Of a DNA stretch of 64,000 nt, positions 1-64,000 are shown in pieces; the first letter of the stretch is position 1; each line of letters opens with the position of its first letter. The DNA comes from Botryococcus braunii (lineage: Eukaryota; Chlorophyta; Trebouxiophyceae), in NCBI GenBank assembly GCA_002005505.1, contig KV908382.1:88564-152563 (forward strand), written 5' to 3'. The notes below the pieces were generated by a model. The model made no database searches. It worked only from the letters and a program-made list of their open reading frames with translations, and was not told the DNA's origin. A program made the translations under genes and the position numbers.

Positions 1-3000
1 TTCACTGACTTTAGACTGCCATCTAAATACCTTTCAAAGGTAATCTGCATACCCAAAAAGTGTCGGGCCTCTCCTAAATCCTTCACTGCAAACTTACTTG
101 CAAGGAGAGACTTCACTTCAGAGATACATTTGGGGCCCTGAGAAACAATGAGAATATCATCCACATATAAAAGTAGATAAACAGTCTCAGAACTACCTCT
201 CTGCAGTATAAATAAAGATGGGTCTGCATCTGAAATGACAAAACCAGCAGATTTTAGAAAACTGCTGATAGTGACATACCAGGCCCTAGGAGCCTGTTTA
301 AGCCCATACAAGGCTTTGTGCAACCTGCAGACAGTGTTAGGCCCACCAATGTGAAACCCCTCTGGCTGCTGAATGAAGACCTTCTCTTCAAGGTCTGCAT
401 GCAAAAATGCAGTGCTCACATCCATTTGATGGACCTGCATGTTTCTCTCAACTGCTTTAGACAACACATATCTTAGAGTTGACTGCTTGGACACTGGTGC
501 ATACACTTCAGTGTAGTCAACACCATAAATTTGTTTAAAGCCTTTGGCCACAAGCCTAGCCTTAAACCTCTCAATCTCTCCAGTTTCAGAAAGTTTTACT
601 TTGTAAACCCACTTAACAGGAAGAGCCTTTTTCTTGGTTTTGTCATCAACCACAACATATGACCAAGTGCCTAGTGCCTTCAATGAATTCATCTCATCTT
701 GCATTGCACTGACCCACTTGTCACTCTCAGGTGAATTTATTGCATCTATATACTTTGCTGGCTCAATTATCAGTGTGTCCTTTTGAACTTGCACATAACC
801 ACTGAAATTTTCAATTGAATTTACTTCTTTTTGGAGTACTGTGTTCCTAACTCTGTCAGGATATCTACCCCCAAAGAGACCAGCAGGTGAGTGTGAGACA
901 CCAGCACCTTGAAAATCAAACTCAACAGGCTCAAGTTGGACATCAGGAGCCTCATTAACTATACCTTGTTGGAGGACCACTTGTGTAACATCCTGAACGG
1001 GATGCGGGTCCGAGCCATGGGATTCAGGACCTGCAATGTCCTGATTTTCTCCAAGGTTAGTGTTTTCTTGACTTATAAACTTGGCCCTTTCAAGATTTAG
1101 TTGATCAAACCTTATGACACTTGGATCAGTGCCCAAAGGGGCCAAAGAAACAGGAGACAAGTCTTCAGAAGTTTCATGCACATCTTCTCCAATGATTGCA
1201 GTTTCAGAATCTACAGGAAAATCCTCTTCTTCATTCACCACATCCAGGAGATCAGGCATTTCATCATCATCAGACAAGGCCTCCTCAAACTTGACAAATT
1301 GTCTTGCACACACTGTGACCTTGGAATCCATGAGAACACGATAATTCTTGCTGTGTCCATCATAGCCCAAGAAAATACCCTCCTTACTGACAGGGCTAAA
1401 TTTACCATCCCTTTTGGACTTTTCAATCATGACATGACACTTGCTCCCAAAAACACGTAAGTGACTGACATCAGGAACAGTGCCAAACCACATCTCAAAT
1501 GGGGTCTTATCATGATTTGAAACTGCAGACAAATTTCTAACATAGTTTGCAGTTAAGAGAGAGTCACCCCAATATTCTGGAGGTGGGCTCGAGGCAGTCA
1601 GCATGGCTCTTGCTTTCTCCTGCAGAGTCCTGTTCAGCCTCTCAATTTTCCCATTTTGTTGATGGGCATATGGTGCAGTCTTTTGGTGGACTGCACCATT
1701 TTTCCTGCAGAACTTTTCTAAACCAGAAAACTCAGTACCATTGTCGGTCCTGATAAACTTAACCTTGCACTCGTGCTAGGTCTGCCACTCAGTCAATAAA
1801 TTAATTGCCTCTCTTGATGCATCTGCCTTTGACTTGAGTAGAATGGTTGCTGACATCTCAGAAAATTCATCTAAGACATTAAGTGCATACTTCTCATCAT
1901 TATAAGTTTCTGGTGAGACTGGACCCATAAGATCCATATGCACAACTTCTAATTTACTAGTGCAAGCAGTGCCTGTTGGTTTAAAAGGCTGCACAGTTTG
2001 TTTCCCATGCAAGCAGGCACTGCAGACACCTCTCGTACCAATAGAACTTGAGAAATCAGAAGAGGGGAGTTTCATTCCCTTGACCATTTTTCCCTTCATC
2101 ATTCTTACCATGTAGGCTGGAGACAAGTGCCCCAGCCTCTGATGCCACAGGTCTGCATCCCTGTGAAGCACCTGAACATTGCATGCCTCCACAAACTTAG
2201 TTTCTGGATGAAAAGAAACATGCTTGTCTGGTAGAGCTAAGTCCACCAGCCACTGATAAGGGAAAGCATGCTCAGCATTTCCCAAATGGTACCCATTAGA
2301 ATCTGTAAGGTAACACTCGATACCCATAATATTGACATTGATACCATCTAAATAAGCTTTGCCCACTGATAGAAGATACTTCTTGCTAGAGGGAACATGC
2401 TTAACATTATGCAAGAACAAGGAACTGCCAGACTCGAGGAACACTTGCATGGAACCTTCTCCTATAATTTCCTCTGACTTGCCATTTGCCACAATCAGAC
2501 GTTGTGGCACATCAAACTTGACATAATTTATCATGTTGTCACTTGAAGGAGAAATGTGATCAGTTGACCCTGAATCTATAAGCCAAGCAGGAAGAGAAGG
2601 TTGGGAGATTACTGTATGCCTTTGTACACAATTAGTTTGTGCCCTCCTCTCCTGTGCTGCAAGCTTAGGACACGTTGACTTGGTGTGTCTTGGATTCCTG
2701 CAGTACTGGCAAATTAGTACAGGCCTTCCCTGCTGTTGAAACGCAGGTTGTCCTGTCCCTGAATTTTCACGGTTAGTATTTTTAGGCACTTCTGCCTGGT
2801 GAGCACCTGGACCAGCCCCACCTGAACCACCTTGCCTGCCTGCAGGCTGACCACCCCCACCTTGATTCCTATAAGGTTTGGGGTTGGAGGTGTTTGGAGG
2901 ATTATATGGCTTCTTTGCTTGAAGATCCATATATGTTAACTCAAGAACATGCTGGAGTTGGTGCACATTTGGATAGTTGTTGCACACAGACAGCTGTAAA

Positions 3001-4595
3001 CGCCTATCTACTTCATACTCTTCAGTGAGGCCTTCAATGATCATAGAGCACTGGCAAACCTCAGAACACTGCTCTCCTAGTGATTTGAGGTTGTTTGCAA
3101 TTTTCCTGCACCTTAACACGTAGTCAGATGGTTTTTCACCTGGCTTCATGGCAAATAACTTTTGCTCCGTGTGGAGGCTCATCAGCCTAGCTGCTGCTCT
3201 AGCGTTAAACACCTGCAGCAGCTTGTTCCACATGTGGTAAGCACTTGTCAAGTCAGTAATCTGAACAGAATATTGCTCAGTACATGCTTGAGTGATAATG
3301 GTTTGAGCTTTGAAATCATCATAAGCTCCCTGATAATCATCATGAACACAGTAGTTGACATTCATTTCCCACAACATAGCATACACTTGCTTTGTCCATG
3401 TCAACCAATTGGTATCATTCAGCTTGACTAACTCTATCTTTGGAGTTAACTTCTGATGAGAAGCGAACGAAGGGCCAGTGGTTGGATTTATGTTGGGCAG
3501 ACCAGGAATACCTACGTTTGGAAATTGACCTTGCCCAGTACTATATGGTGGCCCCTGACTATGAGGAGGACCACCCCAACCACCACCACCTGGTCCACCA
3601 GGACCGCCTGGACCACCAGGACCGCCTGGTCCTCCAGGACCACTAGGACCACCCCCACCAAAGCCACCAGGAACATTCCCACCAGAGCCCGGATAGACAG
3701 GGTATTGCGGGTAGTTGCCTGAGACTGGTGGAGGATGCCAAATCGAGCTTGCTCCTCCAGGGGGACCCCCACTGTATGGTGGCCCACCTCCAGGAGGTCC
3801 ACTGCCTGAGCTGTATGGGTAGCCACCACCAGGAGGGCCTCCAGCTGGAATTGCTGAAGCTGACGTTGACACTCCAAAGTTGGATGGTACCTGCACACTA
3901 GCTGGCTGAACCAAGGTTGGATTAGAAATTTGGTTCAGCGTTGAGGTAGGTAGTGAAATGGGGATCATGCCCCCGGTAGCCAGTGGTAGATAAACGGTTG
4001 CCTGTGCACTAGCTACTGATGTTGCTGGAACTATTGCGCCACTAGTAATAACTGGAATGCTAGCTGGCTGGACTGTCACAGCAGGATATTGTGAAACGGG
4101 TACTTGTAAAGGACCACTAGTAAGTGTCCTGGACCCTGAAACTGCAGACTGTGAAGGTCTCCGCAGAACCCTAGGTGCGCTTGAAACAGGAACAGGATTG
4201 ATCCTGACTGCTCTTCTGACACTGCTAGGATCTAAAGGAAGGTTGGAAGGCATACCACTAGGAGGAGAGATGCCTGAGCTTACAGCAGGAGCAGCTACAG
4301 CTAGAGGTTGACCAGCAGGATCAGCAGGAAGAGACTCAGAGTGATCATAATCCCCGTATAGATACTCATCACTTGACTCCCCTGCGTGGCGCCCCTCAGC
4401 TTCACTGTCCTCCGTTGAGCTGTTGGCACCTGCACCTACACTAGAGGTGTAGCCCGTTGAGTCTCCTTGAGTAGAATAAGATTGTTCGAAGCTTTCATTG
4501 TTATAAACGTTTGAGGGATCATCCTCAATGACAATGGGTACTTCATAAGATTCTTCAGGATTAGCATAGGGTGGCACAGTGTATGTACCACTCAT
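1..4595 (-). pseudogene. Ty1/copia gag-pol polyprotein with one premature amber stop, cut by window edge
   Basis: The start codon is at 4595 and 939 codons run to a TAG at 1776-1778. The same frame then stays open to base 1, so one nonsense codon interrupts an otherwise continuous copia polyprotein. Order: a long Ser/Pro/Gly-rich N-terminus (Gly-Pro tract near 3590-3660); a gag domain with a CX2CX4HX4C zinc knuckle (CQYCRNPRHTKSTC, about aa 627-641); retropepsin motif IDSGSTDH (about aa 671); pre-integrase zinc region (WHQRLGHL); integrase beginning VHMDLMGP. After the stop come TDNGTEF and the HQQNGKIERLNRT integrase motif, a variable linker, and copia RT with FKARLVAKG and YVDD (156-167). 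RNase H lies outside the window. A C-to-T change (CAG to TAG) would explain the stop. Frame was checked at several points between 1 and 1775; a second stop in a short stretch is not fully excluded. Confidence 0.9.
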
Positions 4596-4974
4596 TGCAT
4601 GAAAATAACGTAGTCAGCACAAGCTCTAACTGGTAGAGCTCTCCAGCGAGCACCCCAGCCTTCCCAAGGGAAAGCTGCCTTCACCAATAACCAACTTCTC
4701 TCCCACTGCCTTAGCCCCAAGGGCTTAGACAATCGAGAAGTCCAACCAGAGTAACCCACCAGAAGACAGCAAGAGTCCTTCTACCTGACACGGTGGTCTG
4801 CGTAGACCCCGTGTAGGCTTAGGTGCTCTTTAGTCTTTAAAAGAGTGCTATAAAAAGCAAAACGTAGAAAGCTGCGAGGCTTCTTTACGTAGAAAGATCC
4901 CGTGCGCCGGGAGACGATAATACCATAAGCGATTTAATCGCCGATACCATTTAGCGTACACTGGGAGAACGAAA
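4596..4974 (-). other. Leader of the first copia, with putative primer-binding site
   Basis: Non-coding DNA upstream of the minus-strand copia start. On the minus strand TGGTATCGGCGA lies at 4949-4938. The same string follows the 5' LTRs at 48114 and 50384, so it is likely a tRNA primer-binding site. The 5' LTR should then begin near 4950 and run rightwards, into the GATC-rich repeat interrupted at 5045. I could not define its outer end. Confidence 0.5.
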
Positions 4975-5044
4975 TTATCCCACATTGATCCCACGGTCCC
5001 AGATTGATCCCACGGCAATCCCACATTGATCCCACCAGAATCCC
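4975..5044. repeat. Left part of the TCCCACATYGATCCC repeat, split by an LTR element
   Basis: Several degenerate copies of a motif around ATCCCACATTGATCCCAC follow CACTGGGAGAACGAAATT. The same boundary sequence, inverted, ends the array at 27735. The final ATCCC (5040-5044) is the target-site duplication of the element inserted at 5045; the repeat resumes at 12049. Confidence 0.75.
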
Positions 5045-6448
5045 TGTGGGTTCTGCAACCCAAAGCCGATGGTGTTACCATTCACAGATGATGGATGTCG
5101 AATGACATGATCACAATCACCGATTTAATGAGCATGCGGAAAGTTCTCAACACAGTTACGAACGCATGCCGAACATAAGGATGCGCAGGTGAGACACATA
5201 ACAAGCTTGCTTGATAAGCAAGCTTGCTTGGAGAATACTCCATTGAATGTCTGCTACAAAGGGAATGCATCGAGACGTGCAAATAAAGATATGAACTAAA
5301 CGTGCACCACTTGACTACTCTTACCTGCAACCCAAAGCCGATGGTGTTACCATTCACAGATGATGGATGTCGAATGACATGATCACAATCACCTGTACCA
5401 GTACTACTTGTCAATGCTTTGGGTTCAACAAATGATTAAAGACTAAGTGATACACGTTTCTCACTAGTCGGGGCTTACCGATTTAATGAGCATGCGGAAA
5501 GTTCTCAACACAGTTACGAACGCATGCCGAACATAAGGATGCGCAGGTGAGACACATAACAAGCTTGCTTGATAAGCAAGCTTGCTTGGAGAATACTCCA
5601 TTGAATGTCTGACCTGCTGCCCCGATCACGAAGCCATAAACCAGACTTGTTGACCAATCTAATATACGCGTTAACGTCCACTTTTGGATAAAGGTTCGAT
5701 TCTAGGCCAATCATCCAAGTCAATCGATTGAGCTCAGTCTCCCTTCACAATAGTAATGTGATCAAAGGAAGACTAATTGCCACCGACAGAGACCACTCTT
5801 ATCAAGAGATTGCTTGATCAGATTTCTTAAGTACCAACTCCCATGAAAGCAATTGCAATCTCCATCTACTAGCCGCATTTAACTAACAACAACAAAGGAC
5901 ATAAAGCTAAGGATCTGATCAGCATGAACCTGTACAAATAACAAGTACCACGTGATCTGTAGTTCGACTGGAGTCATAGGAATAAACAGCTTGCACCTAA
6001 GCAACTGGTCCCCTGAGACCTAATCTCATCATAGGTACAGGAAACATAGTCAATGCCTATTGCATTCGACAAGGCAATACACAAGTCATTACATCCAAGT
6101 ATGACTTCAACTCAATAACAGTCAATTGCTCACTGTATGCGCGTGCAAATGCATATGCATGCTTAATACGATTGTAAAAACAGTATACCGAGAACATGAA
6201 GTATCAACCTATGAAGTATCATCGAGTTTATGATTAACAACCATATCCAATAGTGTCCCATAGCACCTTATTGACATCTTCTTTGGAATAGTTATGGTTG
6301 TGTGATTACACAACACAATTAACGTATTTTAAGATTAAGAGTTGTAGTAAGTGTGCCAACACAATATGAACCAGTTCACCCATGAAATCGCAATGATAAT
6401 CCATATCATGATCATTATCTGTAGGTGAATCATGGTTCATATCCAACA
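5045..6448 (-). repeat. 3' LTR of the non-autonomous copia-like element
   Basis: 1,404 bp. It contains its own internal duplications: 5057-5124 recurs at 5329-5394, and 5121-5252 recurs at 5480-5611. The second duplicated block includes a perfect hairpin, AAGCTTGCTT / AAGCAAGCTT with a 3-nt loop (5203-5225). No ORF of interest. Confidence 0.85.
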
Positions 6449-6841
6449 ATCTTCCCCTTTGGCACATTTGCTCAACTTGCAAATTAGGCACGTTCCTCGA
6501 AACTATGAAGCATATACAATGAACATTAATCCCTTACTCGATTAAGTACATGTCCGTAAATCTCATAATGAAATTTACGTGCAAGATCCATATATGTGTT
6601 TGGGCAATCACTGACCTGATATCTGGATACAATTAAGAATTATACCTCCGGACGTATACTTCTTCTGAGCAATCACTGCCTAGATACGCAAGTGCTCAAG
6701 CACTCAATCGTAGGACAATAACTGCCTAGATTAAACTCCACACAAGTACAACGTCAGCTGAGCTGATAAGCAGATGTAAACGCAAACAAGCTCAGATATA
6801 GCACATATAGGCGAAGAGACAAGCGTAAAGAAGACGCCCAG
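6449..6841. other. Element interior, no gene seen
   Basis: AT-rich stretch between the polypurine tract and the minisatellite. No coding similarity or repeat recognised. Confidence 0.6.
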
Positions 6842-7600
6842 AGACACGCGCCGAGAAGACGCGCCCAGAGAGGACGGGCAGAGAACAGGCGCAGGGACAA
6901 GCCCAGACACACGCGCCGAGAAGACGCGCCCAGAGAGGACGGGCAGAGAAGACGCGCAGAGACAAGCCCAGACACACGCGCCGAGTAGACGCGCCCAGAG
7001 AGGACGGGCAGAGAAGACAAGCAGAGACAAGCCCAGACACACGCGCCGAGAAGACGCGCCCAGAGAGGACGGGCAGAGAAGATGCGCAGAGAGAAGCCCA
7101 GAAACACGCGCCAAGAAGACGCGCCCAGAGAGGACGGGCAGAGAAGACGCGCAGAGAGAAGCCCAGACAGAAGCGCCAAGAAGACGCGCCCAGTGAGGAC
7201 GGGCATAGAAGACGCGCAGAGACAAGCCCAGACACACGCGCCGTGAAGACGCGCCCAGAGAGGACGGGCAGAGAAGACGCGCAGAGAGAAGCCCAGACAC
7301 ACGCGCCGAGAAGACGCGCCCAGAGAGGACGGGCATAGAAGACGCGCAGAGACAAGCCCAGACACACGCGCCGTGAAGACGCGCCCAGAGAGGACGGGCA
7401 GAGAAGACGCGCAGAGAGAAGCCCAGACACACGCGCCGAGAAGACGCGCCCAGAGAGGACGGGCATAGAAGACGCGCAGAGACAAGCCCAGACACACGCG
7501 CCGTGAAGACGCGCCCAGAGAGGACGGGCAGAGAAGATGCGATGAGATATGCTCAGAGACACGTGCCGAGAAGACGCGCCGAGAAGACGGGCAGAGAAGA
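6842..7600. repeat. 65-bp minisatellite, about 11 copies, with 130-bp higher-order structure
   Basis: The motif ACGCGCCGAGAAGACGCG recurs at 6846, 6911, 6976, 7041, then every 65 bases to 7561. Between about 7206 and 7530 two monomer variants alternate (GGGCATAG..GACAAG..CCGTG against GGGCAGAG..GAGAAG..CCGAG), giving a 130-bp higher-order unit. The monomer itself repeats GAGAAGACGCG and CAGAGA pieces. Because 65 is not a multiple of 3 and the minus strand lacks stops, long minus-strand frames of Arg/Ser/Leu/Cys-rich sequence appear in all phases; these are not evidence of a gene. Confidence 0.95.
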
Positions 7601-10315
7601 CGCTCAGAGACATAAGCATAGAAATGCGCCTCAGCTGAGTAGATAAACATAGGTATGCAGCAATAGGACTACACCCCAGCTTGAGGTGACAAATTGGTGC
7701 CGGATCACTATGATCCAATATATTAATATTCTTAAGATAATGCAACACCACTATGGTGCTCATAGGAGACTAATCAATGATAACCATAGGCCAAGTTTTA
7801 GTGCTCACGCACCTCAAGGAAATAACTTCCCCTGCTTCATTGCTTCCCCTCAAACAAGTAACACCTTAGGACTTTTCACGCTTTGTCTAGTGCTACCACT
7901 AACTCTTCCGCTGAGTAATCTATATATACCACTAACTCTTCCGCTGAGTAGTAGTACAAACAAACGACTTGAGGGATCTCCGCTTATTATCAGCAAAGCG
8001 GATACCCAAGAGTACACGATCACCGTGCACAAGACCCACGACACCGTGCACAAGCGGGATGGGATACTCTCCATTTGCTCACACACAACGAAATGACATG
8101 CTAAAAGCATTTATTCTAATGTCACTTTAATTCACAAGTCTTTGATAGACATGAGTGCGGAACATCGTTCCATGATCAACTCTTGTAATATCAAACCGTA
8201 TCTCAACAACACCAAGCTCCAGTACCATAAACAACAAGCATATCATGCACCAAACTGCAATGCACTCTAATTTAAAAGGCTCTACTATGCATGAACTCAT
8301 GTAACCAGTAGATGACTTAACAACGATAACATACACATATAGGATCCGTATAGGACACATATAGGTCCGGACTACTTACGCACTCTACAGAGCGAGGTGT
8401 ATTAACTTGCTTCCCCTTAAACCTTGGGAAAATACAACACACAAAGCAATGCCTAAATGCTTAAAGGTCAACGCTCAAGTGATCCTAAACAAAATACCAG
8501 CCAATAACCATGGATAACATAAGATTCCTCTGTAAACCGCTTGAAGATTCGAGTCATGGATCTATCGGAGTATCGGATAGTACCTCGATCGACAAAATTC
8601 ATTAGTCGACACGGAGTCTCAATCCTAAAAGCGAGTGTCTACCACCCGATCTCACTCGACTCGAACCGTAGAACCAGACATCGACGCGCAGTCTCTCATT
8701 ACCGTGTGAAAACCAGACCTGTCACGTTTTTATGAGGCTGCAGAGCCTTCCTGAGCTTCCCTGAACCAGGGAAGACCACTCAAGACACACAGCATACTCC
8801 AGACCTATTTTAAAATTATATCTAATGCGATGAAATGCCTAAAGATCACTGAACATGGGTATTTAAGGGTAGACGAGCAAAAGGCGCAAGAGACGCAACG
8901 ATGTGGGCAAACACTGAACCATCCAGAGCTCATTCCAGTTTCAACCGAAACTTAAATAACTTGGCCTAATATTGCATACTAATAAGAAGTACATTAGAGA
9001 GAATTCCCAGCCCTTCTCTATGGGCTGCATTTCCTCAACTACCCTTTATAAACGTTCATTATCCTTGGCAGATGTTTGTCTGACTCCAGGGAGTACACAG
9101 CCACTGAACATCAGTGACCCTCTCCTTCATCATATCTCTGCTCATCAGAAAGATTATTTAATGTCAAAGAAATATATATGTCAGGTAGCATTGAAGGAAT
9201 CAGCCAATCATCAATCAGGACCCTCTTCATGCAATCTGCATTTCACAAATCAAACACTAAGCTCCTACCAAAGAGCTAATATTATCAGTTTTTTTTTGTC
9301 ATCATTACCAGAAACCAAAGTACATGACTGGAGGAACCAAATATGGATTTCCTCCCTATGTTCCATAGTTTTCCCCAAGTTTTAGGAACCCTCCTCAACT
9401 CATGTAAGGTAAAACCAGGCCCTCTTGGAGATCCACTATCATGTCCAACAGCAATTATTAACAACCTTAGCCAAACACTATTACTGATTGATGATAATCC
9501 CTTGGTATTTGTACCAACATTGGCTTAAACTCACACTCATGCAAGAACCAACATATATATATTGAAGTGTAAACTTCTACAAGAGCCACAAGTGTGAAGT
9601 GAAGAATGTCAACCCAAGGTCTTCGGGTAATTTAGGTTCCAAGATCTTGGTCTAGACCTGCCTCAAGCACAAGGTCAAAAGACAAGGCCATCTTTGTGTG
9701 TACATTCTCATTGAGCATTGTCATTTACTATTGCAAGTAGCTCATGCTCTTGTATATCACACAACACATTCTCCCAGTCTGAAGACACCTTGAATAGACC
9801 TTCACTTGAGCTAGAATTAATTTACACATTAAGGGAAAGAGCATATCTGCCTCACTTGGCCTTCATCAAATGTGGATAACATATTCCCATCATTGCAAAG
9901 ACTACCTAAGTCAGAACCGCTAATCAAATTGCTCAATTATAGCAAATCTTAAACTAATTGCCCAAAGGTAAGACAACCATTGTCACTTATCGGGAAGGAT
10001 GCGGAAACGGATACGTGGTAAGCGGCTTCAAAGATGCAATTACAGGATCTCAAATATCAGCCACTACCTTTTCGATGCCATTATGACTGTAAATAATGGT
10101 TGAAATTTCATTCATGCTTCGTATGCAAGAATGAGGAACACGGCGTGGCTGCCGATGGCGAAGCGATGGAGAGAGGCACTCTGCCTCATCATCCGCCATA
10201 ATTTTGCGAGATGGGAATACTTTGACCTTTAGTAGCTTGCCAAATCGACGAGTTAAAAGGAGGCCTGAACCTCCGATGTTGATGACGACGTGCTCCAGCC
10301 GAAGACCGCCCAAGG
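7601..10315. other. Interior of the non-autonomous element, no recognisable gene
   Basis: Only short unconvincing ORFs (up to 137 aa), with no protein motif on either strand. TATA-type microsatellite patches occur near 9553. The stretch is probably leader or unrelated captured sequence of the LTR element. Confidence 0.6.
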
Positions 10316-10331
10316 CGGTGGGCCCATAACC
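10316..10331 (-). other. Primer-binding site, initiator tRNA-Met half-molecule type
   Basis: Read on the minus strand, GGTTATGGGCCCACCG starts two bases inside the 5' LTR. It is complementary to the plant initiator tRNA-Met anticodon arm (GTGGGCCCATAACC), the internal priming mode known from Drosophila copia. Matching sites occur at 37366 and 56358-56372. Confidence 0.8.
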
Positions 10332-10333
10332 AT

Positions 10334-12048
10334 TGTGGGTTCTGCAACCCAAAGCCGATGGTGTTACCATTCACAGATGATGGATGTCGAATGACATGAT
10401 CACAATCACCGATTTAATGAGCATGCGGAAAGTTCTCAACACAGTTACGAACGCATGCCGAACATAAGGATGCGCAGGTGAGACACATAACAAGCTTGCT
10501 TGATAAGCAAGCTTGCTTGGAGAATACTCCATTGAATGTCTGCTACAAAGGGAATGCATCGAGACGTGCAAATAAAGATATGAACTAAACGTGCACCACT
10601 TGACTACTCTTACCTGCAACCAAAGCCGATGGTGTTACCATCACAGATGATGGATGTCGAATGACATGATCACAATCACTGTACAGTACTACTTGTCAAT
10701 GCTTGGGTAACAAATGATAAAGACTAATGATACACGTTCTCACTAGTCGGGCTTACCGATTAATGAGCATGCGGAAAGTTCTCAACACAGTTACGAACGC
10801 ATGCCGAACATAAGGATGCGCAGGTGAGACACATAACAAGCTTGCTTGATAAGCAAGCTTGCTTGGAGAATACTCCATTGAATGTCTGACCTGCTGCCCC
10901 GATCACGAAGCCATAAACCAGACTTGTTGACCAATCTAATATACGCGTTAACGTCCACTTTTGGATAAAGGTTCGATTCTAGGCCAATCATCCAAGTCAA
11001 TCGATTGAGCTCAGTCTCCTTCACAATATAATGTGATCAAAGGAAGACTAATTGCACGACAGAGACCACTTTATCAGAATTGTTGATCAGATTTTTAATA
11101 CCAACTCCATGAAGCAATTGCATCTCANNNNNNNNNNNNNNNNNNNNNNNNNNNNNNNNNNNNNNNNNNNNNNNNNNNNNNNNNNNNNNNNNNNNNNNNN
11201 NNNNNNNNNNNNNNNNNNNNNNNNNNNNNNNNNNNNNNNNNNNNNNNNNNNNNNNNNNNNNNNNNNNNNNNNNNNNNNNNNNNNNNNNNNNNNNNNNNNN
11301 NNNNNNNNNNNNNNNNNNNNNNNNNNNNNNNNNNNNNNNNNNNNNNNNNNNNNNNNNNNNNNNNNNNNNNNNNNNNNNNNNNNNNNNNNNNNNNNNNNNN
11401 NNNNNNNNNNNNNNNNNNNNNNNNNNNNNNNNNNNNNNNNNNNNNNNNNNNNNNNNNNNNNNNNNNNNNNNNNNNNNNNNNNNNNNNNNNNNNNNNNNNN
11501 ACATAAAGCTAGATCTGATCAGCATGAACCTGTACAAATAACAAGTACCACGTGATCTGTAGTTCGACTGGAGTCATAGGAATAAACAGCTTGCACCTAA
11601 GCAACTGGTCCCCTGAGACCTAATCTCATCATAGGTACAGGAAACATAGTCAATGCCTATTGCATTCGACAAGGCAATACACAAGTCATTACATCCAAGT
11701 ATGACTTCAACTCAATAACAGTCAATTGCTCACTGTATGCGCGTGCAAATGCATATGCATGCTTAATACGATTGTAAAAACAGTATACCGAGAACATGAA
11801 GTATCAACCTATGAAGTATCATCGAGTTTATGATTAACAACCATATCCAATAGTGTCCCATAGCACCTTATTGACATCTTCTTTGGAATAGTTATGGTTG
11901 TGTGATTACACAACACAATTAACGTATTTTAAGATTAAGAGTTGTAGTAAGTGTGCCAACACAATATGAACCAGTTCACCCATGAAATCGCAATGATAAT
12001 CCATATCATGATCATTATCTGTAGGTGAATCATGGTTCATATCCAACA
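10334..12048 (-). repeat. 5' LTR of the non-autonomous element, containing an assembly gap
   Basis: Same sequence as 5045-6448. Between about 10620 and 11127 it carries many single-base deletions relative to the left copy (for example AACCCAAAG read as AACCAAAG), and 373 N follow. The deletions cluster next to the gap, which suggests poor consensus rather than biological decay. Confidence 0.85.
11128..11500. other. Assembly gap (373 N)
   Basis: Run of N. By alignment with the left LTR, only about 32 bases should be missing (between positions equivalent to 5868 and 5900), so the gap length is probably arbitrary. Confidence 0.95.
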
Positions 12049-12175
12049 ATCCCACATCGATCCCACTCTCGGTGGGATTTTGTAGTCGCAATCCCACCAA
12101 TCCCACATCGATCCCACCTCGATCCCACGTTCCCACACCAATCCCACATTGTTCCCAAAAGAATCCCAGACCAAG
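12049..12175. repeat. Right part of the TCCCACATCGATCCC repeat
   Basis: Continuation of the array interrupted at 5044. Motifs such as ATCCCACATCGATCCCAC recur with both orientations present (GGTGGGATT near 12070). Confidence 0.75.
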
Positions 12176-12189
12176 AAAGTACCATTGCA

Positions 12190-12420
12190 AGGATGAATGT
12201 CACCTCATGACAGCTGTCCAAGGGTCACAGCCATCTGGACATCATGCAAAATGCATGTCCAACCTGTTTCCCATCCCCATGTCTGCAAAGACCACTAAAA
12301 GTCAGATATATATACTCCTCCCCTAGGGTGCCAGGGGCCTCCCACAACCCCTCTCTGCCAGGGCAGCAAATTTGAGCCATCATCTCCAAAAGTTTAATCT
12401 GCAGCCACACCCAGCCACAG
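12190..12420 (+). repeat. Core of a dispersed microsatellite-bearing repeat
   Basis: The segment around 12280-12420 (CCACTAAA, CAGATATATATACTCCTCCCC, GAGCCATCATCTCCAA) recurs as a reverse complement at 26094-26300. In both places it directly abuts a CA/TG microsatellite. No coding signal. Confidence 0.7.
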
Positions 12421-12840
<420 letters not shown>

Positions 12841-12860
12841 ACAAAGAGAGAGAGAGGGGG

Positions 12861-12880
12861 CCAAGGGCAATTGCCCTTGG
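12861..12880. repeat. 20-bp perfect palindrome
   Basis: CCAAGGGCAATTGCCCTTGG equals its own reverse complement. It lies just after the CA/GA tract; function unknown. Confidence 0.95.
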
Positions 12881-13315
12881 CCTATCTCCCCCTACATCCC
12901 CCTTGCAAGGGGGTTGTCAAAGACAGATTGTAAACCAGAACTTTCCCCGACAGCAACGCTTTGGTACCGATGAAGGTACCAGTATGACCCGTAGTCATAC
13001 TAAAAGAACAATGAAGTAGCCGGCTACTCTGTAACCTGCCTTGCAATTAGGTAATCTAGTGGAAAACTGAATCGAAAAGCCAAGCAGCCAGGTGCACCTG
13101 AATGCCCTTGCTATTGTTGAAGGATGCCCTTGCCATGCCAGTAGCCAGAGAAACCTTGCTCCATGTTTGCACCAAAGAACTGCTTTCCCTGGATAAGGAA
13201 ACCTTCTGACGCTATGAACAGGGGTATCCCTTGGTTCTGATGTACTTTGAAGTTGGTCTCCAGTCGAGATTCTCCACATTTACCCCCAAGGCTCATACCC
13301 AGCACATAAAAGAAA

Positions 13316-13481
<166 letters not shown>

Positions 13482-13560
13482 TTAGAATCTGTGTGTGTGC
13501 ATGCCTGTGTGTATGTGTGTGGTGTGATTCTGCGTGTGTTCGGTGTGTTAAGAAACCAAA

Positions 13561-13775
<215 letters not shown>

Positions 13776-15400
13776 AGAGGTAAATAGGCGTGAGCGCTGG
13801 CGCCCCTGCATGGTAGAACGCAGCAGTTCCTTGTGTAGGAAGCTATGGCCTCGGCTTTTACGCTCATTGTGCAGGCAGGTCTGGCCTCTCTGCTCTGCAC
13901 CTGAGTGACCCGGCTTGGATAATCCCCAAACTGTTGCATGATATAGGTTTTCAGAGTTAGCCCTGCAAGGTGGGCCCTCACCCAGCACAGTTTCTTTTCC
14001 AGGGCACACAAGCAAAGAGACAGGTAGTTCACTGGTATACATATAAACAGAAACAAGTCCGGAAATCTTCTTTGTTGCTTCTAGCCGGCCAGACATGAAA
14101 GCCAAAACAGACTGACGAAACCCAAAGTGACCTACCTGGACGCACCCTTTAGCAGCTCATTGAATCCAACACAACTCATATAAATCATAATCCTTGAAAA
14201 CATTTCTCAAAATAACAACCGTGAAGCAGCTTATCCAAAAACAACACACAGACAACGCGCGGACACTGTGCAAACTAGAACTCAGGTAGTTACCGCTGAG
14301 CTGCTCCCAATCTCCAGCTTCAGATTCTGGAAAATGGTAGAAATAAAGGATACAGTGCACAGCTGCATATTTTCAGCCTCCCGTAGGACATCGAACGGGA
14401 GGCACATAAACAAGTCCGGGACAGGTCGGGGCAGCTGCAGCTACAATTCGCCGTTCCCGTGACACTGTCACGTTACGTGACACACGGGACGTCCAAGACG
14501 GTATTGGTTCAACATTGTTCTGTGAGTTGGACCAACACATAGACCAACATTCCGAAGACAAAATTTGTGTTTGTGGAGCATTTTTGTTTCATGTCTATCA
14601 TTGAACAGCTGACGACGGAGTTGCGTGGGGCGTGCAACCAACGGCTACGTCGCCTGCATTTTGAATTTTTGTGCTCCGGAGTAACTTATGTTTCTCCAAT
14701 CTTGTTGTATTAGTTAATCCATGCTTGGATAAGTTATTAGACTGCTTTTACGAAGGCTCTCGAGGCTGTTTTGGCACGGCAAGAAACGGCTAAGCAGGGA
14801 TGAGGCACGGCTTGCAGAGGTTGGGGCTCGTTTAGGCCTCTGGGCTGGCCAAATGTAAGGTAAGGACAGATAATGTGCCTTTCTACTGTGTTTACTTCAA
14901 TGACCTATTCAAATTACATTGCTTCATTGAGTTGGGGTCCTAGCAGAACTATGCTGCAGCATCACTGTCCAGGTGCTGCAGGCCCTGAGGCATTTCAGCC
15001 TGTGCCTTACGTGTCTATTAGTATGTGGGGGCTTAACTCATAATTCAGATCAGTTTGCACATTGTGTGCTTGTTCACCATGTGTGTTAGCTTCCTTCTTA
15101 AAGAAGGATAGCAATGGGTAGGGGGATTCTTTGTATTGTGGGTTGTCAAGTCTAATACAAGAGAAAGACTTTGGGGCAGGGGGCATACTGTATCAATGCT
15201 TGCAGTAATGCTTCCAAGTCCCGTCGGCCAGCATCACTGCTTCTTAAGCTACAACTTGAGGACAACAGGTTCATTCACCTGCATTGAGTTTCACACAAGC
15301 ACGCACTTGACTCCGAGTATTTGACATGCAGGCCAAATCACTGTGTACACAGGTAGAGAAAACAGCTGCAATGGAGACACATTGTCTGTCACTACGCACT
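13776..15400. other. No gene or known element recognised
   Basis: Only short ORFs without motifs. A small inverted repeat, TCCCGTG / CACGGGA, flanks GTGACACTGTCAC at 14455-14489. GCACT at 15396-15400 is the left target-site base set of the element starting at 15401. Confidence 0.5.
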
Positions 15401-16749
15401 TGTCGTGAACTGGAGTGTGACCGTGTACATTGGTGGCCATCCGATTGATTTAAACTGACAATGTGTGTATTTGGCGTAGCCACAAAGGTGATTAGTAAAC
15501 GACCCTCAATCGGACTTGTACAGCTTTTATTATGGCTCTTATTTGACGTTTCATAAAGTCGTGGAAAAACGGCGCTTGTCTTTACCCTTTTGTACCTGGA
15601 CTGGGGTATTTGTCCCTGATTTAGGTCCTAGGGGCAAAATTGTGTATTCCGGTGATTTCATTCGAAGCAACGGTTGGAATTGAATGTTCGCGGAGACTTT
15701 GGTACTCGGTAGGTGCCATGCAGTTCGGCACGAGGAACTTTGACTTTTAGCCGTCCGCTGATCGATGTGTTGGCAGTGTTTTAGCCGCCCTTGATCATGT
15801 GAGGGCATGTGTTAATACGGCTTGGGAAGCTGTACGTATTACTAGAGGGGAGTGTATATTAGGGGCTCAGCCTCCGGCCCACAAGTAACAGTATAATTCG
15901 GAAAGTTGCGTGTAAAGCATAGCGCCCCAACTCCGTGTCTGTCCGCGGCCCCCGGCGAAATAGGGATGTTGATTGTTTGAACTGTTATTTTAAGTGTATC
16001 TGAAACACATCACTTGCAGTAATATAGTACTTTTTGTGACACCACTGACTTGCCGAGTTAGGCCATTGATCGTCCCGGTGATAACCGTTAATTTGCCTGG
16101 TAACACCCAAATTCCTACTGAATATGAAATAATATTGTCATAATTAACTTGTCAAGTTGAAAGATAAACGTGAGTAGAACAATACCCTTGTTAGTAAGAC
16201 GACAAACTTACACCATACACGGCCTCACAAACCTCACCACGAGATCAAACGCACACCACCATCCGACCCCACAGAGACTTCGAAATAATCATATTCTAGG
16301 TCCTCACAACAGCAGAGAAACATCTGAGCAATAGCCGCGACGTAGCCGTAAGCCGCCTAAACCCTGATCCGGAAGACCCGGATGAACTCCAAGAAAACAC
16401 AATAGGAAGAAAACACACATCCTGGAGAGCAGAAACCTTTTAAGAAAACCGATAGTAATCTAATAACTCTTTAACCACAAGGCCCAGCACGAGTCCAGCC
16501 CCACCAGTCAGAGCCGTGCTAGCCTAACCGCGATCGGAGCCAGCCTCCGGTTATCGTCCGAAAGACCGGTCGCAAGACCGGGAGCAGTCCAGTAAGTCCC
16601 TCCCAAGTGCTAGGTCCCGGGGCCTCACAAACCCGGGTGGCGATCCGACCAATCGATTCGAACCTACATTTATAACCCCGCAGCCCGACTGAATCTCGCT
16701 AACTGACCGACAAATTTTGTGGGGGTACCGTTGGGCACGGAACCCTGTA
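15401..16749 (+). repeat. Left terminal repeat (A1) of element I
   Basis: 1,349 bp starting TGTCGTGAAC and ending CGGAACCCTGTA, directly followed by the primer site. Matches 23714-25055. Confidence 0.9.
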
Positions 16750-16769
16750 TGGCTGCACCGTCCAGGGAG
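16750..16769 (+). other. Putative tRNA primer-binding site of element I
   Basis: TGGCTGCACCGTCCAGGGAG begins at the first base after the terminal repeat. TGG pairs with a tRNA CCA end. Element II has TGGCTTGCCGTCCAGGGAG at the equivalent place, supporting a conserved primer. The tRNA was not identified. Confidence 0.65.
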
Positions 16770-17667
16770 TTTTAGCGCGTAGACTTAGTCATCGCCTGGG
16801 CTCTCCGAATCTGACTCTTCTGCGCAGATTTGCCGTGTTTACTGTACAAAGACGTACCGTATTTCGAATCAGTTGAGCTTTGTCCGCATATAGGACTGGG
16901 TATACCCCTTTAGGAGGGGCTTGATTACATTCAGTTTGTCGCAGGAATTAACAACAAAAGCATCGGCAACGACCGTTTGGAGCGAAACCATCCTTTAGGA
17001 AAGTTCAGTTTAAAGCACCTCATCATCTGTACCGCAGAGTTAGTTGAGACAAAGTAATTGATTGTAGCACTTGATTTCCGTTTGTGTGAATCCTACCAAA
17101 AGTAAAGATCTTAATTTCATAGCCGCGATTGTTTGATTGTTTGTTTATCGAAATCTTTGCAGCCCCAAAGATCGCGGTAGTTTGATACGCATCAGGAAGA
17201 ATATATATTTGATCGATCTAAGAAATTGTAGTAGCAGTTGTTGTAGTATTTAAAGATCATTCACAGTACCTTTGTAAGGATTGCCTTTATCTTCTGGAAG
17301 TCCAAGGTTGGTAGTGAGACCTTGTTTAGGTTGGAGATACTGCAACCTTAGTAATACGATTCGTTAATTTTATAACTGCAGTGAATGTAACAAGCAGAAA
17401 GAAACCTTGTAATACCAGATTTACAATAGACTAGCATTGCACGATTGCAACTGGGTTCACGGGATGCCCCTTTAGGAGGGGTCTGATTACACTCCGTTTG
17501 TTGAACAGGCACCCCTGCAGCCAGCTAAAACAGCAGAATCAGCAATACAGTAAGTAGCAGTACCAGCCATATCTGACATTAATCTGTGTCGTGAACACAC
17601 GAGCGTAATCTCTAATAGTGTGTTAGGCCATCTAGAGCGCAAGGCCTTGTTTGACTAAACAATTAGA
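16770..17667 (+). other. Untranslated leader of element I with repeated hairpin
   Basis: CCCCTTTAGGAGGGG occurs at 16905-16919 and 17467-17481, each followed by a similar TGATTACA..C.GTTTGT segment. Both can fold as CCCCT/AGGGG stem-loops. Their position between primer site and gag fits RNA packaging or dimerisation signals, but that is inference. Confidence 0.5.
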
Positions 17668-20600
17668 ATGGCAGACGTACAAACTCCTGTTCGTTTAGAA
17701 TTTTTCTATGGAAAGCCCACAGAAGACCCTTTTCAGTGGCTTGAGTCCTTTGAGTTGTTTATTGAGATCAACCATATAGTGGGCGATCGAGTTTTACGAT
17801 TTGTCAAACACGCAATGCGTGAAGAAGCATATACCTGGTTTCGTGCAAATCAAGATGACTTTAGTGACTGGGATGAATGCAAGGAGGCTTTTCTCGAAAG
17901 ATTTGGCCTCGATGAGGACACCCTTATGTTGAAATTAGACACATGTGCACAACAATCTAATGAGACTGTTAGGAGTTATGCTGACAGATTCAGGAAAATA
18001 GTGGGTTATTTGCAGAACTCTCTGCCTCCCAGAATGGTAACACAACTATTTGTTAAAGGTCTAGTACCACATCTACGTGAGAGGGTTCAGATGACCTACC
18101 CCGGCAAAGGAGCGTTAGCCGACATTATAAAATTGGCAGCTGATTATGAACAAACATTTGGACACGCGCCTTTAGGGGGCATGTATTCAAGCCAGAACAT
18201 ACAAGTGCCGGCGCGCGAGAGGATGGATCAATGGAATCGCCGCGCCGATGACAATATGGATCAGCGTGCAGCACGCCCGCCGCCGCAGCAAAATCAGAGA
18301 GAGAACAATAGAGACAACAGAAATTGGCAGCGTCAGCGAGACTTCCCGGAGCGACGCAACCAGCAGCCAGCAGCACCGCCTAGGCAGATTGCACCAAACA
18401 ACCCACCAAGGGAGGCACCTGCGCCACCCCCAATTAATGACATTGACACCCTCACAAGGGAGATGGAGAGACTACGAATTCAAATCGCAGAACTACAGCG
18501 ACAGCCCACAGCCAACTTCACCAAGTTTGTGGAGCATGAACAGCAACCGGAGCAACCGCCCCCGGAGCACGCCACAATAATGCATGATGGATTTACGGAT
18601 CCTTTTCCCGTGTATCCTATATATGCCACTAAGAGGCCAGCAGAAAGTCCACCTGAAGCAAACCAACCGCTGCTTCGGCGCCGCCCCAACAATCTGGAGG
18701 ACACCACAGTTGACCCAAGAAACATACCAAGGCCTGCCGCCCCTCGGCCTGCACCAGCTCAGAGACAACCAGTAGAACCTACAACACCAGCAGCACCCCC
18801 TCCTGCACCTGCAAGGGAGCCAGCAGCGCGTCCACACGTGGACCTTGGAGGATTGCCTCCCCTACCTAATGCCGCACGTCCCGCCGCCTACAGGAGACCA
18901 GTGGCCAGCGCACCAGCTACGGCAGAACCCATTCAGCAGATTAAAGGGCTTCCCATGAAGCTCACCGTACAAACCTACCTGAACCACATCAGCGAGGAGG
19001 AGTTCAACAAGTCAATCATGGAGCTAAAGGAGTCCCGTGAGGAATTTCTGCGTAATAGACAGCGAGACCCGCCGCCAGCGAGAGCTACCAATGCGGAAGT
19101 TATCTACGTTTCTGGAGGGACCACCTCAACTAGCAGGACTGACAACGAGGAGTCACCTTCAACGCAAATGCCACAATCAAACCTGCAAAGGAATCCGGTG
19201 AACACCACTGTTGCCACCGTACCTATAATCATTAATGACTTAGTATTTGAGGATGGCATCATCGATACTGGTGCCACAAACACAATGATTTCACATTCAG
19301 CCGCACGACAGTTAAATTTAATTGATCAGATTGAGCCTTCACGTCTTAGATACTCGTGTGCAGATGGGAAAATGTCCACTCCTTGGGGCATTATTCGCAA
19401 GCTCCCTGTAGGAGTTGAGGGCTTAGTAATACCAATTGACGTATTTGTTAGTGGAGCGACTTCTTATGATGTACTTCTTGGAACAGATTGGCTTACTCAG
19501 GCTCACGCCGAGATAAGCTTCGCCAAGCAAGAGATGTCTTTTCGAATAGAACCACAAATTATGGGGAGAGTTCCCATCACTGTCATGCCTGCCAGTAAAA
19601 GCAGCAACCGATATTGCGTCGCGAGAGTCCCAGGAATAGATTTCGATGGTCCCGCGGGTCATCCCGCCGACCCAGGGGTACCTGGGGTACCCGGCCTACC
19701 AGACGAAATTATAAACATTGAGAACGATCTGTCAGAAGAATCCCAGGAAGAAACAGACCTTTATTCCGGGAGTGAGGGAGAAATTCCTAGTACTGAACTC
19801 TCCGAGGAGGAGGAAGAGTATTCGGAGGAGCATGAGGCTTTCTCTTCCGAAAGTGAGATTGAGATTTACAATGCGACAGTAAGCAACGAGGGTCGAGAGC
19901 TTGAGTTAGCAGCCCATCCTTACATGACTGAAGATTGGATGTTGGAAACTAATGTTTTTAGAGAAATTGAAACACAGTGGGGTCCTTTTGACCTCGACGC
20001 ATGTTGTGATCTCCAAGGTCACAACTCTCAGTTACCTTTGTATTGGTCCGCTGAGGACGATTGTTTACAGCAGAGCTGGACCCATTTGAGTATATATTGC
20101 AACCCACCTTTTTCGATAATTGACAGAGTTGTGAATCACTGCCTCGCGTGTTTCACCAGTAGTCCCTTCACCATTAGTGCAGTACTTGTGCTACCATGGT
20201 GGCCTTCTGCCCCTTGGTTTCCTACAGTAATGGAGCAATTTGAGATCATCAAACAATACCCTCCTGGTGTGCAGCTTTTCACGGCCCCGGGAGAGGACCC
20301 TGCAGGTCCGCGACGTCGTTATGGCCCTACCAGATGGCCTGTCATAATTGTTCGTGTCCCCACCTCCCTTAGGAAGGAAGATCCTGGTATGCAGAAGTTG
20401 AGAGAGATAACAAATACTGAAAAGATGAAACAGGACCCCGATCCCATGTTAAAAATCACCACCGGGATGCGAAAATTGGGTCCTAAGAGAGAAGAAGAGA
20501 TTGAGAGATTATTACAGGAGTACAGGGACGTATTTACCCCAGGTATAGTACAGGAAAGAACCACCTTAATGCACCACCGCATAGACACTGGGGATGCGGT

Positions 20601-22128
20601 CCCCATCAAAACACGCCCTTATCGCTTGTCCCGTTCGGAGGATCAGGTGATCGAGGAAGAAGTTCACAAAATGCTAGAGGCTGGAGTGATAGTGCCTTCC
20701 AGCTCTCCTTGGTCTAGTTCGCCTGTGTTAGTAGGCAAGCCGGATGGCTCTGTCCGGTTTTGTATTGACTACCGTCCATTAAATGCAGTTACCCGACGTG
20801 ACAACTACCCCATGCCTAGGATAGACGAGACCCTAGATTCCTTAGGTCAGGGGGTGGAATATTTAAGTAAGATTGATTGCAAGTCAGCCTTTTGGTTGAT
20901 ACCAGTAGCCCCAGAGGACCGTGCAAAGACCGCTTTTACCACCAAAGAAGGTTTATTCGAGTTTGTATCAATGCCGTTCGGCTTGCGTAACGCCCCGGCT
21001 ACGCTTCAGAGATTTGTTAACACTCTATTGCAAGACTTAATAGGCAAGTGTTGTGTCATTTATTTAGATGATTGTTTGGTATACAGCCGCACATTTGAGG
21101 ACCACCTCACTCATTTGAAGTTAGTGCTTGAACGCTTCCGTGCGGTGGGCTTTAGAGCCAACCCAGCCAAGTGTGAGTTATGTTGCAGTGAAGTGTTGTA
21201 CTTAGGATACATTATCACGCCCCAAGGCATAAAGCCCAACCCTTCCAAGGTTGAGGCAGTTCTCAACGCAGCACCGCCAACGAACGTGACCGAAGTCAGG
21301 TCCTTTTTGGGACTTGCAAACTACTACAGGAGATTTCTGCACAACATGGCCGCCATATCTGCCCCATTGACGCGGCTTACGAGAAAGGGGATTGTTTTCA
21401 ACTGGACCACTGACTGCCAAGCCGCTTTTGAAGCCATCAAGGCTATGCTAGTGGATGCGCCGCTTTTACGATACCCCGACTTCAGCAAGAAATTCACCCT
21501 ATACACTGATTGGCAGCCCGGAGCCGCCGCCGCCATTCTGGGCCAGGAGTTCGAGGATGGTGACCATGTGATCGCATACGCCAGCAAAACTTTACAAGGA
21601 GCAGAGCTCAGCTACTCTCCAACGGATGGGGAGCTGCTTGCCATAGTGTGGGCCGTGAAGCTATTCCGCCCCTACCTCTATGGAGTTCAATTTACTATAG
21701 TAACAGACCACAAAGCTTTGAAGTGGTTACTCACTTCACGCAATTTGTCCGGCAAACTAGCACGATACGCCATCGAACTACAAGAATATGACTTTGACAT
21801 CCAGCACCGCTCGGGGACCTTGCATGGGAATGTGGACTGCCTTTCCCGTCTACGCCTAATGCCGCCCCCCGGAGAAGACTACAGTGAAGAGCCGCCGCCG
21901 CCGCCGTTAGAAGAAGAAAATAATGAGGAGAACCACATGCACTGCTGCTACACCATGACCTTTGACAAGGAAAATATGCCGCCTGCTGGAGACACAATGG
22001 ACCTGGACCAACCTTACCCGCCACCCGCGCACGATACCACCCAGCGCGGAGAGATAGTAACTTCACCAACCCTACGACGACCCCGGAGGATGATGCACCC
22101 CCTTCCAGGGACTGCCTTCCGGAGATGA
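17668..22128 (+). CDS. Gypsy Gag-protease-(Dam-like methyltransferase)-RT-RNase H polyprotein
   Basis: 1,486 aa, uninterrupted. Gag-type capsid region about aa 12-150 (FYGKPTEDPFQWLESFELF), with no zinc knuckle seen; Pro/Gln-rich linker to about 440; retropepsin motif DTGATNTM near aa 533; acidic linker. About aa 757-902 resembles phage-type N6-adenine methyltransferases (Dam family): an initial D-W region, PFDLDACCD (about aa 773-781) and the catalytic-type tetrapeptide NPPF (about aa 812). RT follows (FCIDYRPLNAV, MPFGLRNAPAT, YLDD near aa 1132), then RNase H with TDWQPGAA, DGELLAIV and TDHKALKWLL. RT and RNase H are clearly Ty3/gypsy. Integrase is absent from the ORF. A methyltransferase domain is known in DIRS-type elements but there follows RNase H; placement between protease and RT in a gypsy ORF is unusual. 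Methylation activity is inferred, not shown. Confidence 0.9.
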   Translation: MADVQTPVRLEFFYGKPTEDPFQWLESFELFIEINHIVGDRVLRFVKHAMREEAYTWFRANQDDFSDWDECKEAFLERFGLDEDTLMLKLDTCAQQSNETVRSYADRFRKIVGYLQNSLPPRMVTQLFVKGLVPHLRERVQMTYPGKGALADIIKLAADYEQTFGHAPLGGMYSSQNIQVPARERMDQWNRRADDNMDQRAARPPPQQNQRENNRDNRNWQRQRDFPERRNQQPAAPPRQIAPNNPPREAPAPPPINDIDTLTREMERLRIQIAELQRQPTANFTKFVEHEQQPEQPPPEHATIMHDGFTDPFPVYPIYATKRPAESPPEANQPLLRRRPNNLEDTTVDPRNIPRPAAPRPAPAQRQPVEPTTPAAPPPAPAREPAARPHVDLGGLPPLPNAARPAAYRRPVASAPATAEPIQQIKGLPMKLTVQTYLNHISEEEFNKSIMELKESREEFLRNRQRDPPPARATNAEVIYVSGGTTSTSRTDNEESPSTQMPQSNLQRNPVNTTVATVPIIINDLVFEDGIIDTGATNTMISHSAARQLNLIDQIEPSRLRYSCADGKMSTPWGIIRKLPVGVEGLVIPIDVFVSGATSYDVLLGTDWLTQAHAEISFAKQEMSFRIEPQIMGRVPITVMPASKSSNRYCVARVPGIDFDGPAGHPADPGVPGVPGLPDEIINIENDLSEESQEETDLYSGSEGEIPSTELSEEEEEYSEEHEAFSSESEIEIYNATVSNEGRELELAAHPYMTEDWMLETNVFREIETQWGPFDLDACCDLQGHNSQLPLYWSAEDDCLQQSWTHLSIYCNPPFSIIDRVVNHCLACFTSSPFTISAVLVLPWWPSAPWFPTVMEQFEIIKQYPPGVQLFTAPGEDPAGPRRRYGPTRWPVIIVRVPTSLRKEDPGMQKLREITNTEKMKQDPDPMLKITTGMRKLGPKREEEIERLLQEYRDVFTPGIVQERTTLMHHRIDTGDAVPIKTRPYRLSRSEDQVIEEEVHKMLEAGVIVPSSSPWSSSPVLVGKPDGSVRFCIDYRPLNAVTRRDNYPMPRIDETLDSLGQGVEYLSKIDCKSAFWLIPVAPEDRAKTAFTTKEGLFEFVSMPFGLRNAPATLQRFVNTLLQDLIGKCCVIYLDDCLVYSRTFEDHLTHLKLVLERFRAVGFRANPAKCELCCSEVLYLGYIITPQGIKPNPSKVEAVLNAAPPTNVTEVRSFLGLANYYRRFLHNMAAISAPLTRLTRKGIVFNWTTDCQAAFEAIKAMLVDAPLLRYPDFSKKFTLYTDWQPGAAAAILGQEFEDGDHVIAYASKTLQGAELSYSPTDGELLAIVWAVKLFRPYLYGVQFTIVTDHKALKWLLTSRNLSGKLARYAIELQEYDFDIQHRSGTLHGNVDCLSRLRLMPPPGEDYSEEPPPPPLEEENNEENHMHCCYTMTFDKENMPPAGDTMDLDQPYPPPAHDTTQRGEIVTSPTLRRPRRMMHPLPGTAFRR

Positions 22129-22523
22129 GAATTGAATCAACACAGATTTATGACCTGCCGCCGCCTACGGAGACTATATCTGGCCGTTCTGCCGCTATGG
22201 CCAGCCAAGAACCTAAGACTACACCGCGTATGCGTACTGACAGCCCGCCGCTTATGGAAGATGTACCGTGCCAAGCATGCACGGGAAGAGATGATGAGGA
22301 GACCATGCTACTATGTGACCTCTGCAACCACGGATACCACATCGACTGGTTGGAGCCTGCACTGGCCCGGGTACCCAGGGGACCCTGGCTATGCCCTTTA
22401 TGTGACCAGATTGCGGATGCCGTCCCCTCTCGTGACATTGTGGACGATGAAGAAGTACTTGACTACCTAGCCGCCGACAAACGACACCGACCTGGGACAA
22501 GCCGCAAGGATGCTAGCGAATAG
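22125..22523 (+). CDS. PHD-finger protein encoded by element I
   Basis: 132 aa, overlapping the polyprotein stop by 4 bases (ATGA), an arrangement that fits re-initiation or a frameshift. Residues about 47-90 form a PHD-type zinc finger: CQAC, LLCDLC, GYH, then WLCPLC. In a canonical Cys4-His-Cys3 PHD the spacing after His is HxxC; here it reads HIDW, so the sixth zinc ligand is Trp. The rest of the fold signature (acidic residues before LLCD, Pro-x-Gly-x-W before the last CxxC) is kept. PHD fingers usually bind histone H3 tails. In a retroelement this could guide integration or tether complexes to chromatin, as chromodomains do in chromoviruses; that is inference. A separate start codon is used in this call, but fusion to the polyprotein by frameshifting is possible. 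Confidence 0.75.
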   Translation: MRIESTQIYDLPPPTETISGRSAAMASQEPKTTPRMRTDSPPLMEDVPCQACTGRDDEETMLLCDLCNHGYHIDWLEPALARVPRGPWLCPLCDQIADAVPSRDIVDDEEVLDYLAADKRHRPGTSRKDASE

Positions 22524-23688
22524 CACGCCGGGCCCAGAACTACTATTTTGCCGCCAAAGAATTCCCTATTGAATGAAGGACCCGCAACTGGCCACTTGTA
22601 CGAAAGGCCACCAGAGGATTTGGCCCAAGGACAGTACCATGGTACGAGGGCCGACTTGACATTGTTAAGGAGTACTACGACGGCAGCACGCTTGTTACCC
22701 AAAATTCTAAAGGAAAGACTTGGAGGGAATCAATACCCACCGTTGGGAAGTACCATCCCAGCCACCACTAAAAGGACTAAAGGACATAACTAGAAAAGGA
22801 ATAGTATTGCACGCATTGAAAATGTTTAAAGTAAGTTATACCACTACCGGTAGAGTGCTGAAGGTCGCATCCTTCCTATGAAGAAAGACCGTGAATGAGA
22901 AGAAGCTTGCTTCAAAGGACTTGAGCCAAAGCAGTATCTTGAGGGAATGTTGGAGTTTGGAATTGGATGGCATATGTAAGCGAAGAGCAATTCAGCCCCG
23001 CGCATCTATACTCATGGGCCAAGGGTCCCCGATGAACAACGGTGATGCCGCAAAGGCGGTGCATTATGAATCACCTTCCCAACGCGCAGCAATGGACAAC
23101 GATACCTACAAAGTACCTTGCGGCAAGGACGAAGTACAAGGAGCTGTTCAAGGAACAATGAGCAAAGACCAAGCGTGCCGCATGCAGCCGACACAATTGG
23201 AGTCGTTCTACTATCATGGATATCTTAACAAGGAACATGCAATACCTCGGCGCATCCGAGCAATAATCTGGCTGGACCAATTGAATTTGGAGGGTTTGGA
23301 AGCCCAAAGATGGAGAAGGATGTCACACCGGCTCTGGTCCCGAGAAACTTGCTTTTATCAGACATGTACACCTTCCAGGTGGAAGCAATCTGATGCATTC
23401 GAACTCTGGTGGTGTAAAATGGGCATCCCTTGATGACCATAGGCAGTACACTTGATGCAGTACATGTTGTACCTTATTCAGTAAAATATATTAAGTTCAA
23501 TACATTATGATATCACGAAGATATTAGTAAGACCATCCCTTAGAGGAGGAAAGAATTCCTACATGCGTGAGTACAAGACAGAATTGAATACCCGTACTAA
23601 TTGTACCTTATGTCATAGGCATTGTACTTTATGCTCTTTAGTCCTCTCGACAAACACTCTCGAAAGTCGTTCCAGACTTTCTCTCCTT
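22524..23688 (+). other. 3' region of element I, possible decayed coding sequence
   Basis: A 180-aa ORF at 22891-23433 has no motif I recognise. Short frames between 22540 and 22800 look protein-like (Tyr/Trp/Gly rich) but carry stops. An integrase zinc finger (HHCC) or D,D,E core is not visible. This is where an integrase would be expected, so deletion or extreme divergence are both possible. Confidence 0.45.
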
Positions 23689-23713
23689 TAAGGGGGGGAA
23701 AGGATGCCACATA
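23689..23713 (+). other. Polypurine tract and B1 repeat of element I
   Basis: AAGGGGGGGAAAGG precedes the right terminal repeat. AAAGGATGCCAC (23699-23710) plus ATA directly adjoins it. AAGGATGCCAC occurs again immediately after that terminal repeat at 25056. Confidence 0.75.
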
Positions 23714-25066
23714 TGTCGTGAACTGGAGTGTGACCGTGTACATTGGTGGCCATCCGATTGATTTAAACTGACAATGTGTGTATTTGGCGTAGCCACAAAG
23801 GTGATTAGTAAACGACCCTCAATCGGACTTGTACAGCTTTTATTATGGCTCTTATTTGACGTTTCATAAAGTCGTGGAAAAACGGCGCTTGTCTTTACCC
23901 TTTTGTACCTGGACTGGGGTATTTGTCCCTGATTTAGGTCCTAGGGCAAAATTGTGTATTCCGGTTATTTCATTCGAAGCAACGGTTGGAATTGAATGTT
24001 CGCGGAGACTTTGGTACTCGGTAGGTGCCATGCAGTTCGGCACGAGGAACTTTGACTTTTAGCCGTCCGCTGATCGATGTGTTGGCAGTGTTTTAGCCGC
24101 CCTTGATCATGTGAGGGCATGTGTTAATACGGCTTGGGAAGCTGTACGTATTACTAGAGGGGAGTGTATATTAGGGGCTCAGCCTCCGGCCCACAAGTAA
24201 CAGTATAATTCGGAAAGTTGCGTGTAAAGCATAGCGCCCCAACTCCGTGTCTGTCCGCGGCCCCCGGCGAAATAGGGATGTTGATTGTTTGAATGTTATT
24301 TGAATGTATCTGAAACACATCACTTGCAGTAATATAGTACTTTTTGTGACACCACTGACTTGCCGAGTTAGGCCATTGATCGTCCCGGTGATAACCGTTA
24401 ATTTGCCTGGTAACACCCAAATTCCTACTGAATGTGAAATAATATTGTCATAATTAACTTGTCAAGTTGAAAGATAAACGTGAGTAGAACAATACCCTTG
24501 TTAGTAAGACGACAAACTTACACCATACACGGCCTCACAAACCTCACCACGAGATCAAACGCACACCACCATCCGACCCCACAGAGACTTTGAAATAGTC
24601 ATATTCTAGGTCCTCACAACAGCAGAGAAACATCTGAGCAATAGCCGCGACGTAGCCGTAAGCCGCCTAAACCCTGATCCGGAAGACCCGGATGAACTCA
24701 AGAAAACACAATAGGAAGAAAACACACATCCTGGAGAGCAGAAACCTTTTAAGAAAACCGATAGTAATCTAATAACTCTTTAACCACAAGGCCCAGCACG
24801 AGCCAGCCCCACCAGTCAGAGCCGTGCTAGCCTAACCGCGATCGGAGCCAGCCTCCGTTATCGTCCGAAAGACCGGTCGCAAGACCGGGAGCAGTCCAGT
24901 AAGTCCCTCCCAAGTGCTAGGTCCCGGGGCCTCACAAACCCGGGTGGCGATCCACCAATCGATTCGAACCTACATTTATAACCCCGCAGCCCGACTGAAT
25001 CTCGCTAACTAACCGACAAATTTTGTTGGGGTACCGTTGGGCACGGAACCCTGTAAAGGATGCCAC
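23714..25066 (+). repeat. Right terminal repeat (A2) plus 11-nt B2 extension of element I
   Basis: A2 is 23714-25055 (TGTCGTGAAC to CCCTGTA). B2, AAGGATGCCAC at 25056-25066, duplicates B1 at 23700-23710 and is followed by ACACT, matching the left flank GCACT. B2 does not follow A1 (16750 on), so it is not simply part of the LTR. Confidence 0.8.
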
Positions 25067-25257
25067 ACACTGCCGAGACGAGGAACTTGGCAAATTTGAA
25101 CAGAATCTACCAGTCTGCAAACGCCTAATGGGTTTCTGACGGCAAACTTGCTGATGACAAAGTCGGTAGCAGCGACAAGAAATTGACCTTGATGATTCAT
25201 AGAGGTATTTCATCTCTGTAACATCCATGGAACCCTCATATTTTCCACGTGTGCAAT
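25067..25257. other. No feature recognised
   Basis: Short flank between element I and the TG microsatellite. Confidence 0.5.
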
Positions 25258-25259
25258 GT

Positions 25260-25338
<79 letters not shown>

Positions 25339-25350
25339 GGGGGGGGGGGG
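25258..25350. repeat. (TG)n microsatellite and G12 run
   Basis: TG repeats to 25337, then 12 G (25339-25350). Confidence 0.98.
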
Positions 25351-26088
<738 letters not shown>

Positions 26089-26093
26089 TGCTG

Positions 26094-26300
26094 CAGATCT
26101 TGGAGATGATGGCTCAGACAATTTGCCATGGCAGAGGGAGGGGTTCTGGGAGGGGAGGAGTACATATCTGATGTTTAGTGGACTTTGGAAACAGTGCGCG
26201 CAGCTTCTTGATGCCTGGGAGGGGTTGGGTGAGGGGCTTGGGAGCAATATTTTGTCTCCAGCGAAGCCCTGGGTGTGGGAGCGGGATGGGTATCAACAAC
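26094..26300 (-). repeat. Inverted copy of the dispersed repeat core
   Basis: Reverse-complement similarity to 12280-12420 (GGAGATGATGGCTC, GGGGAGGAGTACATATCTGATG, TTTAGTGG). As at the first locus, the core is followed (on its own strand) by CA repeats, GA repeats and a G run. Confidence 0.7.
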
Positions 26301-27240
26301 TTGGCATTCTTAGGTCGACATGCATGGCTGAAGCACAATGTTAAGGACCTGATGGTGATTTTACATAGGCTGTACCTCATGCACAACTTTCTTTTCAAAG
26401 TGGTCCATGCAAGTGACATGGAGTGTGGGTTTTGCAGTAACATCGAATACGCAGCAACTGCCCATGGAGCTTGGAAGATCTTCCTCTACAGGACTAGAGA
26501 GTCATTCAGGCACGGGAGCCGTTTCCAGAATTTTCATGCCGGCAGAGGATTGGAAAGTTCCTGTCTGTCAAGCAAGTACACCCACCAACTGTGGAATCTG
26601 TGGCTGCTGGTACCAGTCTCACAAAGTGACACCAGCCTTGCATTATTAGTATTGTCAAAAGCGACATCATCAGTGTAGGTGGGTGGGTCTGAGGTTTTAT
26701 GGTAGCTCTCCTGGGTGCAGCCAAAACATGGGAGCCACTACATGAACATGGGAGTGCAGTTAGTATCCCATGTATACATATGTTTCGGCCCTTAAGTTTG
26801 CATTAAGGTTGTAGAGGCTGCCAGACCAGCATATGATCCTGAGTCAACAAGACATATTGCATGGAGTTTAATTACTTGCTGGTAGCTTCAAAACTGGTAA
26901 TGAAGTTGACATTTAAGTTTCTGCATTAATATGTGGGTATTCTTAAGTGCACGGACATACGATATATATATACGCCTTCGTGGCTAATTCCTTTATTTAA
27001 ATGCTTGTAGACGAATAAACTAGTATGCACTCTATACACAGCTATGTATACGTACAGAGTGCATACTATAGTAGCTAGCTAGCTGCTATAGCTAGTAATG
27101 AAATAGGTTAAACTTGGCACCTGCAGCTGCGCAGGTGCATGCAGGTCATCTGATTTGTAATATTAATGGTATACTCATGATGATAGACTTTTGCTGATTT
27201 CTTTACATCTCCTACTACTCTCCCACTAGTCTGAGGCTTC
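26301..27240. other. No gene recognised; one long hairpin
   Basis: Short ORFs without motifs. TAGTATGCACTCT (27021-27033) and AGAGTGCATACTA (27056-27068) form a perfect 13-bp stem with a 22-nt loop, followed by GCTAGCTAGC repeats. Confidence 0.55.
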
Positions 27241-27735
27241 ATATGCTCATCCTATGTCAGTCCCACATGGATCCCATACAAATCCCACGTGCTTCCTGGG
27301 ATCATTGTTGGATGTCCCAGATCATTCCCATATCAATCCCACATCATTCCCGTATCAATCCCACATCGATCCCACTCAGTCTGTCCCAGATCGATCCCAT
27401 AAAAGTCCCACATCGATCCCACAAATTCTATCCCACATCATTCCCAGATCGATCCCACATCGATCCCACCAAAATCCCACATCGATGTGGGATCGATGTG
27501 GGATCGGAAATTCCGGTCCCAGAATCGTACACTTTGGTCACACAATCCCACATCGATCCCAAATTCAATCCCACATTGATCCCACATCGATCCCAAATTT
27601 TCAGAGTTCAATCCCACATCGATCCCACATCTATCCCACACTGTGGGATCGTTTTGGGATCGATGTGGGACTTTTAGCAGCTGGTGGGATCAATGTGGGA
27701 TCAATGTGGGATAATTTCGTTCTCCCAGTGGTAAT
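27241..27735. repeat. GATC-rich degenerate tandem repeat with orientation switches
   Basis: Dozens of copies of TCCCACATCGATCCCA-like units. Orientation inverts locally near 27480-27510 and again from about 27645 to 27735. It ends GGGATAATTTCGTTCTCCCAGTG, the inverse of the start of the repeat at 4972. Most units contain GATC within ATCGATC. Confidence 0.85.
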
Positions 27736-27783
27736 GGCATCATCAAAACAGAATTTGTAGAATTTAGAATTGATATAAAAATC

Positions 27784-28046
27784 CCTGTGACTCACACTCT
27801 TTGAGTAAGTGAACTGTGCCCAAGTGAAAGCTTGTAGAAGTGGACGAAACACGACCAAGCAAACGGGACAGGAGCTTGATAAGGGCACTCAAGACTCTGT
27901 TACAATAACTACTAATCTAACGATGTTGCATTACCTGTGACTCACACTCTTTGAGTAAGTGAACTGTGCCCAAGTGAAAGCTTGTAGAAGTGGACGAAAC
28001 ACGACCAAGCAAACGGGACAGGAGCTTGATAAGGGCACTCAAGACT
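27784..28046 (+). repeat. 113-bp direct repeat, two copies, 37-bp spacer
   Basis: 27784-27896 and 27934-28046 appear identical (CCTGTGACTCACACTCTTTG ... CACTCAAGACT). Origin unknown; possibly a duplicated piece of an LTR. Confidence 0.9.
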
Positions 28047-28577
28047 GACTGATCCCTTGGACACTTCCTATATATACTAACTAAGGAGACTACTCATTTA
28101 TTAGCCTCCTGACAGGTTTGCAACTCCAGATCTTAAGAGAGTACGGGCACGATCAAGTTTGCAGGCCATCAGTACTATGCACTGGAATTTCAATGTACCT
28201 CATGATTCGACATGTTCGTCGATGAATTGTACGAATCTCGGTCGATGCTAATATCGAATCTAAGTGACTCGAAACTTTAACTCACCACCGAGATGAACCT
28301 CGAATCAACCACCAAGGACCGCAGGACTTAAAATCTCACGATCGATGAGGTCCGGTATAAGTATACCTTAATAGAAAACAATAGAAAACAACCAGAAAAC
28401 AGCCCGAAATTGTACCAGGGCCTCTATAAATCACTATGAGTGTCAATTTACCTTAAAGTACCATACAGTACAAACCCACCCAAGTGAACTAAAATTGTAC
28501 CTTAATGTTCACGAGCATTTTTAAGATTATAAACCCTTGAAATGAATTGATGTGGCTCACAAACATGCTAATATGAA
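28047..28577. other. No gene recognised
   Basis: AT-rich sequence with no ORF or repeat of note apart from a short AATAGAAAACA duplication near 28375-28390. Confidence 0.5.
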
Positions 28578-29057
28578 ATGACCCAACATGTTAAAGAAAT
28601 ACCTAAGGTATACATGTTAGTGTCCATTTTTCTAACACTACAAGCTAAGTTTAACACTCTCGAGCTTTTCCCCGAGTGCAGAGCATTGAAAGGCTTTAGT
28701 GGGGCCATAGACTTTGCCATATTGAGTGAACGTGTTCTCATTCAGGTAGACGGGCCTGGACACTACGGCACACTAGGCTTAAATAAGGCAAAGAGTACTG
28801 ACCAAGAAGCCGTCGACGCAAGGTGCAACACATGTGCGCTGCAACAAGGGTGGCATATGCTCAGGATACATGTCGACGACTTGTATGAATGTGAGTCACT
28901 CATAGGGGACGTCTTATGTGTTGCAAGGGCAGGCTCAACTCTGACTGAGGCTGATTGTTCATGGCAATTTAGTCGCATGACGTGGTCGCCTTCGTATGGC
29001 CGGTCTAGAAAGGTTCTCATAAGGTCATCGGTTGGACATGTGCTACGCACCGTGTAA
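28578..29057 (+). CDS. Putative PD-(D/E)XK-type (Vsr/DUF559/RAP-like) domain protein
   Basis: 159 aa. Residues about 40-110 read as a restriction-endonuclease-like core: GFSGAIDFAI (acidic residue on the first strand), RVLIQVDGPGHYG (usual form is hydrophobic-E-V-D-G-x-x-H; here Q replaces the E), a K-x(2)-D region, then GWHMLRIHVDDL. This pattern occurs in Vsr/DUF559-like nucleases and in RAP domains of organelle RNA-binding proteins. The E-to-Q change may reduce catalysis. The ORF converges on the transposase remnant on the other strand and could be cargo of the same element or an unrelated relic. Start codon uncertain; the first 30 aa look unconserved. No introns or promoter identified. 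Confidence 0.45.
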   Translation: MTQHVKEIPKVYMLVSIFLTLQAKFNTLELFPECRALKGFSGAIDFAILSERVLIQVDGPGHYGTLGLNKAKSTDQEAVDARCNTCALQQGWHMLRIHVDDLYECESLIGDVLCVARAGSTLTEADCSWQFSRMTWSPSYGRSRKVLIRSSVGHVLRTV

Positions 29058-29188
29058 AGCCGGGAATGGTCCGTTGTCCCCGTAAGCTTGAAGATGCCAA
29101 CACTCCCAACGCCATGCATGACTCCTCCCAAATAGTGGACCCGGTATGCTGCCTTCTTCATGACATGCGAGCTGGTGATGGGTGGCAG

Positions 29189-29788
29189 TTAGACCCCCTT
29201 CTTTGCATAAAATGATAAGCCGCCTTCCCTCTTTAGCTCAAAAGAAGAATCATCTACAAAAACTGTAGACCGAAGCTTCTTCTTTGCTATTCTTCTCAAC
29301 TGTGCCGCCGCTGCTCTCCTCTTCTCCGTCTGATGGTTGTTGAGAAGCTTGCGGATCCCCACCTTACGCTTCACGAGATCGGGGTCCGCTGCTCGAATGG
29401 CACGCTCCAAGGTCCTCCTGTGTACTCCTAGCTGGTCCACTCGCTGTTTGATGGTGGGGTGGGCGTGAAGGAAGCCCTTAAGACTTGTGTGGTATACCGA
29501 CTGACCAGCTGGGTTGAGCTTTCCAACAATTTTGTCTGCAATCTCTTTTGCCAAGGCTGCCGGCACTCTGCGAAAGCGTCCGCATCGGGGCCTATCTTTC
29601 GTGCTTGCATACTTCTCCAATTTTGTCCACCATCGCTTGCAGAACTGTCCAGGCCTTGGAGGAGCATCACCCTTCAGATGGGCAACAAGCATTTCTCCAG
29701 CTTTGGCTGCATTGAAATTTGCTTGCATGTAGAATCGAGCCCCTGCACTTCGGACATCTAGCGGCCACCCCATTTCCGCGACGGCCAA
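29189..29788 (-). pseudogene. Tc1/mariner (IS630)-type transposase fragment
   Basis: 199 aa. It contains a helix-turn-helix-rich region with a DRPRCGRFRR motif, like the DRPRSGRPR linker of Tc1/mariner transposases, a second helical segment (VHRRTLERAIRAA), then STVFVDDSSFELKREGG, which matches the strand carrying the first catalytic Asp (usual form F.DES.F). A TAA at 29189-29191 interrupts the frame; beyond it the same frame continues with LPPITSSHVMKKAAYRVHYL and GGVMHG, consistent with the DDE core, then loses similarity around 29060. The remaining catalytic residues were not found. Terminal inverted repeats were not identified. Confidence 0.65.
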
Positions 29789-30745
29789 GTCCTACATGAT
29801 GTGTAACGCCCGAAGTCAGTTACGTCTCACGTACGCCCAGATGTAACCTCAAATTTTGCATGCCAAGTCCTTACATATGTAGCTTCAATGCTATGTAAAG
29901 GGGCCAGCATACATGCACGTGGCAGCAATGAAAGGGGCATGTCCTCGTGTGCTACACCCAAGGACAAATATTTTGTGCGGTTTTTTGGAGGTCCACCGTT
30001 TTGACGAATTGATTGGCAAAATGTGGGAATTTGTAGAGGGATAGTGGCCCCTTTGGAATCAGTACTCTATGAGCTATTTTTGAGATATGAGTTTGTGCCT
30101 GCCCCGGACTTGTGTACTTGACAAAATGAGCCGTGCGTGCCGGCGTGGCAGGTTGACTGATTGATTCGAAAAGGGGGCCCACTTTTCGACAGCACCACAC
30201 ACAAGCGCAGTAAGTACGTTCCAAGAAAGACACCCTTCATGTTGTGTGAATAGGGCTACTGATTGCGTGTTCTTAGTTTAAAGCGCACTCCTTCTTCCCT
30301 CGCATCTGTACACGATTTTCACAAGTTGACACCGTTTTCACTAGAAAAGCTCGCGTTTTGCAGCATATTGCTTGGGCTTTGTTGTTGATAGATTTGAGAA
30401 GCAGTTTTGTGTCAGGGGTGCGTGGCAAGGGAAGGACCTGAGCTCCTTTGAGTGCCTCTGTGGGGGCCGGGGAAAAGCGGTTTGTCCTTTGGCACGGGAG
30501 GCTCGGACTAGGTGGTGTTTTGTTGGACTAGGGCTCCTACAGTTGAGAGCTGCAAATCAGGGGGCCATCTTTAATTAGGCATATAAGAAAGCACACGGCT
30601 GCAAACAGAAATACAAGCTCCCCGTGAGGTAGCCCAACGAACAGCCTTGACAATACATTTAACTTGGGTGAATCCCATGCCTGGCACATGCGCTATAGCA
30701 CTTTCCCTCGAAGGCAGTGTTGCACAAAATTTTTGCCCTTGGGTG
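29789..30745. other. No gene recognised
   Basis: Short motif-free ORFs only. The right part may belong to a copia LTR whose outer end I could not place. Confidence 0.4.
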
Positions 30746-31298
30746 ATATGAGTCAAGGACTGATTGGCAACAAAAGACAAGCACCCGGAGTGCTCTTATA
30801 GTCCCAACCAAGTGCCTTGTCTGTTTGAGACGGCATCATAAAGGCTTTCTCAGCAAAACGTGTTGAGTTACCACATTACCTCTATCTAGCAAAGCTTGGC
30901 TTGTGGTGGAGAAGTGTGAGGTTATGGGCTTGGCGTATTCGTGTATGGCGCCGGACACGAAGGGCGCTTAGTCGGTGTTACGTCTGCTGTGTGTGTGTAG
31001 CAGACCGTAACACATATGAGTCAAGGACTGATTGGCAACAAAAGGCAAGCACCCGGAGTGCTCTTATAGTCCCAACCAACCTTGTCCGTTTGAGACGGCA
31101 CCATAAAGGCTTTCTCAGCAAACGTGTTAAGTTACCACATTACCTCTATCTAGCAAAGCTTGTCTACGTAGTTGGGCAGAACTCTGAGTTCTGCCATCAA
31201 TTACTCATTCCAACTAATTGTGTCCAGCTCAATGTTCTCCATCATAAAGCCAAAATTACTCTTCTGAGGGAAAGGAACAAGAAATCTTATACAACACA
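30746..31298 (-). repeat. Copia LTR fragment with internal duplication
   Basis: In minus orientation it begins near 31298 (TGTTGTGTT) directly after GGCAAGGGGAAG, the same polypurine tract and LTR start as the intact copia at 43105-43130. A segment (ATATGAGTCAAGGACTG to AGCAAAGCTTG) occurs twice, about 30746-30898 and 31014-31163, corresponding to the duplicated block inside the intact copia's LTR. Confidence 0.75.
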
Positions 31299-32525
31299 AC
31301 ACTTCCCCTTGCCTTTTCCTCACAAAACCTTGGCCAAACCTAGAGAACTACGATGTCCCTCAAACACTTCTCTAGTCAAGGGTTTCGTGAAAATGTCTGC
31401 AACATTTCTTGCAGATGCAATGTACCTGATGTCAACCTGCCCCTTTGCAATAGCTTCACGTGCAAAGGAAGCTAACTGCAATGTGCTTGGTGTGCTTGGA
31501 ATGCACTGGATTCCTGAGGTGATTAATGCACCCTTGATTATCATAATGGATTTTAACAATCCAAGGTGAGACACCAATTTCCTCCGGAAATCCTCTCATC
31601 CAATTTGCTTCCTTCACAGCTGTACTAGCAGCCATAAATTCAGCTTCAACCGTTGATGTGGCGACAGCAGACTGCTTCTTGCTCCCCCACACAACTGCAC
31701 CACCAAAGACTGAGATGACAATGCATGTTGTGGAAAACCGGTGATCCTGATCACCACCATAATCTGCATCAACAAATCCCTCCAATTTCTGTATCCTTGC
31801 CTCCGAGAACCAGAACCGGCTCTCTCGTTCCCTTCAGATATTTCAGCACACGGATGGCTTCATTCCAATGTGCTGTAGTGGGTGTCAATCGGTACCGTGA
31901 GAGCACTCCCACTGTTCGTGCAATGTCAAGCCGAGTGGTATTTGCTATGTACAATAGTAATAACCCACAAGCTCACAGTATCGATGCCCAGGAGGTAGAA
32001 GGCTCCCGGCGCCGACACTGTCACTCCCATCCTTAGGAGCAGGCCTCTGAGATGTCACAAAATCTTTAGTCATTGGGGTATCAGGTCCCAATGACTCCTG
32101 ATCGAGCCCAAAATTTCCACAAGACCATCAATCTTGGGAATACAACTCAAAGAGATCAGACCTTTCTCTCTATCCCTCATCACTTGGCAACCCAAGAAAT
32201 CCTTCACTTCACCCAAATCATGAAAGGTGAATTCTTTTTTAAGCAACCCCTTCACTCTGTCAACCTCACTCATGGCCTTGGATACAATCAGCAGATCATC
32301 TACATAGATTAGCACATACGACTTGCCTCCATCCACAGAGCACTTCACATACACTCTTGCATCACTCTTGCACACCTTATACCCCATGACTTCCAGCTTG
32401 TCATTCAGGGTCTTATGCCAAGCACGAGGAGCCTGCTTTAGGCCATTAAGGGCCTTTTCAGGCGGCAGACAGTATTTCGATCACCATTTTCAAACCCAGG
32501 AGCTTGGGTGACATACACCTCCTCT
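31208..32525 (-). pseudogene. Decayed copia RT/RNase H, array copy 1 (1,317 bp)
   Basis: Minus-strand frames encode the RT C-terminal half (YVDDLLIVSKAMSE, FLGCQVMRD), then RNase H (VDADYGGDQDHRFSTT, STVEAEFMA, NVADIFTKPL), spread over several frames because of indels; part of the region between them is lost. The polypurine tract and the start of the LTR follow. The unit boundary is the microhomology TTCCA at 31208-31212 and 32525-32529. Copies 2 and 3 share the same frameshifts, so the sequence was dead before it was duplicated. Confidence 0.9.
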
Positions 32526-33731
32526 TCCAGCTAATTGTGTCCAGCTCAATGTTCTCCATCATAAAGCCAAAATTACTCTTCTGAGGGGAAGGCACAAAAA
32601 ATCTTATACAACACAACACTTCCCCTTGCCTTTTCCTCACAAAACCTTGGCCAAACCTAGAGAACTACGATGTCCCTCAAACACTTCTCTAGTCAAGGGT
32701 TTCGTGAAAATGTCTGCAACATTTCTTGCAAATGCAATGTACCTGATGTCAACCTGCCCCTTTGCAATAACTTCACGTGCAAAGGAAGCTAACTGCAATG
32801 TGCTTCGTGTGCTTGGAATACACTGGATTCCTGAGGTGATTAATGCACCCTTGATTATCATAATGGATTTTAACAATCCAAGGTGAGACACCAATTTCCT
32901 CCGGAAATCCTCTCATCCAATTTGCTTCCTTCACAGCTGTACTAGCAGCCATAAATTCAGCTTCAACCGTTGATGTGGCGACAGCAGACTGCTTCTTGCT
33001 CCCCCACACAACTGCACCACCAAAGACTGAGATGACAATGCATGTTGTGGAAAACCGGTGATCCTGATCACCACCATAATCTGCATCAACAAATCCCTCC
33101 AATTTCTGTATGCTTGCCTCCGAGAACCAGAAACGGCTCTGTCGTTCCCTTCAGATATTTCAGCACGCGGATGGCTTCATTCCAATGTGCTGTAGTGGGT
33201 GTCATTTGGTACCGTGAGAGCACTCCCACTGCCTGTGCAATGTCAAGCCGAGTGGTATTTGCTATGTACAATAGTAATAACCCACAAGCTCACAGTATCG
33301 ATGCCCAGGAGGTAGAAGGCTCCCGGCGCTGACACTGTCACTCCCATCCTTAGGAGCAGACCTCTGAGATGTTACAAAATCTTTAGTCATTGGGGTATCA
33401 GGTCCCAATGACTCCAGATCCAGCCCAAAATTTCCACAAGACCATCAATCTTGGGAATACAACTCAAAGAGATCAGACCTTTCTCTCTATCCCTCATCAC
33501 TTGGCAACCCAAGAAATCCTTCACTTCACCCAAATCATGAATAGTGAATTCTTTTTTAAGCAACCCCTTCACTCTGTCAACCTCACTCATGGCCTTGGAT
33601 ACAATCAGCAGATCTTCTACATAGATTAGCACATACGACTTGCCTCCATCCACAGAGCACTTCACATACACTCTTGCATCACTCTTGCGCACCTCATACC
33701 CCATGACTTCCAGCTTGTCATTCAGGGTCTT

Positions 33732-33896
33732 TGTAATATTCTTGCAAAGGATGGCCGTGCACCGACGAAAGTGCTAGTATGGTCCGAACACCATACCATA
33801 TACTGTGCGAGCCTACGAGGCTACACCTAGTACCAATGTACCGCCCGGCACGTGCAGGGACGAGCCCCGGCACCGTCTGCCTACCGGCGCGCTACA
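33732..33896 (-). repeat. TRIM1 3' LTR
   Basis: 165 bp, apparently identical to 35016-35180. Confidence 0.9.
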
Positions 33897-35015
33897 TTCT
33901 CCCCCTCCTAGGTGACCAAGCTCCTGCGAGGTCCTAAGAGGAGATGTCCAGAGAGTTGCTTTTATGCCTTATGTGAGAAGACACCCTAGAGAATCGCTTC
34001 AACGCCTCGTGGAACTTGTAGCGCAACCATCAGCCAAAGGCCGTCATCATATGGTCACTCCCCTATGGGGTACACAGCTCTCACCTCCCGACGTAAGCCT
34101 CATCTCTCTTTCTCTTCTCACTATCCAGCGTAAGCTTCCTCTCTCCCTCTCTCCTCCCCCCAAAGACACGTTGCCCACCACGAGGCCCACGTGGTGAACG
34201 GGTCTATGGACCAACGCCAGGCAAGGAGCAGAGGCAACTGGGCCAGGCAGACAAAAGAAGTCTAATGTGTCGCAACACAAAATAACAAATCCTTCATTAA
34301 GCAATGATGGAAGCAAAACCAGCATGCAAAGCTCAATCCACATTTATGGCATTTTCCAACGGCCCCATAAATGCAGTACTAAGCAAACCGAGCACTAAAA
34401 GAGACTGTGAAAATAGAAAGCATTTTCAGCTCCATGCTACTCGGCGCCAATCAACAAAGCAAGACCTCTTCATATCCGTGTAAGATCGGCATCCGGAAAA
34501 GTTGACACTTTACCACCGAAATCCCAACGATATGCTCGAAACACCAAAGTTTCATTAAGGCAATGCAAGTTGAAAAACAATTGCAAAGGATTAGCAACCC
34601 AAAGCAAACCAAACGAGGGGAAGCGCACACTCACCATCGTGAAGTGCCACCTTCCTCCCCCACCGTCCCCACGGAAACGGCGGAGCCACACGCCATTAGA
34701 AAGATTACAGAAAAATCCGAACTTTCTTGCTTGGATCCACACACCAAGCTTGGCGTCGACCTTCGCAGGCCAGAACCATCCCCGTCATCCGAACTTATAT
34801 GGGTGCGAAGAACGGATTCTCCCAACCAAAGTCCGTGAAGCTGAGACCAAGGTGTTGTTGATCCTTCGATCTAGTGGGAAACAACCCAAATAGGACGACA
34901 GGCAGCAACGAAGACACACTTAAGCATCGACACCATCCGCAAGACACACTTAAGCGTCAAGCGGGATCAACAACCAACATCGCAAGTCCACCGACTTGGA
35001 TATGGGCCACCAAAA

Positions 35016-35180
35016 TGTAATATTCTTGCAAAGGATGGCCGTGCACCGACGAAAGTGCTAGTATGGTCCGAACACCATACCATATACTGTGCGAGCCTAC
35101 GAGGCTACACCTAGTACCAATGTACCGCCCGGCACGTGCAGGGACGAGCCCCGGCACCGTCTGCCTACCGGCGCGCTACA
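35016..35180 (-). repeat. TRIM1 5' LTR
   Basis: 165 bp; primer site lies immediately left, on the minus strand. Confidence 0.9.
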
Positions 35181-35456
35181 GTCTTATGCCAAGCACGAGG
35201 AGCCTGCTTGAGGCCATTAAGGGCCTTTTCAGGCGGCAGACAGTATTTCGATCACCATTTTCAAACCCAGGAGCTTGGGTGACATACACCTCCTCTTCCA
35301 GCTAATTGTGTCCAGCTCAACGTTCTCCATCATAAAGCCAAAATTACTCTTCTGAGGGAAAGGCACAAAAAACTTATATAACACAACACTTCCCCTTGCC
35401 TATTCCTCACAAAACCTTGGCCAAACCTAGAGAACTACGATGTCCCTGAAACACTT

Positions 35457-36238
35457 GTAATGTTAACACGGGTGGAGCGTTGCCCGGCGTATCTGCTGCG
35501 GATAAAATTTTTGTTTGGGGGGTGCGAATTTGGATAAGGGTCGGATCGCCAGATCACCTCGGAAGGGATCAGAAGTTATCCTCAATGCCAAAGGCACCAA
35601 GGGGTACTACAGACAAGGGGTCAGAGGCAAGCCTCAATAATTTGGGTTGATTGATCAGATCGGATTACAAAGATGGGACTTTCAATGACGCACAAGCCCA
35701 GTGCGGAGCTGCCAGTCGTGCAAGCCAGATCCTCTTCGTCGGGATGGGCGCACGACACTGAAGCAAAAACTGATTTGAAACTGAGGAGGCACCCCTATTT
35801 ATAGTCCTAGCGAGCCAAACGAGCGTCTCCCCAATTATGGGTGCGCATAGCGTAATACTACTACGAGAGGCAATAAATTGACAATAAATGCAAAGTATAG
35901 CTTCAGGAAACTTCTAATTAATTGATCGGAGCTGCAGGGAATGTTCGCGAGACTTCTAAAGAAGCTTCCGAGCCGATGTTCGCTCGGAGAGACAAGAGCG
36001 TGTGAGAAACTGCCTTATTACGCGTCAAATATGGCCTGAAAGTCAAAGCTGTACAACCCAACCGAGATCACCGCGTTCAAACCGAGAACCGCGATCCGGA
36101 TCCGAGGAATGACAACCGTTAGGTACGGAAACTAAAGCTGTACGAAACTGTCACAAACCGTTCGAAATTTGTTCATAAAATAAGAGAAAATAGTCAGTTA
36201 AGGCACACAGAACCACAAGGACCCAGGTTCACACCACA
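35457..36238 (-). repeat. 3' terminal repeat (A2) and 8-nt B2 of element II
   Basis: A2 is 35465-36238. B2 is 35457-35464 (GTAATGTT, i.e. AACATTAC on the element strand), which repeats 36241-36248. Three bases separate B1 from A2, as in element I. Confidence 0.85.
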
Positions 36239-36405
36239 TCTGTAATGTTTCCCCCTCCTTAAAATCTGGAGCGGGGTGGGAGACCCGCCGGTCCGCAATG
36301 AAAACAGTAGATTTGTATTATTCACTTATTGAGGTAGTGCAAATTACGTGCTCTATCCGAGAGTCTTGGTAATTGCTGTCGCTTCATTGAAGAAATTGGA
36401 GGAAG
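36239..36405 (-). other. 3' untranslated region and polypurine tract of element II
   Basis: On the minus strand a purine-rich tract (AAGGAGGGGGAAAC, near 36259-36246) precedes B1 and the terminal repeat. No ORF. Confidence 0.6.
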
Positions 36406-36669
36406 CTATCCGGGTTCAAGACTCATCATCGAATTGGATTCCTTCTGCTCGGCTATAGGAGGTAGTGGTGCTGGTCCTTCCCCCTCCTGTGTCGCCGTTG
36501 GTTGGTTGGCAAGGGCTGCGTTGGCTGTAGAGGGCCCTTGAGTTTGTAATACGAGCACCTGTACCATTTCCGGACCTTGTATGCCCTGTAATTTCCATGA
36601 ATCATGCCCTTCACGGCACTCAGACGATTTGAGGTGGCTGACCAAAGCCGAGTCAAGGGTCCCATCAGG
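36406..36669 (-). pseudogene. C-terminal part of element II protease ORF, separated by copia insertion
   Basis: About 88 codons ending at 36406. Counting bases across the copia and its CTTTA duplication, this frame continues directly from the ORF at 43820-44687. No known domain; Gln/Pro/Ala-rich towards the end. The insertion explains why it lacks its own start. Confidence 0.75.
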
Positions 36670-36674
36670 CTTTA

Positions 36675-37365
36675 TGTTGTGTTAATTAATTTTATGCCTT
36701 TCCCTCAGAGGAGTAATAATGGCAAGTCTCCGTATGAAGACAATACCAATTAGGAAAGAGAGGCAGAACCCTGAGTTCTGCCAGGCAATACATGCATTTG
36801 AACGAAGACTATCATAACGCAAGTTACAGACACGTTTGTAGAAAGGAGGCATATGGGGCAAGCACGGATAGGGAAGGCACTTGGTTGGAACTATAGTGGC
36901 ACTCCGGGTGTCTATCAATCAGTTGCTAACCAGTCCTTGACTTGTATATGTCCATGCCTACTTAACAACGCACAAGTAGGAGGACATCGTCTAACACCCT
37001 CCGTGCCGCCACCATGCAGGTGACTTAATCCTTATTGTATTCCTGGATTTAGCACTCAGATGAACATTGTTAGAACATGTTAGACATATAGAGTTGAGTT
37101 TAGCTCATCGGACAAAGTAATGAACACGACCTGGGTGAGAGCAGGTTAGGCGTGTTTGAACTGCGTCACCTTGTTAGGAGAGATGAGAGATATTGTAACA
37201 CTTGGTTGGAACTATAGTGGCACTCCGGGTGTCTATCAATCAGTTGCTAACCAGTCCTTGACTTGTATATGTCCATGCCTACTTAACAACGCACAAGTAG
37301 GAGGACATCGTCTAACACCCTCCGTGCCGCCACCATGCAGGATACGCCAAGCCCAGAATATTTCA
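36675..37365 (+). repeat. 5' LTR of the intact copia
   Basis: TGTTGTGTTAATT to AGAATATTTCA. It contains two copies of a 143-bp block (36878-37020 and 37199-37341). Confidence 0.95.
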
Positions 37366-37381
37366 GGTTATGGGCCCACGG
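37366..37381 (+). other. Primer-binding site of the intact copia
   Basis: GGTTATGGGCCCACGG directly follows the LTR and is complementary to the plant initiator tRNA-Met anticodon arm. Confidence 0.85.
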
Positions 37382-37702
37382 GCTCGGATGCTGAGAGTGG
37401 GTGGCGCCTAAATCGGAGCTCACTAGACTGTGAATGGCGAAGAAGCGGACAAAGCAAACAGCCAGGAAGACCACCAACCTCAACGTTCCAGCGCGCTTGA
37501 GATCAGGACCTCCGTCATACAACGAACTAATCAGAGAAGGAGGACAACGTGGAGACCGCAATCCTGACGAGAGAGCCTTTATCGTCAAAGACTACATCTT
37601 TCACCTTCACGTTGGCTGTCCGTTAGCTCAACCCACCTGGTTCAGAAGTAAGATCTTGCTGCTACCTTGCGAGTACTGGAGTTATAAGACAACTGGGGAA
37701 TT

Positions 37703-40700
37703 ATGACTTCCAAGAAGAAAGGATCATCAGCTAGTGGAGCATCAACGTCAAGCAGTGAACCAGCCTCATCCACACCCATCAGAGAACCGTGTACTCCCAG
37801 CACCTCAAGAGGCAGCGGAGATGAGCTGCCCAAGATTATCCCAACAAATGTCAAGGTACACATAAAACTGAAGGAACGGGGGACAAATATTATTGTTTGG
37901 AAGAATGCATTTTTGGCAGCAAATGAGTCAAAAGGGTCTTTGCCTGCCATCCTGGAGGCTATGCCTGGTACAGCACATGACGCAGCCGCAATGTTACTGA
38001 TTTATGAGTCAGTCCCAGAGGAATGGCTGGGACCTCTGTCTAATCTGCCCTCTGCTTATGATGCATATGAGTTCATCTGCAGAAAGTTTATTGGTGGATA
38101 TAATATCGAGGCCAATGCAGATTGGCTCCAAGAAATGAGCCAGGGAATGAAACATGACGAGACGATTTCGCAATATGTCAACAGAATGATCAACCTGAAG
38201 GCATGCCTTGACAGGAACAACCATGCTCTACTGGATGCACACGTTGCAACCCAGATTGTGCAGGGCTTGCCTGATGCAGCTAAAGAGCCAGGAATGATCA
38301 CAACTGCTGCAGCACAACCCCTGGAGAAGCTGGCTGGACTTCTGCGCAACACAGCAGCTGCAGTGGGTTTTGATGAATATGCTCCTCGCCAACCAAGGGT
38401 TTTGGCTCTTGGACAAGGCTCCAGTGGAGCCAATACCCCACCAGCTGCCAGTGCAGTCCATCAGCAGGCCCAACCAACTGTCTCTGAGGCCAAGTCCGAG
38501 ACTAAGGGCATCTGCAACTACTGCAATAAGAAGGGGCATTACTGGAGGGACTGTCGAAAGAGGAAGCGGGACGAGGAGACCCAACGGAACGTAGTGGCAG
38601 CGGTCCAACAATTGCAGGGAATGTGGCCACAGGGACCTCCACATATGGGTGGCCCACACCCTCCTGCAGCCCAGCTGGCGCACCCTGGACTGGATGCCTT
38701 TCCGGCATGGTTCCAACCCCCAGCTCCCCCACCTCCACCACCTGGAGGTATGCCATACATAATTTCCCTCAACATCCTGAAGACTCCTGTCAGAAATTCG
38801 TCTCTGCAATCCTGGCTGGTGGACAGTGGAGCATCTGTACATCTGGTGAATGATGTGACCCTACTACATAATCCAACTGTGCATGCCAAACCCATCCCAT
38901 TACATCTGGCCACTTCAGATGCCACTGGAGGAATTGTAGCATCAGGCTCTGTCTGCATCCTCAGTCGAGTGGGAGTTCCCCTGTGGATACATCATGTTCA
39001 GTGTGTTCCTTCTGCAACCTCAAACATACTGTCAGTATCTGCAGCATTGCGGGATGGGGCAGTCTTTCGCACAGATGATGTTGGAGCGTTCACTGAAGTC
39101 TGTGGTCCAAACAGCTGGAGGTCTCGGATCAGTGCAGAGAAAGGGCTATTTTATATTCATCAAGTTGTAGCTCTGAGTCCCAGTGTTAACCACAGAAGAA
39201 TTTCAGCTGCTGTGAAGTCCAAAACCCCCACCCAAAACTCACACAACTGTGCCAGACGATACCTCTGGCATAGCAGAATGGGACATCCAGGTGAAACATG
39301 GATGCAGCGCCTAACCAATGAGGACCTGGTCTCGGGACTTGATACATCCCTATGTCCCTGCTCCAATTGTCCAGTCTACTGTGAAGCATGTATTGAGGGA
39401 AAGACGTCTCGGCCTCCATTTGGAATAAGCAGTAGACCAGCTGTTGAACCACTTGACAGAGTACATATTGACACTGTGGGCCCCATTTTTCCTGCTGCAG
39501 TAACTGGTGAACGTTACTGGGTGACTGCTTTGGATGAGTCATCTCAGTTAAAGGCGGTCCTGCCTGTGAAGTCCAAAGATGCCATCAGTGCTGCTGTGAG
39601 GGACCTCATTCTATACTGGCAGACCCAGAAGAAAACCAAAGTGAAGTGTGTCCGGTGTGACCGTGGAACTGAATTTCTGAATGCCACGTTCAAAGAATTT
39701 TGTGCATCCCAGGGGACTAAATTGGAGACCTCAGCTCCTTACACCCCGCAACAGAATGGAGCGGCTGAAAGAGCCAATCGCACCCTCAAGGAACGTACCA
39801 GGACTCTTCTGGCTTTTGCAGCTGCCAGTCCAACGTTGTGGAAGGAGGCCCTGGAAACTGCATGCACCCTACTGAACATGGGTCCCAGTACCGGGAGGGA
39901 CCGCACGCCATCAGAATTATTTTTTGGCTACAAACCAAATGTAACCCCACTGCGTACCTGGGGTTGCTTGGCCTTTGTGCACATTCCTGATGTCCAGCGC
40001 TCTGTGTTTTCCCCTAAAACTGTGCCAGGGATGCTTACTGGTTACTCAGCCTCCTCCAAAGCCTATCGGATCTATGTGGGAGGGGGTATCTGGAAGGAGA
40101 GCAGAGATGTGGTTTTCGTGGAGCACCTCAGGGGAGCCTCTCGGGTTGGCATGAGCGTTTCCTCAACACAGTCTACAGAGTTTCTGTGTCCTGAGCCCTC
40201 TGCAAGTGACACTCCCCCAGTCTTTCCCGGCACCTCCCCTGGCACAACCAACATCAGCCTTGAGACAGATCTTGATGACCCACACAGTGAGCCTGAGTAC
40301 CTGCCAGCCTCCAGCAACCTCCCCACACAGCCTGTCACAGGACCCCCCAGTGAGGCTGAGCCCGAGCCTGAATCCAGAAGACTGTGTGACCCAGTGGAGA
40401 TGGATCAAACCCTGGAGGCAGTACAGGCCTTAGCCAGAGGAGTGAGACAGGACTCCCACCTTCGACCGCAGATGGAGCGAGCCCAGGAGGTCCTCAGACC
40501 AACTAGGTCTGATTGCCGCAACCACCAATTGGATGGCCTGACCCGGGCTCAACGACACGAACAACGCACTGCCGCCAAAGACCTCCTGCTGCCACAGGAG
40601 AAGGGAGAGAGCAGAGAGCGAGAGGGGTTGACTGAATGTGACTCTCTGTCACAGGGACCAGGGGAAGTGCAGCTAGAGGGTGATTCACATGAGGGGCATG

Positions 40701-43105
40701 AATTGCATGTGAGTGCAGTGAGGGGGGCAGCTACATGCAAAGCTGCAAATGGTCCCGGGGAGCTGAGCAGTATGGGTGGGTCTTGTTCAGTGACTGAGAG
40801 AAATGTAAGAGATGTGACCATGCAGAGTTCTTCTGGCAACCCGTCCAGTCAGAGCACTCCTGGACGGGACTGTGGTGGCAGCCACCGGTCAGAGGAAGCA
40901 TCATATGCTTTCTCTGCACCAGCCAAACATGATTGTGAGCGGGAGACAGGATCTGCATCCTTGACTCCATGTAAGGGACGAGAGGAGGAGGTGAATCAGG
41001 AGCACAGACATTGTGGAGACAGACCAAATTACAAGTGCTCACTGAGAGGTACCTGTGCCTGGGAGAGTGATGTCAGAGATGTGAGGTCACTCCCAACAGT
41101 GACATGCAGTCGGTCTGAGAGGCATGTGGATCACATAAATCAGGGGAAGTATGCAGACACTCTGCCATATCCCGATGTTGCTTGTGAGAGACCTGAAGAG
41201 TCTGAACTCTTGCAGGCATGTCAGAGTGTGTCTGAGGAGGTGAATCGGAAGTCTGGACAATGTGAAGGGATTCCAAATTACAAAGACTGTCCGAGAGGTA
41301 CCTGTGCATGGGAGGATGATGTGAGGGATGAGCAGAGTAACTTGTGCAAAGCCAAGTGTGAGTCCAAGCGAGAGCGTGCTATGAGAGAGCATTCTACTTC
41401 TACTGGAGAGCCTGTGATGTGTAACTCAGCGAGTGTCAGTGGAAGAGTAGTGGGTTCTGGACAAAGTGAGAGAAAATCAGGCAATTCAGAGGAAAAGCAC
41501 ACAGGTGTCAGATTTGGGAAAATTCACGTTCCCTCTAATTTGAGAGAAGCACAGATGTCTCCCCAGTGGGAATACTGGAAGGCAGCTATGCAGGAAGAGC
41601 AAAATTCTCTAGATACTCATGAGGTCATGGAGTATGTTCCGAGACCTCGTGGACATAAGGTTATTCCAGTTCACTGGATATTTTCAGTGAAAATGGATGC
41701 ACATGGCAATGTTATGAGATTCAAGGCCAGATTAGTGGCACAGGGATGCAGACAAATCCCTGGAGTGGATGTGATGGAGGTCTTTGCTCCTACTAGTAGC
41801 TATGGAGCTAGAAGAGCTCTGCTTGCTGTTGCTGCAAGAGAGGGCTGTGAAATTCATCAGGTGGACGTTAAGACCGCCTTTCTGAATGGTGAGCTCGAGG
41901 AGGAAGTATATGTAACGCAACCTCCTGGCTTTGAGAATGGTGATAAGAATATTGTGTGCCGATTGAGAAAGGCGTTGTATGGCCTGAAGCAGGCTCCACG
42001 TGCCTGGCACAAAACCCTGAATGACAAACTTGAAGTCATGGGGTATGAGGTGTGCAAGAGTGATGCGGGAGTGTATGTGAGATGCTCTACTGATGGAGGA
42101 AAGTCCTATGTGCTGATCTATGTTGATGATCTTCTGATAGTTTCCAAGGGCATGTCAGAAATCGAGAGAGTGAAGGGACTTCTCAAGAAAGAATTCACCA
42201 TCCATGATCTTGGGGAAGTGAAGGATTTCTTGGGATGTCAAGTGATGAGAGATAGAGATAAAGGGCTGATCACCCTGAGTTGCATCCCTAAAATCGATGC
42301 ACTTGTAGAGAAATTTGGCTTGGATCTTGAGTCAGTGGGACCTGATACTCCCATGACAAAAGATTTCGTAATGTCCCAAAGGCCTGCACCGAGAGATGGG
42401 AGCGACAGCATTGGTGCTGGCAGTCCACTACCTCCAGGTCACCGTTACTGTGAGTTAGTAGGGTCTCTTCTGTATATAGCCAACACCACACGTCCCGATA
42501 TAGCTCAGGCAGTAGGTGTATTGTCTCGTTATCGCATATCTCCCACCACAGCACATTGGAATGAAGCCATCCGTGTGTTGAAGTATCTGAAAGGAACCCG
42601 AGATTTGGTTCTAACTCTCGGAGGGGGGGAGATAGAGCTAGAAGGCTATGTGGATGCCGACTATGGAGGTGATCAGGATCATCGCTTCTCTACCACTGGC
42701 TTTGTCCTCACTGTGTTTGGAGGAGCAGTAGTGTGGGGAAGTAAAAAGCAATCTGCTGTTGCCACTTCAACAGTGGAGGCTGAATTCATGGCAGCAAGTG
42801 CTGTTGTGAAGGAAGCAAATTGGCTGAGAGGTTTCCTGGAGGAAATTGGAGTGTTACCGTGGATAGTGAAGATTCATTGTGACAACCAAGGGTGTATAAA
42901 CCACCTGAGGAATCCGGTGTACTCCAAACACACAAAGCATATTGCAATTAGCTGTCATTTCGCACGTGAAGCTATTGCAAAGGGGCAGGTTGAATTCAAG
43001 TACATTCAATCTGCTAGAAATGTGGCTGACATTTTTACCAAACCACTAGTTAGACAAGTGTTTCTGGGACATCGTAACTCACTGGGACTGGCCAAGTTTC
43101 TGTGA
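37703..43105 (+). CDS. Ty1/copia Gag-Pol polyprotein, full length
   Basis: 1,800 aa in one frame. Gag domain about aa 50-230 and zinc knuckle CNYCNKKGHYWRDC (about aa 271-284); retropepsin WLVDSGASVHL (about aa 372); pre-integrase region with WHSRMGHPG; integrase D,D,E core at VHIDTVGP (about aa 588), VRCDRGTEF (about 650) and NGAAERANRT (about 686); an unusually long hydrophilic linker, about aa 830-1270, with two related PNYK..RGTCAWE repeats; copia RT (VHWIFSVKM, FKARLVAQG, YVDD near aa 1473); RNase H (VDADYGGDQDHRFSTTG, STVEAEFMA, NVADIFTKPL) to the C-terminus. It provides all functions for reverse transcription and integration and could mobilise the non-autonomous copia relatives here. 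Start chosen as the first ATG after the leader. Confidence 0.96.
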   Translation: MTSKKKGSSASGASTSSSEPASSTPIREPCTPSTSRGSGDELPKIIPTNVKVHIKLKERGTNIIVWKNAFLAANESKGSLPAILEAMPGTAHDAAAMLLIYESVPEEWLGPLSNLPSAYDAYEFICRKFIGGYNIEANADWLQEMSQGMKHDETISQYVNRMINLKACLDRNNHALLDAHVATQIVQGLPDAAKEPGMITTAAAQPLEKLAGLLRNTAAAVGFDEYAPRQPRVLALGQGSSGANTPPAASAVHQQAQPTVSEAKSETKGICNYCNKKGHYWRDCRKRKRDEETQRNVVAAVQQLQGMWPQGPPHMGGPHPPAAQLAHPGLDAFPAWFQPPAPPPPPPGGMPYIISLNILKTPVRNSSLQSWLVDSGASVHLVNDVTLLHNPTVHAKPIPLHLATSDATGGIVASGSVCILSRVGVPLWIHHVQCVPSATSNILSVSAALRDGAVFRTDDVGAFTEVCGPNSWRSRISAEKGLFYIHQVVALSPSVNHRRISAAVKSKTPTQNSHNCARRYLWHSRMGHPGETWMQRLTNEDLVSGLDTSLCPCSNCPVYCEACIEGKTSRPPFGISSRPAVEPLDRVHIDTVGPIFPAAVTGERYWVTALDESSQLKAVLPVKSKDAISAAVRDLILYWQTQKKTKVKCVRCDRGTEFLNATFKEFCASQGTKLETSAPYTPQQNGAAERANRTLKERTRTLLAFAAASPTLWKEALETACTLLNMGPSTGRDRTPSELFFGYKPNVTPLRTWGCLAFVHIPDVQRSVFSPKTVPGMLTGYSASSKAYRIYVGGGIWKESRDVVFVEHLRGASRVGMSVSSTQSTEFLCPEPSASDTPPVFPGTSPGTTNISLETDLDDPHSEPEYLPASSNLPTQPVTGPPSEAEPEPESRRLCDPVEMDQTLEAVQALARGVRQDSHLRPQMERAQEVLRPTRSDCRNHQLDGLTRAQRHEQRTAAKDLLLPQEKGESREREGLTECDSLSQGPGEVQLEGDSHEGHELHVSAVRGAATCKAANGPGELSSMGGSCSVTERNVRDVTMQSSSGNPSSQSTPGRDCGGSHRSEEASYAFSAPAKHDCERETGSASLTPCKGREEEVNQEHRHCGDRPNYKCSLRGTCAWESDVRDVRSLPTVTCSRSERHVDHINQGKYADTLPYPDVACERPEESELLQACQSVSEEVNRKSGQCEGIPNYKDCPRGTCAWEDDVRDEQSNLCKAKCESKRERAMREHSTSTGEPVMCNSASVSGRVVGSGQSERKSGNSEEKHTGVRFGKIHVPSNLREAQMSPQWEYWKAAMQEEQNSLDTHEVMEYVPRPRGHKVIPVHWIFSVKMDAHGNVMRFKARLVAQGCRQIPGVDVMEVFAPTSSYGARRALLAVAAREGCEIHQVDVKTAFLNGELEEEVYVTQPPGFENGDKNIVCRLRKALYGLKQAPRAWHKTLNDKLEVMGYEVCKSDAGVYVRCSTDGGKSYVLIYVDDLLIVSKGMSEIERVKGLLKKEFTIHDLGEVKDFLGCQVMRDRDKGLITLSCIPKIDALVEKFGLDLESVGPDTPMTKDFVMSQRPAPRDGSDSIGAGSPLPPGHRYCELVGSLLYIANTTRPDIAQAVGVLSRYRISPTTAHWNEAIRVLKYLKGTRDLVLTLGGGEIELEGYVDADYGGDQDHRFSTTGFVLTVFGGAVVWGSKKQSAVATSTVEAEFMAASAVVKEANWLRGFLEEIGVLPWIVKIHCDNQGCINHLRNPVYSKHTKHIAISCHFAREAIAKGQVEFKYIQSARNVADIFTKPLVRQVFLGHRNSLGLAKFL

Positions 43106-43123
43106 GGTAAAGGCAAGGGGAAG
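43106..43123 (+). other. Polypurine tract of the intact copia
   Basis: GGTAAAGGCAAGGGGAAG abuts the 3' LTR; plus-strand primer. Confidence 0.8.
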
Positions 43124-43814
43124 TGTTGTGTTAATTAATTTTATGCCTTTCCCTCAGAGGAGTAATAATGGCAAGTCTCCGTATGAAGACAATACCAATT
43201 AGGAAAGAGAGGCAGAACCCTGAGTTCTGCCAGGCAATACATGCATTTGAACGAAGACTATCATAACGCAAGTTACAGACACGTTTGTAGAAAGGAGGCA
43301 TATGGGGCAAGCACGGATAGGGAAGGCACTTGGTTGGAACTATAGTGGCACTCCGGGTGTCTATCAATCAGTTGCTAACCAGTCCTTGACTTGTATATGT
43401 CCATGCCTACTTAACAACGCACAAGTAGGAGGACATCGTCTAACACCCTCCGTGCCGCCACCATGCAGGTGACTTAATCCTTATTGTATTCCTGGATTTA
43501 GCACTCAGATGAACATTGTTAGAACATGTTAGACATATAGAGTTGAGTTTAGCTCATCGGACAAAGTAATGAACACGACCTGGGTGAGAGCAGGTTAGGC
43601 GTGTTTGAACTGCGTCACCTTGTTAGGAGAGATGAGAGATATTGTAACACTTGGTTGGAACTATAGTGGCACTCCGGGTGTCTATCAATCAGTTGCTAAC
43701 CAGTCCTTGACTTGTATATGTCCATGCCTACTTAACAACGCACAAGTAGGAGGACATCGTCTAACACCCTCCGTGCCGCCACCATGCAGGATACGCCAAG
43801 CCCAGAATATTTCA
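43124..43814 (+). repeat. 3' LTR of the intact copia
   Basis: 691 bp; no difference from 36675-37365 seen by eye. Confidence 0.95.
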
Positions 43815-43819
43815 CTTTA

Positions 43820-44687
43820 GCCACCGAGCCTTTCTTCTAGGGGCTGAGGGCCCCGTATTTTGAGTCAAAGATTCCTCCATTGGAGCCATACAGCCATATG
43901 CAGGCAAAGTTTGCGCCTCCGTGTGGATGTAGACGTGCTTAATGTCCATGCTGTTCTCGCTTTCTTCGGGTACGGACTCCGAGGCAAGCGCGTTTGTGGA
44001 TTCATGTTCTACAATTTCCTCCTCTGAAGCTCCAAGTAGAGTCCCACTGTCCTTGTCGACCCTGACTAGCGTACTGCCTTCTTCCAGATCCATTGCTTGT
44101 AGTACTTCTCCATGGGAGCTTTCACCGGCCTCCACGTCCGGTTCGCCTTGCTTCTCTTGTAGGTTCTCTTGCTGTAGGTTGCCTTCTGGCTCTGTCTTGT
44201 CCGGAAGGTCCTCTTCTGATTCCACCTCGACCAATTCCGGAAGGTCCGTAAGGTCCTCCTTGATACGAACACAGTAACGAGCCGATGTCTTGTCGTTACC
44301 AACATTGATCCCAACCCGTCCCACGAGGTATGGGTCGATTCTGAAGGTCATTTCTTGTTTGGAGAAGCTGATGTCGGCCTTAGCTTGCGATAGCCAATCA
44401 GTGCCCAGTAGTATGTCGTAGGTCGTGGCACCGCTCACATAGACATCGAGGGGGATCTCAAGACCATCCACCCCAACCTTCAAGCGGCGCAACACTCCCC
44501 AAGGGGCAGAAGATTTCCCATCCGCACATAAAAACTTAAGCCGGGAGGGCTCAATCTGGTCCCATAGATTTAACCGCCTGGCAACAGCCTGCGACATCAT
44601 GGTGTTGGTAGCTCCTGTGTCAATGACACCATCCTCAAAAACAACGCCGTTGATCAGCACAGGCACACGTGCCACCGTAGTGGTCAC
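43820..44687 (-). pseudogene. Protease part of element II ORF, truncated by copia insertion
   Basis: Retropepsin motif DTGATNTMMS near the N-terminus with flanking residues closely matching element I (VFEDGVIDTG). An acidic Glu-rich tail follows, then the copia insertion. It lies in a different frame from gag, overlapping it by a few bases, while element I has both in one frame. The gag-protease shift is either a single indel or a programmed frameshift. A GTG, not ATG, begins this open frame. Confidence 0.8.
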
Positions 44688-46201
44688 ACCTGCCCGTTGA
44701 AATTCTGTGTGGGTTGTGTAGCCTCGATGAATTGACGCGCGATCGCCTTGAGTTCGTCTTCGCTAGTGCTGCTAGATAAGGTCACGACTTCCTCCTGAGC
44801 TCCAACGGTACTTCGGTTGCGGGTGCGGCAAGATTTGCTCCTTGATTCCTTGAGTTCAGCTATAACCCTTTCAAACTCGTCATCACTTACGTGGTTGAGG
44901 TACGTTTGTACCGACAACTTCATTGGTAAGCTCTTGATTTGTTGAACTGGTTCCGTAGGACCAGTGGTGGTTGTTGGACGCCGGTAAACTACACGGTCAG
45001 GCAAAGCTGGCAAGGCTCCTAGATCGATGGGATGCCGAGTCACTGTTGCCCGCCTTTCTGGTAGTGGCGCTGGAGTTGGTGGGGTAGGTTGTGTAGGTCC
45101 AGTTACCCGAGTAGGGCGCCGCGCTTCATCGGGTCGGTCACTAGGGACACCCACTGGGTCCACATTAGCATCTTCCCAATTGTTTGGCCTCCTCTTTAAC
45201 GGTACTGACTGGGCTTCCGGTGCGTCTTCGGCGGCTCTCTTACCGTAGGCTTCTGCAACTGCAGTGTGGCCGTCAGTTGGGGGTTCAGCTTGCTCATGGG
45301 GGGTCTCTGGTTCGTCCACAAACTGAGTAAAGTGGGCAGTCACAGCTCCACTCTGTAACTCAGCAAGTTGTACCTTCATTCTCTCGAACTCCCATGCAAG
45401 GGCAGAAATGTCAGGTTCCTTGGGGTTTTGGTTTGAATTTGGATTGCATCTGGTTGGCGCCGGCGGTTGGTTTACCAGAAGGTTCCGGGGTTCTTGCTCT
45501 CGGCGGCAGTCCTGGTTGTCCCTAGGCCTAGGGGCCCAATTTCGTTCACGTTCCCGGTCTTGTTGCGGTGGCAGTTGTAGCAATGGCTGCTGCTGTTGCC
45601 TTTTGAAGTTTCCTCCACGCTGGTTGCGGTTATCATTCCATTGCTGGCGCCTGTTTTCTTCCAAGGGGTTAGGGAAGACAGCTATCCCTACTGGGGCAAC
45701 CCCAAAGGATTGCTCGTAGTTCGAGGCCAACTTAATGACCTCTGACAACGTCCCAGCAGGAGAAGCCATCAAAACTCGCTCCCTAAGCGGCGGGATAAGT
45801 CCTTTGATAAAAAGCTGTATAATCATTCGTGCAGGCAAAGGGTCTTGCAGGTATCGGATGAGGTTGCGAAGTCGGTCAGCGTAACTCCTTACTGGTTCTT
45901 CCTCTCTTTGAATGCATGCGTCGATCCTCTGAGTGAGTGTATACTCGTCCAAACCAAATCTCTCCAAGAGGGCATCTTTACATTCCTCCCACGAATGGAT
46001 CTCAAGCTCATAAGCTCGAAACCATTGATATGCATCCTCCCTGAGTGCATACTTCACCAAGCGAAGGATACGGTCTTCCGGAGGGTTGGCCACCTCCAAG
46101 TACAGCTCAAAACTTTCGATCCAATGAAACGGGTCCTCGTTAGGCCGCCCGTAAAAGCGCTCTAGCTTCACCTCATTGCGAGGGTTATCAGCGAAGTCCA
46201 T
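44684..46201 (-). CDS. Gypsy-type Gag of element II
   Basis: 505 aa. The N-terminal 150 aa match the gag region of element I (LERFYGRPNEDPFHWIESFELYLE against LEFFYGKPTEDPFQWLESFELFIE over short stretches; LLERFGLDE shared). Gln/Asn/Pro-rich middle, no zinc knuckle, and a C-terminal segment (LPMKLSVQTYLNHVSDDEF) also shared with element I. Gag forms the particle shell. An intact Gag with no RT indicates selection on a non-autonomous partner or recent loss of pol. Confidence 0.88.
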   Translation of the reverse strand: MDFADNPRNEVKLERFYGRPNEDPFHWIESFELYLEVANPPEDRILRLVKYALREDAYQWFRAYELEIHSWEECKDALLERFGLDEYTLTQRIDACIQREEEPVRSYADRLRNLIRYLQDPLPARMIIQLFIKGLIPPLRERVLMASPAGTLSEVIKLASNYEQSFGVAPVGIAVFPNPLEENRRQQWNDNRNQRGGNFKRQQQQPLLQLPPQQDRERERNWAPRPRDNQDCRREQEPRNLLVNQPPAPTRCNPNSNQNPKEPDISALAWEFERMKVQLAELQSGAVTAHFTQFVDEPETPHEQAEPPTDGHTAVAEAYGKRAAEDAPEAQSVPLKRRPNNWEDANVDPVGVPSDRPDEARRPTRVTGPTQPTPPTPAPLPERRATVTRHPIDLGALPALPDRVVYRRPTTTTGPTEPVQQIKSLPMKLSVQTYLNHVSDDEFERVIAELKESRSKSCRTRNRSTVGAQEEVVTLSSSTSEDELKAIARQFIEATQPTQNFNGQV

Positions 46202-46464
46202 GGTTTAAAGTGGAGAAAAATCTGCTGATGTGGTATGTGTTGACGGGTGTAAGACGCGTGACGTTAGCCCTTAATTGGCAATAGTCACAATAATTTGCTT
46301 AAGAAGGCAAAGATTGCCGGAGGATAGCCAAAGCCATCTTAAATTAATGGTGTAACACTAGCCCTTCAGGCGATAGTTACAATAAGTTTACTGGAAACGT
46401 GACTTCAGCCACGTCAGAAGTTCCGGTTCAGAGAATAGAATAGGGTATCTATGCTTAACCCTAA
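46202..46464 (-). other. Leader of element II
   Basis: Non-coding leader between gag start and primer site. Confidence 0.5.
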
Positions 46465-46484
46465 TCTCCCTGGACGGCAAGCCA
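46465..46484 (-). other. Putative primer-binding site of element II
   Basis: TGGCTTGCCGTCCAGGGAG on the minus strand, directly after the 5' terminal repeat; close to the element I site at 16750. Confidence 0.65.
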
Positions 46485-47258
46485 AACACGGGTGGAGCGT
46501 TGCCCGGCGTATCTGCTGCGGATAAAATTTTTGTTTGGGGGGTGCGAATTTGGATAAGGGTCGGATCGCCAGATCACCTCGGAAGGGATCAGAAGTTATC
46601 CTCAATGCCAAAAGCACCAAGGGGTACTACAGACAAGGGGTCAGAGGCAAGCCTCAATAATTTGGGTTGATTGATCAGATCGGATTACAAAGATGGGACT
46701 TTCAATGACGCACAAGCCCAGTGCGGAGCTGCCAGTGGTGCAAGCCAGATCCTCTTCGTCGGGATGGGCGCACGACACTGAAGCAAAAACTGATTTGAAA
46801 CTGAGGAGGCACCCCTATTTATAGTCCTAGCGAGCCAAACGAGCGTCTCCCCAATTATGGGTGCGCATAGCGTAATACTATTACGAGAGGCAATAAATTG
46901 ACAATAAATGCAAAGCATAGCTTCAGGAAACTTCTAATTAATTGATCGGAGCTGCAGGGAATGTTCGCGAGACTTCTAAAGAAGCTTCCGAGCCGATGTT
47001 CGCTCGGAGAGGCAAGAGCGTGTGAGAAACTGCCTTATTACGCGTCAAATATGGCCTGAAAGTCAAAGCTGTACAACCCAATCGAGATCACCGCGTTCAA
47101 ACCGAGAACCGCGATCCGGATCCGAGGAATGACAACCGTTAGGTACGGAAACTAAAGCTGTACGAAACTGTCACAAACCGTTCGAAATTTGTTCATAAAA
47201 TAAGAGAAAATAGTCAGTTAAGGCACACAGAACCACAAGGACCCAGGTTCACACCACA
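46485..47258 (-). repeat. 5' terminal repeat (A1) of element II
   Basis: 774 bp, TGTGGTGTGAACC to CCACCCGTGTT on the minus strand. Contains no B sequence at its end. Confidence 0.88.
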
Positions 47259-48113
47259 CACTTCTCTAGTCAGGGGTTTCGTGAAAATGTCTGCAACATT
47301 TCTTGCAGATGCAATGTACCTGATGTCAACCTGCCCCTTTGCAATAGCTTCACGTGCAAAGGAATCTAACTGCAATGTGCTTGGTGTGCTTGGAATACAC
47401 TGGATTCCTGAGGTGATTAATGCACCCTTGATTATCATAATGGATTTTAACAATCCAAGGTGAGACACCAATTTCCTTCGGAAATCCTCTCATCGAATTT
47501 GCTTCCTTCACAGCTGTACTAGCAGCCATAAATTCAGCTTCAACCGTTGATGTGGCGACAGCAGACTGCTTCTTGCTCCCCCACACAACTGCACCATCAA
47601 AGACTGAGATGACAATGCATGTTGTGGAAAACCGGTGATCCTGATCACCACCATAATCTGCATCAACAAATCCCTCCAATTTCTGTATCCTTGCCTCCGA
47701 GAACCAGAACCGGCTCTCTCGTTCCCCTTCAGATATTTCAGCACACGGATGGCTTCATTCCATTGTGCTGTAGTGGGTGTCAGTCGGTACCGTGAGAACA
47801 CTCCCACTGCCTGTGCAATGTCAAGCCGAGTGGTATTTGCTATGTACAATAGTAATAACCCACAAGCTCACAGTATCGATGCCCAGGAGGTAGAAGGCTC
47901 CCGGCGCCGACACTGTCACTCCCATCCTTAGGAGCAGGCCTCTGAGATGTCACAAAATCTTTAGTCATTGGGGTATCAGGTCCCAATGACTCCAGATCCA
48001 GCCCAAAATTTCCACAAGACCATCAATCTTGGGAATACAACTCAAAGAGATCAGACCTTTCTCTCTATCCCTCATCACTTGGCAACCCAAGAAATCCTTC
48101 ACTTCACCCAAAT

Positions 48114-48353
48114 TGTTAGAGGGATTCCGGTACAGTCGTAACGCCGGATCTCTGTCGCGGCGTGACGCGCCCTTATGGGACGAAGCACCGTGGAGTAGGA
48201 AGGAGGGTGTGACGTGTGTTAATTAGAGTTAGACTAGAATATAGCATATATTATGGGAAAGGGACTTGGACGTGGAAGGTGGTCTGGGCGGTTGCTCCTT
48301 TGTAACTATCTTGCGTTTCTTTCCTAAACTCTTCCGCCGGATCCTCCCTAACA
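48114..48353 (+). repeat. 5' LTR of the chimeric gypsy (type A)
   Basis: 240 bp, TGTTAGAGGGATTCC to GGATCCTCCCTAACA. It is followed by GC and TGGTATCGGCGAG (48356-48368), a primer-binding site also used by TRIM2 and the first copia. Confidence 0.7.
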
Positions 48354-48545
48354 GCTGGTATCGGCGAGGGGCTAGGCCCCTCTCCGGCCACGGAGAGTGT
48401 GTATAGTAGTTCTAAAAATAGTTATACATCAATTGAGGACGAGCTTTGCGGTATCTGTGGTGCGTTAGCGCGGGTTTCACTCGGCGCCCCGTTGGGGCCT
48501 CCGCCTGGGTTAACACGGTCTCATTCCTTCGCACGAGCAGTAAAA

Positions 48546-49140
48546 ATGGCTCAAAGACAACAAATAATAGCAGCAATACAGGCGGACAATGCCGCTATGA
48601 ACGAGCGCATGGATGTCTTGCGAGGCCAACTCGACGATCTGCTCCATCGGGAAGAAGAACGACAACAAGCTAGAGAAGGCGAAGCAGAGGTTCGTCCCGT
48701 TGCCATAAGGGCTCATTTACCAGAAAAGTTTGAAGGTCGAAAAGATGATTGGCAACAATTCATGGCTGATGTCCGTTCGTATTGCGTACTAACGAAGGTG
48801 CCACAAGCTTTGCGAGTGGATTATGCGTACAGGTGCTTAGGAAAACTACCTAGGAAGGTATGGCTGTCCAAAAGAGCTGCTTTTGAAAGAGCAAATCCTA
48901 ATGAAGAGGTAACGTTGGATATTATGAACGAATTGATGCCAAGTGTGTATGATAGCCAAGATAGAGCTACCACAGCCCGTAATAAACTTGATATTGTGTA
49001 TCAAGGCAATGAGCCTTTGTCAAAATATGTAGAAAGAATCACTACTTTGTTTGGAGAGGTTGAAGCACATGAAACTTTGTCTATGGGTGAAAAGTTGCAT
49101 CGCTTTAAAAAGGGCCTGCGAGAAGAATTGCAAGACAAAG
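48546..49140 (+). pseudogene. Gypsy Gag N-terminal part, interrupted by copia
   Basis: An open frame exists from 48399; the ATG at 48546 is a better start because a coiled-coil-like helix (MAQRQQIIAAIQADNAAMNERM) follows. Then a retrotransposon gag domain (FEGRKDDWQQFMADVRSY, LSKYVERITTLF). The frame is cut at 49140 by the copia at 49141 and continues in frame at 57076 after the CAAAG duplication is removed. Confidence 0.8.
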
Positions 49141-49842
49141 TGTCAAAAGTTATGGGCAGTGGCGTATCCTGTAAGCAAGCAGACAGGTCGTAAGTTCGTG
49201 CTCTCCAGCTACAGTCCTTGACGACTGTCTGCTCTTTTAGACACATGCAACTGCATGAACAAGACTGGCATCCTTATGTGCCCAGTATCTTTCCAAACCA
49301 GTTCCGTTACATGTTGATCTGTCAATGAGCATCTACACACGGATAAGCTCCTGACGGCTGAAAGCAAGTACCTTCCTATACTCAATCAAGACTCCGTCCC
49401 TTAGCTGTTTGGGAGACTTGATTGTCCACTAAGATGGTTCGCTTACAAACAAGCAATCAAACATGAACACATTACCAATACACATCCTGCGTCACCGCAC
49501 CTGTAAGCAAGCAGACAGGTCGTAAGTTCGTGCCTCTCCAGCTACAGTCCTTGACGACTGTCTGCTCTTTTAGACACATGCAACTGCATGAACAAGACTG
49601 GCATCCTTATGTGCCCAGTATCTTTCCAAACCAGTTGCTCGACTATGCGGTGATCGCAGCTTTAATAGTCCTTTCACGCTAACGCGTAATCTAAATCAGA
49701 TTGTACCTTATGTTCGAAATAGACCTCATCCGAACGTGTCTTGAGGTACCTTATGTGGATAGTGGACCCGTATCCTAATAATGTACATTTGAAGATCACC
49801 TAAAGCACAAGGCATTCTATAATGTATGTTCACAACTCAACA
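49141..49842 (-). repeat. 3' LTR of the CAAAG copia
   Basis: 702 bp. Contains a duplicated block (TGTAAGCAAGCAGACAGG to CAAACCAGTT, near 49171 and 49501). Confidence 0.93.
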
Positions 49843-49862
49843 CTTCCCCTTGCCTGCATGCT

Positions 49863-50378
49863 TTATGTGTATCTTCTCAAACCTAGTGAATCACGATGAC
49901 CAACAAACACGGGCTTAGCAAGTGGCTTGGTCATAATGTCAGCCACATTTCGAGCAGATTCTACATAGAGGATATCTACCTGCCCAAGTGCCATAGCTTC
50001 CCTAGCATAGTGGAAGCTTACTGCAACATGCTTTGTGAATTTGGAATAAAGGGGGTTCCGTAAATTGAAAATGCATCCTTGGTTGTCACAGAAAATTTTG
50101 ACTCTCCAAGGTGCAGCTCCAATCTCTTCCAAGAAGCCCCTAAGCCAGTTGGCTTCCTTCACAATATGGCCGGCTGCCATAAACTCGGCTTGCACAGTTG
50201 AGGTAGCAACTGAGCTCTGCTTCTTGCTTCCCCAAATCACGGCACTACCATAGACTGATAGAACATAGCCAGTGGTGGAATACCTGTGGTCCAGGTCCCC
50301 AGCATAGTCGGCATCAACATAGCCTTCTAGCTCAGGCCCCTTTCCACCCAGAGTAAGAGCTAATTCTCTCGTATCTCT
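49863..50378 (-). pseudogene. Copia RNase H, separated from RT by TRIM2
   Basis: VDADYAGDLDHRYSTTGY, STVQAEFMA and NVADIMTKPL are intact. The frame equals that of the RT segment, since TRIM2 plus duplication is 591 bp (197 codons). Confidence 0.9.
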
Positions 50379-50383
50379 CAAGT

Positions 50384-50547
50384 TGTAACGACTATCGGGC
50401 GATGTCCGATAGTCGGAGCCCTACTTAACCGCTGAGCAATGCCGATAAACACCGATCGTACCTTTTAGGCACGTGGCACACCCGGCCTAGTTGGTAGGAT
50501 TCCTCCGAGGGACCTCGCAGTCCCGGGTACGAATCCCGGTCGTTACA
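50384..50547 (+). repeat. TRIM2 5' LTR
   Basis: TGTAACGA to TCGTTACA, an 8-bp perfect terminal inverted repeat. A perfect hairpin (CGACTATCGG, 7-nt loop, CCGATAGTCG) occupies 50389-50415, and a tRNA-like segment the 3' half. Confidence 0.93.
50476..50547 (+). promoter_or_regulatory. tRNA-like Pol III promoter (A and B boxes) in TRIM2 LTR
   Basis: CGGCCTAGTTGG (50483-50494) fits the A box TRGCNNAGYNGG except the first base. GGTACGAATCC (50526-50536) fits the B box GGTTCGANNCC with one mismatch. CCGGG-TACGAAT-CCCGG forms a proper T arm with a 7-nt loop. Spacing is tRNA-like, but acceptor and anticodon stems are not convincing, so it is tRNA-derived rather than a functional tRNA gene. A second copy lies at about 50898-50969. 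Whether it is transcribed is unknown. Confidence 0.55.
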
Positions 50548-50805
50548 TTTGGTATCGGCGAGCAGGAAACCCATTTTCCTCTCGCGTTGCGATCACGCGG
50601 TGCGACGCGCCTGCCCACAAGGGGGATGGGATTCCAGGCCGTAACATCCGGACGCAATCTTCCAACGGACCCTCCGTAACGGACAGTCCTTTATCCATGG
50701 GCTCACTCACCAACCACCACCCACGTGTATGGGCACGTGGACCATCCACCAATTCTCCGTTCCCAGGCACAATCGAGGACGATTGTGGTCTAAGAGGGGG
50801 AGAAA

Positions 50806-50969
50806 TGTAACGACTATCGGGCGATGTCCGATAGTCAGAGCCCTACTTAACCGCTGAGCAATGCCGATAAACACCGATCGTACCTTTTAGGCACGTGGCA
50901 CACCCGGCCTAGTTGGTAGGATTCCTCCGAGGGACCTCGCAGTCCCGGGTACGAATCCCGGTCGTTACA
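50806..50969 (+). repeat. TRIM2 3' LTR
   Basis: 164 bp; one G/A difference breaks the 5' hairpin stem. Carries the second tRNA-like copy. Confidence 0.93.
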
Positions 50970-50974
50970 CAAGT

Positions 50975-52514
50975 ACTTCAGCACTCGAATGGCCTCATTC
51001 CAGTGTGAGGTAGTGGGTGTCATTCTATACCTTGACAACACTCCAACCGCCTGAGAAATGTCAGGCCGGGTCGTATTGGCAATATATAGCAACGATCCAA
51101 TCAACTCACAGTACCGATGACCAGGTGGCAGTGGGGTACCTGCCCCATGTGACAAACCATCAACCACACGCCCATCATCAGCAACCCCAAACTTTTCCAC
51201 AAGAGCATCAATCTTGGGAGTGCAACTCATGGAAATAGTGCTCTGAACTCTATTGCGTAGGACCTGACACCCCAGGAAATCATTCACCTCTCCCAAATCA
51301 TGGATGGTGAAGTCCTTCTTCAACAACTCTTTCCCCCACTCAATCTCTGCAACCAATCTGGCAACTATGAGAAGATCATCAACATAAACAAGAATAAAGG
51401 ACAGGTTGCCATCAGGTGTCCTCCTGATGTATACACCCGCATCACTCTTGCACACACTATACCCCATCACGCTCAACTTGTCGGTCAAGGTCTTGTGCCA
51501 AGCCCGTGGGGCTTGTTTTAGACCGTATAGTGCCTTCCTGAGCTTGCACACAACCCTCGTGTTGCCATTCTCAAATCCTGGTGGTTGGGTCACATAGACC
51601 TCTTCCTCCAACTCTCCATTGAGAAAAGCCGTCTTGATATCCACTTGGTGGATCTCAAGATTCTGTGTGGCAGCCACTGCCAGCACAGCCCTCCTTGCCC
51701 CATAGCTGCTGGTGGGTGCAAATACCTCCCCAACATCTATCCCAGGGATCTGTCTACACCCTTGGGCAACTAGCCTCGCTTTAAAGCGAGTAACATTCCC
51801 ATGTGCATCAATTTTAGTGGAGAATATCCAATGGACAGGAATAACTTTTTGTCCATGTGGTCTGTCCACATACTCTAGAACCTCATGGGTATCAAGGGAA
51901 TCCATCTCTTCCCTCATTGCTTGTTGCCAAAAATCCCACTGAGGGGAGCATTGGGCTTCCCTCAGGTTAGATGGCACGTGAACCTTTCCCAGCTTGACAT
52001 AAGGTACATTTTGTACCTTATGCTGAGACTCTGCAGTACTGTCAGCACTCCTGGGACTATTGTCTTTTGTATTCCTCTGATCCTGGTTCCCAGAATAAGG
52101 TACATTTTGTACCTTATGTTGAGATCCTGCAGTACAGCCAGAACTGCCAGAGCCCTCCCCAACTCTCTCTCTTGAACTGCCAGACTCATGCGCTCCACCA
52201 TTACAATCTCTCACCTTTCTCAATGCAGGTGGAAGCAGCAGCTCTCTCTCTCTCCTGGACTCACACCTAGGTACACTACTCTGACTTTCCTGAGCTGCGC
52301 CTAGTGTGTCAGGCTGCACCCCATAAGCATGACTGGTTCCCAGCTCAACTTGGCTACGTGCTTCCCCTGCTGTTGGCACTTCCAGCCCACTACTCTTCTC
52401 GCTAACATCTTCTCCAAGCATAGCCTCCCCTGTCTCAACCTGCCTCTGCAAATCAGGGAGACCTACCGAGGGTGGCTCACTCACAAGTACCTGGCCTGAG
52501 CCACGGTCATGCAT
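50975..52514 (-). pseudogene. Copia RT segment of the CAAAG element
   Basis: The open frame starts at 52514 in the integrase-RT linker and covers RT: VHWIFSTKIDAHGN, FKARLVAQGCRQ, QVDIKTAFLNGELEEEV, LVYVDDLLIVA, FLGCQV, then TTRPDISQAVGVLSRY. Catalytic YVDD is intact. It is separated from RNase H by TRIM2 and from integrase by about 340 bp without an open frame. Confidence 0.9.
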
Positions 52515-52854
52515 GGGGACCCCTACTGAGTCCCTCCTAGCCTGGCGCTGTTCATAACTGTAACAGGAATAGTCGCGTGTTATAGGAAAATGACCGGACC
52601 ACGAGGATTTGGACCTCCATAAAGGTCCCTTCGTGAGTTATGTTCCTCCACGCCAAGAAGTGGCTACTTCACGCGCTAAGGGAGTGACCCCTTACCTGAC
52701 AAGGCGCATTGGCGATGGAGACAGGGACACACTTAGAACAGGATAGAATAAGGCTTTGGCAGAGGAAGGACCGGGCCGGACTGGACGGGTACTGAGGTGG
52801 AGCCCAAACAACTTGTAACCATTGTTTTCGCATCCTTTGGCCGTTTCTACTGTA
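52515..52854. other. Non-open stretch between integrase and RT, possible small insertion
   Basis: Stops in all useful frames where copia relatives have an open linker. Possibly an inserted fragment, but I found no clear duplication or termini. Confidence 0.4.
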
Positions 52855-54285
52855 TCAATAACGGTGATCCCTTGTGAGGGTGGTTCCTAAGGGAAGTCTA
52901 TGTTGAGACTTCCCCTGGAACCTGACCCCCTCCTGCATCTTCTGCAGTTTGTCCAGCTGCGAGTGCGCTTCAGCACCCCCCCGAGCTAAATTTTGAAGAT
53001 GGCCCAGCACTGACCATGACTGCTGTGAGGTCTCTGAAGTGGCAGGGGAACCATCCTGGCTGCTGGGGGCTCCAGCCACAGGTCCGACTGAGCTCCTCAG
53101 CCTGCTGTGATCCTCTGGAGAGCTGGCAGTGGTAGCAGGAGATCCAGTGGGCTTGCACTCCACCACTGGGTCATCCTCTGCTTCCCAAAAATTCACGGGA
53201 ATGGCTGTTGGTGAGCTGGGGACATTGGAATTGCCTCCCCTGCCCTGCAAGGACGCTCCTGAGAGCCATTGAGAGGATCCAGGTTGCACCTTAGACATAC
53301 CCACTCTCTCCCCTCCTCTCAAATGCTCAAGGAATGTAACATCCCTGCTCTCTTTCCATACACCATTGCCTACGTACACTCTATAGGCCTTGGACTGTGG
53401 GCAATACCCACTGAACATGCCTGGAATGGTCTTTGGTCCAAATACAGACCGCTGACCTGGGGGAATGTGAACATGTGCCACACAGCCCCATGTGCGCAAG
53501 GAAGCAACATCAGGCTTTACCCCATAGAACATCTCAGTAGTGGTCAGAGGCCTGCCTGTGGTGGGGCCCACGTTGTACAGCAGGGTGGCAGACTCCAGTG
53601 CCTCCTTCCACAAGGAAGGGTCTGCTGCAGCGTGCACCAACAGGGTCCTTGTGCGCTCCTTCAGAGTCCGATTCATGCGCTCAGCAAGTCCATTTTGCTG
53701 AGGCGTGGATGGAGCTGAGGTCTCCATTTTAGTGCCCTGCTGAGCACAAAATTCTTTGAACTGCTGATTCAGAAATTCTGTCCCTCGATCAGATCTCACA
53801 CACTTCACCACTTTCTCATGAAATGTCTGCCAGTACTTCAAGAGCTCAATGAGGGCCTTGGGAATGGCTTCTTTCGACTTCACTGCCAATGAGGCTATCA
53901 GATTGGATTTTTCATCAACAACAGTAACCCAAAAACGCTCTCCCGTGATTGCAGCTGGTGAAATGGGACCCACAGTGTCCACATGCACTCTATCTAACAC
54001 ACTCTCTGCAGGCCTAGAGGAAGCTGGAAAGGGGGGGCGAGAATGTTTCCCTTGTATACATGACTCACACTGGGGAGAACACTCTGAGCATGGAGCAAGG
54101 GACACATTGATCCCAGTGACCAGGTCTTCGTTGTCCAACCTTGTCATACTCTTAACCCCAGGATGCCCCAACCTTGCATGCCACAGTAGTCGATCTGTAC
54201 ACACGTGCCCTTTCCTGGCATGATACGAGGCCACATGAGGACTGGACTGTGGCTGCGCATCATGCTGGCTCTTGACGGGACACAC
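52855..54285 (-). pseudogene. Copia integrase segment of the CAAAG element
   Basis: Pre-integrase WHARLGHPG and CESCIQGK zinc residues, then the D,D,E core: VHVDTVGPI, VRSDRGTEF, NGLAERMNRT. It lies in another frame than gag-protease. The two meet at an A8 run (54293-54300, T8 on the coding strand), where one extra base would restore the frame, so a homopolymer indel, real or a sequencing error, is the break. Confidence 0.88.
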
Positions 54286-54290
54286 CCATT

Positions 54291-55943
54291 CTAAAAAAAA
54301 CAGCCCTCGCTCCTGGCTATCTTACCAGACCAGCCTGCTGGGCCTTTCATGGTCGTGTACCCACCTGCACTGTCAGTGAGGAATGATGCTCCATCCTGAA
54401 TGGCTCCTGTGACAGAAATCAGATTAGTGTGTGCAGTGGGCACACACTGCACATTATGCAGCCAAAAAACCTCTTGTCTGGCATTGACCAGACACACAGA
54501 CCCAGTTGCAACTATCCCTCCTTTGGCATCAGAAGTGGCCAAATGAAGAGGGAGGGGTTGAGCATGCATGACTGGGTTGTGTAGTAAAGACAGATCATTT
54601 ACAAGGTGCACCGATGCACCACTATCTATCAGCCACGAGGTACTGCAAGCCCCATGAGATGTAGGGGTAAGCACATTCAACGAAACGAACATAGGCTCAC
54701 CAGCACCTGGAGGAGGTGGTGGTGGGAGATGCCAGCCTGGGAAGAAGGGGAAGATAGTGGACACAGATCCAGGAGGATGTGAGGTTGACACGGGAGGGCC
54801 TCCTCTGCACTGGCCAGCATCCCACCAGCTGGCTTGTTGCTGAGGAGCTCCAGTGCCCCACCACGCAGCTGGGCCCGCACTTGCAGCTTGCATTGTGCCA
54901 CGTAGAGCTTGCAGCCTCTTCAGTTCCAGGCAATCCCTCCAGAAATGTCCCGTCCCGTTGCAGAAGCGACACGCCAGTTCCTCCTTTGGCCTCCTGCCAC
55001 GTCCAGACCCTCGCCCCCTGCCTCCAGCGTTGTGAGCAGAAGGGCCATTGGGGGCCTGACCATCAGCAGGTGCTCCAGCTCCCACTCCTGGTGCAGCTCC
55101 AGCGCCCGGTGCAGCTCCAGCGCCTTGGGGAGGCCCAGGGATTCCACCCTGAGCTGGCACGGCTGCTGCTGCTGCTGCCATAACTGCTGCAGCTGATGCT
55201 GTGACTTGCACTGACTCTGCCAGCGGGATATCCTGGTACTCCAAGTTCTCAATGGCAGTGAGGATCGTCTCCAGCATGTTGTAGGGGTCTGACTTGGCGG
55301 AGGTAATTGCCCAAGCGTCGTTCTGCAAGACTGCAGGTAGTCCCTTATACATATACCTGCAGATCTGGCGGTCGCTCAGCTGATGGTTATTGGCCTCCAG
55401 GGAGGCGGCAATACTGATGACTCGGTGGCACCATTCTTGCACTGTCTCTCCCTTTACCATGCCTTGTTTGAGCCCCTTGATCCACTTCTCGTTGATTTCC
55501 CTGTCCTTCCCTCCAGTGCAGCGGTCTGCCATCCACTGAATGAAGTCAAAAGCGCTCCCCCGCTGTTTGACTTCGTCGTGCCACATGGACGGGACAGACT
55601 GCAAAATGAAATGTTTTACTGCTGCGTTCTCTGCGGTCTTAGGCATAGCTGTCTCCAACGCTCCCATTGCTCCTTTTTGCATTGCGCAAGACTCCCGCTC
55701 TTCACGCCAGGCACTGAAATTAGTGCGATCAGCCTTCAGCCGTGTAGACATCTTGGGATTGGAGGAGTTCATCGTGTATGCATACGAGCTGGCTGCAGTG
55801 CCTCCAGTGGTCTGTCCTGACTGTCCAGCTCCTGAGGAGGCCGTGCTGCCTCCTGCTGGTGTTGCCATAGTCTCTGTACTGCTGGGATTACTTTCAGAAA
55901 CCTTGATTTGGGAACGAGTTTGAGGTCTGGTCATACACTTCAC
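54291..55943 (-). pseudogene. Copia Gag-protease of the CAAAG element
   Basis: 550 aa: gag domain, Ala/Gly/Pro-rich hinge, zinc knuckle CRFCNGTGHFWRDC, retropepsin SWLIDSGASVHL, ending early at the homopolymer frameshift (SEGCFF then stop). Clearly related to the intact copia at 37703. Confidence 0.9.
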
Positions 55944-56162
55944 TTGCTCTCACAGCGTTCAGCCTGACACAGCTGGTTTAAGTATACCCTTCCGGCGTGC
56001 ACCACAGCACTTTCAAGTATTCCACCCTTTCGAGGTCTAGCATGTACCCTTAATATGCAAGATATGCAAAATATTCTTCAGCAATTCAATTGCTTGACCA
56101 CCCGGACCTACTGACGGTCTCACGACAACGACGACGGGTGATAATCTCAGGTCACGTCACGG

Positions 56163-56197
<35 letters not shown>

Positions 56198-56372
56198 TCC
56201 CAAGATATTGAAGACTCTGTCCGTAGGCCTTCTGAGTGAATATCCAGTTGTTCCTTTTTTACTTCTTCTTGCCATCAGGCGAGTCCGTGGAAAACCCAGT
56301 ACAGATGCATCCGATGATGCCATGCACTCCTGTCTGCCCTTGGCTCAGCTGGAAGGGCGTGGGCCCATAACC
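55944..56372 (-). other. Leader with A33-type run and primer-binding site
   Basis: Non-coding leader. A run of about 33 A on the plus strand (56163-56195) is an oligo-T in the element RNA sense. On the minus strand GGTTATGGGCCCACG (56372-56358) is the initiator tRNA-Met primer site next to the 5' LTR. Confidence 0.75.
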
Positions 56373-57075
56373 TGTAAAAAGTTATGGGCAGTGGCGTATC
56401 CTGTAAGTAAGCAGACAGGTCGTAAGTTCGTGCCTCTCCAGCTACAGTCCTTGACGACTGTCTGCTCTTTTAGACACATGCAACTGCATGAACAAGACTG
56501 GCATCCTTATGTGCCCAGTATCTTTCCAAACCAGTTCCGTTACATGTTGATCTGTCAATGAGCATCTACACACGGATAAGCTCCTGACGGCTGAAAGCAA
56601 GTACCTTCCTATACTCAATCAAGACTCCGTCCCTTAGCTGTTTGGGAGACTTGATTGTCCACTAAGATGGTTCGCTTACAAACAAGCAATCAAACATGAA
56701 CACATTACCAATACACATCCTGCGTCACCGCACCTGTAAGCAAGCAGACAGGTCGTAAGTTCGTGCCTCTCCAGCTACAGTCCTTGACGACTGTCTGCTC
56801 TTTTAGACACATGCAACTGCATGAACAAGACTGGCATCCTTATGTGCCCAGTATCTTTCCAAACCAGTTGCTCGACTATGCGGTGATCGCAGCTTTAATA
56901 GTCCTTTCACGCTAACGCGTAATCTAAATCAGATTGTACCTTATGTTCGAAATAGACCTCATCCGAACGTGTCTTGAGGTACCTTATGTGGATAGTGGAC
57001 CCATATCCTAATAATGTACATTTGAAGATCACCTAAAGCACAAGGCATTCTATAATGTATGTTCACAACTCAACA
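56373..57075 (-). repeat. 5' LTR of the CAAAG copia
   Basis: 703 bp, almost identical to 49141-49842. Confidence 0.93.
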
Positions 57076-58920
57076 CAAAGCAATCATTGACCCGGGGACT
57101 GGTTTGCCCTATAATGACATAGATGTAATGATCAATGCACTGACAAAATATGAGGCTGCCATGGGGGGAGGGCAGAGACACTATAAGAGGACCAGGATGG
57201 GGGCCCCAAGTGGGCAAGCGGCAGCTGTGCAACCCCAAGGACAAGGACCAGGACTGGGGCAATGGGACTGGCAGCAGCCATTGGTGTTTCACCCACCAGC
57301 GCTTCAGGAGCAAGCTGGAGTAGCTGGCATGGCTGGTATGGCAGCTGGACAAGCTTGGGGAGGGGCCCCACCATTCATCCCGCTTCCACATAGAAGGGAT
57401 GGTGCGGCCCCGCATCTCCGAGTAGACACTCGGGTTGCGATACCCCCGGATAGGCGTTGTCATGCGTGCCATTGTAGGGGCCACGAGTTTCATATGTGCC
57501 CCTTCAGGAAACTCCAGAATAATCCTCTCCTCTGTTTCTGTCTCGTCCCTCCTACCAGAAATTGCTTTGCTCTGTGTTTTGATCCCACAGTTGCTAAACT
57601 TGTGGAAGAATGTGTTTTGGTGATGAGAGACACTGTACCTTATTCGGTGCAGTCAGGTAGAGTGTATGTCCCTGATGCATTGCGAGAGAAGGTACTGAGA
57701 GAGTGTCATGCCACCCCCTTTTCTGGCCATCTTGGGATTAACAAGATGTATGAATTAGTGTGCAGGGAATTTTGGTGGCCACGTCTCAGCTCATCAGTCA
57801 GGGACTTTTGCAGGTCTTGTGACACCTGCCAGCGCACTAAGGGGACTGGAGCCGTACCTTATGGTCTACTTCAGCCACTGCCTATTCCGGATGGACCTTG
57901 GCAGAGCATTTCCCTTGACTTAGTGACTGATTTACCTGTCTGCTGTGGTTTTGACTCTATTGTGGTATTTGTTGATAGGTTTTCTAAGTTGTGTGTCTTG
58001 GCTGCATGCACTAAAACCATCACTGCACCTCAACTTGACAGGGTCTTTGTGAGATTTGGAATGCCTACCTCCATTGTGAGTGATAGAGATCCAAGGTTCA
58101 CTAGCCATTTTTGGAAGGCCTTTGTGAAAATATTGGGTACTGAGATTGCTATGTCTACTGCTTACCACCCTCAGACGGATGGGCAGACTGAGAGAATGAA
58201 GAGGACCATGGAAGACATGCTGAGAGGGTTTGTGGGTCCCAGGCAGGATGACTGGTGCAAGTATTTGACTATGGTGGAGTTTGCATATAAGAACTCACTT
58301 CAGGCTTCAACACTGCAGACACCCTTCTTCCTGAATCATGGGCGCCATCCCCTTACTCCCTTGTCTTCTGCTGTTCCCTCACGCTCTGTGAATCCTGCCG
58401 TTTCTGAATGGGTTGAGGGGCTGCAGACTGCCTTAAAGAGTGCCAAATATAATCTTGCCTCTGCACAGCAACGGCAGAAATCTTATGCAGATAGAAAGAG
58501 ACGAGACCACCCTTTCAAGGTGGGGGACCAGGTGTTGTTGGCTGCAAGGAAAACCAGCTTTCACGTGGGCTCTCGTCAAAGTTATCAGCTAAGTATTTTG
58601 GGCCCTTTACTATTGCTGCAGCAGTTGGTTCTTGAGCTTTTAGACTCGTCTTGCCTGAGACTGTAAATATTCATCCTGTGTTTCATGATTCCCAGCTGAA
58701 GCCTTATGTGTCTTCATCTGTACCAGTTACTGTTACTTCACCACCTCCTTTGTATGCAGACAAGCGTGGCGGCGTTTATGAAGTGGAGGCCATCATAGAT
58801 AAGAAGAAAGTTGGAAAGTCTTGGCGCTACTTAGTTTAATGGAAAGGCTACGATGAGACTGAGAATACTTGGGAGCCTCTTGCCCATGTTCGCCATCTGG
58901 CTGATGACGTGGCAGCTACC
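57076..58920 (+). pseudogene. Gypsy Gag C-terminus joined to integrase and chromodomain
   Basis: Continues the gag frame from 49140. It has a zinc knuckle, CHACHCRGHEFHMC (near 57459-57500), then within about 60 codons the integrase: HHCC finger (HATPFSGHLG .. CRSCDTC), D,D,E core (SLDLVTDLP, SDRDPRFTS, HPQTDGQTERMKRT). A frameshift near 58585 moves to the frame of HDSQLKPY and a C-terminal chromodomain (GGVYEVEAIIDKK .. WRYLV, stop TAA at about 58837, WKGYDETENTWEPL). Protease, RT and RNase H are absent although gag and integrase are in frame, so the fusion was precise or fortunate. Chromodomains bind methylated histone H3 in chromoviruses. Confidence 0.85.
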
Positions 58921-59693
58921 CCAGTCCTTTCTTAAGTCCCACTTGCGGGCATCCCTTGATTAAGCCATTTGCGGCTTGAGACTTTTCCAGCCACTTGCGG
59001 CTGATGACCCTTGGAGCTTCAACACCAGCCAGCTTGGATCTGGGAGGGAGGGAGGGTGGAAGGGTCTGGGAGGGGAATTCGTGAATTGGGACTTGCATGC
59101 ATGTCTCTTGGTTATATGTTTTGCATGGGTTATGTTTCCTTGACCAACGGCTCCATTTTGTGATGCACTTGCTGTGGCAGTGTAGCTGCAAATTGTAGTT
59201 CCGTGTATGAGTAACTTGCTTTGGTATCTTACCCATGAGATACACTATGTGGCAGTTAGTTGTGTATAGCTTGCTGCTCTAGACGATATGCCTTATGCCT
59301 TTAGTTGGAAAGCCACCTCAAGCGAAGGTTACACTGCAGTGCAGGGTAACTGGACCTAAGGTTTGGACAAGTGCTAGTCTAATGACTCAACCTAATTGTT
59401 TCATCACTGGTGTGAGTGCTGTCTAGAGAGTTCGTCCCCTAAGTTAGAGGATCCGCCTTGCAGACGATAGTCCTTAGAATGTTAAGGTATTCGAGCATTG
59501 AGCAGATGAGTCCCTCGTCTGTGTCGTGCTAACTTGCTTTGTGGACTTCATCCCCTGACTTGCGTTGTTTCGTAACTATAGGAGGTGTGATTGTCTATAG
59601 TTACAGTAAGCAGGGTTCGTGATGCCCCTGTCTTACGTTTGTGGCCCCATTGCCATAAACAACATCTCATAGCTTATGCCAAGGGGGAGGGCA
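58921..59693 (+). other. 3' untranslated region of the type-B gypsy
   Basis: No ORF of note. GCCAAGGGGGAGGGCA (59678-59693) is the polypurine tract. Confidence 0.6.
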
Positions 59694-59954
59694 TGTAGCA
59701 TTTCCTAGGGTATAATGCTCTAGTATGGTCCTTGGCATTGCTCTTTGACTTGCCATGTGATCTGGATTCGCAGTACAACCTCGCTCAAGTAGTTCGCTCG
59801 GTTGCCCGACTACGCGTCTGTGGCAGTACAGTATAATTCAATCCACCCTGGGTTTAAGAGTACGCTTGCGAATCAATCATGTAACACTCTTTCGTTGCAC
59901 ACCACGAACGTCTCACTGTCTCATAAAAACCTCTTCCGCTTAGTTAACGCTACA
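59694..59954 (+). repeat. 3' LTR of the chimeric gypsy (type B)
   Basis: 261 bp, TGTAGC to GCTACA (6-bp inverted ends), directly after the polypurine tract. Not similar to the 48114 LTR. Confidence 0.75.
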
Positions 59955-60892
59955 AAACCCTGAATGACAAACTTGAAGTCATGGGGTATGAGGTGTGCAA
60001 GAGTGATGCGGGAGTGTATGTGAGATGCTCTACTGATGGAGGAAAGTCCTATGTGCTGATCTATGTTGATGATCTTCTGATAGTTTCCAAGGGTATGTCA
60101 GAAATCGAGAGAGTGAAGGGACTCCTCAAGAAAGAGTTCACCATCCATGATCTTGGGGAAGTGAAGGATTTCTTGGGATGTCAAGTGATGAGAGATAGAG
60201 ATAAAGGGCTGATCACCCTGAGTTGCATCCCTAAAATCGATGCACTTGTAGAGAAATTTGGCTTGGATCTTGAGTCAGTGGGACCTGATACTCCCATGAC
60301 AAAAGATTTCGTAATGTCCCAAAGGCCTGCACCGAGAGATGGGAGCGACAGCATTGGTGCTGGCAGTCCACTACCTCCAGGTCACCGTTACAGTGAGTTA
60401 GTAGGGTCTCTTCTGTATATAGCCAACACCACACGTCCCGATATAGCTCAGGCAGTCGGTGTATTGTCTCGTTATCGCATATCTCCCACCACAGCACATT
60501 GGAATGAAGCCATCCGTGTGTTGACGTATCTGAAAGGAACCCGAGATTTGGTTCTAACTCTCGGAGGGGGGGAGATAGAGCTAGAAGGCTATGTGGATGC
60601 CGACTATGGAGGTGATCAGGATCATCGTTTCTCTACCACTGGCTTTGTCCTCACTGTGTTTGGAGGAGCAGTGGTGTGGGGAAGTAAAAAGCAATCTGCT
60701 GTTGCAACTTCAACAGTGGAGGCTGAATTCATGGCAGCAAGTGCTGTTGTGAAGGAAGCAAATTGGCTGAGAGGTTTCCTGGAGGAAATTGGAGTGTTAC
60801 CGTGGATAGTGAAGATTCATTGTGACAACCAAGGGTGTATAAACCACCTGAGGAATCCGGTGTACTCCAAACACACAAAGCATATTGCAATT
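59955..60892 (+). pseudogene. Copia RT/RNase H fragment, about 1% different from the intact copia
   Basis: Matches about 42012-42950 of the intact copia with about nine base differences seen. Covers YVDDLLIVSKGMSE to KHTKHIAI and remains open. Both ends are cut by gypsy sequence (type-B LTR at left, sequence starting 60893 at right), so this is the target between two insertions rather than a truncated transposition product. Confidence 0.92.
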
Positions 60893-61383
60893 TTTAACGA
60901 AGTGAGACGTGTAACTAAGATTTATAACAAGCTAAGCAAGGGTTTCAGGCAAGGGTGACACCGAAGGTAGAAATCGAAGTTCCAATCCGTTACAAGTTCG
61001 CAGCCCTCCTCACGCAGGTCGTCCGAGTCTCCAAAGAACAATATATAATGAACAATGTAGAGAATGCTAGATGTCTCACTCGTAGCAGCAAACCCCAAAG
61101 ACAATGATCGCCACCCGAGTTCCTAGTCCACCTATGCGCGGATCCCGCTACGTCGTCCCTCTACGAGATGCTCTCGCGAGCATAACGATATGGATGACAA
61201 GAGGAGACCCACTAGGATATTACAGTCATTTTCCTACACGCAAGGACAACGAGATCTACTCGTATCCCAAAGGGCACGAAGAAACATGAACTACGCGCAC
61301 ACCATTACGAACATTATGCTTACGCGCACATCCTACGCGCAGGGGACGTGAGACGCGTCTCGCTGACGCGGCACCTCACTACA
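60893..61383 (-). repeat. Putative 3' LTR of the terminal gypsy
   Basis: On the minus strand TAAGGGGGGGAGTA, a good polypurine tract, is followed by TGTAGTGAGGTGCC at 61383. The LTR would end where the copia fragment stops (60892), about 490 bp. No second copy is in the window. Confidence 0.5.
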
Positions 61384-62179
61384 TACTCCCCCCCTTATTC
61401 CTGTGCGTCCCCGCGCAGAAGGCAGAGCGCAACAACAAACAGACAAGACAAACAAAGGAACAAGACCTTCCAACATGCGGAGACTCAGACTTAGACCTAC
61501 GGGCAACCCGCCTCCCGTGTTGCCAGACCCCAGCCGAATGCTGCGTATCGGGGTCCCCACCATAATGCAATAAGAACAAGGATCAGGCATGACTAACAGA
61601 ACAAAAGACAAAACACTGAAAGAAAAACGAAAGTCCACATGATGAACAGCCAAAATGAGACACAAGGGCAGAGCTAAAAGTCCAGATGTCCAAAAGTCCA
61701 GATTCCAAGGGGAGTCCAATTTCCACATATAGTCCATTATTACGCCAGTATTGCACCATATTGATCAGGTGTGGTAGTGAAGTGAAAAGGCCATACACCT
61801 AATGTGCACAAAAATCTATCCAGGTAAGGGACCCATGGTCAACCCTACCGGGTAAGGCACCCTTACCCTAGCCTATCCAAAGTCCATATGGCCATACAGA
61901 GAGACCCCTCCAAGGAGGGCCAACCGGTCGACGGGACCCTAAGGGTGGACCCTAGGAGTCGTGCCCTTGGGAGGCAATGGCGGGAGCCCGTGACTCTCTC
62001 TGTACTCTTCCACTTTCTTGTGGCAACAACGCGTGACCTGTGCAAGTTATTTCCAGCTATCCTCATTTGGCTCGTTCGGATCGTACAGAGTGCGGCCGCG
62101 TTCGCCAGTGAGTGGCTTGTGATCCACAATGCCACCACACCCGGGATCCACGATACATCCACACCCATGTCCTTAACAA
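61384..62179 (-). other. 3' region of the terminal gypsy, no domain recognised
   Basis: Motif-free ORFs only. The integrase core is lost beyond about 62180. Confidence 0.5.
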
Positions 62180-64000
62180 TTGTGCTAGAGTATAAGCATC
62201 AGCATTCATTGTTGTAGCAGCAAAATGAGCACACTTGTTAAGCCTATCCACGACAAATCAAATAGCATCATTTCCACTTGGGGTCTGTGGGAGGTTGCTA
62301 ATAAAGTCCATAGACACACTTTGCCACTTCCTTGCTGGTATTTGTAAGGGGTGAAGAAGACCAGCAGGCAAAGTATTCCGAGCCTCGACTCGTTGACAAG
62401 AGTCACAATGAGCAACATAGGCTTTGACATCCTCATACATTCCCGGCCAATACCATTCCCTTGTGACAAGCTCGTACATGCGAGTTACTCCAGGGTGACC
62501 AACATGAGGTGGATCATGTAAAGCTTCCAAAATTTCACGTCGTAGGTTCTCCACGACAAGTTCCCCATCTTTCCTTTCCTCAAACAATGCAGGAACATAT
62601 TTCCGTCCATTCCTCTCCCAAAAGCCTCCCTTTAGACTAACCTTCCTTCTATTCGCACGCGCTGCCAACCACGGATCGTATGTGTAAGCCTTCTCAAGTT
62701 TGCCAAGTAGGGATTCGTACCCATCGGTCTCGCGGGTAAGCTCACTCGGGCTGGCCAACCCGATTTGCTCCATCGTGCCGAGGGAGCTTGGGGTCTCGTG
62801 AGCGGGCCTCGGGAGCGTGACCTTGGGGACCTTGCGGACCCGAGCTGTGAGGGTACCCTCGACATCCCGGCTGGAGGGGGTGAGGGAGTCCGGACTGGTG
62901 CGCCAACGCTTGCGCCGGAGGGCAGCCCCGGCCACAGCAGCCCCATTGTCCCTCCCCCCAGGTCCAGGGTGTTGAGTGAAGTGACACCTGGAGAGCGGAT
63001 CCGCAATGTTGGTCTTGCCCGGTTCCCATACTCATTCAATCTCAAACTCCTGCAGGCGCTCGGCCCACCGAGCCCTCCGAGGACTAAGCCCCACCTGTTG
63101 ACCCAAGAAGGTGTTGCACTTGTGATCCGTCACCACCGTTACTGGCTCACCTAACAAATAACATCTCCATTCCGTGAGAGCATACACTACAGCCAATAAC
63201 TCCCGTTCCGTGGCACTGTAGTTCCTCTCGCTTGCTCCCAACTTTTTACTGAAATACGCACAAACCTTCCCATCTTGAAACAGCACAGCTCCCACGCCGT
63301 AATCGCATGCATCGCACACTACCGTAAATGGCCGACGTACGTCCGGGAGTGTTAAGATAGGGGCACTTACCAAAGCTTCCTTTATGTTGTCAAATGCTTC
63401 CTGTTGTTCCTGTCCCCACTCTCAAGGTGCTTTTGCCCCAGAGAGAGCTGTCAATGGGGTTGCTAGGATACTGTAGTTCTGAATAAACTTTCGAAAGTAA
63501 TTAGACAACCCAAGAAACCTCCTAACTTCCGTTACGTTTGTGGGCGTAGGCCACTCCTGCACCACATTGACTTTATCCATATCCACTTCCAACCCATTTT
63601 CCCCAATGATGTGTCCCAAGTATTTCAATTGTTTCTCAAAGAAAGAGCATTTGACAAGTTTTGCCAGGAGTTGGTGTTCGCGTAGACGGGTGAAAACTCT
63701 GTCCAACTGCAGAAGGTGTTCCTCTTCCGTTTTGCTATAAATGAGCACATCATCCAAGTATACAACCACAAAGCCTTCCCTTATAAAGTCGTGAAAAACC
63801 GCATTCATAAGCCGTTGAAATGTCGCGGGCGCGTTGGTCAAACCAAAGGGAAGTACAAGAAATTCGTACAAGCCAAAAGGGGTCCTGAAGGCAGTTTTAG
63901 GCACATCCTCCTTGCGAAGTCGCACTTGATGGTACCCAGACAACAAGTCCAAGCTCGAAAACACCTTGGCTCCCTCAAGCCTATCCAACAGATCGTCAAT
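62180..64000 (-). pseudogene. Ty3/gypsy RT-RNase H-integrase with three in-frame TGA codons
   Basis: One frame runs from the window edge: RT (SSLDLLSGYHQVRL, FGLTNAPATFQRLM, VVYLDDVLIYS near 63760), RNase H (VVCDACDYGVGAVLF, ATERELLAVVYAL, TDHK), linker, integrase HHCC finger (HVGHPGVTRMYELV .. HCDSCQR) and the start of the core (SMDFISNLP, VVDRLNKCAHF). TGA codons at 63422-63424, 63032-63034 and 62258-62260 interrupt it without changing frame. The rest of the integrase core is missing. RNase H and RT catalytic residues are intact. N-terminus lies beyond the window. Confidence 0.9.

Follow-up and report, generated by a model that had tools for sequence, protein, structure and literature searches.

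A predicted Dam-type adenine methyltransferase domain between protease and reverse transcriptase in Ty3/gypsy retrotransposons from Botryococcus braunii

Organization of the element

The window analyzed here, a 64,000-nucleotide stretch of Botryococcus braunii contig KV908382.1, contains an element at 15401-25067. This copy is incomplete: the PHD finger is out of frame with the polyprotein, and the integrase has been largely deleted. The features of the element are, in order:

15397..15400, no strand: left target-site duplication CACT, identical to 25068-25071
15401..16749, + strand: 5′ LTR (repeat A1), begins TGTCGTG; 98.96% identity with 23714-25055
16750..16768, + strand: probable primer binding site TGGCTGCACCGTCC..., abutting the LTR and starting with TGG; assigned from sequence
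17668..22128, + strand: gag-protease-Dam-reverse transcriptase (RT)-RNase H open frame
17800..18063, + strand: gag, PF03732 (2.2e-11)
19255..19500, + strand: retropepsin, PF13975 (3.4e-9)
19909..20358, + strand: predicted Dam-type N6-adenine methyltransferase domain (PF05869, 6.9e-13; AlphaFold2 model; purifying selection)
19987..20007 and 20101..20112, + strand: FDLDACC and NPPF motifs, within the Dam segment
20734..21216, + strand: reverse transcriptase, PF00078 (2e-34)
21403..21789, + strand: RNase H, PF17919/PF17917 (PF17917, 2.4e-33)
22269..22403, + strand: PHD finger, PF00628 (8.8e-10), in a frame different from that of the polyprotein
22517..22762, + strand: remnants of the integrase, limited to its residues 1-55 and 354-397 (tblastn with the P0001 integrase)
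22777..23268, + strand: tail module common to integrase-deleted and RT-less copies; 62.5% to the tail of L026
23690..23699, + strand: polypurine tract AAGGGGGGGA, from sequence
23700..23711, + strand: repeat B1, AAGGATGCCACA, followed by TA
23714..25055, + strand: 3′ LTR (repeat A2)
25056..25067, + strand: repeat B2, AAGGATGCCACA, a copy of B1; the element ends in CA
25068..25071, no strand: right target-site duplication CACT

A single open frame spans 17659-22128 (1489 aa), with an ATG at 17668, and hmmscan orders its domains as gag, protease, Dam, RVT_1 and RNase H. The RT-RNase H region finds its best PDB match in the Ty3 RT (4ol8, 1.8e-73, residues 6-407 of 411). The initial annotation had placed a Dam-type domain in one frame with a gypsy protease before it and a gypsy RT after it, and had read FDLDACC and NPPF within it; the Pfam order, the Ty3 match and the motif positions bear this out. 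Within the PHD finger of the window copy, compared with P0001, one zinc-ligand cysteine has become tryptophan (HIDW, where copy L009 reads HIDC). The LTRs of the window copy differ by 12 substitutions over 1342 aligned bases, as expected of a young LTR element. Counts of GATC along this one copy gave no clear pattern, with 7 observed (5.2 expected) in the 5′ LTR, 5 (3.4) in the 5′ UTR, 14 (17.2) in gag-pol and 0 (6.0) in the 3′ region.

Direct LTRs and a short target-site duplication are present in the family, and 4-bp duplications flank all three copies in which both ends were read (CACT in the window, CAGT in L015 and CACT in L016). The repeats also follow the Ngaro-type order A-pol-B-A-B, with A of about 1.35 kb and B of about 12 nt. 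In all 8 copies with a located right end, A2 is followed by a B2 that equals the B1 of the same copy, so that the sequence of B varies among copies in step with their own B1 (window, L016 and L019); for L021 the start of the 3′ LTR was located and its end was not. B is absent to the left of the 5′ LTR in five of the six left ends read, and in the sixth (L026) the 5′ LTR is shared with an upstream element. The 12-nt split repeat B-TA-A could point to integration from an end-joined (circle-junction) form. The likeness to Ngaro split repeats may be superficial, because B is very short.

The family in Botryococcus braunii

Relatives in the same genome carry gag, protease, Dam, RT, RNase H, PHD finger and integrase in one 2000-aa frame, and the order protease-RT-RNase H-DDE integrase is complete in P0001 and P0002. 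By these sequence features, the window element and its relatives are a Ty3/gypsy LTR retrotransposon family. The slot between protease and RT is occupied by Dam in P0005 as well, and in the distant gypsy protein P0007. At E 0.01, the complete frames P0001, P0002, P0005 and P0007 contain rve integrase and no tyrosine recombinase (PF00589); in the same Pfam scan they gave no cytosine C5 methyltransferase domain and no PCIF1 match, and no restriction-type nuclease was among their matches. All 72 PF05869 matches in the genome lie above the cut-off and 69 of them are stop-free inside, which rules out a chance match or a broken frame. The RT counts for this genome are lower bounds, with 150 of 1806 candidates scored.

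Sequence and predicted fold of the Dam domain

The HMM search proposed in the initial annotation returned PF05869 at 49.0 bits, where the cut-off is 28.1 (6.9e-13, hmmscan), with the match at aa 759-861 of the frame spanning only positions 11-110 of the 169 in the profile. Dam is the sole methyltransferase family above the Pfam cut-off in the window frame, while PCIF1 (PF12237) falls below its own (E 0.12; 12.3 bits against 31.1). The segment is also matched by PHROG 111 “DNA methyltransferase” (3e-15) and by TIGR01712 “phage N-6-adenine-methyltransferase” (1.8e-12), the latter yet at 47.1 bits, below its cut-off of 97.05. The Dam of Edwardsiella phage eiAU is 28.5% identical to the domain over 84% of the query. 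The catalytic (N/D/S)PP(Y/F/W) motif is present in the window copy as NPPF.

An AlphaFold2 model of the segment, including C-terminal strands (pLDDT 88.1, pTM 0.84), predicts an adenine methyltransferase fold. The top solved structural match of the model is PCIF1, an RNA cap-adenosine N6 methyltransferase that shares the NPPF motif. A profile search with the Dam alignment found no solved Dam of this kind, with nothing among PDB sequences at E 1, so PCIF1 may top the PDB list because nearer entries are lacking. In a viral structure library, phage Dam models outrank PCIF1-like ones (4.6e-10 vs 3.3e-5 for the first named PCIF1), and the four best matches reach TM 0.65-0.74 by query length.

Retention of the domain under selection

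The D-x-DACC motif is found in 63 of 64 loci and NPPF in 53 of 64, and NPPF and D-x-DAC are invariant across six aligned gypsy and Dam-PR sequences. In a codon comparison between subfamilies, the Dam omega is 0.107 at a dS of about 1.2, and the acidic linker ahead of Dam has changed more at the amino-acid level (dN 0.293 vs 0.123 for Dam). The domain behaves similarly in copies that have lost RT: pN/pS is 0.137 in six such copies, compared with 0.62-0.77 for the tail of three RT-less frames. A seven-copy set including L007 gave 0.145; L007 was removed because it has no tail and is followed 7.8 kb downstream by an RT match, so that it may represent a complete copy that was interrupted. McDonald-Kreitman-type counts gave no signal. 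These codon-level comparisons indicate purifying selection on Dam, which most copies retain, also where RT, RNase H and integrase are missing. Thus neither of the outcomes named at the outset as refuting, the lack of a methyltransferase match or fold and the absence or disruption of the segment in relatives, occurred.

Ancestry of the domain

In a phylogenetic tree of the domain, sampled phage sequences split from the eukaryotic ones at 100/100. Two of 30 sequences were left out of the tree: P0026, which has a long branch, and phage KshKPC, whose translation does not align (end branch 5.3). The gypsy Dams group with those of further eukaryotic retroelements. Some of these carry Dam after RNase H, the position that the initial annotation gave for Dam in DIRS elements; P0011, P0012 and P0015, in which we read Dam behind RNase H, sit among the eukaryotic sequences with gypsy Dams. 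A GPTRWP motif near the C-terminus is present in 17 of 19 eukaryotic sequences (one further reads GPTSWP and one is truncated) and in 0/9 phage or prokaryote sequences of the tree. AU tests did not reject placing the Botryococcus-type gypsy sequences with phage (p 0.125), uniting all gypsy sequences in one clade (p 0.31) or uniting gypsy and RNase H-Dam sequences (p 0.064), so that more than one branching order within the eukaryotic sequences fits the data. Fresh capture from a phage is disfavored by the 100/100 split, although the AU test does not reject it. Capture of Dam from another retroelement is likelier from the sequence grouping, since the domain falls with eukaryotic retroelement Dams and apart from the sampled phage Dams. 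A search of the same genome for a DIRS donor with P0012 gave 75 matches, and all those that could be placed belong to the same gypsy family (C93:500423 left out).

Possible roles of the domain

Our best explanation, which we rate at even chances on sequence and model evidence, is that the window holds a young, integrase-deleted Ty3/gypsy copy whose Dam, between protease and RT of the polyprotein, methylates adenine in the element’s own packaged nucleic acid. Dam would be synthesized within the Gag-Pol precursor and then be freed by the element’s protease or left in the particle, where it would methylate packaged nucleic acid, most likely cDNA or an RNA-DNA hybrid, so that the copy would reach the nucleus pre-marked. 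Speculatively, the mark could keep a new copy expressible or shield the cDNA, if N6-methyladenine marks transcribed chromatin in the host lineage; in Chlamydomonas, it is reported near the start of active genes (PMC12695648). Methylation of target DNA and control of silencing, the other roles suggested in the initial annotation, are guesses. Because RT-less copies keep gag, protease and Dam, it seems that each copy must encode this module for itself, with RT and integrase borrowed.

The target could instead be adenine in RNA, either the genomic RNA of the element or its capped 5′ end (m6A/m6Am), with a benefit for packaging, stability or translation. The PCIF1 match has a bearing here, but PCIF1 may lead the PDB list for want of a nearer solved Dam, it has no match at E 0.01 in the complete frames, phage Dam models surpass it in the viral library, and Dam alone among methyltransferase families passes the Pfam cut-off; we therefore consider an RNA target unlikely. 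It is less probable still that Dam has lost catalysis and serves Gag-Pol structurally, by binding nucleic acid or SAM. Such a role would agree with the inheritance of Dam as a block with gag and protease, and with P0004, which reads HPPF for NPPF, and five more relatives in the tree that deviate from NPPF/Y. Against it, both motifs are retained in most loci and are constant in the six aligned sequences, and HPPF is within the first-residue variants (D/N/S/H) described as accepting the proton (PMC8868631).

A role in attacking or warding off other DNA, for instance that of large algal DNA viruses, has been put forward for retrotransposon methylases (PMC6338049). Nothing in the present sequence speaks for it, selected retention in RT-less copies better fits use on the element’s own nucleic acid, and the complete frames gave no Pfam match to a restriction-type nuclease, which makes this role very improbable here. 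Least credible is a functionless, hitch-hiking domain retained only through the youth of the copies. While the window copy is indeed young, the low omega of Dam across subfamilies diverged at dS about 1.2, together with the faster change of the adjoining linker, has largely refuted this already.

Self-marking of packaged nucleic acid can be joined with the other observations into a wider proposal, which we hold tentatively and think somewhat doubtful as a whole. A green-algal gypsy lineage would mark its own nucleic acid with N6-methyladenine in the particle through a gag-linked Dam; its non-autonomous partners would drop RT, RNase H and integrase and keep the selected module; and integration would proceed from an end-joined (circle-junction) form, combining a DDE integrase with DIRS/Ngaro-like geometry.

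Comparison with known systems and implications

Dam in DIRS elements and a cytosine methyltransferase in a gypsy element are already known, while the literature searched yielded no Dam between protease and RT of a gypsy element. DIRS1-like retrotransposons are described with a Dam/PF05869 domain in Pol (PMC3266345; PMC3783388), as in the Botryococcus element. They differ in carrying RT-RNase H-methyltransferase and a tyrosine recombinase without protease or DDE integrase, whereas the Botryococcus order is protease-Dam-RT-RNase H-PHD-integrase, with Dam ahead of RT rather than after RNase H. KnitGypsy-Dnmt3 likewise comes from a green-lineage alga, Klebsormidium nitens, and is a Ty3/gypsy element whose Pol frame includes a DNA methyltransferase (Ka/Ks < 0.2) and whose repeats are called DIRS-like (PMC5890265). 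It carries a cytosine Dnmt3 instead of an adenine Dam-type domain, and the available text on it mentions no PHD finger, which the Botryococcus element has (PMC5890265). Phage Dams (PF05869, e.g., that of Edwardsiella phage eiAU) share the motifs and the predicted fold, but those in the tree lack the GPTRWP of most eukaryotic Dams. Full-length PCIF1 is a much larger enzyme, with chains of 467-508 residues, and its sequence match to the Botryococcus Dam is not significant. Gypsy elements with AlkB in orchids (PMC9289625) and Tudor/NADAR in Ectocarpus (PMC12477816) are reported to have captured nucleic-acid or chromatin domains as well, but other domains in other places.

Methyltransferases captured by retrotransposons have earlier been explained as marking the element’s own cDNA (PMC5890265), and it is hard to separate their use from that of the rest of Pol. 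In this family, non-autonomous copies shed RT, RNase H and integrase, yet Dam is under purifying selection, so the benefit of a methyltransferase to a retrotransposon becomes directly testable, in the green lineage. The same slot in the distant gypsy polyprotein P0007 hints that the gap between protease and RT is a favored or ancient place for Dam. Selection for Dam even in stripped-down copies suggests self-marking of the element’s genetic material.

Domain architecture of the Dam-gypsy element

The initial annotation placed a Dam-like methyltransferase domain between the protease and RT of a gypsy polyprotein, and this placement is borne out, with the same order present in complete copies from the same genome. 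The complete form is a single frame (L009, 2017 amino acids; L010, 2001 amino acids) that runs gag, protease, Dam, RT, RNase H, PHD, H2C2 and rve integrase, with a D,D(34)E catalytic signature in the integrase. The closest solved structure to its RT-RNase H region is that of Ty3 (4ol8, 1.8e-73). The copy in the window comprises the following features.

Features of the Dam-gypsy copy in the window
15401-25067, + strand: LTR element, from its LTR pair and target duplication
17659-22128, + strand: open frame with gag, protease, Dam, RT and RNase H, from Pfam profile matches
22269-22403: PHD finger in a different frame from the polyprotein, from a profile match
22777-23268: tail module, found also in L024-L026, P0004 and P0006, and common to integrase-deleted copies, RT-less copies and metagenome relatives
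23700-23711 and 25056-25067: 12-nt split repeat B1/B2, present in F1, F2 and F3 copies

The window LTRs are 98.96% identical (12 substitutions per 1342 aligned bases) and the 4-bp target duplication is CACT. Because only residues 1-55 and 354-397 of the integrase remain, the window copy is unable to supply this enzyme. L015, L018, L019 and L022 have nearly the same integrase gap, and share the tail module. In complete copies the PHD finger precedes the integrase, and it is possibly a chromatin reader for target choice. The L019 polyprotein is identical to P0008, a 133-residue protein labelled Botrbrau1 in EukProt, at 132 of 132 aligned residues. With that label read as Botryococcus braunii (Trebouxiophyceae), the genome belongs to this alga or a very close relative.

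Conservation of and selection on Dam

A profile search gave 72 Dam matches across the 176-Mb genome, from which we read 64 distinct loci, including the window, over up to 10 kb for 21 loci and 0.7-3.3 kb for the others; the remaining eight are mostly partial matches. By Dam similarity, all 64 belong to the window family. D-x-DACC is kept in 63 of them and exact NPPF in 53, and six have a stop or frameshift. The loci form three groups: F1, which contains the window; F2, with Dam ~78% and RT ~99% identical to the window; and F3, with Dam 59-66% and RT ~85% identical. At least 55 RT matches have ≥83% identity, and 53 of the 55 listed have a Dam upstream on the same strand within 10 kb (at <2 kb in 49 of these listed pairs and 6.8-8.1 kb in four); the matches at C780 and C93:497723 have no such Dam within that distance.

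Purifying selection, proposed by the initial annotation as something to survey in related copies along with NPPF, is evident between F1 and F2, where Dam omega is 0.107 (bootstrap 0.05-0.19), compared to 0.024 for protease, 0.074 for RT and 0.161 for the acidic linker before Dam. Synonymous sites are saturated between F1 and F3. A single omega across Dam copies is 0.221 (48 unique of 58 intact copies, the six loci with stops or frameshifts being excluded), and Dam pN/pS inside groups is 0.20-0.23; counts of fixed and polymorphic changes in Dam show no difference. In six F3 copies with the tail and with no RT at its expected place, Dam pN/pS is 0.137 (0.08-0.21). With the tail after the deletion as an internal near-neutral yardstick (0.62-0.77), pN/pS among L024, L025 and L026 is 0.03-0.05 for gag, 0.06-0.13 for protease, 0.09-0.19 for Dam and 0.34-0.50 for the acidic linker. 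These segment values are read with the caveat that synonymous divergence jumps between segments (for L024-L025, 0.012 in the C-part of gag and 0.157 in Dam), and the copies therefore recombine. The Dam domain is real, conserved and selected.

Modularity

Over most of gag and on through Dam, F1 and F2 are far apart (dS 0.85-1.8 in stretches that allow an estimate), with the exception of residues 181-270 (88-94% identity), and beyond Dam they are close (dS 0.03-0.18). Since this break, at ~residue 900, sits at the end of Dam, gag, protease and Dam tend to move as a unit, which agrees with the RT-less copies retaining exactly these domains. The tail module is 74.6% identical to P0006 and 33% to part of P0004; nearly neutral as protein, it is perhaps a cis-acting region.

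Relatives of the element

Among the proteins compared, P0005 (1996 amino acids) repeats the entire order, PHD included, and P0007 (2567 amino acids) has protease, Dam, RT, RNase H and integrase, with no PHD match in a Pfam scan. P0004 and P0006 are gag-protease-Dam proteins with no RT match. The RT-less P0004, from a cluster of 27 sequences, has HPPF in place of NPPF as motif IV. The window RT is 35% identical to that of P0007, and other gypsy RTs of the same genome reach 44-49% among the matches listed, with no Dam at those loci in the genome Dam match lists. As these gypsies are closer, RT identity does not place the window family and P0007 as each other's nearest kin.

In the Dam tree, 19 eukaryotic rows split from nine phage or prokaryote rows at 100/100. 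P0016 (Apatococcus lobatus) clusters with P0007 (99/98), and the tree gives no firm branching order across the eukaryotic rows. GPTRWP lies near the C-terminus in 17 of the 19 eukaryotic rows and in 0 of the 9 others, and NPPF/Y occurs in 13 of the 19. P0009 has Dam directly upstream of an aspartyl protease, an order unlike that of the window. In P0011, P0012 and P0015 the stretch before Dam may be read from sequence as the end of an RNase H; Pfam names the Dam part alone, below cut-off in P0015. A 254-amino-acid metagenome protein, P0018, joins a Dam-like stretch that falls below the Pfam cut-off to a NUDIX domain downstream of it.

Dam in DIRS elements (PMC3783388) and a gypsy element carrying Dnmt3, KnitGypsy-Dnmt3 (PMC5890265), are already published. 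A search that was thin in subscription journals and covered the text of a minority of the papers listed gave no description of a gypsy element with Dam placed between its protease and RT; one ambiguous passage is taken not to concern a Dam-carrying gypsy. Another study on eukaryotic N6-methyladenine describes the mark close to the start of active genes, and transposable elements without its enrichment (PMC12695648). The host genome has MT-A70 matches at two loci. How Dam would act in the element is something we infer.

Other features of the window

The window contains further repeats and frames.

Additional features
43812-46204, - strand: second, related gag-protease element with two ORFs (43812-44762 and 44684-46204), its protease recognised by eye
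37688-43105, + strand: Ty1/copia-like gag-pol, open 1805-aa frame, by eye
47350-54321: more copia-like frames, by eye
6731-7769: minisatellite-like repeat in which several frames stay open (169-325 aa)
~11112-11480: N run, where frames read X
29189-29791, - strand: 200-aa frame resembling a helix-turn-helix transposase start, by eye

The gag of the second gag-protease element is 58% identical, and no Dam match lies near this element.

Element ends and the split repeat

The element starts with TG and ends with CA, and equal 4-bp repeats flank the window copy, L015 and L016, the copies with both ends read. B2, the final 12 nt, is missing from the 5′ LTR and is a copy of B1, the 12 nt preceding the 3′ LTR. 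B1 and B2 vary jointly between copies (window, AAGGATGCCACA; L016, AAGCACGCTACA; L019, AAGAATGCCACA), and the F3 sequence is GGACGTGACA. B2 is present at all eight right ends located (that of L021 was not found), and B is absent left of the 5′ LTR at five of six left ends. The sixth is L026, whose 5′ LTR doubles as the end of an upstream element; in this tandem (181-8460, element orientation) a polypurine tract and B1 stand before the shared LTR, and a primer-binding-like site comes after it. With A as the LTR-sized repeat (~1.35 kb), the order A-pol-B-A-B is like that given for Ngaro (PMC3783388), and the repeats of KnitGypsy-Dnmt3 are described as DIRS-like (PMC5890265). B-TA-A would be the junction expected from joined element ends, and integration in this family may proceed from it.
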